Shown here piece by piece: positions 1-64,000 of a stretch of DNA of 64,000 bases; the first letter of the stretch is position 1, and every line of letters begins with the position of its first letter. Below the pieces are notes generated by a model. The model did not search any database. It was given only the letters and a program-made list of their open reading frames with translations, and was not told the origin of the DNA. The DNA lies in contig NZ_UGQM01000001.1 in assembly GCF_900454025.1 (NCBI RefSeq), positions 992,001 to 1,056,000 on the forward strand, read 5' to 3'. The position numbers and the translations under genes were made by a program. The stretch is from Mycolicibacterium gilvum (GTDB lineage Bacteria > Actinomycetota > Actinomycetes > Mycobacteriales > Mycobacteriaceae).

Positions 1-1
1 A

Positions 2-2608
2 GAGTCTTTGAACACTGGCGACCTCGCTCTCCTCACTCGGGAGAAGGCGCAGGCCGCCGGGCATTTCCCTCGAACCATGGGCGCCATTGAGGAGAAGCAG
101 GAAGTCAATCAATGGGTGATGGGCGAGTTGATCACTCTCGAGACGCGACAGTCGCTTGAGGGACTCGGCTTGCTGTCGGTTGAACTCAAACGCGACTCAC
201 GCGTGCAGTTGCGGGGATTGACTTCGCTTGGGTTGCATGAGGATGAGGCGTGGGCTCTGCTGAACATCCTTGTAAAGACCGCGAGGATGCAAGGAGCGCT
301 CAGCCCGCTCGAGCGGGTCGACATCAAAGACGAGCGCTTCGCCCCGCGCAACGCCACAGTGCGCATGCGGTCGACGGGTTCGGATGCTAAGAAGCAAGTG
401 ATCAGCTGGAACCCCAGCGGGCGACCCGGAACGTCGAACAGTCGAATCGTGTTCTTAACCAAGGTCCTTGCTGCTCTGAACAGCGAAGTTCCGGCGGCCA
501 AGATTCTCGAAGGGTGCTGGAAGCTCCTCGAATCCGGCGGATATTTGTCGGCGGAGTCAGATCGCGTACTCGGATCGGTGTCCCAGCTGGACCACACCAT
601 GCTGACGTTGGCGGACGGCCGCTCACACGAGTGGTTCATGTGTGACACCTGTAGGACGCTGACGGCTCACTCGGTACGACACGTCTGTCCGAACAGTCGG
701 TGCGTGGGCACCCTGCAACCATTCGCGCTGCCCAATCTCGCCGATGACACGAACCACTACCGCGTTGTTTATCAAACGATGACGTCGGCGCCATTGAGCT
801 CCCAAGAACACACAGCGCAGTGGAACTCAAAGGAAGCAGCCATGATTCAGCGCCAGTTCATCGATGGACGGGTGAACGTGCTGTCGTGTTCCACGACGTT
901 CGAGCTGGGTGTCGATGTCGGTGACCTTCAATCTGTGGTGATGCGGAATATGCCGCCGAAGACTGCGAACTACGTACAGCGCGCCGGGCGTGCCGGTCGG
1001 CGCGCCGCCTCTGCTGCTTTGGTGGTGACCTATGCCAATCGCCGCCCCCACGACTTGGCAAAGTTCCAGGACCCGGTCTCGATGATTGCCGGCCAGATGC
1101 GTATCCCGTGGGTTCCGGTCGACAACGCGAGAATCGCACGCCGACATGCCCATTCAATCGCTCTGGCCGCATACTTCCGGCATCGTGCGGAGCGCGACGA
1201 CGCAACCTGGAAGCACGCCGGCCCGTTCTTCACATCATCGACCGCGGGAGAGGACTCTCCTGCGGCGCGCGTGCGGCACTTTCTCGACCCAGTACCCGAC
1301 CAGGTTCACGAGGCGCTGCGAGCGGCACTGCCGCTGGAGGTCCAAGCAGAGATCGGTGTGCACGACGGAAGCTGGGTCCACGTGTTGGTGGAGCTGCTCG
1401 CCAGCGTCGAAGACGAGGTCAAGGCTGACGTCAAGTTCTACAATGAGCAGATCGACGAAGCAGGGCGCGAACGAAAGTTCAGACTTGCCGAGAAGCTGAA
1501 AGACACGCTGAACACGATCGAAAAGCGCGAACTGCTTGGTTTCTTGGCCAATAAGAACGTGTTGCCGAAGTACGGGTTCCCGGTCGACACCGTCGAACTG
1601 CGGACTCTGCACGCGACCGACTCGATCGGCCGCCGACTTGAACTAGGCCGTGATCTCGCTCTCGCGATTTACGAGTACGCACCCGGTAACCAGGTGGTCG
1701 CGGGTGGAAAGGTGTGGACTTCAGCGGGGTTGCGGAAAGTGCCGGGCCACAGATTGGTACCGCTGGAGTACCGAATCTGCGAGGTGTGTAAGCGGTTTGA
1801 GAGCGGCCACACTCTCGACGACTCCGCCTCTTGCCCCACCTGTAACAGCGCGTTCAAACCCACGCGCCGGCTGGTCAAGCCCGAGTTCGGATTCGTCGCG
1901 GAGCGCGAGAACCGCGATGTTGGCACTACACCGCCTGAAAGTCGTTGGCACGGTTCAAGCTATGTGGAGGACGCAGGTGAAGAGGTCGCGAGCTACACCT
2001 GGGCCGGAGCAGGCGGCATGAAGGTGACAGCGCGTGCGGGGATAAGGGCTCGGTTGGCTGTGCTGTCGGACGGTGGTGGTGGGGGCTTCATCGTGTGCGA
2101 CTGGTGCGGATGGGCGGCCATGCCCCAGCGCGGCAGCAAGCGGCAGAAGCACCAGCGTCCGGAGGATGGACGCGACTGCGGTGGGCCGCTGGAGATTCTC
2201 TCTCTCGGACACCAATATCAGTCTGACGTTGCCGAATTTACGTTCGAGGGCGTGCACTTCCACAACGATGACGAGCCGGTGTGGCTGTCCGCGTTGTACG
2301 CACTGATTGAGGGTGCGTCGGAGGCGCTGGAGATCAGCCGGGACGACATCGGGGGGACTCTCGCGTGGAGTGCGGATCTGCGCCGGAGCATCGTGCTCTA
2401 CGACACCGTGCCGGGAGGCGCCGGAGCGGCCAAGGTCATCGCGGCAAACATCGGTCCTGTGCTGAAGAACGCAGTGGAGAGACTCAACAACTGCGACTGC
2501 GGCCTGGAGACATCGTGTTACGGATGTCTAAGGACATACCGGAATGCGAAGGAACACGAACAGCTTTCGCGAGGTGCCGCGCTCCAGCTACTGGGTGAGG
2601 TGGTGTAG
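2..2608 (+). CDS. YprA/MrfA-type DEAD/DEAH helicase with DUF1998, C-terminal 868 aa (5' end outside window)
   Basis: The frame is open from the first bases with no credible start and no Walker A or DEAH box, so the N-terminal RecA domain lies upstream of the window. What remains is the second RecA domain (about residues 250-340), with STTFELGVDVGDL and YVQRAGRAGRR as motifs V and VI, and cysteine pairs that look like zinc sites: CDTC near 215, CEVC and CPTC near 595-620, CDWC near 700. The end carries CDCGLETSCYGC, the four-cysteine DUF1998/MZB signature of MrfA/YprA helicases. This family includes DNA-repair MrfA and helicases of several defence systems (DISARM- and Druantia-like). It probably translocates on or unwinds DNA. 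It faces the BREX operon convergently and is followed after 134 bases by an unknown gene. Family assignment is firm; membership in a particular defence system cannot be decided without the upstream sequence. Confidence 0.85.
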   Translation, partial: ESLNTGDLALLTREKAQAAGHFPRTMGAIEEKQEVNQWVMGELITLETRQSLEGLGLLSVELKRDSRVQLRGLTSLGLHEDEAWALLNILVKTARMQGALSPLERVDIKDERFAPRNATVRMRSTGSDAKKQVISWNPSGRPGTSNSRIVFLTKVLAALNSEVPAAKILEGCWKLLESGGYLSAESDRVLGSVSQLDHTMLTLADGRSHEWFMCDTCRTLTAHSVRHVCPNSRCVGTLQPFALPNLADDTNHYRVVYQTMTSAPLSSQEHTAQWNSKEAAMIQRQFIDGRVNVLSCSTTFELGVDVGDLQSVVMRNMPPKTANYVQRAGRAGRRAASAALVVTYANRRPHDLAKFQDPVSMIAGQMRIPWVPVDNARIARRHAHSIALAAYFRHRAERDDATWKHAGPFFTSSTAGEDSPAARVRHFLDPVPDQVHEALRAALPLEVQAEIGVHDGSWVHVLVELLASVEDEVKADVKFYNEQIDEAGRERKFRLAEKLKDTLNTIEKRELLGFLANKNVLPKYGFPVDTVELRTLHATDSIGRRLELGRDLALAIYEYAPGNQVVAGGKVWTSAGLRKVPGHRLVPLEYRICEVCKRFESGHTLDDSASCPTCNSAFKPTRRLVKPEFGFVAERENRDVGTTPPESRWHGSSYVEDAGEEVASYTWAGAGGMKVTARAGIRARLAVLSDGGGGGFIVCDWCGWAAMPQRGSKRQKHQRPEDGRDCGGPLEILSLGHQYQSDVAEFTFEGVHFHNDDEPVWLSALYALIEGASEALEISRDDIGGTLAWSADLRRSIVLYDTVPGGAGAAKVIAANIGPVLKNAVERLNNCDCGLETSCYGCLRTYRNAKEHEQLSRGAALQLLGEVV

Positions 2609-2742
2609 GCAGTGGACTCAGCTGTCTGTTGAGCAGCGCTATCGACGGAGTTTAGGTAGTCAGTTTATGTCGGTTCAGGTCGGTCCCCGTGTGTGCGGGA
2701 ATCGAATGAGGGTTGTATCAGTCGCCTTTGAAGGGAGAGCAA

Positions 2743-3579
2743 GTGCCAAACAAGTTTGTTGATGTTCCAATCGGTCTAGACGAGGTTGCGTTGGCTCACA
2801 GAGGCTGGAGCTGTCTCGACGCGCGCGCTCGCCTCAAGGTTGATAACTGGAGCAGGCTGTCGGTTTCGCTTGAGCTCAGCCATGACGCTGAAGCCTGGAC
2901 TAACCGGTTCATTGATCCTGACTTCATGCTCAGTCCTTTGGTTCTTGAGGTCACCAGTGTGGCCACCGGGCTGATCAGCTACGCATCGTTCGGCTTCCGT
3001 GACGCAGCTTCGGCGGTTGCCGGTGATATCCATGAAGCGGTGTCGGGTGTCATTTCCTATGGCGACGATCCGGTCTCGGCTTCTGATCTTCGACTGAAGT
3101 TGACGAGTTTCGACGCGGCCGATGTACCCCTTTCGATACGGCCGCTTCAGACAGTCCGAAGGCCACTCAAAGTGCAGTTCCGGTCGGCTTCGGCCGGCCT
3201 GGATGCTCTCGATCACGAGATAGATGTGGACGCCTACGTCTCTAGTGAGGATCCCGATGACGAAGAAGTCACCGTCTGCGTACGCGGAGTAACGACGATG
3301 GCTGCGTATCGAAAGCTGGTCGAAGTGACCGCTAGTCGCGATGAGGGACACGAGGACGGAGAATTCGAGATTCGGCTGCCGAATGTGCAGGTTGACGTTC
3401 TCGACGAAACAGATTTTCTACTAAAGCGCTTTGAGGCGACCCACTACATGGAGGTGAGCGGCGCCAGTGCAGACGACGTCCCGAAGCGGGCGGCCGAGTG
3501 GGTTGACTTCTTCACGGAGTCGGCAGACGAACTGGCAGGCGAGCCATCGAAAGTGGTGGTGCGACTAGTTCAAGGTTAA
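2743..3579 (+). CDS. Hypothetical protein, 278 aa, downstream of the DUF1998 helicase
   Basis: I do not recognise this protein. The GTG start at 2743 is chosen because GGGAGAG lies a few bases upstream; an upstream TTG at 2713 in the same frame would swallow that ribosome site. The protein is acidic, with no membrane segment, signal peptide or cysteine motif, and alternating hydrophobic/charged stretches suggesting a beta-rich fold. It reads in the same direction as the helicase ending at 2608 and could be its partner, but the 134-base gap allows a separate promoter. It converges on the BREX-linked DUF262 gene across about 470 bases. Confidence 0.7.
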   Translation: MPNKFVDVPIGLDEVALAHRGWSCLDARARLKVDNWSRLSVSLELSHDAEAWTNRFIDPDFMLSPLVLEVTSVATGLISYASFGFRDAASAVAGDIHEAVSGVISYGDDPVSASDLRLKLTSFDAADVPLSIRPLQTVRRPLKVQFRSASAGLDALDHEIDVDAYVSSEDPDDEEVTVCVRGVTTMAAYRKLVEVTASRDEGHEDGEFEIRLPNVQVDVLDETDFLLKRFEATHYMEVSGASADDVPKRAAEWVDFFTESADELAGEPSKVVVRLVQG

Positions 3580-4046
3580 AGCCCTTTCTCGCAGCCTCGG
3601 ACGCATGACAAAGAGCCTCTGGAGCTCCGGAATCAAAGCTACGAGACCTGATTTAGAATTACGTGCACGACATTTCTCCACATTTTCGGCGTGGAAGGCC
3701 GAGAGCAGACTTGTTAGATCGCCGGTCTCTTGCACTATCAGAGCGGAGGGGATTGGATTGAGGCTCGCCTTCATGGGAAAGCAGGGAGTATCAGGGTGAC
3801 CCCTCCCGGCGAGTCCGGAGCGCATCAAACGCGGGAGGCCGCAGGGAGGGGTCAGGGATATGCCCCGATCGCATCACTCTTGGGGCAAAACCACACTGGC
3901 CCGGCACGGTCGGTCGCCGTTGCAGAGTTCGATCCGGACGAGGTTTTGGCAGATTGGGGAGGACGTTTCCCGTGCGGTTAACGATTCAGTCGGAAGTTGA
4001 TTATCGCCGCGATACGCCCCTGCTCTGCAGCTTGGTCATGAACAGG
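3580..4046. other. Gene-free convergent intergenic region
   Basis: This 467-base stretch separates two convergent genes. Short open frames exist but have no ribosome site or recognisable product. Its one notable feature is the long inverted repeat at 3797-3854, listed separately. No tRNA or mobile-element end was seen. Confidence 0.6.
3797..3854. repeat. 11-bp inverted repeat, possible bidirectional terminator or structured RNA
   Basis: TGACCCCTCCC at 3797-3807 is the exact reverse complement of GGGAGGGGTCA at 3844-3854. The arms enclose a GC-rich 36-base loop which itself can form weaker pairing (CGC/GCG around a CATCAAA turn). It sits between convergent stops at 3579 and 4047, where a terminator is expected, but there is no T-tract and the loop is long for an intrinsic terminator. 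Confidence 0.5.
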
Positions 4047-5834
4047 TTAGAGCGGGAACAGCTTCAAGACCAGCTTCGCCAGCTTCTCGGTTCGGGCCTC
4101 GATCTCGGTGGCAGTCCATTCCGTCGCCTGAACGACATCGTCATTCAGCGGTAGTCGGTTCTTGAAGCCCACAAAGTTGCCCTTGCTGTCTTTTCGGTTC
4201 TTCTTGAACTGGAACGACCGATTGCCCAGAGTGCTGTTGTAGCCCGTAATGGTGAGGTTGCCCAGCCTGTGAACATGCTGTTGCTGAATTGCCGCTGCGA
4301 CATCGGCACCCCCCAGCATGGCGATCCACTCCTTCGGCAGGCCGGGGCCTTGCGGCAGTATGTGCTCGATCGTCCACTTGAAGTGCTTCCCTTCACGTTC
4401 CCACAAATCGGTGAACGTTTCGGTGGTCATGCTTTCCCGAGCTAGTGCAATGAGTATGTATCGCGTGACGACGGCATTCTCGTTGTAGAGCGGGCCCACC
4501 AACTTGGCGTAGAAGGTCGTATCGTTGGACGCAACCTTGCGTAGGCGCCGGCGCACTGAATCAACGATCGCTTGGCCAGACATTTCGGATGCTTCCGCAA
4601 TGATGGACATAAAGAGTCGCTGCAGCGCGTTGGTCGCGGGATCGCCCGTCAGGTTTCTTCGGACAAAAAAGCTGGTTAAAGTTTCTGTGATCGTAGTGAG
4701 CTGTTTGTCGTTTAAGTGCAAGTCATTTCGATACGTCATCAAATACAGGAGTAGCGCTTCGGAAGGTGCGCCCTGAACCCGTGCCAAATCAGCGAAGGCC
4801 TCGTCGAGGTCATTCTTCTGCTCGTCGGCGTCCAGATTGCCAATGATGCGCCGGTAGACCCCGCCACAGTAGAGGATGTCCGCCAGTCGGTTCTCGACGT
4901 CGGTAGATATGAGCTTCTCGTAGATCCGGATGAGGTTCGATCGGGTGGCGATCGGTGCTTTCGATACCGTAGGAAGTTCGTCTTTGAATGCGTTGTAGTA
5001 GTGCCGGAAGAATCTCTCTTGCGTTTGGTAGTCGTCGCCTAGGTCGCTGAGAAGCTCATTCCACTGATCGAACACGTGGTCGGCGGTAAAACTGCTGTGG
5101 CGCTTTTTATCTGCCGCCGCGAGCAGCGAGTTCTTGATGATGTCAATCGGGGTGAGCTGCATGCCGCGGTTGTTCAGCGACTCGAACAGTGTGAACGCGT
5201 CGGAGGTGCTCTCAACTTCGAGCTTGACAAGGATTGCCCGCTTGACCCGCGTGAGGAGATCGAGAATGGGCTTAACCGAAAGCTTGGACCCGGCCTGCTT
5301 CTCGATACGGCTGCCGAAATGGTTGTAGGCCTTCATGATGCGTCGGTTGCCGAGGAACTTGACCGGAGGCGCCTTGACGTCCAAGCCGCTGCTTTTGAGG
5401 ACGTGTAGATAGTCGTCGTAGTTAGAGTTCTGGATCTGTGGACGAACCCGGAGGCGAATGGGGTCCTTCAGGATCAGTTGTCGCCGAAGGTTGTTGAGCT
5501 CGGTGTGCTCGTCAGCGTCGAGTTGGTCGATGTGGTCGTTCAAGAACTTATAGATCGCCGCCATGAGAATCGATACGGTCGTCATCCGCTGCTGGCCGTC
5601 GACCAGTTCGAGCACGTTCTCTTTGGTGGTGTTTGAGGTGCGGTTAATGCAGATGATGGTGCCCAGGAAGTGCCCGGCGCTTGGGTCTTCCTCCTCGAGC
5701 AGGTCATCGAAGAGTTCATCCCACTGCTGTCGCGACCAGGCATACTCGCGTTGGTATTTTGGTATCTGGTAGATCACGGTGTCCTCCGAGCTGAGCAGCT
5801 TGTACACCGGGTCGTTACCGACGGACTTGATCAT
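4047..5834 (-). CDS. DUF262-DUF1524 fused protein, GmrSD/BrxU-like type IV restriction nuclease
   Basis: The 595-residue protein begins at ATG 5834 behind GGGAGG; the frame is open further upstream but that would overlap the end of brxHI. The N-terminal DUF262 domain has IPKYQREYAW (residues 24-33) and DGQQR (79-83), the nucleotide-hydrolysis motifs of the GmrS/ParB-like fold. The C-terminal DUF1524 domain has IEHILPQ near 485 and HRLGNLTI near 525, the His-Me (HNH) nuclease site of GmrD. Fused GmrSD proteins cleave DNA with modified cytosines using NTP, and BrxU is a BREX-linked example. It lies 20 bases after brxHI and is probably the last cistron of the BREX operon, giving a second defence layer against phages whose modified DNA escapes BREX. 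The catalytic residues appear intact. The target modification cannot be read from sequence. Confidence 0.88.
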   Translation of the reverse strand: MIKSVGNDPVYKLLSSEDTVIYQIPKYQREYAWSRQQWDELFDDLLEEEDPSAGHFLGTIICINRTSNTTKENVLELVDGQQRMTTVSILMAAIYKFLNDHIDQLDADEHTELNNLRRQLILKDPIRLRVRPQIQNSNYDDYLHVLKSSGLDVKAPPVKFLGNRRIMKAYNHFGSRIEKQAGSKLSVKPILDLLTRVKRAILVKLEVESTSDAFTLFESLNNRGMQLTPIDIIKNSLLAAADKKRHSSFTADHVFDQWNELLSDLGDDYQTQERFFRHYYNAFKDELPTVSKAPIATRSNLIRIYEKLISTDVENRLADILYCGGVYRRIIGNLDADEQKNDLDEAFADLARVQGAPSEALLLYLMTYRNDLHLNDKQLTTITETLTSFFVRRNLTGDPATNALQRLFMSIIAEASEMSGQAIVDSVRRRLRKVASNDTTFYAKLVGPLYNENAVVTRYILIALARESMTTETFTDLWEREGKHFKWTIEHILPQGPGLPKEWIAMLGGADVAAAIQQQHVHRLGNLTITGYNSTLGNRSFQFKKNRKDSKGNFVGFKNRLPLNDDVVQATEWTATEIEARTEKLAKLVLKLFPL

Positions 5835-5854
5835 TGTTGCCTCCCACTCCCGTC

Positions 5855-7936
5855 TTACCTGAAGACCGCCCGTGATTCCGCCATCACTATCGCGGCATTC
5901 GCCACATCCCCTAGGCGGGCGCTCAACGTCTCTTTGGCCAATGCTTCCGGCAACGCCGACGAGAACTTCAACCCCCGCAACGCATTCGTGTCCACGTTGG
6001 GCGAGCGCCACTGCACATCGGCCAGTGCCGAAGACAGCTCCTGCACCGACACCCCGGGCAGCAACCGCACCGACTTCTCGTCGATGCGCTGGCGCGGGTC
6101 CACTACGGCCGGCAACGAGGCCTGCAGCGTCCGGTTGGCCTTGGTGCCGGCCCAGGTCCACCAGCGTCCCGTTGAATCGTCGGGTAGCCGCACTACCAGA
6201 CGATCCGCAGAAACCGAATCGGAGTATGACGAACGTAAATCCGCCAGGACATTAACGGCACGGGTCGTAAACGTCACCCCAGGCGCTGACCCCAATAGCA
6301 CCTCGCGCATGCCGCGCGTCACCTCATAGGACAGACCGCCCGGCACTCCCGACCACTTCGCCTTGCCGCCCCCGTCGACGGGATCCACGAAGCAGCGTCG
6401 CCGCTCCCAGTCGACATGCGTCACCTTCCACGACCGCCCGCCGAGCAGCAGCAGCCGAGGCCCGTCAACATTTTCGGTCAGCAGGTCGGTGCCGATGGTG
6501 CCGACCTCGACCCGTCCGGCCAGCACGATGAACTCCGGCGGCGCGGTGAACACCGCGGTCAGGTCGGAGAAGTAGCGGCGTCCGAATCTCCGCTCAGCCT
6601 CCGGGCCGATGTGGAGAAAGGGCCCATCAGTCTCGAAATAACCCTCAGCGAGAAGGAATTCGAGAATCTCCGGCGCCGATGAGTCGAAGACCGGCAGGTC
6701 CCCCCACCACGTCGACCACTCCGTGGCGCCGATCCGGTGCTGCTGCAGGCACAACGCCAGCAACTGCTGAGCCGCGATGTGCCGCGGATGCGGGGGAGGG
6801 GTGACCGGCTCCACCCAACCCCGCGACCATCGCTGCAGCATCCCGGAGGCCAGCAGCACAGCCTCGTCGTCCAGGCAGAGGAACAGACAGTTGCGCGAGG
6901 AATCGGGGCGGCGCCCGGTGCGCCCCAGTCGTTGCAGGAACGACGCCACCGTGCGGGTGGAGTTGATCTGGATGACGCGGTCCAGGTCGCCGACGTCGAT
7001 GCCGAGCTCCAGCGTCGAGGTCGCGACGATGACGGTGTCACGAGCATCGGCGAACGCCGCCTCGGAGCGGCGCCGCTCCGCTGCCGACAGCGACGAGTGC
7101 GAGATGTATGTCTCGATGCCGGCCTCGCGCAGCGCAGCACCGAGTTCCTCGGCCTGGCGCCGGCTGTCGACGAACACCAACCGCTTCTCGCCCGCGTGCA
7201 GGGACGCAATCACGGTGGCCGCGTTGGTGAGTGAGCCGACGTAGTCGACCGTGATTTCCGGTGCGGCCGGGGTTTCCACCGCGGGCGCCACGACCGTACT
7301 GGTGCGGGAGTGGAAGCTGCCTTGCAGCCATGACAGCAACTCGTCGGGGTTGCCGACCGTGGCCGACAGCCCGATCCGCTGCAGCGGTCGTGCCGCCACC
7401 CGCGACAGCCGCTCCAGTACCGCGAGCAGATGCCAGCCGCGGTCGTCCCCGGCGAACGCGTGGATCTCGTCGACCACCACGGCGTGCAACCCGGAGAACA
7501 GCACCCGGGGATCGACCTTGGTGGACACCAGCATGGCCTCCAGCGATTCCGGGGTGGTCAGCAGCACATCCGGGCGTTCAATAAGAATCTTCTGGCGCTG
7601 CGCCTGGCTGACGTCGCCGTGCCACACCGCGGCCGAGCGGCCCAGCCAGCGGCAGTAGCCATCGATGCGGGGCTGCAGGTTGTTCAGCAGCGCCCGCAGG
7701 GGACACACGTACAGCACTGACAGGCCCTGCCAGTCTTCGGTGGCCATTCGGGACAGCAGCGGAAACATCGCGGCCTCGGTTTTTCCGCCGGCGGTGGGTG
7801 CCAACACCACAGCATCGGAGCTTGCCAAGACTGGTTCCACAGCAGCAGCCTGGGTGGGCCGTAATCCGTTCCACCGCAATGTGTTGGCTAGGTGGTATTG
7901 CACCCCGGGATGTAGCTGATCGAAGGCGTCCATCAC
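5855..7936 (-). CDS. brxHI: BrxHI, Lhr-like helicase of BREX type 2
   Basis: This 693-residue superfamily 2 helicase has the Walker A motif PTAGGKTEAA (about 43-52), the DEIH box in VVDEIHAF (about 150), ATSTLELGIDVGDL and QRLGRTGRR as motifs V and VI. The Lhr-type C-terminal half follows. Lhr-like helicases are the named BrxHI component of BREX type 2. The start is GTG 7936 (GTGA overlap with the brxD stop) or ATG 7933 (TGATG); either gives translational coupling. It is the sixth gene of the pglWXYZ-brxD-brxHI series. Its exact role in BREX is unknown; a DNA-remodelling role is inferred from the fold. Confidence 0.93.
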   Translation of the reverse strand: MMDAFDQLHPGVQYHLANTLRWNGLRPTQAAAVEPVLASSDAVVLAPTAGGKTEAAMFPLLSRMATEDWQGLSVLYVCPLRALLNNLQPRIDGYCRWLGRSAAVWHGDVSQAQRQKILIERPDVLLTTPESLEAMLVSTKVDPRVLFSGLHAVVVDEIHAFAGDDRGWHLLAVLERLSRVAARPLQRIGLSATVGNPDELLSWLQGSFHSRTSTVVAPAVETPAAPEITVDYVGSLTNAATVIASLHAGEKRLVFVDSRRQAEELGAALREAGIETYISHSSLSAAERRRSEAAFADARDTVIVATSTLELGIDVGDLDRVIQINSTRTVASFLQRLGRTGRRPDSSRNCLFLCLDDEAVLLASGMLQRWSRGWVEPVTPPPHPRHIAAQQLLALCLQQHRIGATEWSTWWGDLPVFDSSAPEILEFLLAEGYFETDGPFLHIGPEAERRFGRRYFSDLTAVFTAPPEFIVLAGRVEVGTIGTDLLTENVDGPRLLLLGGRSWKVTHVDWERRRCFVDPVDGGGKAKWSGVPGGLSYEVTRGMREVLLGSAPGVTFTTRAVNVLADLRSSYSDSVSADRLVVRLPDDSTGRWWTWAGTKANRTLQASLPAVVDPRQRIDEKSVRLLPGVSVQELSSALADVQWRSPNVDTNALRGLKFSSALPEALAKETLSARLGDVANAAIVMAESRAVFR

Positions 7937-9207
7937 AGATCGAGCGGAACGTCGTCCGCGGTGAGTGCGGCCCGTTCGGCGTCGGACAGCTCGGCGGGGG
8001 CGATCTTGACCTCGTAGTCAGAGTAGGGGTCGAAGTCGGGGAACTGTTCGATCTTGTCCAGCACATCCACCAGCTTGCGCAGGAACAGCCGTGGCGCAAT
8101 GCCCATCCTGCCGCCGAGTTCACCGGCCACTGCTGCGGCGAACTGTTCCAGGAAGGTGTCATCGGCCACGCTGGCGACCCGGGCGGGATCACTGATCCCG
8201 GCGAGATACAGATCGCGCACCCGGCCGCCGAGTTCGACCAGGCGTGCAGGGTCGAAACCTGTCAGCCGCAGCTGCGGCGCCCGTGGGTTGTCGAAGCGCG
8301 GATCTTTGGCGAACTCGGTGTGTAGCCGGTCGGCCAGCGGCGGCAATAGCGGAATGCCTTGCCGTCCTTCGTAAAAGGCCGGGGTTCCGGTGATCAACAG
8401 GTACAGGCCGGGGAAATGGCCGTCGTGCACCTCGTCGATCAACTGCCGCAACGCGTTCAGCGCTTTGGCGCGGGCGTCGCTGCGGATCCGCTGCAGCGTC
8501 TCGACCTCGTCGAGCACCAGAAGCAGGCCCGGGTGGCCGGCATCGGCCAGGATCGCCAGCAGACCGCGCAGGAATCCCAGCGCAAGATAGTGATCCAGAT
8601 CGCCCTTGATGCCGGCCTTGCGTTTGACCGCGGCCGCCACGTGCGGTTGCCCGCCGAGCCACGCCACCAGCGCGTCGGCGCCGTCGTGATCACCGTCTGC
8701 GACGAAGCGGCGGTAGGCCCGGATCGCCATCGGGAACACCGGGGCGCGGGCGGCGACGTCGGCCAGGCGCCGCTCCAGCAGCACGTCGACGTCGACGTGC
8801 TGTTGGCGGGCATCGTCGTCGATGGTGAACAGCCAGGCGTCCAGGATGGGGCGCAGTGCGCTGGGCGGCACCGATGCGGTGCGCAGCGATTCGATGCTGC
8901 GCCGGTACACCGTCTCCAGCTTGTGCAGCGGGGTGTCGATCTCGTTGATCTGCACCTCGGCGACGGCGAAACCCTTCTTCATCGCGCGGTCGCCCAGCCA
9001 GCGCGCGAAAAACGTCTTACCAGAACCATATTCACCCCGAACCGCCTTGAACACCGCACCGCCGGCGGCGACGACATCGAGTTCGTTGTCCAGTTCGGCT
9101 TCGAAGCGGCCCAGCCCGACAGCCAACTGGTCCAGACCGTTGGACGGCACGGTGCCGCGGCGCAGCGCGTCGAGGATTTCGCGGCGCCGTCGCGCGGACA
9201 CCGTCAC
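7933..9207 (-). CDS. brxD: BrxD, P-loop ATPase of BREX type 2
   Basis: The protein has 424 residues and a Walker A motif GEYGSGKTFF near residues 54-63. Further on, LLLVLDEVETLQRI matches a Walker B/sensor strand (about 225-240). This architecture fits the BrxC/BrxD-type ATPase families (ORC/AAA-like). It starts at GTG 9207, sharing GTGA with the pglZ stop, and ends overlapping brxHI. It is a standard member of BREX type 2, between pglZ and brxHI. It presumably acts as an NTP-driven switch or loader in the BREX complex; the precise role is not established. Confidence 0.92.
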   Translation of the reverse strand: MTVSARRRREILDALRRGTVPSNGLDQLAVGLGRFEAELDNELDVVAAGGAVFKAVRGEYGSGKTFFARWLGDRAMKKGFAVAEVQINEIDTPLHKLETVYRRSIESLRTASVPPSALRPILDAWLFTIDDDARQQHVDVDVLLERRLADVAARAPVFPMAIRAYRRFVADGDHDGADALVAWLGGQPHVAAAVKRKAGIKGDLDHYLALGFLRGLLAILADAGHPGLLLVLDEVETLQRIRSDARAKALNALRQLIDEVHDGHFPGLYLLITGTPAFYEGRQGIPLLPPLADRLHTEFAKDPRFDNPRAPQLRLTGFDPARLVELGGRVRDLYLAGISDPARVASVADDTFLEQFAAAVAGELGGRMGIAPRLFLRKLVDVLDKIEQFPDFDPYSDYEVKIAPAELSDAERAALTADDVPLDL

Positions 9208-11855
9208 GGCGCCACCCTGAACTGTTCGCGCAGCGCGGCCTCGTCCAACTTCACCACGCCGGCGCCGACGGCCAGCACCTCGTATCCTTCGACGTCGAGC
9301 ACCCGCTTGGCCTGCATCAACGCCCCGTTGACACCGGCGGTCGCCACACCCAGCGCGGCCGCAGCCTGGGCCAGGGTGAGCTCGCGTGCGCCGGCGGCCA
9401 ACAACTCTGCCAGCAGGGTCTTGATCTGGGTGTCGGTGATCACGATGCGCCCGGCCAGCTTGCGCTGCGCTGTGTACACCTTGCTGCCGATCACCTTGGC
9501 GGGCAGCGGGTTCGCTCGCACCGGCTCCTCAACGTCGAACAGGCTCGGGGCACCGCCCTGCTTCGTGACCGCCGGTATCGGCGCCGGCGTGCCCGCGTGC
9601 CACCAAGTCGGTTCGACCGCAGCCACCTGTTGGGCCCAGGCCGGGAGCTGGCCCGCCACGAATGCCAGCACCGGCACGATCGCCTCGGCCGGGGCGGCGC
9701 CGCCGTGGTAGCCGGCGTTGCGGGCGCCGTAGCGGATGTCCGGGTCGACGGCCAGGACCACCCGATGGGTGTCGGTGAGCACCCGCGGGCCCTCGACCAC
9801 GACTTCGCGCTCGGGGTCGACGTTCGCGAGATCACCGTGTGCGCGTTGGCCGTAGGTGTTGGCTCTGTTCACCGTGGCGCCGGTGCCGTAGTCGATGAGG
9901 TGCCCGTGATCCGAGGTGATCACCACGGCACGCCCGGCGCTGCGGGCCACACCGAGCAGGGCGCGCAGGTGTGTGATGGTGTCGATGGTCCAGTCGGTGC
10001 CGCCGGGATCGGTGTGATGCAGGGTGTCGTCGACGTAGTTGAGCACCACCGCCACAAGTGGCCGGTGGTCGGTGTCGGCCAGCGCATTGGTGACGTCGGT
10101 GGCCAGCGACGCGCCGGGGGTGATCGCGTCCAGCGCGGCCTTGTGGAAGATCGGGTCCGGTCCGCCGCCGGTGGCTTCCAGGTGGGCGTCGCGGATCAGC
10201 GACAGGAAGCCCCTGCGTTCGACGTCGTCGGCGCCCTCGCGCAGTTCGCCGCACAGCAGCGAGCAGCGGCTGCGCCGGGTGAGCGTGGGCAGCACTGCCA
10301 GTGCACCGCCGCGGCGGCTGTCGGCGGACACCTCGGTCCAGCCGTCCTGCTGGATGGCGGTCACCAGATCGTTGGCCGCGGCCACCGACAGCGCGTCGAC
10401 CACCAACAGCAGCGTGGGGGTCTGGCGGGCGATGGGCACCACCGCCTCGCGTAGTACGTTCTCCACCAACGGCACTCGGGGTTTGGGTGCTTCGGCCAAT
10501 GCGTGGGCGAACACGCGGTCATGGCGGGCGCGCCGCGCCAGCACGGTGTCGATGACGGCGCGCAGCGCAGCGGCAGCCGTCGGCTGCTCGGCGCCGCGGC
10601 GCGTCTTGGTCAGTGCGGTGTCCACCCAGGAGTCGCGGGTGAGGTAGGCAGTGGTGGCCTCGGGCAGCCCGGTGGCGACGCTGATGGGCGAGGCCAGCCA
10701 GCGGGACAGCCGGACTGCGCCGGAGAACGCGTCGACGGTCTGCGAGTCGGCGGCCAGGAAGTGCCGGTTGACCTCGGCCCAGTGCGCCTCGATGCGGGCC
10801 TGGACGGCGGGGGTGAGCAGTGCCGCGTCCAGGTCGGCGGGCAGTGCCTGAGGCAGCGCCTCGGTCAGGGCGTCGGCCAGTGCATTGATGCGGGCCTGCA
10901 AGCCTTGCGGCAAGAGATCCGATGATGCTGCGGCAGTGCCGATGTGCAGGTCGTTGGCAATCGATGCGGCGGCCTGCAGCACGGTGTGCGGGTCTTTGAG
11001 GGCGGTGGTGACCAGGCCGCGGGCACTGGTGTACCAGGCGTGCAGGGCTTCGGAACCCAGGCTGGTCAGTCCGTAGTGGCCGAGGAACATCCCGAGCGCT
11101 TTCGGGTCGGTGGTGTCGTCCTGGCAGAACAGCCCCGCGATCACCCCCAGCGGCACCAATTCGTTGATCCGGCCGGCGCTCAGCAGGGCTGCCAGCGGCT
11201 CAGCCAGCAGGCCTGCGCGGCTGCCCAGCCAGCCGGCCGCCGCGTCGAACAGGTCGGCGCCGCCGCGGACCCGTAGGTCGGCCAGGTTGGCCGGGGTGTC
11301 CGCTGAACGGGTCCACTCCAGGATTGCCAGCGGGTCCACCTCGACACCGGTGTCCTTGACGATCTCGAGCGCGTCGCGGGCCAGGGTGGTCATGGCGTGG
11401 TCGCGGGTCAGCACGCCGCCGGGGGCGGGGGTGTAGGAGTCGGGGGACAGCACGGCGAGCAGACCGTTGGCCACCGCGCGGTCGTTGCCCACCCCCCGGT
11501 ACAGGGCGGGCTCGATGGTGCTGGCGGAGAAGTTGCCGCGCAACGCATCCCACGGGTCGGGGGTGATCAGTCGGCCGTCCAGCAGGTGCGCCAGCACGGT
11601 GTCGCCGAGATCGTCGTCATCGACGTCGGTGAGCACCACGGTCCAGCCGTCGGCGTCGCGGGTGTCGATGGCCTCCCAGATCGCCAGCACCGACGGGCAG
11701 GGCACCACCGTCACCGGGATACCCTTGTGGTCGAAAGAGTCTCCGGCCCAGCGTGGTTCGGCACGCAGGCCGAGCACGCCCCGGCGGTAGCGTTTGGCGG
11801 CGGCCTTGTCCAAGCGGGCCCGGATGATGGGCTCGGTGGCGGTGAGTGGGCTCAT
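9204..11855 (-). CDS. pglZ: PglZ, alkaline-phosphatase-superfamily BREX core protein
   Basis: The protein has 883 residues. The PglZ domain shows a metal-site strand LLLVVDALS near residue 485 and [11 protein letters not shown] near 648, where the Asp and His residues match the alkaline-phosphatase fold. PglZ is the signature protein of BREX. The C-terminal end has an extra helical region ([20 protein letters not shown]) that resembles a winged or HTH DNA-binding segment. ATG 11855 is preferred because it shares ATGA with the pglY stop; GTG 11864 nine bases upstream is an alternative. In Streptomyces Pgl, PglZ is toxic without its partners, which fits the tight coupling seen here. Confidence 0.93.
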
Positions 11856-14800
11856 TCCAGCCACCAGCGCACGTGCACCTTCTTGCCGGAATCCTGCAGC
11901 GCCGCGGTGATCTCGCTCTGCAGCCCAGCGAGGTCGTCGGTGTTGCGCAGTACCCGGTCGCGTTCGGTCACTGTCGGCGGGGTTGGCGGGGGCGGTGGCG
12001 GCGGGGTGGCCGGTTCGCGTTCGACCACCCAGTGCACCAGTTTGCTTTCGGCGGCGGTCAAGTCGTCAGACAGCGAGCGGCCCGGGATCGACACCGCCTC
12101 CTGCAGTGACTTCCAGATGGCGTTGGCCCGGTCCCCGACGTCGCCACCGGTGCGGGCGCCGGTCTTGAGCACCTCGACCAGCGGCCACTTGAAGTTGCGC
12201 AGCGTGACGCTGTCGCGGGGTGCGTCGGCGCCGATCTGTCCGGCGGTCTCCAAGGCCACCGGCAGCCCGACACCGGCGAGGGCGTCGATCACCGCGACGT
12301 TTCCCGCAGTGCGGGACAGGGTGTCGGCCGCGTCGTGCAGCGCCCGTGCGGCGGTCAGCCGGTCGTCGGCACCGGCGACGGCGTCCAACCGGCCGTAGGC
12401 CTTGTCCAGTTCGTCGACCAGGTGGCCCAGTTTGGTGCCCACTTCGGTGGCGTGTGTGCGAACCTGTGCGGCGAAGTCGGCGACGTTGGCTCCGGTGAGG
12501 TAGGTGCGGGCCATGGTGTAGCCGAACAGTTTGGCGGCGTGGGCGCGGGCGTCGTCCCAGGCCTGCTGTTCGGGGAGTTGTTCGGCGCGCAGTTCGATGT
12601 TTTGCCGCATCCGGCCCAGCGGTGGCGCGGTGATGGCGCTGCCCGCCTCGAACCAGGCCCGCTTGCGCAGCAGCGCCCAGGCGCTGACCACGAGATCGCG
12701 GACCTCGGGTCGCAGCCCCCACGCCGGGGTGAGTGCGTCGATGTGGGTTTGCAGCGCGCCGACGGTCACCGGGTCGGCGTTCTGGGCGGCCCGGTCCAGT
12801 TCGGTGGCCCAGTAGTCGAACGAGGTTTGGTCGAACAGGAAGTGGTCCTCGGTGGCCTTGCCGACGCGCAGTGGGCCGGCGATGCGGCGGACCGCGGTGC
12901 GGTCGGCGCCGGGGTTGGTGGGTACCCGGCCGTCTCGGTGGGTGCTGGCCTGCTCGACGTAATCGCGGACGGTTTCGAAGTTGCGGGCGGTGACCTCGCT
13001 GTCGGCGGGATCGAACTGCGGGTGGTTGGGGTAGGTGGCGCTGAACGCCTGGTCGATGATGTTCAGGAATGCGTTCTCGAGGTTTGCCGCGGGCGGCAGT
13101 TGCGGCTGGAAGTCGCGGCTGAGCGAGGTCAGCACGTCGAACTGCTGGGAGTCGGCGGTGATGCGCTTCGAGTCGGCCGGTTCGATGCCGTAGGCCTGTT
13201 TGAGCAGGTTGTCGAAGCCGGTGCGGGTGCCGCTCTCCAGGTTCTTCAGGATGCCCAGGGCCTGGGCGCGGTCGGTGGCCGAGAGGTGATCGGAGTTCTC
13301 GGTCCAGCGGTCGCCGCTGCCGGTGAACAGCCAGTCCAACTTGACCAGCAGCGCCAGGTCCTCCATCGCCGACTCGGTGAAGAACCGGGGCAGCCACACC
13401 ACGGTGTGCCGGTCGCCGCCGGCCAGCAACCGGTCGATGCGGTTGATGTCGTCGGCGCTGGTGAAACCGGCCTCGTCGAATGGGTAGTCCACCACCGCCC
13501 GCCAGGTGCCGGGCCGGGCGTCGAACGATTGCTCGGGCAGTGACGCGGCGTCGCGAACGTTGCCGAACACGATGTCGACCTCGCGGCGCGAACCGCGCCA
13601 GATGACGGTGCGGGTGGCCGCTCCGCCCAGATCGTCCTGGGCGGTGCCCACGCCGAGCGCCTGGTGGATGAGCCGGCGCAGCAGCGCGCGGCGGCGGCCC
13701 GAATTGTCTTCGGCGCGAATGCGATCCAGCACTGACTGGTAGTCGACCTCGGCGAGCTGTACCCGGATCACCGGGTTGGCGCCGTCGGAGACGCTGATCT
13801 CCGGGGCGTCCTTCTGCGCCCAGTCGCGCACCACGCCCAGCACCACCCGGGCTTCGCCGCCGGCGACCATCGCCTTGATGGAGCCGTGGTTCAGCGCGGC
13901 CAGCCGGCCGGCGGTGATGTCGCGCAGCGCGGGCACATTCGGTGCGATCGCCGACAGCAGAAGGGTTTTGGCGATGCGTTCCTGGCCGCGGAACCCGCGC
14001 GGCACCGAGTCGGGGTCGGTGTCGAGTTGTTCGGTGCTCACCCCGTGCTTGTCCAGGAGTGTGGGCAGCAGCCGGTTGCGGTACAGGTCGTGGGCGGCGT
14101 CGAACATGTTCTTGGCGTGACTGTCGATGGGTTCGCTGCCCTTGACGATGTAGTCGAACGCATCGCCGACCGGGATCAGGTCCTCGACGGTCAGGGTATC
14201 GCGGCGGTCGACCAGCATGCGCTGCATGACCTTGAGTGCGGTGCGTTCGCGCTGCATCACGGAGGACAGGTTGCGCAGCGTGGATACCAGCACCGGGGAG
14301 AACGGATAGGTCAGGCGGAACTCGGCCTCCGACGCCCCGCGGTGTTTATCGTCGGCGTTGAGGCTGTCCCGCAGCACCTCCCAAACCTCCGGGCTACGGG
14401 TCAGATCGGCGAACGCCTTGTTCAGGATCTCCTGGGCAGCTTCGTCTTTCGGCTTGAGCAGCCGGGCGTGGGCGACTTCGGCCAGGTTGTCATCACCCAG
14501 TTCGATCTCACGGAACCGGCCCTGCTGATATTGAAAAGCACGGTCAAGGGCGTCCTGCTCGGCGCCGGAGGCCCCGGCGTCCGCGAACCACTTGCGCAGG
14601 TCCATCTGCCGGGAGATGAATGAGATCAGCGGGATGGCCCGTTGGCGGCCCGAGGATTCGACCAATTTGGTGATCTTCTGCGATTCGCGGGCGAAGAACT
14701 CGGTGTCGCGCACCGAGAACGCCAACCACAGAACCAGTTCGTCGAGGAACAGCACCACCCCGTCATAGCCGAGTGCCTGGGCGTGCTCGGAGATCACCAC

Positions 14801-15538
14801 CAGCCCGCGATCCAGATCGACGTAGTCCGCGGTCTCGGCGAACGACCCGAAGTAGCTGCCCGCCAACGCCGACACCAATTCTCGACGTTCCGGGTCCTCC
14901 GGGCCCGCGGCCAGCGCACCCCGGTAGCGAGGCAGATCCCAGCCACCGCCGATTAGCCCGCTCCAGGGATCGCCACTGCCGCCGCCGCTACTGCCACCCA
15001 GCCCCGCCAGGAACTGCTCGTCACCCATCTTGTCGCGCAGGTTCTCGGCGTCGGTGAGCAGCTTGTCGGACAGGTGCACCGCCGGCAGCGGAGCCTCGGG
15101 GTGCAGCCGTGTGATCTGGTCGACGTAGCCGCGCAGCACTGCCTGCTCCAGGGACGTGGCGCCGAGCAGGTGATAGGTGAGCCGTAACAGCTTCTTGCCG
15201 GCCAGCTCGCCGTCGTAGTGCCCGGTGAGCGCCTGGAACTTTGATGTCCGGACCGCGGGATGGTTGCCGAGCAGCGCGTACAGCACGGCCATGAAGTGGC
15301 TCTTACCGGAGCCGAACGACCCGGTCAGATACGCCGCCCGGGAGGTGTTCTGATTGACCGCATCGGCCACCAGATCCAGTGCGGAGTCGAAGTTCTCGCG
15401 CAACGACACGGTGAGCACGTAGGCGTCCAGGGTGGCGGCGATGTGCGCGTCGTCGGTGCTGTCGGTCAGTCGCAGCACGTAGTCGTCGCTGCCGACGCGT
15501 TCGGGGATGTCGATGACGTCACGAAGGAGGACGGTCAT
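11852..15538 (-). CDS. pglY: PglY, large P-loop ATPase of BREX type 2
   Basis: The protein has 1228 residues. [11 protein letters not shown] near residues 70-80 is the Walker A motif, and [14 protein letters not shown] near 250 is the Walker B region. This is the BrxC/PglY ATPase family, usually about 1200-1300 residues. The start at ATG 15538 shares ATGA with the pglX stop and follows AAGGGCAG; the frame is open upstream but only as an overlap of pglX. A proline/threonine-rich linker precedes the last 60 residues. It is expected to form the ATP-dependent core of the type 2 BREX complex with PglX and PglZ. Confidence 0.93.
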
Positions 15539-18500
15539 GTGCGGGCTGCCCTTCGGCCGCGGCGGACCGGTTGCGGCCGCCAACTGGTCAGGTCGGTCAC
15601 CGTGAGGTGATGCTCGTTCAGACGTGAGGTCAGTTCGGCGTCGACGGTGTCGGCCACCGATTCGCCGTACTCCGGGTCGATCTGGTTGTGCCACTGCCGC
15701 ACCCACGGCACCAGCTCGTGAAGGCCGGCCAGCAGCGGCACGAGCCGAGTGGTGTCCCAGCCCTCGTCGATCCGCGCACTGATCAGCGACGCCAGGGCCA
15801 GCGCCTGTTGGGCGTGGTCCCAGCCGGCCCAGCCGAGCAGTTCGGTGGCGTCGGTGTCGCGTCCGACGGCGGGGTAGCCGATGAATCGTTCCTTGGGGAC
15901 GTCGAGCTTGCCGCGGTGCGCCCAGTAGGAGGACTTCACGAAGTCGGCGGGCTTGTACTTCGGCGGCACCGGGATGGGGGAGGGCAGCTTCTCGCCGGCG
16001 TCCTCGCGACGTTGCAGCGCCCAGGTGTCCTCCCAGGCGGCACGCTTGTCCAGACCGGAGGGCTTGTAACGGTAAGCCGCCAGGAACGGAACCGTCTCGT
16101 CGGCAAGCAGTTTCGCCAGGGCGGCACCGGTGGTGGCGTTCGGGTCACCGGCCCACAGCCGCAGCACAGAGCGGAAGTCCGCGTCACGATCCAGCACATC
16201 GGCCAGTTGCGCCACCGACTGCGGCGTAGGTCGGCCGTCCCGGTCGAACCACAGTGCGCGGTCCTCGACCCGGTCCAACAGCCAGCCCCGCAGTGCGGAC
16301 TCGACCTGCTTGTCCCACGGCTCGGATGCCCAGCGCCGCTTGTACTCCGGTTTCTCCAACAGGCGGATGTGCGGGTTGGATTCGATGGCATCCAGGCGAC
16401 GTTGCAGCAGTTCGCGGTAGTCGGCGGGGAAGTGATCGGGGATTTCGGTGGTAGGCGTGGAGCCGTGTCGCTCGAACCAGGCGGTCTCCTCGCCATCCTT
16501 CATGCGACGCGCGAGGGCGATCTCGAAAGCACGCTCGCCGAGCGCAAGCCCGGGCAGGTCACCGGTGAAGATGAAGTCGTCCTCGACCAGCCTGTAGATA
16601 CGGTAGTACTCCCAGTCGAGTTCTTCCTGCTGGGAAATCAGCAAGGTGCGCAGGCGGTTTGACTCGGTGCGAGCGGCGCCGAGCGCTGCCGCAGTTGGCG
16701 TTTCGGCCTCGGCGACTTTTGCGGGGGACTGGTCTTGAAGTCCCTGGGCGAGATCATCGAGCCGGGTGGCGCGTTCGATGGGTGTGGTAGAGGGCAATGG
16801 GAAGTCATTGAGGGTTGTACCGGTGAACTCATACGTTCGTGACCAAGGATGTTCTGCCGCACCGCCTTTTGGTTGGCTGTTCTGTTTTAGCCAGAAGCAG
16901 GCCACTGACGAGTTCAGCACACCCAGGAGTCGCAGATGATCCTCGACCGACGCGCCCGCCGACAACTTGACCACCGGCGCAGACTGTTTGAATACCTTCC
17001 CGCCGCGATCCAGGACGAAGTGATTGTGAGTGGCGACAAAGGCGAAGGCAATGGAGAGAGGACTGCGGAAACGCTGCGGAAAGAACATCGAGTGGTCGAT
17101 CCAACGCAAACCGCGTTCTTCGAGTGTCTGCTGGAAATCGATTCTCTGGCTAAGCAGTACGCGATTTGGCCACAAATAGCGCATAGCGCGGGTGCCAAGA
17201 GAAGCGGGTTCACCCTCGGAGTCGTACGGGAACAAGGTGTCTAGTTGAGGGGTGATGGTGTAGTCGCGCACGTCTTCGCCGAGGATCACCGAGACGACAT
17301 TGTCCTCAAGACCCAATGTTCTGGAGGTAGCGGCTGGCAAGTAGAAGGCATCATCGCTGCCTGTGTGGGTCGTGCGGCCCGTAACGAGAATCCGCTCTGA
17401 GAGCTTCGCTGTCTGACGATCGATCTGCTGCTGAAGTTGTACGGCACCGCCGCCCGATAGGCTCCACGGATGGGTATTGAGGGCCTGTCGCGGCAGGTCG
17501 GCGACACTGATGTAGACATCTTCGTGGCCAGCCTTGGCAACGTGCTCGACGATCGATGTCCAATACGGGCCAAATCCGCACTCAATGGCATCGGCCGGAG
17601 TCTCCCTCACTCCCTTGCTGAGCACGGCGCGCACAGTTGTCGCAACTGGCGGGCGATTGCGTCCAAAGAGAATGGCCGTCGGGGTTCCGTCCATATTGTG
17701 CCCAGGAATCCACGCGCCTTCAGAATCAATCACGAGTTGAAGATCGACGGTCGGTAGAAACTCTTCAATCAGCTTCGACCCGAACTCACGCTTCATGAAT
17801 GAGTTCGACGTGATCTGTCCGACCCATCCGGCTGGGCGGGTTCCGGCCGAGCCACGTGCGAGCCGGAAGAACAACTCCATGAACGGAACTGTCAACGCGT
17901 ACTGCCGATGGGGGGTCTTGTACAACTGTCGATACGTCGCGTTCAGCGCAGCATCCTTGACCGTGATGTACGGCGGATTACCCACTACCACATCGTGTTC
18001 GCGCTGCAGGATGCTGCGCAGCGCGTCAGCGTCTTCGGTGGCATCGGCGCGGATCGCCGGGCCGGCCAACAGGTCTTCGGGCAGCAGTTGCTGGTTGGCA
18101 CCCCACAGCAGGCTGTCGCCAGCCGCCAGGTGTGGGGTATAGCCGATGTTCTGCTCGATGCTGCTGTCCCCGGCGGCGTGCAGCGCGGCGACGAGCAGGC
18201 GGAAGCGGGCGATCGCCACCGCGAACGGGTTGATGTCCACGCCGTAGATGCCGTCGAGCGCCTTGGCGACAAGTTCCCGCGCACCGAGTGCCGGGGCTTC
18301 GTGCTGCCACCGTTGATGCAGCCGAGCGAAGGCGCCGAGCAGGAAATGCCCTGAGCCACAGGTCGGGTCGATGACCGTGAACCCCTGCAGCGGCCGGTCG
18401 GCCAGCGCGGGCTCCATGGTTTGATCGAGGATGAACTCCTCGACGAACTCCGGGGTCTGCAACAGCGCATACGTCTTCTTGGCGTGCTCGGACAGATCCT

Positions 18501-19077
18501 GGTACGCGTCGCCCAAGAAACGGGTGTCCACCCCGGCGAACCCGTACAGCGGTTGCCCGCCGTCATCCTGTTGCCACCAGAACTCCAACAGGGCACGCGC
18601 CGCGTCACCGGAGGGCGCCACGAGATGCAGCGGCGAGAACCGGTCCACCAGACCCGCCGTCGCAGTGAACTTGCCGAAGTGGGCGATGATCTGGGCGAGC
18701 CACTCCCGGTCGGTGTGCTCGGGATGCTTCTGGAAGTAGGCGCGGCGGGCGTCAAGTGCCTGAGCGCGGTGATCGGCATCGGCGCCACCGATCCAGCGCG
18801 GGGACAGCAGCGCATTGTCCTCGCAGTAGCGCGCGAACACCGTCAGAAGCACCCAGGCCACCGCGGCCTGCGTCACCCGGTCATTGCGCCACTCCTGCCA
18901 GGTGGCCGCGGTGCGCTGCGCGGCGAACGCCGCGTCGTAGTCGCGCCGCCACGCGTCGAGCACACGGTCCTGGCGGGCGTGCTCGTCAGCGCCGTCGACA
19001 CGCGCCCGCAGATCGCTCTCCAACGCCAAGACTTGACGTTTCAGCACGGTCGCCAGTTCCGCTGCAGCCCAACCCAT
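15535..19077 (-). CDS. pglX: PglX, N6-adenine DNA methyltransferase of BREX type 2
   Basis: The 1180-residue protein has the SAM-binding motif [11 protein letters not shown] near residue 235 and the catalytic NPPY motif of gamma-class N6-adenine methyltransferases near 368. Between them lies the [16 protein letters not shown] strand typical of type IIG-like enzymes. PglX marks host DNA at a non-palindromic site and is part of the defence complex. The ATG 19077 start overlaps the pglW stop by one base (TAATG). In Streptomyces coelicolor the system phase-varies through a G-tract in pglX; I saw no comparably long homopolymer here, only runs of about six. The recognition sequence cannot be predicted. 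Confidence 0.95.
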
Positions 19078-22000
19078 TACGTCGTCTCCCTGTTACCGAC
19101 GACGGGAACCGCATCCAGTGCATCCCGCCACAACACGAACTGACCGCCCGGCGACCCCAATTGGATCGGCTTGCGGTCCACCAGCGCCCCGACCTGCCCA
19201 CGCAGCTGCGGCAGCACCACCCACACCGGTCGCCGGCGCGGAGCGGCCAGATCGCTGAGCGTTGCCAGCAGGTCCAGATGCCCGTAGCGGGCCAGCGGGG
19301 ACAGCTCGGTCAGGATCAGCGGCGAAGCGCTGCGCGGCCCATCGAACACCGCCGCCCGCAACTTCTCCCGCAGCGCCGGGGCCACCCGGTCGATCACCGC
19401 CCGCAGGCCTTGGGCGTCGCGGGCGGTGGCCTCGGCGGCATCGGCTCCGCGGATCAGATCCCACGGGATGCCGCGCTCGTCGGCGAGCTTCTGCATGCCC
19501 GCGATCAACTCCGTCGTCACGTCCACCAGTTCGCCGCCGTAGGTCATGGCCAGGTGTTGGGCCACCCGCTCGTGGTCACCGGGGCGGTCCCGCGGGATCT
19601 GCACCCCGACAGCCACGAACCCGGCTTCGTCGAGCGAACGGCGCAACAGGGCAACGGAGTTGGCTGCCTGATCGATGTCGGCCACCGTCTCGCCCGTCGC
19701 GGGCAGGGCGGTGGGCTGCCGGGTGTGCATGCTGGTGACGCTGGGCGGTTCGGCGTCGGGGAAGCAGTAGACCTCGCGGGCGGCATCCCAGGTCAGGTTG
19801 AGCGCGGTCTGCGCGAGGATGGTGTCCAGGTGCGGGCGTTGCGGCACCTTGTCCAGTTCGGGGAACCGTGCGGTGACCCGGCTGCGGATCTGCGAGGCCG
19901 ACAGCGACTCATTCTGCGCCAACCCGCGCAGCGCCTCGGCCACCGCGGCGGCCGGGGACATGGCGGCGTTGTGCAGTTCCCCGCGGCCCGACACCGCGGC
20001 GTGTTTGGCGATCGCGGCGGCCAACCGGACCAGCCGGCCGTCGGTGGGCATCGGGGCGGTGGTGTCGTTGTCGGCGACGGCGGTGTACCCGGCCTGGAAC
20101 GCGGTGCGCAGCGCCGCGGCGGCGCGCACGGCGGGGATGACCGCGTTCGGGTCCGCCGACACCAGCTCGTCGGCGCATTTCGCGGCCGCCTCGGCGGCGC
20201 TGAGCAGCATCTCGTCGGTGGCCAGCAGTGCCAGGCGGCGGCCGTGACGGCGTCGCACCAGAGTCTTCTCATCCGAGGCGGTTTCGTGCTCGTGCAGCCG
20301 GTCCAAGGCGACCCGCAGCAGCCCGGCCGCGGCGCGCTCGGCGCGGGGGTCGATGCCGCCGAGGCCGGACTGGGGGAGCTGGGAGCGGATCTCGGCGGTC
20401 AGCGTGGACACCGCGGCCACCCCGCCGAAATCCTCGATCACCCCGCGGGCGATGTCGGTCAGCGCGTCGAGCAGCTCGCGGGTGGCCGGAGTGTTGGCCC
20501 AGTCCTCCTGCAACTCCTTGATCAGCTGGGTGCCGCGCTGCGGGGCCTTGCCGAGCTTCTCGGCCAGTTCGGTGCTGCTGGCGAAGCCGTCCAGCCCGGG
20601 GGTGGTGCCGAGCAGCAGGGCGGCCGCGTCGCGGCGGGTGGTCGACGACCGCGGCGACGAGACCGCCGACAGCAGCAATGCGACGGTGTCGTCCAGGCTG
20701 CGCAGTTCGGTGCCCGACGGCTGTGGTTGCTGCTTGCCCAGGCGTTTGGTCCAGGCCCGGTAGCGCTCGACGATCTCCTTGCGGGTGTCCTTGGCCTCGC
20801 GGGCCACCAGCCGGTTCAAGGTGGTGGAATCCACCGCCAGCAACTCCCCGACGGTGGTCACCGCCGCCGAGGCCAGCGCGGAGACGGCCCGGGCACTGAG
20901 CCCGGCGACACTCAAAGCGGTTGCGGCGTCGGCCTTTTCGGCGTCAGCGTCGTTTGCCTGTGGCGTGACGGGGGTGTCGGCGGCAGTGAAGGTCTGCCGC
21001 CAGGCCCGCAGCATGTCCTCGGCGGTGTCTGGTCGGCGGGCAGGGTCGCGGGACAGCGCGGCGGTGAAGAAGGCGACCATCGCCGGGGCCAGGGCGGCCT
21101 CGAACATGGCCGGTGCCACGGCAACGTCGTCATCGACGGTGGCCGGGTGGGCGCCGGGGTCGGGGCCGTAGTGCGGGGTGGCGCCGGTGGCCATCTCGAA
21201 CAGCACCACCGCGGCGCCGTAGCGCTCGGCCGCCGTGTCGTACCGGCGGCGAATGCCGGTGCCCAGGAACGGATCCAGATACGGCGGGGTGCCGGCCTCG
21301 ACATTGTCCGGCGACACCCCGGCCATCGAGAAGTCGAACATCACCAGATGCGTGTCGGCGCGTGAACTGCTCTGATATACACCGAGATTGGACGGTTTGA
21401 TGTCGCGGTGCGTGACGCCGTTGCGTTCCAGCGCGACCAGTGCGGTCAGCAGGTCGGTGCCCCAGCGCTGCAGCACGTCGATGGACAGGCGTCCGCGGTT
21501 GTTGAGTTCCTCGGCCAGGGTGGTGCGCCCGGCGTAGCGCAGGATCAGTGCGGTGCGCCCGCCGACGTCTTCCACGCCGTGCAGGGTGACGATCCGGTCG
21601 TCGTTCTCGAAGCGGCCCAGCACCTGGGCTTCGGCGCGCAGCCTTTCGGCGGCGTCGGGGTCCTTCGCGACCTTGAGCACTCGCAAGGCGCCGCCAATCT
21701 GGTTGTCCTTCACCAGGATTCCCACCGCGGTGGAGCCGGCGCCCAGTTTGCGTTGGTAGACGAACCGGCGGCCGGCGAGCTCGGCGCCCGGCCCTGCTTC
21801 CAGCGGGTCGGTGCCCGTGGTCTTTAGCAACAGCTCGTTGCGGACGTCGTCGAGCCGCGCGACGAACTCGCCGATGTCGGCGATGCGGTCGGCCGGGCTC
21901 GGGTTGGTGGCGTCGAGTACCAGCTGACGCAGGGGGGTCCGGACCTGGGGCATCTCAGCGGCCAGGTCTAGGCCGCGGTCGCGACGCAGCCGGTCGATCA

Positions 22001-23294
22001 ACTCACCGCGTTCGGTGGCCGGGGCGGTGCCGCCGGTGAGGATGAAGAACGCCAGCGCGCCGAGTCCGAAGACGTCGATGCGGGCAGGGTCGGTGGGCCG
22101 CGAGCCTTCCGGGGCGGCGAATAGGCGCGCAGTGTCGCTGGGGGCGCCGGCCATCAGTGTCAGCGAACCACCTGAGAGCCGGGTGACGGCGGTGTCGGGG
22201 TTGGCCGGCAGGATGCCCGCACTGTCCCAGTCGACGACCTGGGGGAGCAGCGCGTCGGCGCGTTCCCGGACGGCTACCGAGCGCGGGTTGAGGCTGCGGT
22301 GCACCACCCGGTTGCGGTGCGCGTAGTGCACGATGTCGGCCAGCCGGGCGATCAGGTCGAGCTGGGCGTCCAACGACAGGGTGTGGTCGGCCAGCCACAG
22401 GTCCAGCGCGGTGTCGGACTTGGGTTGCGGGAACACCAGGCCGATGCCCAGTTCGGGTTCGTCGACCAGATCCTTGGGCGCCTGCAGACCGTCGTAGGTC
22501 AGACGCTGCAGCAGGTTGTATTCGTGGGTGACGGCCTGGCGGCGGGCGTGATCCTCGGCCTTCGTGGCGCTGGGGTTGGTGGTGTAGAACCGGATGCGGA
22601 CATGGTCCTCGGTGTTGACGTGGTGAAACGCCGGCCAGTCCTGCCATCCGTCGCCGTCGGCCAGCGGCTGGTCGTCGATGATCCAGGAGCCCACCTCACG
22701 CTGGCGGCGCGGCGCCAGGCCGATGGCCTTCATCAGCCCCGCGATCAACTGGCTGTCGCGTTCACTGATGGGGTCGTGCTTGGCGGGCGCGAGCAGGATT
22801 TTGGAGATGCCGGGCAGCTTGGTGATGCCCTCGCGGCCGTCGAGGCCGTAGAGGTTGATCTTCGAGTTCGTCGGTAGGTCGCAGACGAACTGCTCGTGGT
22901 GCAGGAACACCAGCTCCTGGACGTAGGGGATTCTGCTGACCGCCTCGTTGCCACCGCGTTCCCGGATGGCGTCTTTGAGCAGCGAGGAGAAGTACTGGGC
23001 CTTGCGGCGGGCTAGCAACAGCGGCGAGTCCTCGGCGCGGTTGTTGCGCCGCCACAGGTGATCGTTGCCGGTCAGGATGCCGCGGTAGTGCTTGAGCTCG
23101 ATGAGGTAAAGCGTGTCGCGAGCCAGCACCAGCAGGTCGACCTCGTGCCAGCGGCCGCGGTTGTCGCGGAACTCGAAGTTGGCCCAGGCACGGAACGGCT
23201 CGGCGTCGGGCAGCAGCTGCTTGACCGCGTTGAGCCCGGCCTTTTCGTGGTCGAACTGCGACTCGGCGATCGTGACCCAGCGGCCGTCCTTCAC
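19077..23294 (-). CDS. pglW: PglW, NERD-domain serine/threonine kinase of BREX type 2
   Basis: The 1405-residue protein starts at GTG 23294 behind AAGGGGGG. Residues about 20-130 form a NERD nuclease-related domain, with HEVDLLVLARDTLYLIELK. Residues about 225-480 look like a degenerate kinase: the catalytic loop is HRSLNPRSVAV, with Ser where the catalytic Asp should be. Residues about 505-790 form an intact kinase with LGAGSTAVGILV, an LKVAK lysine, HRDIKPSNLGV near 625 and a DFS triplet. The last 600 residues are helical and have no recognised domain. In Streptomyces, PglW autophosphorylates and is needed for Pgl immunity. It is first in the operon, and its promoter probably lies in 23295-23600. 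Confidence 0.95.
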   Translation of the reverse strand: MKDGRWVTIAESQFDHEKAGLNAVKQLLPDAEPFRAWANFEFRDNRGRWHEVDLLVLARDTLYLIELKHYRGILTGNDHLWRRNNRAEDSPLLLARRKAQYFSSLLKDAIRERGGNEAVSRIPYVQELVFLHHEQFVCDLPTNSKINLYGLDGREGITKLPGISKILLAPAKHDPISERDSQLIAGLMKAIGLAPRRQREVGSWIIDDQPLADGDGWQDWPAFHHVNTEDHVRIRFYTTNPSATKAEDHARRQAVTHEYNLLQRLTYDGLQAPKDLVDEPELGIGLVFPQPKSDTALDLWLADHTLSLDAQLDLIARLADIVHYAHRNRVVHRSLNPRSVAVRERADALLPQVVDWDSAGILPANPDTAVTRLSGGSLTLMAGAPSDTARLFAAPEGSRPTDPARIDVFGLGALAFFILTGGTAPATERGELIDRLRRDRGLDLAAEMPQVRTPLRQLVLDATNPSPADRIADIGEFVARLDDVRNELLLKTTGTDPLEAGPGAELAGRRFVYQRKLGAGSTAVGILVKDNQIGGALRVLKVAKDPDAAERLRAEAQVLGRFENDDRIVTLHGVEDVGGRTALILRYAGRTTLAEELNNRGRLSIDVLQRWGTDLLTALVALERNGVTHRDIKPSNLGVYQSSSRADTHLVMFDFSMAGVSPDNVEAGTPPYLDPFLGTGIRRRYDTAAERYGAAVVLFEMATGATPHYGPDPGAHPATVDDDVAVAPAMFEAALAPAMVAFFTAALSRDPARRPDTAEDMLRAWRQTFTAADTPVTPQANDADAEKADAATALSVAGLSARAVSALASAAVTTVGELLAVDSTTLNRLVAREAKDTRKEIVERYRAWTKRLGKQQPQPSGTELRSLDDTVALLLSAVSSPRSSTTRRDAAALLLGTTPGLDGFASSTELAEKLGKAPQRGTQLIKELQEDWANTPATRELLDALTDIARGVIEDFGGVAAVSTLTAEIRSQLPQSGLGGIDPRAERAAAGLLRVALDRLHEHETASDEKTLVRRRHGRRLALLATDEMLLSAAEAAAKCADELVSADPNAVIPAVRAAAALRTAFQAGYTAVADNDTTAPMPTDGRLVRLAAAIAKHAAVSGRGELHNAAMSPAAAVAEALRGLAQNESLSASQIRSRVTARFPELDKVPQRPHLDTILAQTALNLTWDAAREVYCFPDAEPPSVTSMHTRQPTALPATGETVADIDQAANSVALLRRSLDEAGFVAVGVQIPRDRPGDHERVAQHLAMTYGGELVDVTTELIAGMQKLADERGIPWDLIRGADAAEATARDAQGLRAVIDRVAPALREKLRAAVFDGPRSASPLILTELSPLARYGHLDLLATLSDLAAPRRRPVWVVLPQLRGQVGALVDRKPIQLGSPGGQFVLWRDALDAVPVVGNRETT

Positions 23295-23604
23295 CGGTGA
23301 GTCACCCCCCTTATCGTCTCAACAAACGCTACCGAGTCGCGTCGCTGCTACCAGACTGCTGCCGGCAGTCACGCCAGGGTGGCGCGGTGCGCGCACGGAC
23401 AGCGAGTATGCAGGCGGCTGCTGACAGACAACCTAAGCGATTGGCTGCCGAAATGGCGCAAACGTCCCGACATCGAGCAATTGAGCCAAGTGTCGCCGTC
23501 AAGTGCACAGAACTGTGTGCTCAACGACCGGTCGAGACGTTAGCTAGATGTGCGGCAGCGTGTCACGGTACTGTGCGCCTGGGGGCATCGAACAAGGGGT
23601 GGGG
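23295..23604. promoter_or_regulatory. Divergent promoter region of pglW and the membrane-protein gene
   Basis: These 310 bases separate two divergent units. For pglW a minus-strand TAGCGT at 23331-23326 fits a mycobacterial TANNNT -10 box about 30 bases before the GTG start. A palindrome CACAG-AA-CTGTG lies at 23506-23517 and could be an operator for either side. In-frame starts for the rightward gene exist at 23548 (ATG) and 23599 (GTG). No other gene was seen. Confidence 0.4.
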
Positions 23605-24370
23605 ATGGTACTTCCGTTGATACCGGTGGCGCTGATAGCTGTCGGGGCGGTTACCGGGACTGGTGGGCTGGCGTTTGGGGGCAAGGGCGCTCTTTTGATC
23701 AAGAAAGCCCAGTCGCAGCGCAGCGAAGCAATAAAACGGTACGAGCAGCGCCGGGAGCAGAGCGAAGCCGCTGTTGCGGCCACCAACGGGCTACTCGAAA
23801 CGCTCGGCGAGGACCAGCAGCTGGCGCTGACCGATGTCGTGCTGCGGATGGCTGACTTCCTTCGCCGCAACGCGCGCCAAGTTCGAGAGAACGAGCGCCT
23901 GCTGGTCGACGGCATTGATGCGACGATGCATCGGGTTACCGGCCTCACGAGTCTCGATATAGATGCGACCTCGTGGATCGCCGGGGCCATCGGGTCAGTC
24001 GGTGCAGGGGTTAGTGCTGGAGCTGGGGTGACCGCAGCCGCCGGCACTTTCGGAGTGGCCAGCACTGGTGCGGCGATCACAGGTCTGTCCGGAGCGGCGG
24101 CCACGAACGCAACAATGGCATTTCTGGGCGGGGGAAGCCTGGCAGCTGGGGGCGGAGGAATGGCGCTCGGAGCCGCAGCACTGAACTTTGTGACGATCGG
24201 GCCTGGGCTTCTCGTCGCCGGGCTTGTCACCCACGCGCAGGGTGATAAAGCGCTGACGCAGGCGAAGGAAGTCTGCGCCAAGGTTGATGTCGGCATTGCC
24301 GAACTCGACGAGTTCGATGGGAAAATGGCGGCGGTGGACACGCGAGTGCACGAGCTGCGCACTGTCCTAG
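23605..24370 (+). pseudogene. 5' part of an IS-disrupted glycine-rich membrane protein gene
   Basis: ATG 23605 is preferred because AAGGGGTGGGG lies just before it; ATG 23548 is an alternative. The N-terminus has a hydrophobic segment (VLPLIPVALIAVGAV). A charged coiled-coil follows (about 30-110), then a long Gly/Ala-rich membrane region with FLGGGSLAAGGGG and VTIGPGLLVAGLV (about 140-225). After the IS insertion the frame runs 14 bases into the element and stops at 24384. Joining base 24370 to 25801 restores one frame of about 329 residues, so the gene was intact before the insertion. I do not know its function. Its layout, a helical hairpin flanked by coiled coils, suggests a membrane-associated effector or pore, but that is inference. 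Confidence 0.75.
24367..24370. repeat. Target-site duplication CTAG, left copy
   Basis: CTAG directly precedes the left inverted repeat and is repeated at 25797-25800 after the right one. A 4-bp YTAR-type duplication is typical of IS701-family elements. Confidence 0.9.
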
Positions 24371-24386
24371 TACTACAGCCGTAGAT
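24371..24386. repeat. Left terminal inverted repeat of the IS701-family element
   Basis: TACTACAGCCGTAGAT, an exact match to the reverse complement of 25781-25796. It supplies the TAG stop that ends the truncated host frame. Confidence 0.93.
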
Positions 24387-24391
24387 AGCGT

Positions 24392-25720
24392 TCATTGTTG
24401 TTGATGTTGTTTGCGGTAATGGTAGGTGCGGGCTCTCGTTTGATGTCGTCGCCGCCAGGTGGACCAGGCGAGGACGTCGGCAACCGCGTGTAGCGGCTGC
24501 AATACCAGGGCGATGAAGAGTCTGCGGAATTCATTGACTGTCAACGTGATCAGTGTCTGGCCGGTCTGGTCGTCGGGTTCGTCGCTGCGCCGTTGAGCGG
24601 CGGTCGTGACGACGAGGAAGGCATGGGCAAGCATGGATAGGGTGACCCAGCGGTGCCAAGAGGTCCAGGTCCGTACCTGGTGCTCGTCGAGCCCGGCCAG
24701 GCCCTTGCCGGCTTGAAACGATTCCTCGACCTTCCAGCGCCGCCCGGCGACCCGTACGTAGTCGGCCAGGGTGACCGGATTGGGGCTGTAGCAGCGGTAA
24801 TAGGCCAATTCAGCGGTCTTGTCGTTGCGGCGCACCAGCAGGTGATGGTGGCCGGGCTCGGCGTCGGTGATTTCGACCAACGTCCAGGAGTACCAGCGTT
24901 GGCCCTTGGCGCCGGTTCCGGCGCTGACGCGCCGCCAGGCCCGCCGCGGCAGAGACCGGGCAAGCTCGTCTACTCGCTGGCTGCCCGTACTGGTGGTGAC
25001 GGTGCGATTGGACCCGACGGCCAGCACATAGCCCAGCCCCTGGGCGGCGATCGCGGCGCGCAGGTCGGGGTCGGCGCCGTAGACCTCGTCGCCGGTGGCC
25101 CATCGCGCAGGGACTCCGGCGGCCACAGCACGAGTGATCATCCGCTCGGCCAGCGCAGGTTTGGTGGCGAACTCGACATCGGTGGGCACCCCGGCGCACT
25201 GACGGCGTTCCGAGTCGTCGATCCACGACTTCGGCAGGTATAGCTCGCGGTCCACCAGTGCGTGACTGTTGGGCCCCGCATAGGCCAAATACACAGCGAC
25301 TTGGGCGTTTTCGATCCTGCCCGCGGTACCGGTGTACTGGCGCTGAGTCCCGACGGTATGAGTGCCCTTCTTCACGTCTCCAGTCTCATCGACGATCAGG
25401 ATCGCCTCGTCATCGCCGAGGTGGTCGACCACGTAGGCGCGAAGATCATCACGCACTCCCTCGGCGTCCCACTTCGCCCGCGCCAGCAGATGCTGCATCC
25501 GGTCCGGGCTGCTGTGGCCGCAACGCTCGGCCAGCGTCCAACAGTTCTTACGGTCAATGTCACAGACCAACCCGAGCATCAACGCGCCGGCGTTGCGCAG
25601 CGGCTCGCACCGAGCGAACCGTGACGCGACCCGATCCAGCACCTCATCAAAGCCACTTCGCCACCGATCAACGTCTACCCTGTAAGCCGCGGCGACCGCG
25701 GCATCATCGTTAGTTCTCAC
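24392..25720 (-). CDS. IS701-family DDE transposase
   Basis: The protein has 442 residues from GTG 25720. The RNase H-like core shows ILIVDETGDVKKG (first Asp), WATGDEVYGADPDL (second Asp) and WKVEESFQAGKGLAGLDEHQVR (Glu), the pattern of IS701/ISXO8-like transposases. The C-terminus is basic and His/Gln-rich. It fills nearly the whole element and is intact. It moves the element by cut-and-paste. Confidence 0.93.
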   Translation of the reverse strand: MRTNDDAAVAAAYRVDVDRWRSGFDEVLDRVASRFARCEPLRNAGALMLGLVCDIDRKNCWTLAERCGHSSPDRMQHLLARAKWDAEGVRDDLRAYVVDHLGDDEAILIVDETGDVKKGTHTVGTQRQYTGTAGRIENAQVAVYLAYAGPNSHALVDRELYLPKSWIDDSERRQCAGVPTDVEFATKPALAERMITRAVAAGVPARWATGDEVYGADPDLRAAIAAQGLGYVLAVGSNRTVTTSTGSQRVDELARSLPRRAWRRVSAGTGAKGQRWYSWTLVEITDAEPGHHHLLVRRNDKTAELAYYRCYSPNPVTLADYVRVAGRRWKVEESFQAGKGLAGLDEHQVRTWTSWHRWVTLSMLAHAFLVVTTAAQRRSDEPDDQTGQTLITLTVNEFRRLFIALVLQPLHAVADVLAWSTWRRRHQTRARTYHYRKQHQQQ

Positions 25721-25780
25721 AAACTCCGAACGATGCCGCGGTCACCCAATCCAGCAAGGCAAACACGCCGACGAGCAACG

Positions 25781-25796
25781 ATCTACGGCTGTAGTA
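25781..25796. repeat. Right terminal inverted repeat of the IS701-family element
   Basis: ATCTACGGCTGTAGTA, the reverse complement of the left end with no mismatch, followed at once by the second CTAG. Confidence 0.93.
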
Positions 25797-25800
25797 CTAG
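25797..25800. repeat. Target-site duplication CTAG, right copy
   Basis: This matches 24367-24370. One copy belongs to the original host gene. Confidence 0.9.
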
Positions 25801-26024
25801 GTGACTTGCGCGAGCGAGCTGTCGCTGCGCTGGACCTCCTCGAATCAGAGGCATTTGAGGCTCAGGTGCATGCAGATCGATTCCAGAGGGCTATGACGTT
25901 AGCCATGGCGGTTCGGGACGTGGCCGCAGCGCCCATTGTCGATGATGCGGGCGAATTGACCGAGGAGAGTGCTCAACTCACGGTCAGATACCGCGCGATG
26001 TCGAAGGAGAACTTTAATGCCTGA
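25801..26024 (+). pseudogene. 3' part of the IS-disrupted membrane protein gene
   Basis: Reading on from CTA-G at 24370 through GT at 25801-25802, the frame continues GDLRERAVAALDLLESEAF and ends at TGA 26022-26024. It is an acidic helical tail of about 74 residues. A TTG at 25806 could in theory restart translation, but no ribosome site is visible. The tail overlaps the next gene by eight bases, showing that the two genes were an operon. The insertion may therefore also block or alter expression of the downstream gene. Confidence 0.8.
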
Positions 26025-26448
26025 GCCTGCCAGGACGCATGCTGCCAAGCTGGCCAGGCCAGGGGCGAATGTGATTACGCCGCTGCAGGGCTTCGACGCG
26101 CTGAACCAGATCGTCAACGCTACGCGGGAATGCATCGCCGTGCACCAGGTGGAGAAGACAAAACGTGCAAGGCTTGAGGTTTACGAGACGACCGAAATCG
26201 CGCGCATAAAGGCTGCGGAATCAGTGCTGAGAGATTACTTCGCTCAAATTTTCGCCGAGCGACGCGCGAACTTCGAGGAGCTGTTCACTCGTCTCGATAC
26301 CGCCTTGGAGGCGCAGGATGGTGAGACGATCAACTTGGTTGTCCGAGGCATCGTGGATATTGCGAAGTCTTCGCCTTTGGCGGACCTCGGTGACTTGGGT
26401 AAAATCCGTGAGGCACTTGACGATCCGAATCAGGTGTGGGAGTTCTAA
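26017..26448 (+). CDS. Small charged coiled-coil protein, unknown function
   Basis: ATG 26017 follows AAGGAGA at 26004-26010 and gives 143 residues; a longer frame from 25969 lacks a ribosome site. The protein has no membrane segment. Residues 40-95 are a charged helix (QVEKTKRARLEVYETTEIARIKAAE), and a short acidic tail ends PNQVWEF. It overlaps the disrupted membrane gene by eight bases and so is probably its partner. I do not recognise the family. It may now depend on transcription from within the IS or lack a promoter. Confidence 0.75.
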   Translation: MPEPARTHAAKLARPGANVITPLQGFDALNQIVNATRECIAVHQVEKTKRARLEVYETTEIARIKAAESVLRDYFAQIFAERRANFEELFTRLDTALEAQDGETINLVVRGIVDIAKSSPLADLGDLGKIREALDDPNQVWEF

Positions 26449-27067
26449 GTCGGCGAAGAGGTACCGACAAAAAATGGCCGCGCGACTACCTTCCCAAGGG
26501 CGTCACCCTCGCCGACTATTCGCTGGAAGCAACCGTTGGCAGTCGAAGAGCAGCTCAATAATCCCCGAACAGTCCTCAAAGACCGTTGTCCCGCCGGACT
26601 ATTCGCGCCATCGTAGCGTCAAGCAGTCCGTCAGTGTTGCGACGTGACTAGAACCCGCCCCGTCCTCAACGGCACCCTTCATCGAGTTATCGCGAGACTC
26701 GCGACAGACACCCCTACGGGGCACTGACAGATCCGCGCGGCGGGGCGGCTGATGGAGTGCTTGAATCAGCGCAGGGGACGATCGTTTGTCGGTGCCCTCT
26801 GTCATCCTGGTCGGCTCGCCTCCCGCGGGCGCACAACCCGACGGATGGGAATGATCGATGACCGACTGCCCGAGATTGACGTTCGTTCCAACCCTAGCTG
26901 CGCTAATCTTCGCCAGTACAATACGTAGCAAATTGGCGTGCGCGGTGATATTCACGGGGGTTCGACGCGGTATGTCCGATGTTGTGGGGCCGTGCCCGCA
27001 CCGGTTGTCGGCAAGAGTCCGACTTGTCGAGAATTCGCAAGACGCCCTGAATGTCGAGGTCTGAGAA
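26449..27067. other. Gene-free region before the large HEPN-helicase gene
   Basis: These 619 bases hold no open frame with a credible start and product. A short stretch at 26470-26556 reads KWPRDYLPKGVTLADYSLEA in one frame before a stop and could be a decayed coding remnant. The promoter of the gene at 27068 probably lies toward the right end; AGGT at 27057-27060 and GAGAAG at 27062-27067 are the only, weak, ribosome-site candidates. Confidence 0.5.
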
Positions 27068-30000
27068 GTGAACAACGTTGACCGCCACCAACTCATCGGT
27101 CAGACACTGACGGCGCTGGCCGGCGGATTATCGCCGTTCGTCACACAGGTGCTTAACCGCGTCATCCCGCCCGGCACCGACTGGGCCGACTTGCTACGAG
27201 CAAAGGACACCGCGAATGGCCGAGGGGGCGGGGAGTACCAGAGCCGCGATGTTGCCCTGATGCTTCGCGCCATGACCGAGCGGCTCGGCGACCTCGGCTA
27301 CCCGTTCAACCGTGCGATGCCGCGCCAGGCGGAGATCTACGCCAAGGAGCTGCGCGAGGTCCGCAACAAGTGGGCGCACACCGGCGAGTTCACCGACGCC
27401 GAAACCTATCGGGCCATCGACTCCGCCGAACTCCTACTCCGGGCCGTCGGGGCCGCCGACGTCGCCGAGCGCGTCCACAACCTCAAGACCGCGGTAGCCC
27501 CGATGGCGGCCCCGCCGGCACTGCAGCCAGCGACGCCGGCGCCACCGCAGTCCGGACCCGCCACTGTTCCGGCGCGGAAACCGGTGCCGCCCGCCGACGC
27601 CCCGCGCATCGACATCTCCGCGATCGCCGACCTCAGCTACGCGATGGCCCACTGCCGCATCCCGGTCATCGACCACATTACCGTCGACAACACCGGCGGT
27701 GACCGTCAGGGCGCCGTCCTCGAAATCGACGTCGTCAGCGCCGAGGGCTCGCACGGCGGCCCCGCCGAGATCCACCTCGACCTGCTGGCGCATCAGCCAA
27801 CCACGTTGCAGACCGTCGACCTCAAACTCGACCCGGCATCGATGTGGCGCGTCGACGAAGCCCGTCCCGGCGACATCCGCGTCGTGCTACGCGACAGCGC
27901 CGGCGCGGTCCTCGCCGAGGCCGCCAAGGAAGTCACCATCCTGGCGGCCAATCAGTGGAAGGCCACCCCACCGCAACTGGCCCTGGAGATCCTGGCGGCC
28001 TACATCCAGCCCAACGCCGCCGCCATCGCCCCGCTGCTGGTCGAGGTCTCCGACCGGCTCGGCGCGGCCACCGGCAACTCCTCGATCGATGGCTACCAGA
28101 GCGAGAACCCGGAACGCGTCGACGCTATCGCCCGCGCGGTATTCGATGCGGTGAAGGCCCGCGACATCCGCTACGCCGAACCGCCCGCCAGTTGGGGCGA
28201 CATCGGGCAGAAGGTCCGCACGCCCGCCGAGGTGTTCGACGGTCGCCTCGGCACTTGCCTGGACACCACGCTGACGCTGGCCGCCGTGCTGGAACAGTGC
28301 GGCATCAACTCGACCATCTGGCTGCTGCGCGGGCACGCATTCCTCGGCTACTGGCGCATCGACGGCGCGCTAGCCACCGTGTCGACCACCGAACCGGCCG
28401 AGGTGGTCAATCAGGTCGACCTGAAGAGCATTGGGCTCATTGAAACCACCCTTGTGACACAGTCGGTGCCCGACGCCACCTTCGACGACGCCCGGCGTGC
28501 GCCACGCATCCAGCACCTCGCCGAGGACCTGACCAACATCCTCGGCATCACCGATGTGCGGCAAGCACGGCGCTCCCTCATCTTCCCGCTGCCCAGCCGC
28601 AGCACAGACGCCGACGGCAACGTAGTCATCTCCGAGTACAAGCCCGGCGACGGACCGATGTTCCAACCGTACGAGGCCACCGAGTCGAAGCCGGCGGCCG
28701 CGGCCGAGGCCGTACCTGCGCGCGTCCGGCAGTGGAAGAACGCCCTCCTGGATCTGAGCCTGCGCAACAAGTTGATCAACTACACCGACCGCGCCGGCTA
28801 CCGCCTCGAAGTTCCCGGCCCGGCGCTCGGCCGCTTCGAAGACGCCGTCAACGCCGGCGCGCGGGTCAACCTGCTCGGTTCCGACGAAGTGCAGAACGTC
28901 GACGTCGCCCGCGGGATGCGGTTCGGCAGGGACCTGCCCGAGCCCGAACGCGAGTTGCTGCTTGCCGATAAGCACAGTGCCTACATCGACATCACCGCGG
29001 CGTCCTACAAGAACAAGCTGAGATACCTTGCTAACAAGGCAAAGACCATCCGCGAGGAAACCGGCGCCAACAACCTCTACTTGGCCTTCGGGATGCTCAG
29101 CTGGCACCTGAACGACCGACCGCTGCGGTCACCGCTGGTGCTGGTTCCGGTGTCGCTGACCACTACCAACCGCGGCGAGCGTTATCTGGTCACCATCGAT
29201 GACACTGGTGCCTCGACACCGAACTACTGCTTGATCGAGAAGCTACGAATCGCTTTCGGGTTGGAGATCCCGGGGCTAGCGCAGCCCGATGAGGACGCCT
29301 CCGGCATCGACCTGGTGGCCACCTTCGACGCGGTCCGCCGCGCTGTCGCAGAGGCCAAGCTGCCCTTCCTGGTCGAAGACAGCGTGCACCTGTCGATCCT
29401 GCAGTTCGCCAAGTTCCCACTGTGGAAGGACCTGGACGAATCCTGGAAGGCGCTGTCCGGCAACAGCTTGGTGCGCCACCTGCTGGAGACACCGCAGAAC
29501 CCGTACGTGGACCCGGCTGCCGAGGTACCGCACACCGACCTCAACGACCTGAGCACCGCGGTGCCGGTGCCCGCCGATGCCTCCCAGCTGCGGGCCGTCG
29601 CCGACGCCGTCGGCGGGCGGACCTTCGTCCTGGAGGGCCCGCCAGGAACAGGCAAGTCGCAGACCATCACCAACCTGCTGGCCCACGCGATGGCTAGCGG
29701 CCGGCGCGTCCTGTTCGTCGCCGAGAAGCGCGCCGCGCTGGATGTCGTGAAGAAGCGGCTGGAAAGCGTTGGGCTGGGGGAGTTGTCACTGGACATCCAC
29801 GACAAATCCGCGCGTCCGGCCGCAGTGCGCGCGCAGATCAAACATGCGCTGGAACTGCGGATGAGCCACGACGCGGATCTGCTGCGCACCAAGCTGCAGG
29901 TCGTCGAGTCCAGCAGGCACAGCCTGGCCCGCTACGCCGACCGGCTGCACGAGGCCAACGCTGTTGGTCAATCTCTCTACACAGCACGCTCCTTCGAGCT

Positions 30001-33000
30001 CGCCGCCGATCAGGACATCGCGCCGCTGGCGGTGCCGCGCAGCCTGATCACCAACGCCGACCCAGCCCTTTTCGACGCCGTGGCGCAGGTTATGCGTACC
30101 TTGCCGGAGAAGTTCGACGACGCCCGCCCGAGCCCGGACCACCCGTGGGCCTTCATCGCCATGATCCCGCCCAGCGGTTTGGATCCCGCACGGATCCACT
30201 CCGCCGCAGTCGCATTCGACACCGCCCTCGCCGAGCTGCACGGTTTGGGCATCACCACCGAAGCCCTCAGTAGATGCCGCAGCCCAGAAACCGTCGACGG
30301 ATGGGCGCGGCTGACCGGGGAACCGCGCTACCCGTTGTCGGTGGTCGACGCCGTGCACACCGCCGATTGGCAGGCTTACGTCGCGGGGATCGAACATGCG
30401 CTGGCGGGCCTGCAGCAGAAGCCGGAGTGGCTGGCGAGCGTGACGCCGGCGGCCATGGACCTCGATATCCCGGCCATTCACGCGGCGGCCGTCGCGGCCG
30501 ATGAGTCGGGGATGTTCGGCCGCAAGAAGCGCCGCCGCGCGGTGCTGGCTCAGCTCACCGACGTGCTCGCCGTGGACCCTGCCGAGGTCAAACTTAAAAC
30601 GCTGTCCGCGTTGACCGCGGACTTGCAGGCCAGCCACGCCGTGGTCGCCGATCTGCGGCATCGGGTCGCCGCGCTGCCCGCAGTGCTGTTCGACCGGCCG
30701 TGGAACCCGTTCGTGGACGCCGACGCGGCGCACTTGGCGCAGGGGTTGGCGGCGCTGCGCCGCCTCGGCCACACACTGTCCGCCACCCCGGCTGACCCGC
30801 ACATCGCCGATCTGCGAAAGTTCTACAGCGACACCGCGACCGGAACGTGCACGTCCGCCCTGCAGGCGCTGTCGAAGAGTTGGCGTCAACTCACCGATAT
30901 CACCGGCAGCGCTGCGCTCCAAGGCGTCTGGGCCGGTGACGCATCGTTCATCGGGCGGTGGTGGGCGACCCGCGGCCCCCGCCGGTTGGAGTCGGCAGTG
31001 ACCATCGAGCGGTGGGTCACCCTGCTGCAGCACGTCGAGCCCCTGCTGCGTGCGGATATGCATGAGGCGCGCAGCAATATCCTCGCCGGCCGGATCGTGG
31101 CCGAGGACGCCAGCCTGTCGTTCGACCGCGGTGTCGCGGTCGCCTCCGTGGCCGAACGGCTGGACGCAAGCGGATTGAGTGACTTCGACGTCACTGCGCA
31201 CGGCAAGACCATCGATCGGTTCACCACCAGCGCATCGGCGATCCGCTACGAACTGTGCCGGTCGATCCCGGCCCGGCTGCTCGAGGGGCGGACCTTCGAC
31301 GCGTTCACTGAAAGCGGCCAGATCGGTCTGTTGAAACGACAGTTGGACAGAAAACGCGGCGGCATGAGCGTGCGTGCGTTGATGGAGAATTTCGGAGAGC
31401 TGATCACGCAAATCCTTCCGTGCACGCTGATGAGCCCGGATTCGGTGGCGCGGTTCTTCCCTGCGCACGCCGACATCTTCGACATCGTCGTGTTCGACGA
31501 GGCGTCCCAGATCCGGGTCGCCGATGCCATCGGCGCAATGGGGAGGGCCAAATCCGTTGTGGTGGTAGGCGACAGCAAGCAGATGCCGCCGACTAGCTTC
31601 GCCGAGACCAGCGCGGCCGTGGATGACGGTGAGGAGGACGCCAACCCCGAAGTGGTGGCCGACGAAGAATCGATCCTCAGCGAGTGCGTGCAGTCGTTGG
31701 TGCCCCAGCAATGGTTGTCATGGCACTACCGCAGCCAGGACGAGGCGTTGATCGCGTTCAGCAACATCCACTACTACAACGGCCGGCTGGCGTCCTTCCC
31801 GGCGCCGCTGACACCCGCGTCCGGGCATGGAATCTCGCTGATCCGGGTTGACGGGCAGTTCGAACGGTCCGGGCGTGGTAAGACATTGCGCACCAACCGG
31901 GTCGAGGCCGAGCGCATTGTCACCGATATCCGCAGCCGTTTCGATGCGTCACCCGAGGTTGCGCCGTCCATCGGGGTGATCACCTTCAATGCGCAACAGC
32001 GTGACTACATAGAGAACCTATTGCGCGATGCCGGTGATGACCGGCTGCTGCAGGCCCTCGACGAGTCGGATGGTCTATTTGTCAAGAACCTAGAGAACGT
32101 GCAGGGCGATGAGCGTGACACCATCCTGTTCTCGGTGGCGTTCAGCAAGAACGACAAGGGCGTGGTGCCATTGAACTTCGGTCCGCTGTCCAGGCCGGGT
32201 GGGGAGCGGCGCCTCAACGTCGCGATCACCCGCGCCCGTCGTGAAGTGGTGCTGTACGCCAGCTTCGAACCCGCGGATCTGCGCGCCGAGGAGACCACGC
32301 AGGTCGGCACTAAGCATCTGCGCGCCTATCTTGACCTGGCGCACCGCGGTGTGGACACCATCACCCAGGGTGGTCGACGCAATGCGGTGATCGACCGGCA
32401 TCGTGACGACATAGCTCACGCTTTGCGGAGTGAAGGATTGGTCGTAAGGTCAGACGTCGGGCTTTCCGACTTCCGCGTGGACCTGGTGATCGCCGATCCC
32501 GATGAAGCCGAGCGGCCATTAGTGGCAGTCTTACTGGACGGTCCCGAGTGGTTCGCACGCCGGACCGTCGCCGACCGGGACGGCCTACCGGTCGAGGTGC
32601 TCTCGAAGCTGCTGCATTGGCCCGGGGTGGAACGGGTGTGGCTGCCGGAATGGTTGGGGGATCGCGACGCGACGGTGACCCGGCTGCGCGATGCGGTGGC
32701 CGCGGCCAAACAGCGCACGCTGAAACCACCGGCCGAGCAGGTCGTGACGCCGCCACCAACGGTGATGACACCCATGGAACAGGAGCCTTTTGCATTCCGG
32801 TCGGTGCAGCTGAAGCCGAAGCCGGCTGCGCCGCGGCGGCATGCCGATCTCACCGACTTCGCCCCGTGGAATCCGGTGGTGATCGGCAGCATCAGCGTGC
32901 TCGATGAGATCCACACCAGGAACAACCGGGCGCATGTGGTGAAGATCGTCGAGTCGATCATCGACGCCGAGGGGCCGGTGCATCGGGATCGGCTGGCCAA

Positions 33001-33406
33001 GCTGGTGGCCGGGGCATTCAGCCTCGGCAAGGTCAGTGAGGCGCGGCGGACGGCGATACAGCACGTGGTTCCAACTGAATACGTCCGTGGCGACGACCGC
33101 GACTTCTACTGGCCCATGGGTGTGGAACCTGCTTCTTGGCGGACCGTGCGTACCGCGAAGCGCGGGGAGAGCCGCCCGCTGGGCGAGATCAGCCTGGTCG
33201 AGATCGGCAATGCGATGCGCGTGGTGGCCGAACAGGCCGGCGGCAGTGCGGTCGACGACCTCAAACGTGATGCCTTGGCCCTGTTTGGTGGCATCCGCAT
33301 CACCAAGGACATCGGTGCGCGTCTTGATGAGGCATTGGAACGGGCCTTGGCCGCCGGCACTCTCAAGCGTCTGCCCTCGGGGATCATTGTGGTCGGATTC
33401 GTATGA
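27068..33406 (+). CDS. HEPN/Swt1-transglutaminase-DUF4011-SF1 helicase-REase-DUF3320 protein, 2112 aa
   Basis: This is a giant multidomain protein. Residues 1-130 form a Swt1-like HEPN domain with the RNase motif RNKWAH (R99 to H104). A transglutaminase-like region follows near 390 (GTCLDTTLTLAAVL, then LLRGHAFLGYW). DUF4011 lies at about 550-665 (LLDLSLRNKLINY). The SF1 helicase has Walker A GPPGTGKSQT near 856, VVFDEASQ near 1475, LSWHYRS, and RLNVAITRARREV near 1713. A Vsr/MTES_1575-like endonuclease fold follows near 1795-1890 (SDFRVDLVI, then VLLDGPEW). DUF3320 ends the protein (about 1930-2112). Related DUF4011 helicase-nucleases recur in defence islands. The likely role is single-protein antiviral defence with helicase-driven DNA cleavage and a possible RNase arm; that role is inferred. 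The start is GTG 27068 with a weak ribosome site. Confidence 0.88.
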   Translation: MNNVDRHQLIGQTLTALAGGLSPFVTQVLNRVIPPGTDWADLLRAKDTANGRGGGEYQSRDVALMLRAMTERLGDLGYPFNRAMPRQAEIYAKELREVRNKWAHTGEFTDAETYRAIDSAELLLRAVGAADVAERVHNLKTAVAPMAAPPALQPATPAPPQSGPATVPARKPVPPADAPRIDISAIADLSYAMAHCRIPVIDHITVDNTGGDRQGAVLEIDVVSAEGSHGGPAEIHLDLLAHQPTTLQTVDLKLDPASMWRVDEARPGDIRVVLRDSAGAVLAEAAKEVTILAANQWKATPPQLALEILAAYIQPNAAAIAPLLVEVSDRLGAATGNSSIDGYQSENPERVDAIARAVFDAVKARDIRYAEPPASWGDIGQKVRTPAEVFDGRLGTCLDTTLTLAAVLEQCGINSTIWLLRGHAFLGYWRIDGALATVSTTEPAEVVNQVDLKSIGLIETTLVTQSVPDATFDDARRAPRIQHLAEDLTNILGITDVRQARRSLIFPLPSRSTDADGNVVISEYKPGDGPMFQPYEATESKPAAAAEAVPARVRQWKNALLDLSLRNKLINYTDRAGYRLEVPGPALGRFEDAVNAGARVNLLGSDEVQNVDVARGMRFGRDLPEPERELLLADKHSAYIDITAASYKNKLRYLANKAKTIREETGANNLYLAFGMLSWHLNDRPLRSPLVLVPVSLTTTNRGERYLVTIDDTGASTPNYCLIEKLRIAFGLEIPGLAQPDEDASGIDLVATFDAVRRAVAEAKLPFLVEDSVHLSILQFAKFPLWKDLDESWKALSGNSLVRHLLETPQNPYVDPAAEVPHTDLNDLSTAVPVPADASQLRAVADAVGGRTFVLEGPPGTGKSQTITNLLAHAMASGRRVLFVAEKRAALDVVKKRLESVGLGELSLDIHDKSARPAAVRAQIKHALELRMSHDADLLRTKLQVVESSRHSLARYADRLHEANAVGQSLYTARSFELAADQDIAPLAVPRSLITNADPALFDAVAQVMRTLPEKFDDARPSPDHPWAFIAMIPPSGLDPARIHSAAVAFDTALAELHGLGITTEALSRCRSPETVDGWARLTGEPRYPLSVVDAVHTADWQAYVAGIEHALAGLQQKPEWLASVTPAAMDLDIPAIHAAAVAADESGMFGRKKRRRAVLAQLTDVLAVDPAEVKLKTLSALTADLQASHAVVADLRHRVAALPAVLFDRPWNPFVDADAAHLAQGLAALRRLGHTLSATPADPHIADLRKFYSDTATGTCTSALQALSKSWRQLTDITGSAALQGVWAGDASFIGRWWATRGPRRLESAVTIERWVTLLQHVEPLLRADMHEARSNILAGRIVAEDASLSFDRGVAVASVAERLDASGLSDFDVTAHGKTIDRFTTSASAIRYELCRSIPARLLEGRTFDAFTESGQIGLLKRQLDRKRGGMSVRALMENFGELITQILPCTLMSPDSVARFFPAHADIFDIVVFDEASQIRVADAIGAMGRAKSVVVVGDSKQMPPTSFAETSAAVDDGEEDANPEVVADEESILSECVQSLVPQQWLSWHYRSQDEALIAFSNIHYYNGRLASFPAPLTPASGHGISLIRVDGQFERSGRGKTLRTNRVEAERIVTDIRSRFDASPEVAPSIGVITFNAQQRDYIENLLRDAGDDRLLQALDESDGLFVKNLENVQGDERDTILFSVAFSKNDKGVVPLNFGPLSRPGGERRLNVAITRARREVVLYASFEPADLRAEETTQVGTKHLRAYLDLAHRGVDTITQGGRRNAVIDRHRDDIAHALRSEGLVVRSDVGLSDFRVDLVIADPDEAERPLVAVLLDGPEWFARRTVADRDGLPVEVLSKLLHWPGVERVWLPEWLGDRDATVTRLRDAVAAAKQRTLKPPAEQVVTPPPTVMTPMEQEPFAFRSVQLKPKPAAPRRHADLTDFAPWNPVVIGSISVLDEIHTRNNRAHVVKIVESIIDAEGPVHRDRLAKLVAGAFSLGKVSEARRTAIQHVVPTEYVRGDDRDFYWPMGVEPASWRTVRTAKRGESRPLGEISLVEIGNAMRVVAEQAGGSAVDDLKRDALALFGGIRITKDIGARLDEALERALAAGTLKRLPSGIIVVGFV

Positions 33407-33762
33407 GCGCAGCCGAATTTGATGACGCTCTGTTCGAACAGGTCTCGGAAGTGGTGAGCCCAGGCACTGCCATCTTGACGCTATCTACTAAGAACCTGAA
33501 CAGGATCACCGCTGTGGAGCGCAAGGGAGTGTGGGTCGAGACTGAGCGCTCGATGAGTATCGGTTCAGGGCCACAGTTGGTGCCGGCGTGGATGATAGCC
33601 ACGGCATGGGCCAGGTTGTGTGACAAGGGGGAGCTAAGTCAACAGGAGTTACTTAACGAGTTAAACGTCAAGCGTTCAGCATTCGTGTGTGCACTGGTAG
33701 CGAAGTTTCCGGATGTGCACATTCGGTCGACTCGGCCAACCGTTCTCGAGTTGCAGGACTGA
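33403..33762 (+). CDS. Small protein coupled to the HEPN-helicase, unknown function
   Basis: The 119-residue protein starts at ATG 33403, sharing ATGA with the stop of the preceding gene, so the two are translationally coupled. It has an N-terminal beta-rich half (PGTAILTLSTKNLNRITAVERKGVWVET) and a C-terminal helical half (LSQQELLNELNVKRSAFVCALVAKF) that resembles a winged-helix or HTH. No family is recognised. A regulatory or targeting subunit of the large protein is the simplest guess. Confidence 0.78.
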   Translation: MSAAEFDDALFEQVSEVVSPGTAILTLSTKNLNRITAVERKGVWVETERSMSIGSGPQLVPAWMIATAWARLCDKGELSQQELLNELNVKRSAFVCALVAKFPDVHIRSTRPTVLELQD

Positions 33763-33968
33763 TCCAAGGACAGCCTGCACTGACTGAGCAAAGGCGCTTG
33801 TCGGTCTCTGCCGCTAAAGCGGTAAGCGTTACTAGAGGGCTTGATGGAGCGGATGCCGACCGGGGATCAGTACGCAGAACTGAACCGTTCCGAAAGCCTC
33901 ACTCCAGTTCCGGCGAGGTCGGTTCCGACTGGTGAACCGCGCGGTGGGGTAGAGAACTTTCGATCCCG

Positions 33969-34388
33969 CTAGTTGCAGTTACCACATACTCCTGTCAGAG
34001 ACATTTCCATGCCGCAGGCACAGAAGGTCGCCTTGCGTCGGACGTCCCGGGAACGTTCGCCAGTCACGCGAGCCTTGTTGACTGGATGCAAGACGTACCA
34101 CGTTCCCTTCCGAGAACTGGGTCCCCAGCCCACCGCATTGGGTGCGATTCGGATGGCCTCGTCTTCGGAGTTGAATCCGTTCGTAGCCCCGTACTCGATG
34201 TGTAGATCGCGGCCACCGTCGCGTCTTGTGGCCACGATGTATGACTTGCCCACGTTATGAACGACGCGATACCGAACGGTGTCGACGGCATTCATGATTT
34301 CGCGGATGAACGCGTGATTCTCTGCCGGTATTCGTGCCTCCGACAGCGCCGCGATGAGCGAGTCTGACGTCTGCGCCGATATGTCCAT
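33969..34388 (-). CDS. Hypothetical protein with C-terminal zinc-binding tail
   Basis: ATG 34388 behind AAGGGGACC gives 139 residues; longer in-frame starts upstream lack a ribosome site. The middle (RYRVVHNVGKSYIVATRRDGGRDLHIEYGATNGF) suggests a compact alpha/beta domain. The end has CACGMEMSLTGVCGNC, with paired cysteines that probably bind zinc. The family is unknown. It converges on the 119-residue gene and is separated from the vWA gene by 253 bases of no visible content. Confidence 0.7.
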   Translation of the reverse strand: MDISAQTSDSLIAALSEARIPAENHAFIREIMNAVDTVRYRVVHNVGKSYIVATRRDGGRDLHIEYGATNGFNSEDEAIRIAPNAVGWGPSSRKGTWYVLHPVNKARVTGERSRDVRRKATFCACGMEMSLTGVCGNCN

Positions 34389-34641
34389 GGTCCCCTTGGT
34401 TCTCAGTAAGTGGCGCTGTCCGCCCTTACGCGATCCCAGCTGTCGCGAACCTTTCCGCTGACTCCGGCATCGTGATCGCAGGACTGCTGACGTCGGGGCC
34501 GATGCCATCGTCGCACGAAATCCTGCGTCAATACCTCGTTGCCTTCGCCATCCTTGGGGTATTGGGATGTTTCCCCATAGCGAGCGGCGTGACACCTTTG
34601 CTTAGGGCTCTGTCACGTGGAATCGCCTGGTGCGCAGGGGC

Positions 34642-35286
34642 TCAGTCGTCGGTTAGGGCGGACCGCTGATCCTCGGTGAACGCCGGCATAGCCGCGGCTC
34701 CATCAGTTATCTTCGCGGTCCGATACCCGCGCACATTGCCCGACATAGCCGCCATCGCCTCCCGGGACTTCCCCCTGCTGTACGTGACGGCCTGCTCGGC
34801 CTTGACCCCCAGGTCTTTACCGACCTCGACGGCATCCTGATCGGCACCCATATAGAGGAACTCCCAACCGAATTCGTTGGTCTGCTGTTCGACGAGAGAC
34901 TTGATGGCCGGTCGACTCCATTCGTGGCTGGCGTTCTCCAGGCCGTCGGTCATGATCGCGATGATGACCGACCCCGGCCTGTCGTCCTCGGCGAGTGCGG
35001 CAATCTCGGCAGCGGTGTCGGTGATGAGCTTGCCCATCGAATCCAGCAGCGCGGTGCTGTTGCGCGGATTCAGCACCAGCGGTGGCACCTCGCTGACGGG
35101 CACCGCACGGTAAACCACCTCGTAGTGGTCGTCGAACTGCGCAAGCGTGACCCGACAGTCACCGTCGCCGGCACGCTGTTCGGCGAGAAACGCGTCGAAA
35201 CCACCGACCACGTCGGACTTGATGGACTGCATCGACCCGGACCGGTCGAGCAGGAAGGCGATGAGGGTGAGGTTCTGGTTCGACAT
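34642..35286 (-). CDS. von Willebrand factor A domain protein
   Basis: The protein is 214 residues, essentially one vWA domain. The MIDAS metal site is complete: LLDRSGSM (D14, S16, S18), a Thr in NSTALLDSM near 95, and an Asp in IMTDGLEN near 113. There is no signal peptide or membrane segment, so it acts in the cytoplasm, probably in protein-protein contact through a divalent metal. ATG 35286 follows AAGGAA. It lies 23 bases downstream of the HTH-like gene and is most likely its operon partner. Confidence 0.88.
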   Translation of the reverse strand: MSNQNLTLIAFLLDRSGSMQSIKSDVVGGFDAFLAEQRAGDGDCRVTLAQFDDHYEVVYRAVPVSEVPPLVLNPRNSTALLDSMGKLITDTAAEIAALAEDDRPGSVIIAIMTDGLENASHEWSRPAIKSLVEQQTNEFGWEFLYMGADQDAVEVGKDLGVKAEQAVTYSRGKSREAMAAMSGNVRGYRTAKITDGAAAMPAFTEDQRSALTDD

Positions 35287-35309
35287 GGTCGGTTCCTTCC
35301 GGTTGTTGA

Positions 35310-35690
35310 CTAGCGAGGGTTGGCTTTTCGGCGTGGCTTGAACCGCATCGGCTCTGCTGGCACAGCGGGTGGCAGAGGGTTGCGGGCGTGCTTGTCGTTG
35401 CGAGCGCGTTTGACGTCTTCGGCGGTGATCCGAGCGCCGTTGCTGGCGTACGGGTTGAGTCGGGGCGTGCTGGCGAGGCGTGGGCCGACCGCGTTCTCGG
35501 TGAGGCCGGCGCTCTTTCCGGCCGCCGCGATCGACATCTCGTCGTCGACGACCGCGCGGGCCAGTTGTTCATCGAGTAGGAGACTGACCTCCGTCAACAC
35601 TGACCGAAGGTGTCGGAGGGCTTGGTCTGCGGATGGAGCACTCTCTGCATGGGCGAGATCTGCGCGGATGCGGTCGTACCGGTTGGGCAT
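35310..35690 (-). CDS. Small HTH-like putative regulator
   Basis: ATG 35690 gives 126 residues. An N-terminal helical part (MPNRYDRIRADLAHAE, then LRHLRSVLTEVSLLLDEQL) is followed by MSIAAAGKSAGLTENAVGPRL (about 54-74), a plausible helix-turn-helix. The C-terminus is basic (MRFKPRRKANPR). Two perfect tandem palindromes lie 12-44 bases upstream of the start, which fits an autoregulator. It sits between the EEP gene and the vWA gene on the same strand. The DNA-binding role is inferred from the HTH pattern and the operator. Confidence 0.7.
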   Translation of the reverse strand: MPNRYDRIRADLAHAESAPSADQALRHLRSVLTEVSLLLDEQLARAVVDDEMSIAAAGKSAGLTENAVGPRLASTPRLNPYASNGARITAEDVKRARNDKHARNPLPPAVPAEPMRFKPRRKANPR

Positions 35691-35701
35691 GTGCCACCAT
35701 A

Positions 35702-35734
35702 CCGCAGAATATGCGGAGGCCGCAATAACTGCGG
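35702..35734 (-). promoter_or_regulatory. Two tandem perfect palindromes, probable operator of the HTH-vWA operon
   Basis: CCGCA-GAATA-TGCGG at 35702-35716 and CCGCA-ATAAC-TGCGG at 35720-35734 share identical 5-bp arms with 5-base spacers. Their centres are 18 bp apart, so the two sites lie on nearly the same face of the helix. They lie directly before the start at 35690, where a repressor would block transcription. Confidence 0.7.
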
Positions 35735-35752
35735 ACGAAGTTGTGTCATGTG

Positions 35753-36454
35753 TCAGCCATCCACGACTGCCACGAGACCGGAGTGATCGGTCTCCTCTGA
35801 TGTCCGTGGCGCATGATCGAACTCGCAGAAGCTGATCTGCCGCGCGAAATCCGGCCCCGCGAAGACATAGTCGAGCCGGAACCCGTTGTCGCCGGGCCGA
35901 CTGAACCACGAGTACTCACGGACGTCGGGATGCAGCGACCGCCACACATCCGTGTAGCCAGAGGCGATCAGCCTCCCCGGCATCTCCGGGCCGATGAACT
36001 TCGCTCCTCGCGGAGCCTTGTCGAGATCGTTGTTGCCGGTGTTGAAATCGCCGATCAACAGATCGATGCCAGAACGATTGGCATCGTTGATCAGAGCCTC
36101 CCAATAGGGGAGTTTCGCGGTGTTCTGCGGCATGTACACCCCGCACACGTAGGCGCCGTCGATCTCGGTACACCACAGATGCCGCCGGTCCAGCGACTCG
36201 GTGAACGCCCACGATCGGTCGATGCCGCCGCGCGCCGCGATGAGCACCGTATTCTCCTTCACCCCGACCTCGGGATGTGAGGTGTCATAGCCGACCTGGG
36301 TGAGGCGGTCGATGAGTCGCTCACCGACAGCATTGGCGCGGAACTCGGTGACCACCAGGATGTCGGCGTCGTACCTGAGCAGTCGGCCGGCCAGCGCCTC
36401 CGCGGACTTCGTGCCGCCGTGCCGAATGTTGAGAGTCGCGATCCGTGTCCCCAT
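35753..36454 (-). CDS. Endonuclease/exonuclease/phosphatase (EEP) family protein
   Basis: The protein has 233 residues from ATG 36454, behind AAAGGGC. It carries the full EEP signature: TLNIRHGG near residue 10 (metal Asn), VVTEFRA near 37 (Glu), LLIGDFNTG near 135 (Asp and Asn) and ETDHSGLVAVV near 225 (Asp-His pair). Family members cut DNA or RNA, or hydrolyse phosphodiesters in lipids. There is no signal peptide, so a cytoplasmic nuclease is more likely than a sphingomyelinase. Its end is 62 bases from the HTH gene. The real substrate is unknown. Confidence 0.88.
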   Translation of the reverse strand: MGTRIATLNIRHGGTKSAEALAGRLLRYDADILVVTEFRANAVGERLIDRLTQVGYDTSHPEVGVKENTVLIAARGGIDRSWAFTESLDRRHLWCTEIDGAYVCGVYMPQNTAKLPYWEALINDANRSGIDLLIGDFNTGNNDLDKAPRGAKFIGPEMPGRLIASGYTDVWRSLHPDVREYSWFSRPGDNGFRLDYVFAGPDFARQISFCEFDHAPRTSEETDHSGLVAVVDG

Positions 36455-36577
36455 CGCAGTGCCCTTTCGCTCGGCGTGGAATCTCCCGCGAGCCAGTCAG
36501 TATGAGGGTGGGTACCGACAAGTGGCTCTACTGCGGTGAAAAGATGTCCCGCGTCAATGCCGTTCGTGCAAGAAACG

Positions 36578-39472
36578 CTAGCCCCGCTCCACCCGGTACT
36601 TGCCCCCGACATTGGCAGCCACCTGCTTCTCGGTGCGTCTGCGGTCCATCTCGCCTGGCGCGGCCGCTGACCAGAACGTGATCTCGTCATTACCCGTGGT
36701 GAAATCCCAGCCCTGACCCGGTAATGCCGCCACGGGATCCAGTCCTCGCGCGGTCAATTCGTCGCGCACCTGCTCGCGCGCGGTGCGCCACGCGCTCGCG
36801 GTCGCTGGGCTTGCCGTTCCACGCACATACGCGACAGCGGCGATCTCGTGGTCCAGGTCGTCGCTGAACGCGGCAACCGCCGCCTCGGCCGCGGCGACTT
36901 CGCGCGGCTCGGGCGTCGCCCCCATCTCCAGGTCGGTGTATAGGCCCGGGCTCACCTGTTGCCGGTCACCCCCGACGGTCACGGCGTAGGTGGTGACTGT
37001 CGACGGATTCCCCTCGGCGGTGGCGACGACGGTCACCAACACATAATCATGGCTGGACCGATTGTCGGACAGCACAATTCCATGATTGAGCGACGAGCCG
37101 AATTCCTCGCCGGCGGCGTCGGCGAGCGCAGACACCAGAGGGTGCCCGGGTGCCATCAATTCCGGTGGGTCTGCCGCGAAGACCTGATCGTCAGAGTGCG
37201 CGAACGCCACCCTGTCGTAGCGGGCCATCAGCGACGACCCGAACTCGTCTCGCAGCCGTGTGGGCACATACCCGACCTGCCACGCATCACCCCGCATCGT
37301 GATGTCCACATGAAAGAGCGGCGCGGCCCGCAACATGAAGTCGCGGGTCACATCCGGCTGAAAACTCATTGCCTTCGCGATCTCCATGTCGCGACGCAGC
37401 ACAGCGAGTTCCTCCGGCGTCAGCGTGCTCACCGATGCCGCCCGCTTCTCGACGGCCGATTCGAGGCGTCCCGACACCGACTCGAGCTGGGATTCGATCT
37501 CGTCGCGCTGCGCCTCTCCGCCCACCGCTCGCCGTAGCAATTGACTGAGGCTGATCTCGGTCAGCACCTCGCCGAGCACGTCGAACACCTGGTCACCGAG
37601 CGCCTCCCGCTGCACCTCGACCTTCTCGAGAAGGGTCTGAAAGACATCACCCTCTCGGGTGTCGGCGGCGACGAGATTCCACAGATGACAGGTGTGTCGT
37701 TGACCGATTCGATGGATCCGGCCGAACCGCTGTTCGAGCCGATTTGGGTTCCACGGCACGTCGTAGTTGACCATCAGGTGTGCGACCTGAAGGTTGACGC
37801 CCTCACCCGCAGCGTCTGTCGCAATGAGGACCGAGCTGCTCGGTTGCGTGATGAAGTTCGCCTGCGCGCGCCGGCGATCGGTCCACGACAGCGCACCGTG
37901 AATCACTTGAACGTCGACGGTCCTACCAAGGAGCTCAACGAGACGGTCCTCAAGGTAGTCGAGGGTGTCCCGATTCTCCGAGAAGATGATGATCTTGCGC
38001 CGCTGCCCGTCCGCCTCGAACATCGCTTCACTCGTGAGCAGCTCGGCGAGCGCAGCCCACTTCGCGTCGGCACGGGCCGAATAGACGGCCTCGGCCTTCG
38101 CGACGAGCCGATCGAGCACCAGGATCTCCGCCTCGAGCTCCGCGACTGTTCGCGCGTTCGTGGCGACGCTGACCACCTCGTCCTGGTACGTCTCCGCCCG
38201 CACGCTGCTCATCTCATCGGGATCGTCGTTGCCCACCCCGAGTGTCGCCGCGAGAGCCACGGCGATCTTCCCCTCGGCTGCCTGCGCCTGGTCCGCTTGC
38301 GCGCGCAGCCGGTCGCGCCGACGGGTGAGCGACCGCAGAATCGCCTGCGGAGAGGACGCCAGTCGGCGCTGGAGAACGACGAGCGCGAAACCCACACTGC
38401 GCCTGGTGTCGTCATCGGAGACCTTGTTCATCTCCTCACGCACGTACTCGCTGACCGCCTCGTAGAGCTCGCTCTCGACCGGGCTGAGTCGGTAGGGCAC
38501 GGTGCTCGCGCGGCGCTCGGGAAACAGGGGTGTCCCGTCCAAGTGGACGAGTTGCTCTTTGACCAGGCGACGCATCAGTCCGTCGCCGGCAGGATCCTCG
38601 ACGACGGGCTTATCCGCGGACCCCAGGAGCGTGAGGAATTCCCGATAATCGGCGTCCTTGCCGTTATGCGGAGTCGCCGTCATCAACAACGTGCTCGGGA
38701 CCGCGTCGCGAATAGCCTCGGCGAGCTTGAAGCGCTTTGTCTTGGTGACCGTGCTGCCCCAGGAGCTGACGGAGAGTTTGTGCGCCTCGTCAAAGATGGC
38801 CAGGTCGTAGTCTCCATCGACGGCCTTAGCCGTCAGTTCGCTACTGCGGCTGAACTGGTCGAGCCGAGCGATGAGAAACGGGAAGTCCTGCAGTGACTCG
38901 TGCGGCGAATCACCCAGCAACGAATTCTCGAAGATCTCGAAGTGGAGTGCGAATTTTTCTCTCAGCTCGTTCTGCCATTGCTCAACGAGACTTCCGGGCA
39001 CCACGATGAGACACCGCCGGATCCAGCCCCGCGCGAGCGCCTCTTTGATGAACAGGCCCGCCATGATGGTCTTTCCCGCGCCGGGGTCGTCGGCGAGCAG
39101 GAATCGTTTCGGGTGTCCGGTGAGCATGCAGTCGTAGACAGCCTGCACCTGATGCGGCAGAGCTTCGACATTGGACGACGACACCGCGAGCAGCGGGTTG
39201 AGCACGGCCGCGTGCCGCAACCGCAGGGCTTCGATCGCGAGCCAGAACTGGTCGGGATCGGCGGCGAGGGTAGGGCCTCGACCGCCCACCGGCAGAACCT
39301 TCCTCAACTCGTCCGCAGAGAGAAGCCGCGAGTCCTCGATGCCGAACTCATCCCGATAGCGGACGAAGGCCCCGGAGCCGGCGGCGGTGATGTCGACGAT
39401 CTCGACGACCGCATCGAATGCCAATCCCTCGACTTTGCTTCCCGGCGACAGGTGAGCGAAGCCAGGCAGCAC
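36578..39472 (-). CDS. SNF2-family DNA translocase/helicase, 964 aa
   Basis: GTG 39472 with GGAG seven bases upstream is the start. Motifs in order are PHQVQAVYDCML (Q region, near 104), DDPGAGKTIMAG (Walker A, about 128), FDEAHKL (DEAH, about 227), LLMTATPHNGK, LIATDAAGEGVNLQ and QRFGRIHRIGQ (motif VI, about 585). The last 350 residues are a family-specific extension with a conserved-looking acidic end. It resembles stand-alone SNF2/HepA-like helicases such as DrmD of DISARM. There is no DISARM methyltransferase or DrmB beside it. It is divergent from the phosphoesterase-like/ATPase pair, with only 62 bases between, suggesting co-regulation. Confidence 0.9.
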   Translation of the reverse strand: MLPGFAHLSPGSKVEGLAFDAVVEIVDITAAGSGAFVRYRDEFGIEDSRLLSADELRKVLPVGGRGPTLAADPDQFWLAIEALRLRHAAVLNPLLAVSSSNVEALPHQVQAVYDCMLTGHPKRFLLADDPGAGKTIMAGLFIKEALARGWIRRCLIVVPGSLVEQWQNELREKFALHFEIFENSLLGDSPHESLQDFPFLIARLDQFSRSSELTAKAVDGDYDLAIFDEAHKLSVSSWGSTVTKTKRFKLAEAIRDAVPSTLLMTATPHNGKDADYREFLTLLGSADKPVVEDPAGDGLMRRLVKEQLVHLDGTPLFPERRASTVPYRLSPVESELYEAVSEYVREEMNKVSDDDTRRSVGFALVVLQRRLASSPQAILRSLTRRRDRLRAQADQAQAAEGKIAVALAATLGVGNDDPDEMSSVRAETYQDEVVSVATNARTVAELEAEILVLDRLVAKAEAVYSARADAKWAALAELLTSEAMFEADGQRRKIIIFSENRDTLDYLEDRLVELLGRTVDVQVIHGALSWTDRRRAQANFITQPSSSVLIATDAAGEGVNLQVAHLMVNYDVPWNPNRLEQRFGRIHRIGQRHTCHLWNLVAADTREGDVFQTLLEKVEVQREALGDQVFDVLGEVLTEISLSQLLRRAVGGEAQRDEIESQLESVSGRLESAVEKRAASVSTLTPEELAVLRRDMEIAKAMSFQPDVTRDFMLRAAPLFHVDITMRGDAWQVGYVPTRLRDEFGSSLMARYDRVAFAHSDDQVFAADPPELMAPGHPLVSALADAAGEEFGSSLNHGIVLSDNRSSHDYVLVTVVATAEGNPSTVTTYAVTVGGDRQQVSPGLYTDLEMGATPEPREVAAAEAAVAAFSDDLDHEIAAVAYVRGTASPATASAWRTAREQVRDELTARGLDPVAALPGQGWDFTTGNDEITFWSAAAPGEMDRRRTEKQVAANVGGKYRVERG

Positions 39473-39534
39473 CTCGTCTCCAATCTTCCGGGATCAGCTA
39501 CCCGCATGATAGACAGCAACGGGGAGGATTCGGC
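39473..39534. promoter_or_regulatory. Shared divergent promoter region of the SNF2 and phosphoesterase-like/ATPase genes
   Basis: The 62 bases between two divergent starts must hold both promoters unless they lie within the genes. The rightward gene has a strong GGGGAGG ribosome site at 39521-39527 before GTG 39535. I saw no clear palindrome. Confidence 0.5.
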
Positions 39535-40470
39535 GTGGACATCATGGTTGCCAGTGGGGTGCAACTCGACCATGCGTGGGTCGGTCTCGGTGCTGAATTC
39601 GGAGCGGCGTTACGCGATTGGTCGCGTCAAGTGCTGGCGCTCGTTGTCGAGGAGGCCAACCGCCGGGGTGCTGGAACGTTGCTGATCGCGGGCGGTCTCT
39701 TTGACCGGACGTCCGTGTTACCTGCCACCGTCGATTACGCGTCCCAGATACTCGGCACGTTCGGCGGCGACGTTGTCGTCGTTCCCGGCAAGCCCGACTG
39801 GATCGACGGCACCAGCCTGTACAACACTCACCGCTGGGCTCCCAATACCTCGATCTGTTCGTCCTCCGAATACCAACCCTGCGCGACCGCGCCGTCGGTA
39901 TGGGTGAGCGCGTGGACCTCGCCGGGTGGCGCCGTCCCACGTCTTCCCGACGTGCCGGAACCGCACGTGCTCATCCGCGCCGGCGCGGGTGGCGACGGCA
40001 GAATCCTCGCCGTCCCGAACCTCGTCCGTGATCCACGTGAACCGGGAGGGTTCGCCGTGCTGATCGACGGCACCTCGCCCGAAGAGCCTGCCCGGCGGGT
40101 CGATCTACCAAGCCAACCCGGATCGTTGGCAGACCTCGACGTCACAGACGCCGCGCACTCCGACGCGCTCGCGGCCGCCGTGGAGGCCGTCCTCACGCCG
40201 GGACATCCACTGCTTCTGCGACTGGTCGGCACGCTCGCACCCGGGGTACTGCTCCCGGGATTCAGCGGACCGGACCGAAACCTTCCGTCCGACGTCGTGC
40301 TCGACGTCGATTCTCTGAGCTTCGCCACACCGTCGGTGGACCCGGCCGACCGCAGCGCCCGAGCCGAATTCCTCCGAGCGATGGCGCACGCCAACGCCTC
40401 TGACTTGCAACGGCATCAGACCACCGCCCTCGGTCTGGCCGCACTCGACGCCTCAGTCCAGGGGGCGTGA
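39535..40470 (+). CDS. Degenerate SbcD/YhaO-like calcineurin-fold protein, probably catalytically dead
   Basis: GTG 39535, seven bases after GGGGAGG, gives 311 residues. The layout follows SbcD/YhaO phosphoesterases, but the metal ligands are lost. IMVASGVQLDHAWVG aligns with the family's HxADxHLD motif but has G8 and Q10 in place of Asp and His. LLIAGGLFDR replaces AGDLFDR, and VVPGKPDW replaces PGNHD. The fold is therefore recognisable while the di-metal site is not. It ends three bases before the YhaN-like ATPase, the same pairing as SbcD with SbcC or YhaO with YhaN. It probably acts as a structural subunit of the ATPase. Homology by motif position is good but not proven. Confidence 0.72.
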   Translation: MDIMVASGVQLDHAWVGLGAEFGAALRDWSRQVLALVVEEANRRGAGTLLIAGGLFDRTSVLPATVDYASQILGTFGGDVVVVPGKPDWIDGTSLYNTHRWAPNTSICSSSEYQPCATAPSVWVSAWTSPGGAVPRLPDVPEPHVLIRAGAGGDGRILAVPNLVRDPREPGGFAVLIDGTSPEEPARRVDLPSQPGSLADLDVTDAAHSDALAAAVEAVLTPGHPLLLRLVGTLAPGVLLPGFSGPDRNLPSDVVLDVDSLSFATPSVDPADRSARAEFLRAMAHANASDLQRHQTTALGLAALDASVQGA

Positions 40471-40473
40471 CAC

Positions 40474-43227
40474 ATGCGCATCGACCGCGTCATCGGCACC
40501 GCGTTTGGTCCACTCCGCGGCGAAACACTGCAGTTCGCACCCGGTCTCAATGTCGTACACGGACCCAACGAAGCGGGAAAGTCCAGTTGGTTCAACGCCA
40601 CGTACACGGCTCTCGCCGGACGGCGGAAGTACAAGGGCAGAGGCAGTGCCGCCGAGACGGAGTTCAGGAACCGACACAAGCCCTGGTCGGGCTCCAAATG
40701 GGCTGCCGGCGTTGCCGTCACGCTCGACGACGATCGCGCACTGGCTATTACCCAGGATCTTGCGAAGGGAGAATGGACGATCGTCGACGGCTCGACTGCC
40801 CAGGCGATATCCGATGCTGAATTGCTCACGGACGCAAGCCTGGACGGCACCCGCCTACTGGGCCTCAACCGCCACTCAGCGCGATCGACCATCTTCACCG
40901 GCCAAGCCGACATCCTCCGAGTGCGCGACGACGCCGGCGAACTTCAGGAGCTCCTGGAGAGGGCCGCCTCGACCGGGGCGACCGATGCGACTGCCGACGC
41001 GGCGCTGGCCTGGCTCAAGGAGCGACGTGCCGAATGGGTGGGAGTGGCGCACGGAAAGAAGCCGCTCGCGACCACCCGAGCTGCTCTGAACGCGTCGCGA
41101 GCGCTGGCGCAGACACGACGAGACGACCTCGCTGAGCTCCTCGAGACCATTGCCAACCGTCAGAAGCTTGTCGCACCCCTCGTGAAAGCCCGCGCGAAAG
41201 TCGAACTGTCCGAACGCTTCGTGAAGTGGCAGAGCGTGTACGAGTTGCGGGGCCGTGTCGAGAAGGCTGCAGAGCTGTCGACCAGAGTGGCTCAACTACG
41301 CGAAGCCGACCTGACTGTTGACGAGGAGAAAGCCGCGGCCGCCACCGAGGCTCTGGTGGTGTTTGACCGCGGGACCGATGTAGCGCCACTGGGTGACGGA
41401 CCGACAGCGGCCGAGCTGCAAATCCAGATCGACGAGCTGCCCCAGGTGCCGGAGGGTGATCGCGAGCCACGTCAAGACGTCGTCGACGCCCACAGCGACC
41501 TGCTCAAGGCTCAAACTGCACTCGACACCCACATGCAGGCCACGCCGCCCGACGTCGAGCCACCTCCACCGACCACACTCTTCTCGGACGAGTTGCGCAC
41601 TCTCGCTGATGTTCTGGCGTCGCCGCCGCCTGTGGTGGACGCGGCTGCGGTAGCGGCGTTTCAGCAGGACAGGGAACAGCGGACGGCGCAGTTGGCAGCA
41701 CTGCAGCGCAACGTCGACGAGTACGATGCCGCGTACCGGCAGGCGAAGGTCGATTACGACGCCGCCGTCGAAAACGGTGGACTGGCTCTCGAGTTGGCCG
41801 CGCTCCACGCCATTGAGCGATCGGCCGCTGAAGACGTTTTGGCCGCCCGTCGCAGACAAGTCGACCTTCTGACGGGAGCACTGTCGGCGCAGGAAGTTCA
41901 GGCGGGCGTGATGGCGCAAGAGGTTGCGCTACGCCAACATCAGGAACGCGTCGGTGCCGCCCAAGCCCAGGTACGTGAGGAATCGCTCGACGCCGACCCG
42001 GAGGCCCTGAAAAAGATCGCCCGCGAGATTGATGCCGCCGGCGCAGCGCGGATCGCGGCAGCCAAGCATGCGGATCGAGCCGCGGAGTTCCGGGCCGCAC
42101 GAGACGACCGCGTCCGAGCACTTGCGCGCCTACTCGGGGGACAGGATCCTCTCACCACGGAAGATCCTCTTGCGCAGACACTTCAGAGGTTCACCGACTA
42201 CGTCGAGGCCTGCAAGTCTCGCGCGGAGGTCGCCAACCAAGCCGCTCGTCACGCCGACCTCGTCGAGGCGCATAGCCAGCGGCTACAGCTCGAAGCGAGC
42301 CACCTCCAGGCGCTCTCCGTGCGTGAAGCGCAAGGACGCGAGGTGATCCAGCGTGCCGCTGGCCTTGGCGTAACCGCCGATACTCTGGAGACCGCGATCG
42401 AACAGCTACGCCGGTGGGTGAGTGAGCAAGACGCAAAGCGCGCGGCGCTGACCAAGTGGAAGACCGACGTCGCCCTACTCGAACAACTACTGAGTGGTCG
42501 CGAACTGGCTGACCTGCAAGCGGATCTCGCGACGTTGACTGCGGGCGCCGGTGAGGAGCCGGAGGAGCCGATGCCGCCGGATCTGAACACGTTCGTCACG
42601 GAGGCAAAAGCGCTCTACGACAGGATGATCGACCTCGACGGTCAGCTCAAGGGAAAGATTCAGGCCCTCGGCAACGCCCTCGGGTCGGTGGCGGAGGCCG
42701 TGGAGGAGGAGGCCGACGCACAGCGGGCAGTCGATCAGGTCGAGACGTTGGCGTCGTGTCTGGACGCGGCCACCGCCGAACTCACCAACGCCAAGGAACG
42801 CGCCAACGCTTCCATTGCACCCGCTCTCGCTGATCGGATGCGGCCTTGGCTACCCAGGGTGACCAACGGCCGGTACCGTGACGTCACCGTCGATCCGGGC
42901 GATCTGACGATCCACGTGACAGAGACGACCGGCCAAGTACGCCAAGCAGATCGGCTCTCACTCGGTACGACCGAACAGATCTACCTCCTACTTCGGGTAA
43001 CCCTCTCGGAAGTACTCTCCGGTGGCGCCGAGACCGCGCCGCTGATCTTCGACGATGTCACCACCCAGTCGGACACCACTCGCACGCTCGCGGTGATGGA
43101 ACTGCTGCATGAGCTCAGCGCAGAGCATCAGGTCATCCTCTTCTCTCAGGAGGACGAAGTCGTCGAGTGGGCGCAGCGAAACATCGATCCCACGAGGGAC
43201 AGGATTATTCCGCTGCCGGCGCCCTGA
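40474..43227 (+). CDS. YhaN/SbcC-like AAA-type coiled-coil ATPase
   Basis: The 917-residue SMC-like protein has an N-terminal Walker A motif GPNEAGKSSWFN (about 31-42), as in the AAA_27/YhaN group. A long charged coiled-coil region follows (about 170-770). The C-terminal signature is LSLGTTEQIYLLLRV near 827, and Walker B is APLIFDDVTTQSD near 852. Such ATPases, with an SbcD-type partner, form DNA-end or clamp complexes. It starts three bases after the degenerate phosphoesterase-like gene. With the divergent SNF2 helicase it may form a DNA-sensing complex; the function is inferred from families, not shown. Confidence 0.88.
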   Translation: MRIDRVIGTAFGPLRGETLQFAPGLNVVHGPNEAGKSSWFNATYTALAGRRKYKGRGSAAETEFRNRHKPWSGSKWAAGVAVTLDDDRALAITQDLAKGEWTIVDGSTAQAISDAELLTDASLDGTRLLGLNRHSARSTIFTGQADILRVRDDAGELQELLERAASTGATDATADAALAWLKERRAEWVGVAHGKKPLATTRAALNASRALAQTRRDDLAELLETIANRQKLVAPLVKARAKVELSERFVKWQSVYELRGRVEKAAELSTRVAQLREADLTVDEEKAAAATEALVVFDRGTDVAPLGDGPTAAELQIQIDELPQVPEGDREPRQDVVDAHSDLLKAQTALDTHMQATPPDVEPPPPTTLFSDELRTLADVLASPPPVVDAAAVAAFQQDREQRTAQLAALQRNVDEYDAAYRQAKVDYDAAVENGGLALELAALHAIERSAAEDVLAARRRQVDLLTGALSAQEVQAGVMAQEVALRQHQERVGAAQAQVREESLDADPEALKKIAREIDAAGAARIAAAKHADRAAEFRAARDDRVRALARLLGGQDPLTTEDPLAQTLQRFTDYVEACKSRAEVANQAARHADLVEAHSQRLQLEASHLQALSVREAQGREVIQRAAGLGVTADTLETAIEQLRRWVSEQDAKRAALTKWKTDVALLEQLLSGRELADLQADLATLTAGAGEEPEEPMPPDLNTFVTEAKALYDRMIDLDGQLKGKIQALGNALGSVAEAVEEEADAQRAVDQVETLASCLDAATAELTNAKERANASIAPALADRMRPWLPRVTNGRYRDVTVDPGDLTIHVTETTGQVRQADRLSLGTTEQIYLLLRVTLSEVLSGGAETAPLIFDDVTTQSDTTRTLAVMELLHELSAEHQVILFSQEDEVVEWAQRNIDPTRDRIIPLPAP

Positions 43228-43420
43228 ATCAACGTCGATTCGAAGCGCGGAATCAACCCAAACCACTCGAGTCCCGCGTCGCCAAACTCATCGCGGTGAC
43301 GGCTTGATCGTCCACGCCCGAAAAAGTAGCTCTCTCGACGGATGGCTGTACCGCCGAACACCGGTACGCCGTCAACGACTTCGTGTCCAGGGGGAACTCC
43401 TGTGGTCGGTGGTTCGGGGT

Positions 43421-43438
43421 AGGACCGCCGACGGTCCT
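43421..43438. terminator. Hairpin AGGACCG-CCGA-CGGTCCT
   Basis: Perfect 7-bp arms with a 4-base loop lie 194 bases after the ATPase gene and 73 bases before the next start. There is no T-tract, as is usual in mycobacteria. It could be an operator instead. Confidence 0.4.
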
Positions 43439-43510
43439 GAGGCTGTCTGCCATGACGAGGGCCTCTCCGAGTGTGCCGACATGTCGGGGCTCCCGCGTAG
43501 CGTCCGCGTC

Positions 43511-44614
43511 ATGAGTCACGGGCGTAGAAACCGCAAGATGAAGCAGGCGCGCCGCGATGCGCTTCGTGCAAAGAAACGCCGGGTGGATGCAGTCCCCGAA
43601 CCGCCTCCCGATGATGTGTCGCCGCTCTCGTTCGCGATGGAGAACCCCTGGGGTCTCTTGATGTTCGCGAGCGAGAAGGTCGAGGCGGCGAAGCCAGACC
43701 CCGTCGCGAATTGGCGCCTTGATAAGCGCACTTCACTCGACTTCGGCCACCTCCTCCAGAATTTCCGCAACGCTCCCAATTCCGAGAGCGCCATGCTCGT
43801 CGCTCTGTTCAGTGAACTGTTGGACGATGAGGCGCTGCAGCAGCGCTATCGTTCGGCGCTGGACGCGTACAACGGGCCGCTACCGCTGTGGGCCGCTGGA
43901 CTTCGCGAGGTCGAGGTTCATCGGGCGGTGCGTCACTCCCATGTGCTCGGAGATTTCGACGAGCTCTGGATCGGCGCCCGACTCGCCGACGGACGGGAAG
44001 CGACCTGTGTGGTCCGGATGGAGCACCTCGAAGACTCCGAGATCGTCGATGCAGACCTCTGGGTCGACGCGATCGACATCCACTTGCGGCGAAGCTCCAA
44101 TGCTGACTTCACCACCATGGACATGAGCCTCGCCGATGCGCGGGCGTGGATCGAACGCAGCCTGCAGCAGAAGTTCGTCTTCCGGGAGACCGCGACGTGG
44201 CCTGGTTGCCGACCGCTGGTGCGATGGTTGGTCGGTCATCTACCGGAGGGCGGCGACGGGTACCAGTGGTCGGGCTCGGCATGGGGATCGGGCAGAGCAC
44301 TGGGCGACGAGTTCTTCGGATGTGAGGCCGGCGCACGCTTCGATCGCCGCGACCACCTGCTCCTCTTGACGGACCTCATGCAATCCGGGACGGGGGATCC
44401 CCTGCGGTGGAGCGCCCGGCGCGTCGAGCATGTGCTCGAATCATCGACGCTCCACGACCACTCGTTGAAAGTCCTCCTGGAGGTACCCGCGCTCCTGCGG
44501 GCATTCATCCCGTTCGCGCATCAGCGAAGCGGGATCCGCGACGGCTTGACCGCAGAAGCCCTGACCGCCCTCGATGGGAGCCAGACCGGTGACGGGTTGA
44601 GAGTCGCAGGGTAG
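43511..44614 (+). CDS. Hypothetical protein, 367 aa
   Basis: ATG 43511 begins a basic N-terminus (MSHGRRNRKMKQARRDAL); in-frame ATGs at 43463 and 43481 are alternatives with no better ribosome site. The rest is acidic and Trp-rich, with segments such as DELWIGARLADGREATCVVRMEHLE and DLWVDAIDIHLRRSS. No membrane segment or catalytic motif is visible. I do not recognise it. The composition resembles conserved mycobacterial hypotheticals. It is followed by a perfect hairpin. Confidence 0.75.
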   Translation: MSHGRRNRKMKQARRDALRAKKRRVDAVPEPPPDDVSPLSFAMENPWGLLMFASEKVEAAKPDPVANWRLDKRTSLDFGHLLQNFRNAPNSESAMLVALFSELLDDEALQQRYRSALDAYNGPLPLWAAGLREVEVHRAVRHSHVLGDFDELWIGARLADGREATCVVRMEHLEDSEIVDADLWVDAIDIHLRRSSNADFTTMDMSLADARAWIERSLQQKFVFRETATWPGCRPLVRWLVGHLPEGGDGYQWSGSAWGSGRALGDEFFGCEAGARFDRRDHLLLLTDLMQSGTGDPLRWSARRVEHVLESSTLHDHSLKVLLEVPALLRAFIPFAHQRSGIRDGLTAEALTALDGSQTGDGLRVAG

Positions 44615-44622
44615 ACGTGGGT

Positions 44623-44640
44623 CGTCAACTGTTGTTGACG
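44623..44640. terminator. Hairpin CGTCAAC-TGTT-GTTGACG after the 367-aa gene
   Basis: Perfect 7-bp arms with a TGTT loop begin nine bases after the TAG stop. There is no T-tract. The position fits a terminator, or an operator for the VapBC operon that starts at 44719. Confidence 0.5.
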
Positions 44641-44687
44641 TGGACCAAGCGCATAAGGTTTCTGAGCGTCGCCGACGCCGCAACCAT

Positions 44688-44718
44688 GGCAATGGGATTT
44701 CACTGGTAGCGTGGCCCC
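44688..44718 (+). promoter_or_regulatory. vapBC copy 1 promoter, leaderless, with decayed operator
   Basis: TAGCGT at 44707-44712 ends seven bases before the A of ATG 44719, the spacing of a leaderless mycobacterial promoter. The region aligns base for base without gaps with the vapBC copy 2 promoter at 58146-58177. Here the GGGATTA/TAATCCC arms are broken (GGGATTT, GGCCCC). Confidence 0.55.
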
Positions 44719-44958
44719 ATGGAGGCTGTGATCGATTCCGGTGGTCGAGTGGTATTACCGAAGCAACTGCGGGACGCCTTAGGTTTGACCCCCGGCATGA
44801 AAGTGGACATTTCTGCCTACGGCGTTGGGCTGCAGATCGTTCCGGGCGGGCGAACCGCTCGACTGGAACGCGACGACGATGGTCGTCTCGTGGCGCAAGC
44901 CGACACCGTCGTCACCGACGAAATGATGTTCGCCATCATCGACTCCGGTCGGCGCTGA
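44719..44958 (+). CDS. vapB: VapB antitoxin, AbrB/MazE-like (copy 1)
   Basis: The 79-residue protein has the swapped-hairpin AbrB fold, VIDSGGRVVLPKQLRDALGL, at its N-terminus. The C-terminal tail TDEMMFAIIDSGRR is the probable toxin-binding arm. It is nearly identical to the antitoxin at 58175. It lies six bases before its toxin. It should bind its own promoter and neutralise VapC. Confidence 0.93.
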   Translation: MEAVIDSGGRVVLPKQLRDALGLTPGMKVDISAYGVGLQIVPGGRTARLERDDDGRLVAQADTVVTDEMMFAIIDSGRR

Positions 44959-44964
44959 TAAACG

Positions 44965-45375
44965 ATGCCTGTCACAGCGGTTGATACGAGTGTCGCTGTA
45001 CCGCTGCTCGTCGGCTCCCACCGGGAACACGCCGCCGTGGCGAGATGGGCAAAAGGCAAGACGCTGGGACTGAGCGGGCATGCGCTGACCGAGACGTACT
45101 CGGTGCTGACACGGCTACCCGGTGATGCGCGACTGCTCCCGCGGGATGCGGTCGCACTGATCGACGCCAACTTCACCGCATCCCTCACACTCGGCGCCCG
45201 CGTCGCACGTAGTGCGCATCGCGAGTTGGCTCGACGAGGAATCGGCGGCGGTGCGACTTACGACGGACTCGTTGCGCTGGCGGCGCGAGAACACGGGGTG
45301 GCGCTGGCAACTCGTGATGCCCGCGCCAGGGCGACTTACGAAGCCCTGGGTGTGGACACCGAAGTCGTTGCATGA
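44965..45375 (+). CDS. vapC: VapC toxin, PIN-domain ribonuclease (copy 1)
   Basis: The 136-residue PIN domain has the acidic site AVDTSVAVPLL (D7), HALTETYSVLTRLPGDAR (Glu near 42), YDGLVALAAREHG (Asp near 95) and ATRDARAR (Asp near 114). The catalytic set is complete, so the RNase should be active. It is cotranscribed with the antitoxin and converges on the SEC-C gene 21 bases away. It is a close paralogue of 58411-58845. Confidence 0.93.
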   Translation: MPVTAVDTSVAVPLLVGSHREHAAVARWAKGKTLGLSGHALTETYSVLTRLPGDARLLPRDAVALIDANFTASLTLGARVARSAHRELARRGIGGGATYDGLVALAAREHGVALATRDARARATYEALGVDTEVVA

Positions 45376-45396
45376 TGACGCCGAGCCGCTAGCCAC

Positions 45397-47919
45397 TCAC
45401 TCCAACCCCAACGCCGCCCGCAGCCGGTCCGCATTCATCCCGTGCCGGCCCGCGTCGGTGGGGAAGGAATCGAGAAGCCGGATCAGGTCAGGCCGACGGG
45501 TCGGGTCGTCGGCTGCCTGGCGCGGAGTGTGCCCGTCGAGCGCCGGGATCGATTCGTCGAGCCACTTCGCCTCGTAGTCCAGGATCATCGCGTCCAGCAG
45601 TGCGGCCACTTGCGGGTCGTCCGGGTCCACCGCGCCCTTCGCCGTTGCCGGCATCTGCGCAGCCATGTCGCGCGGGTCGTCCATCGGTGTGCGCGTGTCA
45701 TCGACAACCTGCATCCCCGGGTCGAGCCGTTCCAGGGTCTCCAGCACCCGGTCCATCCGTTCCTCGCTGTTGGTCTCCACCCGCAACGTGTCACCGTCGA
45801 GCACCACCGTCGCGCGGATGCGCTCCGCGCCGTGGGTGGTGACATGCTCGAACCACTGCGGCAACTCCGCGTCCTCGACTCGGTCATAGGTGTCGTCGAG
45901 AGCCGCTTCGATGCGCGCCGAATCACTCACGCGGACAACCGCTTCGCAGATGATCAGCGGGTCGCCCTCGGTGTTGGTCAGCGTCGGCGGAGCGAACCGA
46001 CGGCTCAGAAATGCCACGACCTCCACAGGGTCAGGTCCCTCGTCGAGTAATGCGATCAGCGCGCTGCGGTCATGCAGCCCCACGGGTTCCAACCCTCCGA
46101 AGAACTGTGCGGTGCCGTCACCGGCGGGCAGCACCCGGGTGCAGATCAGCTGTCCCGCCTTGAGCTGCCGGCTGGCAGTGCGCTCCTGAACCTCGTGGAC
46201 GTCACCGGTGCGCACGTCGCGCACCGTCAGCCCGTGGCCGGGCCGCACCTGCCCGACCTCGAACAGCGATCGGTCGATCAGCAGCCACTGCTGGGCCAGG
46301 GACCGCTCGTCGTCGGGCAGCAGCGGCCCGCGGACGGCCAGGAAGTCCGCGAACGCCTCTCCCTCGAACAGCGCCGCATCGATCACCAGCGGGTCGATCA
46401 TTTCATCGGGCGCATCCTGATGCCGGTGACGTTCAAAGTGCAGCTCGGCGACCAGGCCGCGCCACTCGCCGGCCAGCGTGTGCTGCGCGGCCTTGGCGTA
46501 CAGCCACCCCACCCGCTCCGGCAGCGACAACTGCTCCCTGCCGAGATGGCACTTCTTGTATTTGCGACCCGAACCGCACCAGCACGGTTCGTTGCGACCC
46601 ACGTCGGGGCGCGCCTCGGCCCGATGGCTGCGCAGCATCGTGAGCATCGGATCGTCCGGTGCGGCACCCGCACGGTGGAGCAGTGCCAACCCGCGCTCGA
46701 CGTCTCCGCGGTCCGACGCGATCCGGGCCAGGTCATACAGCGGCAACGGCCAGTCGGTGTCCATGGTTTCAGCGGCCAGCAGCTCCCGCTCGGCGGCCTC
46801 GATGTCGCCGATACGCTCCAGCGCCACCGCGCGCAGCCAGCGGAATGCGACCCGGGCCCGGCGCGGCACCTGCGGCTCCAGTGTCTCGGCGAACAACCCC
46901 AGTGCCGCGGCGCCGTCGGGATTGCGACCCACCGTCTCCGCAAGCAACACCTCGGCCAGACGGGGATCGGCCAGCCCCGCCCCGAACTCGGCGACCAACT
47001 CTCGGTAACCCTCGACCGCCGGTGTCGGCGCGTCCCCGTCGGGCACCTCCTCGTCATCGGTTAGGGGCATCATGACCAGCTGCGACATCTGCTCATAGAT
47101 CGACACCAGCGTGCGCAAGGCGAGCGCGGCATCCTCATCGATGTCGTACCGCCTGCTCAGCACCTCGCAGTCCAGGTCGAAGCGCCACCGGTCGTAGTCG
47201 AAGTCTGCGGGGGCGAGCAGGTCGAGCCGGCGCACCAGGTTGTGGTCGTCGGCGATCTCCGACAGCGGCGGCACCGGCTCGGTGAACAGCGACGGATCCG
47301 CCGAACACGCGCTCCACACCGCGGAATCGAACGGCGTGGGTTCGTCAGGGTCCAAGGTGGCCGCCAGCGCGGCCCCAACCTGCGGCGCCGGGCCCGCGGT
47401 CGCTTTCGACAGGGTGAGTCCCGCAGGCGCCAATCGCAGACCGACCAGGTCACCGGCCTCGAGGCCGAGGCCGCGCAGCGTGCCAGGCGGCAGGACCAGC
47501 GCGCCGCCGTCGTCGACCATGTCCAGCGGGACGTCCCGCTCGTCGAACACCTCGTCGAACGCTGGTAACGCCACGCTGACCGGGGTGCCGTCGGCCAGCT
47601 GCGCGTACTGCTCGAACTCGCAGAGGTGGGTGATCGGGTCGAGGTCCGGGGTGACGACCAGGATGTCGTGAGCCATCTCCTGGGCGTCGACCCGGTGTGT
47701 GAATATCCGACCGGCCAGCAGGGCGGGCAGCCATACCCAGCTCTCATCTGCTAAAGGAACTGCAGCACAATTGATCTCGTTCAACAACTGCGGCAGCACA
47801 TCCTCCGCATCCGGGATGCCCGCCTCGTGCAGCCGTTGCGCGATGTCGTCCTCGTGCAGCGGGCCGTGTTCGACCAGGATTCGCGCAAGGACGTCGGTGG
47901 GGTCACGCTTCGCAGCCAC
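45397..47919 (-). CDS. SEC-C zinc-motif protein, 840 aa
   Basis: The protein starts at GTG 47919. The N-terminus (DVLARILVEHGPLHEDDIAQRLHEAG) looks like a winged helix. A helical-repeat middle region follows (about 310-430, RARVAFRWLRAVALERIGDIEAAEREL), then the SEC-C motif NEPCWCGSGRKYKKCHLG near 442-459, which binds zinc as at the end of SecA. The remaining 380 residues have no recognised domain. SEC-C proteins of this size are common hypotheticals in mycobacteria; a role in translation or ribosome contact is possible but unproven. Confidence 0.85.
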   Translation of the reverse strand: MAAKRDPTDVLARILVEHGPLHEDDIAQRLHEAGIPDAEDVLPQLLNEINCAAVPLADESWVWLPALLAGRIFTHRVDAQEMAHDILVVTPDLDPITHLCEFEQYAQLADGTPVSVALPAFDEVFDERDVPLDMVDDGGALVLPPGTLRGLGLEAGDLVGLRLAPAGLTLSKATAGPAPQVGAALAATLDPDEPTPFDSAVWSACSADPSLFTEPVPPLSEIADDHNLVRRLDLLAPADFDYDRWRFDLDCEVLSRRYDIDEDAALALRTLVSIYEQMSQLVMMPLTDDEEVPDGDAPTPAVEGYRELVAEFGAGLADPRLAEVLLAETVGRNPDGAAALGLFAETLEPQVPRRARVAFRWLRAVALERIGDIEAAERELLAAETMDTDWPLPLYDLARIASDRGDVERGLALLHRAGAAPDDPMLTMLRSHRAEARPDVGRNEPCWCGSGRKYKKCHLGREQLSLPERVGWLYAKAAQHTLAGEWRGLVAELHFERHRHQDAPDEMIDPLVIDAALFEGEAFADFLAVRGPLLPDDERSLAQQWLLIDRSLFEVGQVRPGHGLTVRDVRTGDVHEVQERTASRQLKAGQLICTRVLPAGDGTAQFFGGLEPVGLHDRSALIALLDEGPDPVEVVAFLSRRFAPPTLTNTEGDPLIICEAVVRVSDSARIEAALDDTYDRVEDAELPQWFEHVTTHGAERIRATVVLDGDTLRVETNSEERMDRVLETLERLDPGMQVVDDTRTPMDDPRDMAAQMPATAKGAVDPDDPQVAALLDAMILDYEAKWLDESIPALDGHTPRQAADDPTRRPDLIRLLDSFPTDAGRHGMNADRLRAALGLE

Positions 47920-47986
47920 CTGGCCACGGTAGGTGATCGAGCAGCCTCTCGGCGAGGGCCCCAGATGGTATTGGCGAATGACCTAG

Positions 47987-48014
47987 CAATGTGTCGGATG
48001 GTCCGATTAGCCTT
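47987..48014 (+). promoter_or_regulatory. Conserved promoter block of membrane coiled-coil gene 1
   Basis: CAATGTGTCG at 47987-47996 and TTAGCCTT at 48007-48014 are 20 bases apart start to start. The same two blocks occur with identical spacing at 56210-56237 before the paralogous gene. Conservation across paralogues points to a regulator site or promoter core. Confidence 0.55.
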
Positions 48015-48135
48015 CGGTGGGAGTGGCATGTTGGGGGACCGGTATGGGGTATTGGCCGATGAGGGGAAGCGGTTGGGTGTCGGGTGGCACGCAACGATCT
48101 GAAGTCGTGCGCGCCGAGTACGACTGGGCGTCGCG

Positions 48136-48960
48136 ATGAGCAAGAAGAGCGCCGACGGCTCGAGCGCCATCGGCGCTCTCATTTTCTTCGCGGTCGTCCT
48201 GATCGCGATGGTCCCGAAACCGGTGTGGATCACCCTGGGCGTCATCGTCGGCGCCATCATCGTGACCTGGGTTGTATATCGCATCGTCGGGGCCGTGGAA
48301 GCGGGTCGTGCCGCCGAAGAGGAACGGCAACGGGTCGAGCGGGCACAGCGGGCTGCTGCCGAGAAACGCGAGCGCGACGAACGTCTACGCAGAGAGAAGC
48401 AACGGCGCATCGACACTCTCGGTAAGCAGAACGCTGCCCGGGTCGAATCCGCGCTGACAGCCATAAGGCAGGTCACGTCCTCCGAAGCAGCCCGCGCGGG
48501 ATGGTTGGGCGACATCGACTTCGGCGCCGACCTCAAGAGCATCTCGGAGAACTTCGCGAAGGCGCACGCGCTGCAAGGTGTGACGAGCAAGCTCTCGGCT
48601 CTGGACAAGCCGAATGCCGACGACAAGAGAATCCTCGCCGAGGCCAAGGCGACGATCACCTCCCTCGAACGGACGGCGATCGAGCGGGTGACACTGATCG
48701 AAAGGTGCGCCACCGAAGCGAAACTCATCGACAAGTCACTCCAGGCGGAACGCGACGATGCCCGCGTCGCCGAACAGCGCGCCGAGTTGCACGGCGAGTT
48801 AAGTGCGATGCTGTACGGCATCGAGGCGGCACCGACCGCCACTCCGAGCGAATCGGCCGCCGACGCGATCATGGCCCGCGTACAGGCTTACCGCGAGATC
48901 AAGAACCAGATTCAACTGGCGCGGGACAACGGCCCTGACGGTGGGGTTACGCGCGCATGA
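48136..48960 (+). CDS. Membrane-anchored coiled-coil protein (paralogue 1)
   Basis: The 274-residue protein has two adjoining hydrophobic segments at about 12-50 (ALIFFAVVLIAMVPKPVWITLGVIVGAIIVTWVVYRIV). A long charged coiled-coil follows (about 52-100, RAAEEERQRVERAQRAAAEKR), then a conserved soluble domain (IDTLGKQNAARVESAL to MLYGIEAA). It should sit in the membrane with the helical domain in the cytoplasm. It is strongly similar along its whole length to 56361-57164. The function is unknown. Confidence 0.85.
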   Translation: MSKKSADGSSAIGALIFFAVVLIAMVPKPVWITLGVIVGAIIVTWVVYRIVGAVEAGRAAEEERQRVERAQRAAAEKRERDERLRREKQRRIDTLGKQNAARVESALTAIRQVTSSEAARAGWLGDIDFGADLKSISENFAKAHALQGVTSKLSALDKPNADDKRILAEAKATITSLERTAIERVTLIERCATEAKLIDKSLQAERDDARVAEQRAELHGELSAMLYGIEAAPTATPSESAADAIMARVQAYREIKNQIQLARDNGPDGGVTRA

Positions 48961-48979
48961 TCTTCCACAGGGTGCACGA

Positions 48980-50740
48980 CTACGGCCGCGATGGCCTCAG
49001 ATGACGCTCACTCTCCGCGCGACCTCCGTGCCGTTCGATGAGAACGTCAAACGGTGTCCGCCCCTTCGCATCTCGTAACGACCTCACCGCGCCGCGCCGA
49101 ATCAACTCCGAGACGATGCCGGCAGGTGCGCCGTGCCACGCCGCCTGGTGCAGCGCGGTGAACCGCGCCGAGCCATCCGGACGCACCCCGTTGACGTCGA
49201 CCTGCGTTCGCGGGTCGTCGAGCATCGCGAACACGGTCGCCCAGTCACCGACCTTCGCCGCGTCCGCGAACCGGTGCTGGGCCGCCTCTGCAAACGCAGA
49301 AGGCGGGCTGGGATGCAAGCGCTGCAACGCCTTTCGGAAAGCGGGGTTGGGGTGCGCGCCCGGCAGTGCTTTCTGGATGTCGGCCAGCGCCCGATCGACA
49401 CCGACACCCCGAAGCCGTGCTCCGTACAGCGCGCCCACCGTGGGTGTGCGGCTGTACGCGCCGACGCAATGCACCAGCACGGTGCGTCCCTCGCGGCGTA
49501 GGCGCTCCACAGCGCGCACCGCATCGAGCAGGACGAAGTCGAGGTGCGGGTTCTCGTCGTCGGCGACCCGGTCGATCAGACGCACTTCGACGTGCGGCAT
49601 AACCGCGGGGACGTCGTCGTCGGCCAGTCGGCACAGCGACATCACCGCGTCGACATCCGCCGGGAGTCGGCGCAGCACCCCGATACCGCCGAGCATCACA
49701 CCGTCGTCGTACGGATGACGCGCGACCGCGTCGACCGAGGAACCGGGATAGGTGAAGTCGAACTGGTCCGGTTCACCACCACGGTGGATCGCCGACGCCA
49801 CGCCAACGAGGTTGCGCGCCGTGACCCCTGGCCATCCGTGCAGCAATTCTCGCCACTGCACGGGCACCGCGGATGCCCCGTACGCCGCGCCGAGCAGTCC
49901 TCCCGCGATCGCGGCGACGGTGTCGGTGTCGTGGCCCGCCCGCACCGCGGCGTCGAGCGACAGCCGGAGATGATCAGCGTGAAACACCCCCGACGCCGGG
50001 TCGTCGACGGGCACGGGCGTGGTGCTGATCGCCGACCACGCCGCCTGCAGCGCGGCCACCACCCAGCCGTTGTGCGCGAACGACGACGGGCGTCCTGCCT
50101 CGGCCGCATCCAGCCGCTCCTGCCACACCTTGCGGCGGCTCCAGTCGATGTGGCGCAACCCGATTCGGACGTCGATCTGCGCGGTGAGCACTGCGTGCCG
50201 GATTGCGCAGCACCACAGCACGCACGCATCGCCGGCGTCGGGATCGAAATGGGTGAGCTCGCTCAAAGCCCGTGCCGCCTCGACCATCGCGTCCTCGTCG
50301 TCGAGGTAGGCGAGCGCCACCGGCGCGGTCCGCATCAGCGAACCGTTGCCCGCTGTGCGACCGGTGCGCGCGTGCAGTCTGGCTGCTGCTTCACGGGCGC
50401 GCGCTGCTGTGACGACACCCTCCTGCGCGGCGGCGGTGAGCACCGAGCGGGTCTGAACACCCACGTCCTTCGCCCGCCGCGACCATTCGTGCCAGCGCGC
50501 GACGACCGCGTCCTGGGCATCCTGCGTACGCAGGTCGGCACCGGTCGCGGCCACCTCGGCGACGGCGATCGCCATCGAGGTGTCGTCGGTCCACTCGCCG
50601 CGCTCCCAGATACCACCCCCGACCATCGCGACCTCGAGTTCGGGGCCACGCGGCGAGCCGAACTCGTACGGCGCGCCGAGCGCGTCACCGGCCGCGGTGG
50701 CCAGCAGGACACCCTCGATGCGGTCATGCAAAGACGTCAT
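48980..50740 (-). CDS. ADP-ribosylglycohydrolase-dual-specificity phosphatase-ankyrin fusion
   Basis: ATG 50740 follows GAGGGGG and gives 586 residues. The N-terminal DraG-type ADP-ribosylglycohydrolase has the dimagnesium residues in GDALGAPYEFG (18-28), WTDDTSMA (50-57) and GHDTDTVAAIAGG (near 270). A tyrosine/dual-specificity phosphatase follows, with the P-loop HCVGAYSRTPT near 420 (Cys-x5-Arg). Two or so ankyrin repeats end the protein (about 510-575, FTALHQAAWHGAP, then GRTPFDVLIERHG). Both catalytic sites look intact. It may remove ADP-ribose and phosphate from the same target or pathway. A perfect palindrome lies 20 bases before the start. Domain calls are firm; the substrate is unknown. 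Confidence 0.9.
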   Translation of the reverse strand: MTSLHDRIEGVLLATAAGDALGAPYEFGSPRGPELEVAMVGGGIWERGEWTDDTSMAIAVAEVAATGADLRTQDAQDAVVARWHEWSRRAKDVGVQTRSVLTAAAQEGVVTAARAREAAARLHARTGRTAGNGSLMRTAPVALAYLDDEDAMVEAARALSELTHFDPDAGDACVLWCCAIRHAVLTAQIDVRIGLRHIDWSRRKVWQERLDAAEAGRPSSFAHNGWVVAALQAAWSAISTTPVPVDDPASGVFHADHLRLSLDAAVRAGHDTDTVAAIAGGLLGAAYGASAVPVQWRELLHGWPGVTARNLVGVASAIHRGGEPDQFDFTYPGSSVDAVARHPYDDGVMLGGIGVLRRLPADVDAVMSLCRLADDDVPAVMPHVEVRLIDRVADDENPHLDFVLLDAVRAVERLRREGRTVLVHCVGAYSRTPTVGALYGARLRGVGVDRALADIQKALPGAHPNPAFRKALQRLHPSPPSAFAEAAQHRFADAAKVGDWATVFAMLDDPRTQVDVNGVRPDGSARFTALHQAAWHGAPAGIVSELIRRGAVRSLRDAKGRTPFDVLIERHGGRAESERHLRPSRP

Positions 50741-50759
50741 GACATCCCCCTCTACCCCG

Positions 50760-50779
50760 TTAGCGCATATTTGCGCTAA
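50760..50779 (-). promoter_or_regulatory. Palindromic operator before the ADP-ribosylglycohydrolase fusion
   Basis: TTAGCGCA-TATT-TGCGCTAA has perfect 8-bp arms and lies 20 bases upstream of ATG 50740. Its size and AT-centred symmetry are typical of a dimeric repressor site. The cognate regulator is not in the adjacent genes. Confidence 0.65.
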
Positions 50780-50863
50780 TTACTTCTCACTGTACGCCGA
50801 GGTTCCGACAATGACTACACACCGTCCCGAGATGGCGGCGGGCAGAGGCTACGGATCACCCGA

Positions 50864-51175
50864 ATGTTGTCGATGGGGGCACAGTCGTCAGCCCAGGGCG
50901 CGCGCATCCTGGAGATCTTTCTGGACCGAATGGTGTGGACCGCCGCCACGCAAAGCGCACTCGCGAGCGAGTACCTGTTGGACAAGCGTTATTCGAGCGG
51001 ACTGTCCGATCCAGACGCTGCACTCCGGGACCTCGTGATCGCGATGACCGAAAAGGCAAGTGCCGAAGCGAAGTCGAGCAGCGGATGGACGCGAGTTGCC
51101 GACTGCTTGCGCAGCCTCGGAGCCGACGATGCGCTGATCACTGGCGTCGACTCGGATCGGTCGCACAGAAGTTGA
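50864..51175 (+). CDS. Possible small hypothetical protein, 103 aa
   Basis: The frame has GC-rich third positions and begins ATG 50864 without a clear ribosome site. It encodes a helical protein with ARILEIFLDRMVWTAATQSALASEYLLDKRY and no recognised motif. It fills the space between the palindrome and the convergent zinc-ribbon gene. It may be real, but nothing else supports it. Confidence 0.5.
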   Translation: MLSMGAQSSAQGARILEIFLDRMVWTAATQSALASEYLLDKRYSSGLSDPDAALRDLVIAMTEKASAEAKSSSGWTRVADCLRSLGADDALITGVDSDRSHRS

Positions 51176-51192
51176 TCGTCGCCGGAGTCGGC

Positions 51193-51849
51193 CTACGGCA
51201 GTGGCAGCGGATACTCCGGGCCGATCAGCCGAGCGAAGGCGTCCCGCGAGGCACGTGGGCCAGGCGGAAGCTCCTGCTGCCATACCCGCAGAGGAACGTC
51301 GGCCTGCGGATCGAAGTGGCCCGCCAGCCGGCGGTACTCGTGCTTGCGCCATTTCAGTAGACGGCCGATACCGTCCGCGAAGTCTGTCAACCGCTCGATC
51401 TGCCGCTGTTGGACTTCCGGCGGGGCACCGGCCCGCACCCCGAACCCGTTCATCACGCTGTGCCGGCCCAGGGCGAAGGGACGAAAACCCCACGCGGCCT
51501 CCACCGCGGAGTTGACGGCCCGGCAGTCCTGGCACGCCAGCCACGACCAGCGTGAACGGCCGCCGGCCGTTGCCCGGAGGCAGATGATGCACAGGTCGCG
51601 TTCCCGCGAGACGTCGGCGTCTCCCCAGACAACTGGGTGGTTCTCATGTCGGCAGGACTGCCACCGCACCCCTCGGTCCGAAGGTGATCGTGTGGGCAGC
51701 TGAACCGGTCCGCGCAGCCCGCCGCACGGAATGTGCACGGACAGTTCGGTAATACGTTCGCGCAGAGCCGCATCGGCGGCGCTCACCTTTCGCTGGTACA
51801 TCGTTCGCCGTTTCTCGCGACGCCGCACTCGGGCGTCCACCGCTTGCAC
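51193..51849 (-). CDS. Zinc-ribbon hypothetical protein (copy 1)
   Basis: The start is uncertain: GTG 51849 (218 residues) or ATG 51801, neither with a good ribosome site. CIICLRAT and ACQDCRAV near 87-110 form a CxxC...CxxC zinc pair. The C-terminus ends WQQELPPGPRASRDAFARLIGPEY. That C-terminal segment is nearly repeated by the partial gene at 63832-64000, so this is one of two paralogues. The function is unknown. Confidence 0.75.
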   Translation of the reverse strand: MQAVDARVRRREKRRTMYQRKVSAADAALRERITELSVHIPCGGLRGPVQLPTRSPSDRGVRWQSCRHENHPVVWGDADVSRERDLCIICLRATAGGRSRWSWLACQDCRAVNSAVEAAWGFRPFALGRHSVMNGFGVRAGAPPEVQQRQIERLTDFADGIGRLLKWRKHEYRRLAGHFDPQADVPLRVWQQELPPGPRASRDAFARLIGPEYPLPLP

Positions 51850-51991
51850 GCAGGGCGTGCCCGCTCTTCCCCTGGGGCACCGTGCGGTGGTCGCGCGGTT
51901 GCCGGGACGACGGGCCAGGTACCCGAACAGTCGTCCGCTCGTGAGCTGAAGTCAGACTAAACCAACGCACCGACAAGATGGCGTACTGTCC

Positions 51992-53320
51992 TCAACCGCC
52001 GAGCGCCCTCCGTGCCAACGCGGCCGCTATCGGACTGACGATGTCACGCCGACGCCAGGTGGCGGGCTGATCGGTGACGTTGATCAGAACCTCGTATGCG
52101 GGGAGGTCGCGCACGACGGATCCGGTGACGGGAGTTCCGTTCGCGTGGCGCCACCCGAGTTCGGTGAGGATCGCGGCGATTGTGCTCAGCGGAAGTTGCT
52201 TATCCGGGGACGCCGCGGCGTAGGCGAGCATCACCAGGCTGGCCTGCACCTGGAACCTGTCGCCGGGCTTGGGGTTCGACCGACTGGCCAGGTGCTCCCA
52301 TAACGCGTTGACATCGCGCTGGGCGGCTCGGCCGGCTTTCGTGAGCACCAGTGTGCCCTTGACCTTGCGGAGCAGTCCCAGATCCTGCACTGCCTCGCGG
52401 AATTGCAGCAGCGGGTAACAGTGCGCCTCGCGGTTCTTCGCTCCGATCCAATCCGCCATCACCGGAACCACTTTCGACGCCTCCACCACGTCTGCCGGTT
52501 TGAGGTAGCCCGCCCCGGTCAGCGGGATGCCGCCGTCTGCCGCCCGATCCAAGAACCACTGGAAGCCGCGCAGGTGGCCGACCAGATCCGCCGCCTCAAG
52601 CGAGATGGGTTCCCCGGTCAGCGCGAGCGCCGCCTGAGACAGGCTGTCGCCATGCGCGGTGTAGGCGAGCTGGTGAACCAGGTCGACCAGACGCGGGTCG
52701 ACCTTCGCGTCGCGCAACACGAAGTACGGGCCGCGCAGCGCGTCGTTGATCCGATCCTGCTCGAAACGGGCGGGGTCGGGAAGCACCTCGGCGAGGCCTA
52801 CCGCGTCGACCAGGTGCCCGCAGTCCTCCGGCGGGGCGGCCCGTTCACCGCCGACGACCAGCGCCACCGCGTACTCACCCTCGGCGGGCAGCACCTGCTC
52901 CAGGTGCAGCGTCAGCTCCCAGTTGTCGCCGTAGTCGTAGAGGTAGTGCAGCGCATCGCCAGGAGTAGTGAGGGTTTCGTCCAGACGGGTCTCGGCGGCA
53001 GGAACGCCGTCGTCCTCGAAGTCGGCCTCCTCGACGTCGTACGGGCACAGAAACAGTTGGCTGTCTCGGTCGAAGGCCCCGCCGCCGAGCGAGAAGCGGT
53101 GCAGATGGGAGTCGGTCCAGTCGAACGCCACCTGCAGGACCTGATGTACCACGTCCAACGTCAGATCCGAGCGAAAATCGATACACCGCCAGATCGGCGG
53201 ATCGGCGTCGTCGATGTCCACCCTGACCCGGTACACGACGACATCACGTCGCCGCGGGTGCCGCAGATCGGGCCGCGACTCCAGGTCGGTCACCACACGC
53301 AGGTGCGAGCGGGTCGTCAT
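51992..53320 (-). CDS. Plasmid pRiA4b ORF-3-like protein
   Basis: ATG 53320 gives 442 residues; an in-frame start at 53407 would overlap the divergent gene region. The N-terminal domain (about 20-185) has VYRVRVDIDDADPPIWRCIDF, DSHLHRFSLGG and YLYDYGDNWELTLHLE, the hallmarks of the pRiA4b ORF-3-like family. The rest is helical (VDLVHQLAYTAHG, then LRGFQWFLDRA). The function of this family is not established. It is divergent from the SWIM-domain gene, with 93 bases between. Confidence 0.85.
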   Translation of the reverse strand: MTTRSHLRVVTDLESRPDLRHPRRRDVVVYRVRVDIDDADPPIWRCIDFRSDLTLDVVHQVLQVAFDWTDSHLHRFSLGGGAFDRDSQLFLCPYDVEEADFEDDGVPAAETRLDETLTTPGDALHYLYDYGDNWELTLHLEQVLPAEGEYAVALVVGGERAAPPEDCGHLVDAVGLAEVLPDPARFEQDRINDALRGPYFVLRDAKVDPRLVDLVHQLAYTAHGDSLSQAALALTGEPISLEAADLVGHLRGFQWFLDRAADGGIPLTGAGYLKPADVVEASKVVPVMADWIGAKNREAHCYPLLQFREAVQDLGLLRKVKGTLVLTKAGRAAQRDVNALWEHLASRSNPKPGDRFQVQASLVMLAYAAASPDKQLPLSTIAAILTELGWRHANGTPVTGSVVRDLPAYEVLINVTDQPATWRRRDIVSPIAAALARRALGG

Positions 53321-53413
53321 CGGACCCGCATCGCAAGGCTCGCCGTGTTCATCCTGATCACTGTAGAGCCGTGCCGGTCGCGGGTGAATGTGCTCGTCGG
53401 GCACCATGACGCT

Positions 53414-55066
53414 ATGCCGTTATCGGAGGCGATGCTGCTCAATGTGGCCGGCGAACGGGTCTTTGCCCGCGGTGGAGACTACGTCCGCTATGTCCGTGGT
53501 CTGCGGGTCGCCACCGACAAGGCACATGCGTCGGTCCAGGCCAAGAGTGTCTACACCGTCGAACTGGACTGGTCAGGTCCACTACCCGCCGGCTCCTGTA
53601 CCTGCCTTCATCACGCCGACGGTCACTTCTGCAAGCATCTGGTCGCGGTCGGGCTCGCGGCGATCGCCCGCGGCGAAGGCAGCTTCGACATCACACCCGA
53701 ATCTGCGGTGCGGGCAGCGGTGGACGCGATGGACGTCCATGAGCTCCGCGACCTCGTCATGACGCTCGCACGGCGTGACGGCGAAGTTCGCCGCATGCTG
53801 GAGGTACGTGCGACGGCTGAGTCCGGGGACGACGCCGCCGCCAAAGCCGACTTCGAGGACTACGTGCGAAATGCATTGCAATCCTACGGCTTCACCGACT
53901 ATCGGGAATCCTTCGTGGCGGCCGAAACGGCGGGTCGGGTGCTCGACGAGCTGGAGAATCACCTCAACGATGGGGCCGCCGAGATCGTGCGGCCGGCCCT
54001 GTTGTCTGCGTTGACGCTGCTGCGCTCGATCACCGAGCATGCCGACGACTCGTCCGGAGCCATCGGGGGTGAATGCCAGCGGGCTGCCGAGCTGTACGCG
54101 CGGGCCTGTCGGGAGGGTGCGCCCGATCCGGTGGACCTCGCACTCTGGCTGGTGAAGTTCCGTGCGGACTCGCCAGGTTGGCCGGATGTGGCGTTGGCGG
54201 ACTTTGTCGACGCGTTCGACGACCACGCGCTCGCTGCCTACCGTCGGGCGGTATCCGAACTCGACCACGAACTCGCAGAAGGCGATCGCTGGAGTCGCTT
54301 CCACGTCGACACCATGCTGCTGGAGCTCGCCGACCACGACGGCGACGTCGATCGGGCGGTCCAGCTGCTGAACGAGCGCGAACACCCTCAGTACGGGGCG
54401 ATCATCGCCCGGTTGCGGGCAGCCGGGCGTGACGAAGAGATTCTCACGTGGATCGATCGCGCCGTGGCGGAGGGGCGCGTCAGCGGGCAGGGTGGCGGCA
54501 CCGCGTACTGGCTCAGTCCCGTCGACGTCGCGCGAACCTACCAAGCACACGGCCGCGTCGTGGACGCGATCGGCGTCTTGCGCACCGACTTCGTCAGGCA
54601 GCCCTCGGTTCGTTCCTATCAGGCGCTGTGCGGCTTCGCCGCAGGCATCAAAAGCGCTGACACTGAACGCGAATGGGCGTTCGATCATGCGCGGCAGCTG
54701 GCGTCGGACCGTCCGGGTGGCGGTGCGGTTCTGGTTCTACTGTTGTTGAGCGAAGGTGACCTCGACGCGGCCTGGGAGGCCGCCGACCGGTATGGCCCCG
54801 GCGGGGCGTGGAAGGAGCTCGCCGACCGCGGCGCCGAGGCGCGGCCGGTGGCCGCTGCCGAGCTGTATCGGCCCCAACTCGAGGAGGATCTTCGATACGC
54901 CAACACCAGGCTCTATCCCGGTATCGCCGCGACCTTGGTGACCATGGCCGAGCTCTACGAACGTGGCGGGCGCAGCGACGATTTCGCGGTTCTCCTGGCG
55001 CAGATCCGCCAGGACTACGGTCGGCGACCGTCGCTGATGAAGGCGCTCAAGGCAAAAGGCCTCTGA
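53414..55066 (+). CDS. SWIM zinc-finger protein with helical repeats
   Basis: ATG 53414 gives 550 residues; the frame is open far upstream only as antisense of the neighbouring gene. The SWIM motif SCTCLHHADGHFCKH (about 60-74) has the CxCxnCxH zinc ligands. Residues 100-550 are helical and TPR-like (AVQLLNEREHPQYGAIIARLRAAG and similar). SWIM domains bind DNA or proteins. It is paired divergently with the pRiA4b-like gene and converges on the zeta-type toxin gene. Confidence 0.88.
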   Translation: MPLSEAMLLNVAGERVFARGGDYVRYVRGLRVATDKAHASVQAKSVYTVELDWSGPLPAGSCTCLHHADGHFCKHLVAVGLAAIARGEGSFDITPESAVRAAVDAMDVHELRDLVMTLARRDGEVRRMLEVRATAESGDDAAAKADFEDYVRNALQSYGFTDYRESFVAAETAGRVLDELENHLNDGAAEIVRPALLSALTLLRSITEHADDSSGAIGGECQRAAELYARACREGAPDPVDLALWLVKFRADSPGWPDVALADFVDAFDDHALAAYRRAVSELDHELAEGDRWSRFHVDTMLLELADHDGDVDRAVQLLNEREHPQYGAIIARLRAAGRDEEILTWIDRAVAEGRVSGQGGGTAYWLSPVDVARTYQAHGRVVDAIGVLRTDFVRQPSVRSYQALCGFAAGIKSADTEREWAFDHARQLASDRPGGGAVLVLLLLSEGDLDAAWEAADRYGPGGAWKELADRGAEARPVAAAELYRPQLEEDLRYANTRLYPGIAATLVTMAELYERGGRSDDFAVLLAQIRQDYGRRPSLMKALKAKGL

Positions 55067-55094
55067 TGGCCAGATGTGCGGGACGGGTCCTCCG

Positions 55095-55676
55095 TCACCC
55101 GCCTGGCCAACGGTTGGCGAGCGGGGCCGGTGTCCAGTCGGGCCACAAGACCGAACCCACTGCGATGCCGGCAGTGAGCTGAGCGACGATGCGTGGACCC
55201 CGGATCGCGCTGTTGTCGTAGAACGTTGCCTCGTCCGCACGGTCGGCCGCGGTGGCGACCAGATCCCAGAGCCGTTGATAGCGCTGCCGGATCTTGGATT
55301 CGGGGACGTCATGGCCACCGGCCCGCACGCGATGTCGGACACGTTGCACGGCAAGGTCTTCCGGGATCAACACCGCGTGCAAGACGATCGTGTAGTCCGC
55401 GGCGTGGGCGATGTCGAGAAGTTCCAGTTTCGAGGGGTGGGAGAACACGGTCTCGGCGATGAAGGACTCGCCGAGTTCGATGAGCCGTGCGCGAGTGTTG
55501 GCGGCAATCCGCGCTGCCTCGTAGCTGTGCCCGGCGGGATCGTCGGGCCAGCGTCGCTTGGCGATCTCATCGGCGTTCACGAAGAAGCTGCGCGGCAGCA
55601 GCGGCGCGAGGGTCAGCTCGATGAACGTGGATTTGCCCGCGCCGTTGGATCCGACGACGAGGTCGAGGCGCTTCAC
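55095..55676 (-). CDS. Zeta-toxin-like P-loop kinase
   Basis: GTG 55676 (KRLDLVVGSNGAGKSTF) gives 193 residues; an open extension to 55772 is antitoxin overlap. Walker A is GSNGAGKST at residues 9-17. NADEIAKRRWP and GESFIAETVFSH follow as in zeta toxins and related small kinases, which phosphorylate UDP-N-acetylglucosamine or nucleotides. It lies 34 bases after the ParD-like antitoxin gene and is its likely toxin. Confidence 0.87.
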   Translation of the reverse strand: MKRLDLVVGSNGAGKSTFIELTLAPLLPRSFFVNADEIAKRRWPDDPAGHSYEAARIAANTRARLIELGESFIAETVFSHPSKLELLDIAHAADYTIVLHAVLIPEDLAVQRVRHRVRAGGHDVPESKIRQRYQRLWDLVATAADRADEATFYDNSAIRGPRIVAQLTAGIAVGSVLWPDWTPAPLANRWPGG

Positions 55677-55710
55677 GGTGCCGACGTCATGGCCGCAGCG
55701 AGAAGTTGCC

Positions 55711-56100
55711 TCACACGCCGCGGCCCAGCCGTACCGAACTGCCGTCCGGTGCGTACTGAACGATCTCGCCATCCTCGTCGAGCGCCACCGTGGTGACTCC
55801 TCGCGCGGCCAATACCGCGCCGTAATCGGCGCTCACGAGCCGTTCCTGGATCGCCGCGGAGATCTCGGCGTTGAAGACGACACCTTCCTCGTCGGTCAGA
55901 TCCCGGAGGGGAACATCGCCGGCAAGGGCAGCTTCGACCTTGCGGCGCGCCACGCTGTGCTGAGTGGAGACCGCGCGTCCGACCCGCGCCCAGTGGTCCA
56001 GCTGCTGTTTCGCCGACCTGCTCTGACGTGCGCCTTCGGCGGCGGCGCTGTCCATCAGATCCGCGGCGACCCTGGTCACACGGTCGGCCGTGTTGGACAT
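55711..56100 (-). CDS. ParD-like antitoxin of a type II toxin-antitoxin pair
   Basis: ATG 56100 behind GGAGGG gives 129 residues; a longer in-frame start at 56130 would include the ribosome site. The N-terminus NTADRVTRVAADLMDSAAAEGARQSRSAKQQLDHWARVGRAV is the ParD-like ribbon-helix-helix type antitoxin pattern. The tail (YAPDGSSVRLGRG) probably contacts the toxin. It is first in an antitoxin-toxin operon with the zeta-like gene. An inverted repeat lies just upstream. Confidence 0.85.
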   Translation of the reverse strand: MSNTADRVTRVAADLMDSAAAEGARQSRSAKQQLDHWARVGRAVSTQHSVARRKVEAALAGDVPLRDLTDEEGVVFNAEISAAIQERLVSADYGAVLAARGVTTVALDEDGEIVQYAPDGSSVRLGRGV

Positions 56101-56112
56101 GGAACCCTCCGC

Positions 56113-56148
56113 TGTAGCAATGTGATACACCTGCAGCAGAATGCTACA
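56113..56148 (-). promoter_or_regulatory. Inverted repeat before the ParD-like/zeta operon
   Basis: TGTAGCA at 56113-56119 pairs with TGCTACA at 56142-56148, perfect 7-bp arms 22 bases apart. They flank the expected promoter of the antitoxin gene. Two half-sites two helical turns apart fit an autoregulating antitoxin. Confidence 0.55.
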
Positions 56149-56209
56149 CCCTGGCCCGGCTGGCCGAGGCTAACCCGATCTCAGCGCCGCCGGTAGCCGC
56201 ATGTGCCGA

Positions 56210-56237
56210 CAATGTGTCGTAGGCGCCGTTTAGCCTT
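56210..56237 (+). promoter_or_regulatory. Conserved promoter block of membrane coiled-coil gene 2
   Basis: CAATGTGTCG at 56210-56219 and TTAGCCTT at 56230-56237 match 47987-48014 with the same spacing. The surrounding sequence differs, so these blocks are under selection or reflect a recent shared ancestor. Confidence 0.55.
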
Positions 56238-56360
56238 GGCAGAAAGCGCCGTCAGGGGGCGGCGCCGTAGGGCGGGGTGGGGACCTATGGCCAGGTATGA
56301 AGCTGACTGTCTGAGGTGTGTCGAGGAACGACGAGTCACCGAAGGCACGGTGATCTGCTG

Positions 56361-57164
56361 ATGAGCAAGAAAGGCTCGTCGGACGGCTCGAGCGTCGTCG
56401 GCGGCTTCATCTTCGTCGTGATCGTCCTCATCGCGATGGTCCCGAAGCCGGTCTGGATCACCCTGGGTATCGTCGCCGCGGCGGTGCTCGTGACCTGGAT
56501 CGTCTATCGCATCGTCGTGGCAGTGGAGGCACACCGCGCCGCCGAAGAAGAACGTGAACGCGTCGAACGCGCACAGCAGGCTGCCGCTCAGAAACGTGAG
56601 CGTGAAGAACGCGCGCGCAAGGCAAAGCAACGGCGCATCGACACCCTCGGCAAACAGAACGCAGCACGCGTGGAATCCACATTGAGCGCGGTCCAAAGGG
56701 TCAAGGCGTCCGAAGCAGCCCGCACGGGATGGCTCGGTGAGGTCGACTTCAGCGCCGACATCAAGAGCATCACGGAGAACTTCGAGAAAGCACACGCACT
56801 CCGGGCGGTGACGAGCAAGCTTTCGGCCCTGGACAAGCCCAACGCCGATGACAAGAAGATCTTGGACGAGGCGAAGACAGCGATAGCGGCCCTCGAAGGC
56901 GCCGCGATCGAGCGAGTAACACTGATCGAGAAGTGCGCCACCGAAGCGCAACTCATCGACAAAACGCTTCGGACGGAACGAGACGATGCGCGTATTGCCG
57001 CACAGCGCGCCGAGCTGCACGGAAAGTTGAGCGGAATGCTGTACGGCATCGAGGCGGCACCTCCCGCCGCTCCGAGCGATTCAGCGGCGGCCGCAGTAAT
57101 GGCGCGGGTGCAGGCATACCGGGAGATCAAGAGCCAGATCGAACGGGCCCGAGAGGACGGATGA
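56361..57164 (+). CDS. Membrane-anchored coiled-coil protein (paralogue 2)
   Basis: ATG 56361 gives 267 residues. Two hydrophobic segments (about 13-52, FIFVVIVLIAMVPKPVWITLGI) are followed by a Glu/Arg-rich coiled-coil and the same soluble domain as 48136-48960 (IDTLGKQNAARVES, KLSALDKPNADDKKIL, MLYGIEAAPPAAPSDSA). The N-terminal 12 residues and the linker differ most. It shares a promoter block with the paralogue. The function is unknown. Confidence 0.85.
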   Translation: MSKKGSSDGSSVVGGFIFVVIVLIAMVPKPVWITLGIVAAAVLVTWIVYRIVVAVEAHRAAEEERERVERAQQAAAQKREREERARKAKQRRIDTLGKQNAARVESTLSAVQRVKASEAARTGWLGEVDFSADIKSITENFEKAHALRAVTSKLSALDKPNADDKKILDEAKTAIAALEGAAIERVTLIEKCATEAQLIDKTLRTERDDARIAAQRAELHGKLSGMLYGIEAAPPAAPSDSAAAAVMARVQAYREIKSQIERAREDG

Positions 57165-57223
57165 GCGCGCGAGAGCGCCGCCAATCGACGCTTCGCCGAC
57201 CGTGAATTGTCATACCCCACTGA

Positions 57224-57234
57224 GATAATGGCTT
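57224..57234 (+). promoter_or_regulatory. Likely leaderless promoter of the 285-aa zinc-ribbon gene
   Basis: GATAAT at 57224-57229 lies six bases before GTG 57235, so transcription would start at the start codon. There is no ribosome site. No -35 box at the usual distance is seen, which is common in mycobacteria. Confidence 0.5.
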
Positions 57235-58092
57235 GTGTCGCAAACGATCCACCACCGCCTCCACGTCCTGGAAGCCGCCGACTGGAAGGCCGGCGTCATC
57301 ACGATCCTGGAGTCGGACTCGCCCTACCTGCCGTGGCGGTACGCCTTTGGTGAAGCCCGCCCGGGCGACTACGCGATGCTTGTGCTCGGCACCGACCCGG
57401 TCTCCGTCCTCACTGTGCTGGCCCGCATCGGCGACGACGGCGGCCTCGACACCGCCTTGCTGGACACGCGCCGGCATCGCGCCGACGTGGTCGACCTGGT
57501 CACCCTGGCGATGCTGCTCGACCTCGACGACGCCTTCACGACCTGGCGACTCGACGGCGCCGCCGCCGAACGGGTAATCCTTGCGTTGCACGAAAGCCCG
57601 GTCCACGGCCGACCCCGGAATCGGTGGGGCCACTCCTCGATGGTGGCGGCACGGAACCTGTTGGCCTTCAACGGGTACTGCCACGCCTGCGGAGACCCGA
57701 TCGACCTGCGCGGCGACGACGCCCGCGACAACATTCATGTCCACACTGCGGATCCGCTACTGCGCCCCGATCCGCCCTCGCCGTTTCGCGCCCCGGACGG
57801 TCCCGGCCGTCGACGACCCCACATGTCGTTGACCCGCGAGTCGGCCACCGACTGGCCGGCCCTGCTGTGCCGCTTCTGCCATCACGGCATGCGCGACGGC
57901 GGGTTCACCTCATTCGTCGCATTCCAGTTCGCCCAACACCCAGAATGCCCGCAGTGCGGGGGCGGACGCACCCAGCACATCGGGTACGGCATGCCCAACG
58001 ACCCCGAGGAATGGGGGCCCTGGTCTTACTTGGGTGGTTGTTGCCTGAAGGACGAGAAGTGGCACTGCACCTATTGCGGACACCGGTGGTGA
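57235..58092 (+). CDS. Hypothetical protein with four cysteine pairs, 285 aa
   Basis: GTG 57235 is the probable leaderless start. The N-terminal half has no recognised motif (HHRLHVLEAADWKAGVITIL). The second half has CHAC, CRFC, CPQC and CTYC pairs, enough for two zinc ribbons. The second ribbon spans about residues 235-285 and ends CTYCGHRW. It may bind nucleic acid, but I do not recognise the family. It precedes VapBC copy 2 by 82 bases. Confidence 0.78.
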   Translation: MSQTIHHRLHVLEAADWKAGVITILESDSPYLPWRYAFGEARPGDYAMLVLGTDPVSVLTVLARIGDDGGLDTALLDTRRHRADVVDLVTLAMLLDLDDAFTTWRLDGAAAERVILALHESPVHGRPRNRWGHSSMVAARNLLAFNGYCHACGDPIDLRGDDARDNIHVHTADPLLRPDPPSPFRAPDGPGRRRPHMSLTRESATDWPALLCRFCHHGMRDGGFTSFVAFQFAQHPECPQCGGGRTQHIGYGMPNDPEEWGPWSYLGGCCLKDEKWHCTYCGHRW

Positions 58093-58149
58093 TCGCACCC
58101 GTTCGTGCCCTGCGAAGGCCAGGGTGGTCAGCACGCCGCACCGATGAAT

Positions 58150-58174
58150 GGGATTAGATTGGTACCATAATCCC
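58150..58174 (+). promoter_or_regulatory. Operator/promoter of VapBC copy 2
   Basis: GGGATTA at 58150-58156 and TAATCCC at 58168-58174 form perfect 7-bp arms around TGGTACCA (58160-58167), itself a palindrome. TACCAT at 58163-58168 ends seven bases before ATG 58175, so the transcript is leaderless and the operator covers the -10 box. The VapB AbrB fold probably binds here. Confidence 0.65.
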
Positions 58175-58414
58175 ATGGAAGCTGTCATCGACTCGGGCGG
58201 TCGCATCGTCCTGCCCAAGCAACTACGAGATGCGTTGGGCTTAGTGCCTGGTTCGAAGGTTGACATCTCTGCTTACGGTGGCGGTCTGCAGGTGCTACCT
58301 GGTGGTCGGACCGCCCGGGTGGAGCGGGATGAGGACGGACGCCTGGTTGCCCGCGCGGAGACCGCTGTCACCGACGAGATGATGTTCTCCATCATCGATT
58401 CCGGTCGGCGGTGA
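58175..58414 (+). CDS. vapB: VapB antitoxin, AbrB/MazE-like (copy 2)
   Basis: The 79-residue protein is the close paralogue of 44719-44958, with VIDSGGRIVLPKQLRDALGL and TDEMMFSIIDSGRR. Its stop overlaps the toxin start by four bases (GTGA), tighter than the six-base gap of copy 1. It binds its own toxin and probably the palindrome before it. Confidence 0.93.
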   Translation: MEAVIDSGGRIVLPKQLRDALGLVPGSKVDISAYGGGLQVLPGGRTARVERDEDGRLVARAETAVTDEMMFSIIDSGRR

Positions 58415-58845
58415 CGACCGCGTCCGTCGCGGCAGTCGATACGAGCGTCGCGGTGCCACTGCTCGTCGCTTCGCATCAGAACCACGGCCCGGTCGCGAGG
58501 TGGGCGAAGGGGCGGGTACTCGGACTCAGCGGGCATGCGCTGGCCGAGACGTATGCGGTTCTCACGCGACTGCCCGGTGATGCCCGTGTCGCACCCGCCG
58601 ACGCCGCGATGCTGATCGACGAGAATTTCGCCGAGTCGTTCCCGCTCGGAGTTCGTGCTGCACGCGCCGCTCATCGCGAGTTCGCTCGACTGGGTATCGC
58701 CGGTGGCGCTACCTACGACGCATTGGTGGCGGTCGCAGCGCGCGAACGTGGCGCCGTCTTGTTCACCCGCGACGCACGTGCGCGGTGGACCTATGAAGCA
58801 CTCGGTGTCCGCACCGCGATTTTGGCCGACGACCTGCACTCCTGA
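58411..58845 (+). CDS. vapC: VapC toxin, PIN-domain ribonuclease (copy 2)
   Basis: The 144-residue protein starts GTG 58411, coupled to the antitoxin stop. PIN acidic residues lie in AVDTSVAVPLL (D10), HALAETYAVLTRLPGDAR, YDALVAVAARERG and FTRDARARW. All four catalytic positions are present. It is closely similar to 44965-45375 but has a longer C-terminus (ILADDLHS). Confidence 0.93.
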   Translation: MTTASVAAVDTSVAVPLLVASHQNHGPVARWAKGRVLGLSGHALAETYAVLTRLPGDARVAPADAAMLIDENFAESFPLGVRAARAAHREFARLGIAGGATYDALVAVAARERGAVLFTRDARARWTYEALGVRTAILADDLHS

Positions 58846-58909
58846 TCAATCCGCATTCTCGCGCTCGATTTCCCGAACACCTCAAGCCGCCACCTCGAAG
58901 CCGGTAAGC

Positions 58910-61134
58910 ATGATCCCTGTGCGCGCAGGTACATATGTGGGTCGGGTCGGCGGTCTCGCGGTCGCACTGGGAATCGGTGCCGCTGTCCTGGTCGGGGCAG
59001 GTGCGTCCGCGGCCGACGACGACACCGGGTCGTCGCAGTCCGAGACGTCCCAGTCCTTGAAGTCCGCGACCCAAGACTCGGACCCGGCACCAACCGGCAA
59101 TACCGCCGACGATTCGTCCGAGGAAGCCTCAGAGGCAGACTCCACCGCCGCGTCATCTGATGATGACACCGCTGCCGAGGAAACCACCGAGGAGGACACC
59201 GTCGTCGACGACTCCGACGCTGAGCTGGTCACCGAAGATGATGCGGCAGAGCAGGATCCGGACGAACCGAAGCCCTCCAAGGTCACCACCGCGCGGCTCA
59301 CCCGCACCACGGCCGTCGCCGAGGACACCGACCCCGAAGTCCCTGCCGCCCCCGCGGTCACCTCACTGCTCACCTCTGTCGCCGCCGCGGGCCGAGAGGC
59401 CACCCAGGAACCGTCCAGTGACCAGGCCGCCACCGCCGACGCCTCGCAGTACGAGATCCCGACCGACGTCGTCGTCACCGAATGGACCCCGCCGCTGGAA
59501 TGGCTCCAGCAGATCCCGCTGTTCGGCCGCTTCGTGATGACCCCACTGGTCGGTCTGCTGCACAACATCCCGCTCATCGGCGACGTCCTTCACCCCGTGT
59601 TCGGCTTCCCGATCGACCATGACGCCCCACCCGGAACACCGCGGGCGCGCAGCTTCCGCGTCACCTCCTTCGACGGCACCCGCATCTTCGTCAACTTCAT
59701 GCCCGCCAAGGGACTACAGGCCGGCGAGAGCGCGCCGACCATCCTCAACGGCCCCGGGGTGTCGCTGCCCGGATCCACCACGCTCGAACTCGACGTCGAC
59801 AGCCTGCTGCCCGACGACGTCATCGGCATCGGCGCGCACGCACCGCAGGCTACAACGTCGTCACCTGGGACCCGCGCGGCGAATGGCGCTCCGAAGGCCG
59901 GATGCAACTGCAGTCCCCGGACTTCGAGGGCCGCGACGTCTCGCACATCATCAGCTACCTCGCCACCCTCGACGAGGTGCAGACCGTCGGCGGCGACCCG
60001 AAGATCGGCATGGTCGGCGCCTCCTACGGCGGTGGCATCCAATTGTCCACCGCGACAATCGATCACCGTATCGATGCGATCGTTCCGACCATCGCGTGGA
60101 ACAGCCTGGCCCACTCCCTGTTCCCGAACGGCGCGGTCCGCAACGGGTGGGGGACCATCCTGAGCACGGCGCTGATCCTGACCTTGTCGCGGCCCAACGA
60201 GCGGGTGCTGCCGGCCACCATCGCCGGCGTACTGACCGGCAAGGTGCAGCAGTCCGACCTCGACATGTTCGAATCGCTGAACTTCGCCGACCGTCTCGCC
60301 AACATCACCGCGCCGACCCTGCTCGTCCAGGGCACCGTCGACACGCTGCTGCCGCTGTCGCAGGCCGACCTGAACGCCCGGGCGCTCCTCGCGGCCGGCA
60401 CCACGACGAAGGTGGTCTGGTACTGCGGCGGCCACGGCGCCTGCCTGAGCAGCGTCAACAACGGCGACCTCGTCGTCGACCGCACTTTGGACTGGCTCGA
60501 CCGCCACGTCAAGGGCGAGGACATCGACACCGGCGCCCAGTTCGAGTGGGTCGACCAGCACGGCGACTGGTACTCCTCGGACACCTACCCGGCGGCGCAG
60601 GACCCGACGCCGATCACCGCGCAGCGCTCCGAGGACCAGTCGATGCTGTACTTCCCGTTCGTCGGCGGCTCGGGGCCCAACCCGTCGATCATCACCCGCG
60701 GTCTGATCGCCACGCTGCTCGGCCTGCCGTCCGGGGCGCCCGCCGTCAACGCGGTGAACCTGACGGTGACCGCGCCCGACGACGCCGAGACCACGCACGT
60801 CGTCGGCGCCCCGGAGGTGACGCTGACCTATTCGGGCACCGGCACCGCCAAGCACGTCTGGGCGCAGATCGTCGACGACGAGACCGGACTCGTGCTCGGC
60901 AATCACACCACGCCCATTCCCGTCCAGCTCGACGGGCAGACCCACACCGTGACCGTCCCGCTGGAGCAGGTCGCGCACACGCTCGCGCCGGGGCAGACGC
61001 TGACGGTGCAGATCGTGACATCGTCCTTCGCTTTCCTGAACTTCTACTCCGGGGGCGCGATCACCATCGACGAGCTCAGCGTGCGACTGCCGACGCTGGC
61101 GGCCGGCGAGGCGTCGCAGACCGTCGCGGCGTAG
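58910..61134 (+). pseudogene. Secreted alpha/beta hydrolase (CocE/X-Pro-dipeptidase-like), frameshifted
   Basis: ATG 58910 opens a signal peptide (GLAVALGIGAAVLVGAGASAADDD), then an acidic Ser/Thr/Glu-rich linker of about 170 residues, then the hydrolase. Near 59840-59856 the frame shifts: the first frame loses sense after GIGAHAPQ, while GYNVVTWDPRGEW continues in another frame and runs to TAG at 61132-61134. The second part holds the nucleophile elbow GASYGG (near 60018), an acid in VQGTVDTLLP and a His in YCGGHGACL. Joined it would be about 740 residues. Either a real indel inactivates it or the sequence has an error there. A downstream ATG at 59902 could yield a truncated piece lacking the signal peptide. 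Confidence 0.8.
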
Positions 61135-61140
61135 AACGGG

Positions 61141-61158
61141 GCTCCCGGTTTCGGGAGC
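61141..61158 (+). terminator. Terminator-like hairpin after the hydrolase
   Basis: GCTCCCG-GTTT-CGGGAGC has perfect 7-bp GC-rich arms and a 4-base loop, starting seven bases after the stop. No T-tract follows. Confidence 0.65.
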
Positions 61159-61211
61159 AGGGACGCGGGGTAACTGACGTCGGTGTTGCGGCGGGACCTG
61201 GTCACCAGGAC

Positions 61212-62021
61212 ATGAGTTTCAAGGGCGCGGTCAACCGGGCCACCGGTAGCCGCACCGTGGAATGGATCGCGCGCGCCGGCTACCCCGTCAACGGTCTGCT
61301 GCATCTGCTGATCGCCTACATCATCGCGAGGATCGCGTTCGGCTTCGCCGGCGAAGCCGACCAGACCGGCGCGCTGGCCACCCTCGCCGAGCAGCGGGGC
61401 GGAGCGACGTCGCTGTGGGTCGTCGCTCTCGGACTCGTCGCACTCGCGATGTGGCGGCTCGCCGAGACGGTGGTGGGTCTGCATCCCGGCGAGCACAGCT
61501 ACGCCCACTTGCGCGACGCTCCACTCATCAACCGGCTCAAGGCCTTCGGGCTGGCACTGGTGTATCTGGCGCTGGCGTTCACCGCCGCGCAGTTCGCGCT
61601 CGGCGTGGGGAGAAAGGGCACCGAGCGGGCCGAGGGTCTGAGCGCCCGATTGATGCAGACCGGCGAGGGCAAGGCCGTCCTGGTGGCCATCGGCCTCGCC
61701 ATCGGCGCGTTCGGCGCCTACTTCGTCTACAAGGGTGCGTGGCGGAAGTTCTACGGCGACCTCACGGTGCCGGGTGGACGGCTGCTCACCGTCCTCGGTG
61801 TGTGTGGACACGTCGCCGAGGGCGTGGTGCTGATCGCGGCCGGACTGTCGGTGATCGGCGCGTCGTTCCTGCGTGACCCGAGCCGGGCCACCGGTCTGGA
61901 CGCCGCCGTCGAGGCGGTCGGGAGGGCGCAGTTCGGGCAGGTACTGCTGCTCGTGGCGGCGGCGGGGTTCGCCGCCTACGGGCTCTACCAGTTCGCGTTG
62001 ACGCGGTACTCGCGGATGTGA
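61212..62021 (+). CDS. DUF1206 integral membrane protein
   Basis: ATG 61212 gives 269 residues with six hydrophobic segments (for example GLLHLLIAYIIARIAFGFA, LWVVALGLVALAMW, GLALVYLALAFTAAQFAL, LVAIGLAIGAFGAYFVYKGA). The repeated pattern of three pairs, with ARAGYPVNGLLHLLIAY first, is the DUF1206 signature. The family function is unknown. It converges on the vapC gene at 62030 with only eight bases between. Confidence 0.9.
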   Translation: MSFKGAVNRATGSRTVEWIARAGYPVNGLLHLLIAYIIARIAFGFAGEADQTGALATLAEQRGGATSLWVVALGLVALAMWRLAETVVGLHPGEHSYAHLRDAPLINRLKAFGLALVYLALAFTAAQFALGVGRKGTERAEGLSARLMQTGEGKAVLVAIGLAIGAFGAYFVYKGAWRKFYGDLTVPGGRLLTVLGVCGHVAEGVVLIAAGLSVIGASFLRDPSRATGLDAAVEAVGRAQFGQVLLLVAAAGFAAYGLYQFALTRYSRM

Positions 62022-62029
62022 GTGCGGGG

Positions 62030-62443
62030 TCACCCCATTCGCAGCGCCTCGACTGGTTGTCCGGTGGTGCCGGCAATCAGGTCGAAGTCCTTGTCGAGGT
62101 GGAGGACGGTCAATCCGGCCTGCTCTGCTGTGGCGGCGACGAGTAGGTCGGGAATCGATGGTGCGCGGTGCTTGCCGCGGTCGGCGAGGGTGAGTTGTAC
62201 TTCCCGGGCGCGATCTTCGACGGTCGGTGTCATGTACTCGATGGGCATGAGTGTCAACGGCGGCGAAGCGACCTCGGAACGTGCCTGCTCCGCTGTGCGA
62301 AACGAATAGCCGATCTCAAGACGCGTGACCGTGCTGATGCGCACCAGCCCGCGGTCGATGCGCTCCATCCAGAGTTCGACGTCAGGTGACACAGCGAGCC
62401 GCGTGTATGCCGACTTGTCGATCAGCCATGGCCTCAGTGCCAC
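62030..62443 (-). CDS. vapC: VapC toxin, PIN-domain ribonuclease (third pair)
   Basis: The 137-residue protein starts at GTG 62443. PIN features are [39 protein letters not shown] and [12 protein letters not shown], with all acidic positions present. It overlaps its antitoxin by ten bases. It belongs to a different VapC subgroup from the two paralogous pairs at 44965 and 58411. Confidence 0.92.
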
Positions 62444-62661
62444 GCGCCGTCCATCGCCTCGGGGTCGTCGAGGTCGGAGGCCGCAGCCGACGCGCGACGC
62501 AAATCGTCGATCGTCAACCGACCGCCGGAGTCGCTGCGCGGACGTTCGGCCTCGAAGCGCCGCCGGAGGTACTCCTGTCGCGATAAGCCCTGCGCCGCTG
62601 CGGCGGCATCGATATGCGCCACCGCTGCCTCCGACAGCCCTCGGATCAACACGTCAGCCAT
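62434..62661 (-). CDS. vapB: VapB antitoxin, ribbon-helix-helix type (third pair)
   Basis: ATG 62661 follows a canonical AGGAGG. The 75-residue protein begins [34 protein letters not shown], a FitA-like ribbon-helix-helix. The acidic C-terminus ([13 protein letters not shown]) should block the PIN site. The operator at 62676-62690 covers its -10 region. Confidence 0.9.
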
Positions 62662-62675
62662 CCTATTGACCTCCT

Positions 62676-62693
62676 GATATCACAGATATCGTA
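62676..62693 (-). promoter_or_regulatory. Operator and -10 box of the third VapBC pair
   Basis: GATATC-ACA-GATATC at 62676-62690 is an inverted repeat with a three-base spacer. On the minus strand TACGAT (62693-62688) is a TANNNT -10 box overlapping one arm. Repressor binding would hide the promoter. Confidence 0.6.
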
Positions 62694-62750
62694 CGCCGTG
62701 ACAGGAGTGGCCGGGAGCGGCAATCGCCCGGATGGCGCACTGGGCCGAGC

Positions 62751-63728
62751 TCACTCCGGGTGAGCGTCGCGCCATGCCTGCCAGACCTCAGGGCGCAGCC
62801 GGCCGCGACCGGGAACCGGTAACCCTGCGGAGCGGGCCCAGGCGCGCACGTCGGCGGTGCTTGGGCTGTCCGTCGGAGCCTGCACGGCGACGTCGATGCG
62901 TACCGGCGAAATACGCTGCAGCGCAGCAGCTTCAGTGACCGCCCAGGCATGGGCGGCGGCCAGGAAGCGGTAGGTCCACTCTTCGGCCAGGGGGCGGGTC
63001 TCGCAGAACACGATCGGTACGCTGTGCCACCGGACCTGCAATTCGGCCAGCCCGTCGGCGACCACGGCGGGACGGACCCGGTCGAGTTTGAACAGTTGCG
63101 AGTAGCGGTCCTCGACAACGATCGCCGCCCGCGGCAGTGCCGCCAGATCGGCGACCTGATAGCGCAGCCGGCCGGTGGTCAGGCTGGTCACCAGATCGGC
63201 CAGGGATTTGCGTTCGACGCTGGCGACCAGCGCACCGTCGACCTCCAGGCCGTAATCACCGCACGGCAGGGGCCTGGGCACGGTGATGCTCTGCTGGGTG
63301 GCGAACCGGTAGGCGTACCGCTCGTGGGTGTCGACGAGGATGTGCAACTGCTCCAGGCCTTGAGCGCGCGCGGTGGGCGTGCGCACATTCGGGCGGGCCT
63401 GCTTACGGGTGCGCGGTGACTGCCAGAACACCGCGTCGCGGCCCCGTGCGGTGGTGAACACCACTTGGGAGCGGTTCTCGCGGCCCCGCTGGGCGATCAC
63501 GTCGATCGAGGCGCCCCGGCGTTGGCAGGACCGCAGCGGGATCCGTTCGACGATCTCCGGATCATCGGGCCATTCGTCAAGACCGACCGGGTGGCAGTAC
63601 AGGGCCTTGACCCGCGGCCAGGTGTCCGACGTGCGAAACAGCAGGTCGCCGCCGGGCTGCGGCAGGCGCATCAAATAGTGCAGCCGGGATCCGTCGTCGG
63701 GGTTCCGCGCGATCAGCAACTCCACCAC
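62751..63728 (-). CDS. ERCC4-family nuclease with Lsr2-like DNA-binding tail
   Basis: The 325-residue protein starts at GTG 63728. The ERCC4 nuclease domain (about 125-245) shows LVDTHERYAYRF, GDYGLEVDG and VASVERKSLADLV; the Glu-Arg-Lys-x3-Asp core of XPF-type nucleases is complete. The C-terminus VRAWARSAGLPVPGRGRLRP (about 290-312) matches the Lsr2/H-NS-like domain with its arginine loop that reads AT-rich minor grooves. It is likely a structure-specific nuclease directed to xenogeneic or AT-rich DNA; the fusion is read directly, the targeting is inference. Confidence 0.88.
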   Translation of the reverse strand: MVELLIARNPDDGSRLHYLMRLPQPGGDLLFRTSDTWPRVKALYCHPVGLDEWPDDPEIVERIPLRSCQRRGASIDVIAQRGRENRSQVVFTTARGRDAVFWQSPRTRKQARPNVRTPTARAQGLEQLHILVDTHERYAYRFATQQSITVPRPLPCGDYGLEVDGALVASVERKSLADLVTSLTTGRLRYQVADLAALPRAAIVVEDRYSQLFKLDRVRPAVVADGLAELQVRWHSVPIVFCETRPLAEEWTYRFLAAAHAWAVTEAAALQRISPVRIDVAVQAPTDSPSTADVRAWARSAGLPVPGRGRLRPEVWQAWRDAHPE

Positions 63729-63831
63729 GCCCCGAGTGTGCCCGGTGCGGCGGGGTGTGGCACGCGGTTCCCGACGGCTTTCTGGCGGGCGAGGGGCCTC
63801 GCAGCCGCTGCGCTGATCGGCAGCCTTGTCG

Positions 63832-64000
63832 CTACAGCGGTGGCGGCACGAATTCCGGGCCGATCACGCGGGCGAAGGCATCCCGCGAGGCGCGCGGACC
63901 CGGCGGCCACTCCTGCTGCCATAACCGCAGCGGAACATCGGCCTCGGGATCGAATCTGCGTGCCAACCGCGCGAACTCGTCGTTGCGCCATTCCCGCAGC
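63832..64000 (-). CDS. C-terminal end of the second zinc-ribbon hypothetical protein (copy 2, cut by window)
   Basis: Reading leftward from 63999 the frame gives LREWRNDEFARLARRFDPEAD and then PPGPRASRDAFARVIGPEF before the TAG at 63834-63832. This closely matches the end of the protein at 51193-51849. The start and zinc pairs lie beyond the window. Confidence 0.8.
   Translation of the reverse strand, partial: LREWRNDEFARLARRFDPEADVPLRLWQQEWPPGPRASRDAFARVIGPEFVPPPL

Follow-up and report, generated by a model that had tools for sequence, protein, structure and literature searches.

Several described systems resemble, in part, the locus that we analysed here. Hma, named in PMC8565338, corresponds to the DUF499-centred BREX-related (BR) systems, in which the type 1 helicases are described as carrying an active PD-(D/E)XK nuclease at their C terminus (PMC12839542). 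Lamassu is a small defence operon whose Rad50-like SMC ATPase is the presumed DNA sensor, recognizing hairpins (PMC10586767). The remaining relatives are the SbcCD and YhaO/YhaN pairs and the helicase RapA. Among the papers listed in the literature searches, at the level of titles and abstract openings, we found no description of the gene trio reported below.

This trio occupies positions 36578-43227 of a 64 000-nucleotide stretch of Mycolicibacterium gilvum DNA (the window) and encodes an SNF2 helicase, a predicted dead SbcD/YhaO-like protein and a YhaN-like ATPase. Like Hma/BR type 1 it is a sporadic accessory locus whose SNF2 protein is closest to HmaA by profile; in contrast, its partners are an SbcCD-like couple. 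With YhaO/YhaN and SbcCD the module has in common the gene order (phosphoesterase, then ATPase), the ATPase motifs and, likely, the phosphoesterase fold, whereas its phosphoesterase is without the key catalytic residues and falls in a separate clade, and the module itself is sporadic, with an SNF2 gene accompanying the couple at each of its 10 loci. It also has a Rad50-like SMC-type ATPase, as does Lamassu (LmuA/LmuB/LmuC), but an Mre11-like pseudo-enzyme and an SNF2 protein stand in for the other components. RapA is the best solved relative of the SNF2 protein in the PDB; however, the latter stays below the RapA equivalog cut-off (187 versus 576 bits) and is tied to an SMC-type couple.

The window has a G+C content of 65.8% and belongs to a genome of 6.43 Mb; its relevant features are listed in Table 1. 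ORF coordinates bear out the arrangement given in a preliminary description made from the sequence alone, i.e. ATPase and phosphoesterase-like genes 3 bp apart (40471-40473), with the SNF2 gene diverging across 62 bp. The core of the intergenic region, common to the eight aligned loci, reads CGCATGATA[GA]ACAGCA. The longest ORF in the phosphoesterase frame begins at 39418, upstream of the GTG used here. The surroundings of the module are a defence island, as the same description had it: upstream lie PglW, PglX, BrxC, PglZ, BrxD and BrxHI, which we take to be the full type 2 BREX gene set, and the window further contains a GmrSD-like gene and ProA (1786 bits, cut-off 1500).

Table 1. Features of the module and its surroundings (positions in the window).
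Feature	Position	Strand	Remarks
GmrSD-like gene	4047-5834		
Type 2 BREX genes	5855-23294		upstream of module
ProA	27068-33406		
Exo_endo_phos family protein	35753..36454	-	233 aa; optional accessory nuclease candidate, outside core
SNF2 (Swi2/Snf2, RapA/HmaA-like) ATP-dependent DNA translocase	36578..39472	-	964 aa, GTG start
Shared divergent intergenic/putative regulatory region	39473..39534	.	62 bp; kept in 8 loci aligned
SbcD/Mre11/YhaO-like pseudo-phosphoesterase	39535..40470	+	311 aa from GTG 39535
YhaN/Rad50-like ABC ATPase	40474..43227	+	917 aa

The identification of the SNF2 protein held: Helicase_C and SNF2-rel_dom matched above the Pfam cut-offs, and HmaA was the closest profile, with 846 bits and an alignment of residues 8-807 to profile positions 7-840 of 1176 only. 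Its motifs are DDPGAGKT (residue 128), DEAH (228), TATPHNG (265), TDAAGEG (552) and QRFGRIHRIGQ (581). Nine aligned sequences of the HmaA branch, one of them the C-terminal piece from genome G391, terminate in a region with the pattern G[FY]D..EVK, which Pfam identified as NOV_C (PF13020) in both HmaA-branch sequences tested. This C-terminal region is absent from the helicases of the window and of loci L043 and L048 in the alignment, and for the window protein also in a Pfam scan. By its predicted domains, the window protein is thus a helicase related to HmaA of BREX-related systems that is without the C-terminal nuclease of HmaA. The dN/dS ratios (NG86) of its gene against four relatives were 0.12-0.15. 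The structure model of the protein reached a pLDDT of 41 and was unusable.

The phosphoesterase-like protein has no family match in Pfam, NCBIfam or PADLOC, and its family members from G391 and G501 likewise have none in Pfam; the intact relative L030 matches Metallophos with 57.5 bits. With the dead proteins aligned as a family (7 rows), hhalign matched residues 1-220 to a YhaO-type protein at 97.4%. Motif roles in such proteins are those of calcineurin-like phosphoesterases. The three YhaO-type proteins L030-L032 have intact motifs; aligned with them, the window protein has SGVQLD versus SDLHLD in motif I, GGLFD versus GDLYE in motif II and PGKPDW versus PGNHDW in motif III. None of the 10 family members (eight aligned rows, L036 and a piece from G588) has kept the Asp of motif I or the Asn and His of motif III. 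The seven close rows have a deletion where the later His motifs would lie, and G391 has a replacement stretch without His. Key metal and catalytic residues of the SbcCD/Mre11 nuclease are missing, and the phosphoesterase is predicted to be catalytically dead, as originally proposed. Six of the 10 retain the Asp of motif II and four the His of motif I, so that the protein may have kept some residual metal binding.

Loss of these residues does not reflect decay of the gene. The dN/dS ratios (NG86) of 0.15-0.27 against seven relatives indicate a maintained protein, and its C-terminal ALG-x-AALD helix is conserved. The best of five structure models, built from seven sequences, reached a pLDDT of 68.2 and a pTM of 0.61 (range of the five, pLDDT 44.8-68.2), with residues 112-171 below pLDDT 50. 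Foldseek searches of the PDB with this model returned 14 matches at E<=0.001, all of which were SbcD/Mre11 entries but matched with poor geometry (TM 0.35-0.43, rmsd 9-21 A); this supports, without proving, an SbcD/Mre11-like fold.

The third gene proved to encode a YhaN-like ABC ATPase, as its first reading had suggested: AAA_27 (34.1 bits, cut-off 22) and AAA_23 (37.2 bits, cut-off 27) matched in Pfam, and Rad50 was matched in the PDB (phmmer, 33.9 bits). Walker A (GPNEAGKS), signature (LSLGTTEQ) and Walker B (LIFDD) motifs are intact. Within Walker A, module ATPases have NEAGKS, as opposed to NESAKS in the partners of four intact YhaO proteins. A CxxC motif is lacking in seven of the eight close members, the window protein included, and in G391; the L028 ATPase has one copy. 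The dN/dS ratios (NG86) against five relatives were 0.17-0.23, and the genes compared in this way are all under purifying selection. The top PADLOC match of the ATPase was mad3 of MADS (47.5 bits); among the literature matches listed, nothing bore on this resemblance.

To describe the distribution of the trio we searched samples of genomes, in each of which a few top candidates were scored. Among 248 genomes of the genus, the dead protein was found in nine (eight close members plus G391 at 32% identity), a close SNF2 protein (>=77%) in eight and a close ATPase (>=66%) in eight, whereas HmaA-type SNF2 proteins (42-45%) occurred in 22. The close members of all three families fell into identical sets of eight genomes, for which the chance would be 1/C(248,8) = 3e-15 if genomes were independent, which they are not; these figures are uncorrected for shared ancestry. 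Co-occurrence is thus complete, where the preliminary description had left open whether it would exceed chance. The three genes are contiguous in seven of the eight genomes, and in G588 they are split over two contigs inside the phosphoesterase gene. Root135 (L036) provides a further intact trio, and with this locus and G391 both partners are present in 10 of 10 dead-family loci, the arrangement being identical in the nine unsplit ones and consistent in the pieces of the tenth. Conversely, when 52 SNF2 loci were inspected with 1.5-kb flanks, the couple adjoined seven close ones and that of G391, and none of the remaining 44 had a couple match within these flanks. Genome G556 contains ATPase fragments with stops (112 residues 68% identical), apparently a decayed copy.

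The trio is therefore sporadically distributed, and its occurrence in 8-9 of 248 sampled genus genomes rules out a housekeeping repair locus, an outcome in favour of its original reading as a possible defence system. Named carriers of the module were Mycolicibacterium/Mycobacterium species (seven loci). The dead protein was also searched for in three wider sets. Here, 61 relatives yielded eight matches besides the window's own (E 1e-5 to 1e-3), one of which, G018, is an intact YhaO type. Five matches were obtained in 394 genomes of the class at 1e-6, three being dead-family proteins of the same genus (one of them the window's own) and two, G089 and G258, intact YhaO types. Likewise, 397 genomes of the order gave 15 matches, of which three were dead-family proteins, again of the same genus, and 12 were confined to residues 3-153 and had no SNF2 match in the short stretch searched beside each. 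By pattern, L121 and L123 of this last set have intact motifs, L118-L120 and L122 have ADLHLD, GDLYE and GNDD, and L124 and L125 have ADWQ, GDVFD and GNHD. Because the trio was found in one genus only in the searches made, an accessory role other than defence is also possible.

G391 suggests different histories for the couple and the helicase. The helicase tree (54 sequences) gathered the eight module helicases in one clade (100/100), long-branched and apart from the HmaA part, whereas the G391 module helicase grouped inside that part, next to one from another family (100/100). Forcing the G391 helicase together with the module helicases was rejected (p-AU 1.7e-5), in a test whose group was picked after inspection of the tree and for which long branches were flagged. 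Trees of the couple, one for the ATPase and one for the phosphoesterase, also had long branches flagged, and in both the G391 pair joined that of the module and stayed separate from intact YhaO/YhaN (100/100 each). Since a common helicase clade is rejected, the SNF2 partnership would have arisen, or been exchanged, more than once; these trees suggest that the couple acquired an SNF2 partner on two occasions or swapped one for another. The G391 SNF2 gene is interrupted by an in-frame TAG that precedes the NOV_C part, and this genome contains a separate Hma-like locus (L148), where an HmaC-like gene accompanies an HmaB-like one that is in pieces.

Defence-gene relatives also adjoin five of the six other loci scanned (L024-L029; L023 was left out of the scan). 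Of 10 chosen flank proteins, seven match PADLOC families: ZacB, ZacC and a type IV restriction enzyme at L026, a type IV restriction enzyme at L027, PsyrT (partial, at the contig end) at L025, LeoBC/LeoA at L029 and NERD-UvrD at L028; both chosen L024 proteins and one from L028 had no PADLOC match. A different neighbour is the Exo_endo_phos gene, relatives of which lie at most about 4.3 kb from the module in four of nine close loci, i.e. in the window, G501 (90% identity), G546 (27%) and G493 (30%). The other five have no full-length relative in their flanks, some of which are short. In G554, there is a piece of only 29 residues away from the module, and the small gene beside it is the same as that neighbouring the window copy; this suggests that Exo_endo_phos could be a gene of the island and not of the module. 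It is possibly an optional accessory nuclease, and the presence of a nuclease-family gene beside some loci means that the label 'nuclease-free' may be incomplete.

Collectively, these results argue that the three genes almost certainly form one functional unit. Two independent elements lying side by side, with SNF2 an orphan defence gene and the dead phosphoesterase/ATPase pair unrelated to it, would agree with the position on opposite strands, but such a reading is very improbable given the identical genome sets, the constant arrangement in nine unsplit loci and the second SNF2 lineage that occupies the same position. The unit is probably a defence system, as its distribution and neighbourhood suggest and as the preliminary description had considered possible. 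None of the named systems compared here accommodates it, which also agrees with that description. Membership in Lamassu was rejected, as the trio has only a weak LmuB match in PADLOC (43.7 bits, best stretch residues 17-75), and neither LmuA nor LmuC is among the families listed for the trio (for SNF2, the best 25 of 51). Membership in Hma was rejected likewise: HmaC was found in none of the eight module genomes searched, a set without G391, at E<=1e-20 (in a control, the same search found it in one of 14 named genomes), HmaB (three proteins, tblastn E<=1e-5) was found neither in the window nor in 16 loci of nine other genomes, and the window helicase lacks the nuclease domain. The window itself matches HmaC only within ProA, in its N-terminal Swt1-HEPN part. 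HmaB- and/or HmaC-like genes are present in 16 of 21 contexts of the HmaA outgroup, as expected of Hma.

Our best explanation, to which we give an even chance, is an Mre11-Rad50-like sensor that directs an SNF2 translocase, in a nuclease-free, horizontally moving anti-phage or anti-plasmid module. The trio might instead be a variant of Hma/DUF499-centred BR systems, in which the SbcCD-like couple has replaced the methylase and the DUF499 ATPase and the helicase is the effector of a restriction-like killing. The closeness of the SNF2 protein to HmaA would fit, as would the G391 locus, where the couple's partner is a helicase gene of the HmaA branch with NOV_C in its C-terminal piece; yet this variant is unlikely in view of the absence of HmaC and HmaB in the searches above, the separate, long-branched clade of module helicases and the lack of NOV_C in the window helicase. 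Somewhat less probable still is an accessory role in DNA repair or recombination outside defence, as SbcCD/YhaNO-like end processing or RapA-like recycling of RNA polymerase. While the closest solved relatives (SbcCD/Mre11, Rad50 and RapA) speak for such a role, the scattered occurrence, the adjoining defence-gene relatives and the lost catalytic residues do not, and intact YhaO/YhaN pairs have no SNF2 match in the adjoining stretches searched. The trio could also activate a separate nuclease, either the adjacent Exo_endo_phos protein or one of the host, in a sensor-effector relationship like that of Lamassu. The trio, by its motifs, retains no recognizable nuclease, and the relatives near four of nine close loci would supply one; however, two of these relatives share only 27-30% identity and the other five loci lack a full-length copy in their flanks, and we regard this activation as doubtful. 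It overlaps with one outcome of the best explanation (see below), and the probabilities of the readings do not add up to one.

Our observations cover how the genes are built and co-inherited, the selection on them, the intact state of the ATP motifs, the lack of nuclease motifs and the defence-gene neighbours. We infer complex formation, DNA sensing, a translocase as effector, and immunity. Under the Mre11-Rad50-like sensor explanation, the ATPase and the dead SbcD/YhaO-like protein would assemble as an Mre11-Rad50-like head complex that binds unusual invader DNA such as ends, hairpins or replication intermediates, the dead subunit being a scaffold and DNA gate with no nuclease role. ATP-driven closure would then recruit or license the SNF2 translocase, which would travel on the invader DNA and strip or block replication or transcription machinery; the invader would be halted without cutting, or be passed to a host or neighbouring nuclease. 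This specific mechanism, a sensing clamp plus an SNF2 translocase without a cutting subunit of its own, is the best supported but still tentative. Equally speculative is its fuller form, a nuclease-free immune complex in which the dead clamp recognizes invader DNA and drives SNF2 to a mechanical block, and whose clamp has been kept while the motor was exchanged at least once, the motor of the main branch being without the nuclease domain found in its relatives. If true, defence would be achieved by two DNA motors and a pseudo-nuclease, without a recognizable nuclease or modification enzyme, and the trio would allow one to test directly if SMC-type sensing combined with translocation suffices for immunity. 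It would suggest how Mre11 relatives with a dead nuclease can be of use and how a helicase of BREX-related type gains a new sensor, and as a form of mycobacterial phage resistance it would be relevant to phage use.

Mobile elements were searched with the individual proteins. Viral contigs gave zero matches for the phosphoesterase or SNF2 as single queries and two weak partial matches for query A1. On plasmids, the ATPase had zero matches and the phosphoesterase one weak match (Vescimonas), with no ATPase or SNF2 gene among its annotated neighbours. SNF2 matched 95 plasmid records, every one at <60% identity, and in the two that we viewed, genes for a DUF1156 methylase and a Swt1-HEPN protein lie close to it.

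Several genes recur near the module. An ADP-ribosylglycohydrolase was found near four module loci, namely that of the window, where the protein also has phosphatase-like and ankyrin parts, and L025, L026 and L033 from other genomes; two small genes of the window are likewise present near several module loci. At the divergent module locus of genome G391 (L029), the SNF2 gene carries an in-frame TAG between its helicase part and its nuclease-like C-terminal part, and a predicted protein with Leo-like parts is encoded nearby. A remnant of the module ATPase with internal stops (L111/L114, G556 C8) is apparently a decayed module copy.

Outside the module, short YhaO-like proteins from an order-level search (L118-L120, L122) adjoin YhaN-like ATPases and have GNDD rather than GNHD as motif III; no SNF2 match was found beside them, and they are perhaps another partly degenerate branch. 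The ATPases paired with intact YhaO-like proteins (L030-L032, L108) have an altered Walker A motif, NESAKS in place of NEAGKS.

Within the window, the top DruE1 match of the DruE/MrfA-like helicase in a profile search begins at profile position 965. The GmrSD-like gene sits downstream of the type 2 BREX genes. The ProA protein begins with a Swt1-like HEPN domain, and HmaC-type proteins of the BREX-related Hma system have an N terminus similar to this domain. The copies of the putative VapBC cassette share 85% and 72% identity, and the spacing of the duplicated copies, these cassettes and one further protein, is about 8-13 kb.

Coordinates of features in the window and at related loci
Feature	Position	Remarks
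DruE/MrfA-like helicase, C-terminal part	window 77-2608	MZB domain
PglW, PglX, BrxC/PglY, PglZ, BrxD, BrxHI and GmrSD-like gene	window 4047-23294	type 2 BREX
Anti-phage ProA equivalog	window 27068-33406	NF058533, 1786 bits
Two small genes	window 34642-35286, 35310-35690	
Putative VapBC-looking two-gene cassette	window 44719-45375, 58175-58845	two copies
Duplicated protein	window 48136-48960, 56361-57164	75% identical
ADP-ribosylglycohydrolase	window 48980-50740; L025:3631-5130; L026:18169-19815; L033:4627-6069	
Predicted 1265-aa protein	L029:115-3912	LeoBC- and LeoA-like parts; near divergent module
SNF2 gene of G391	L029:5864-9295	minus strand
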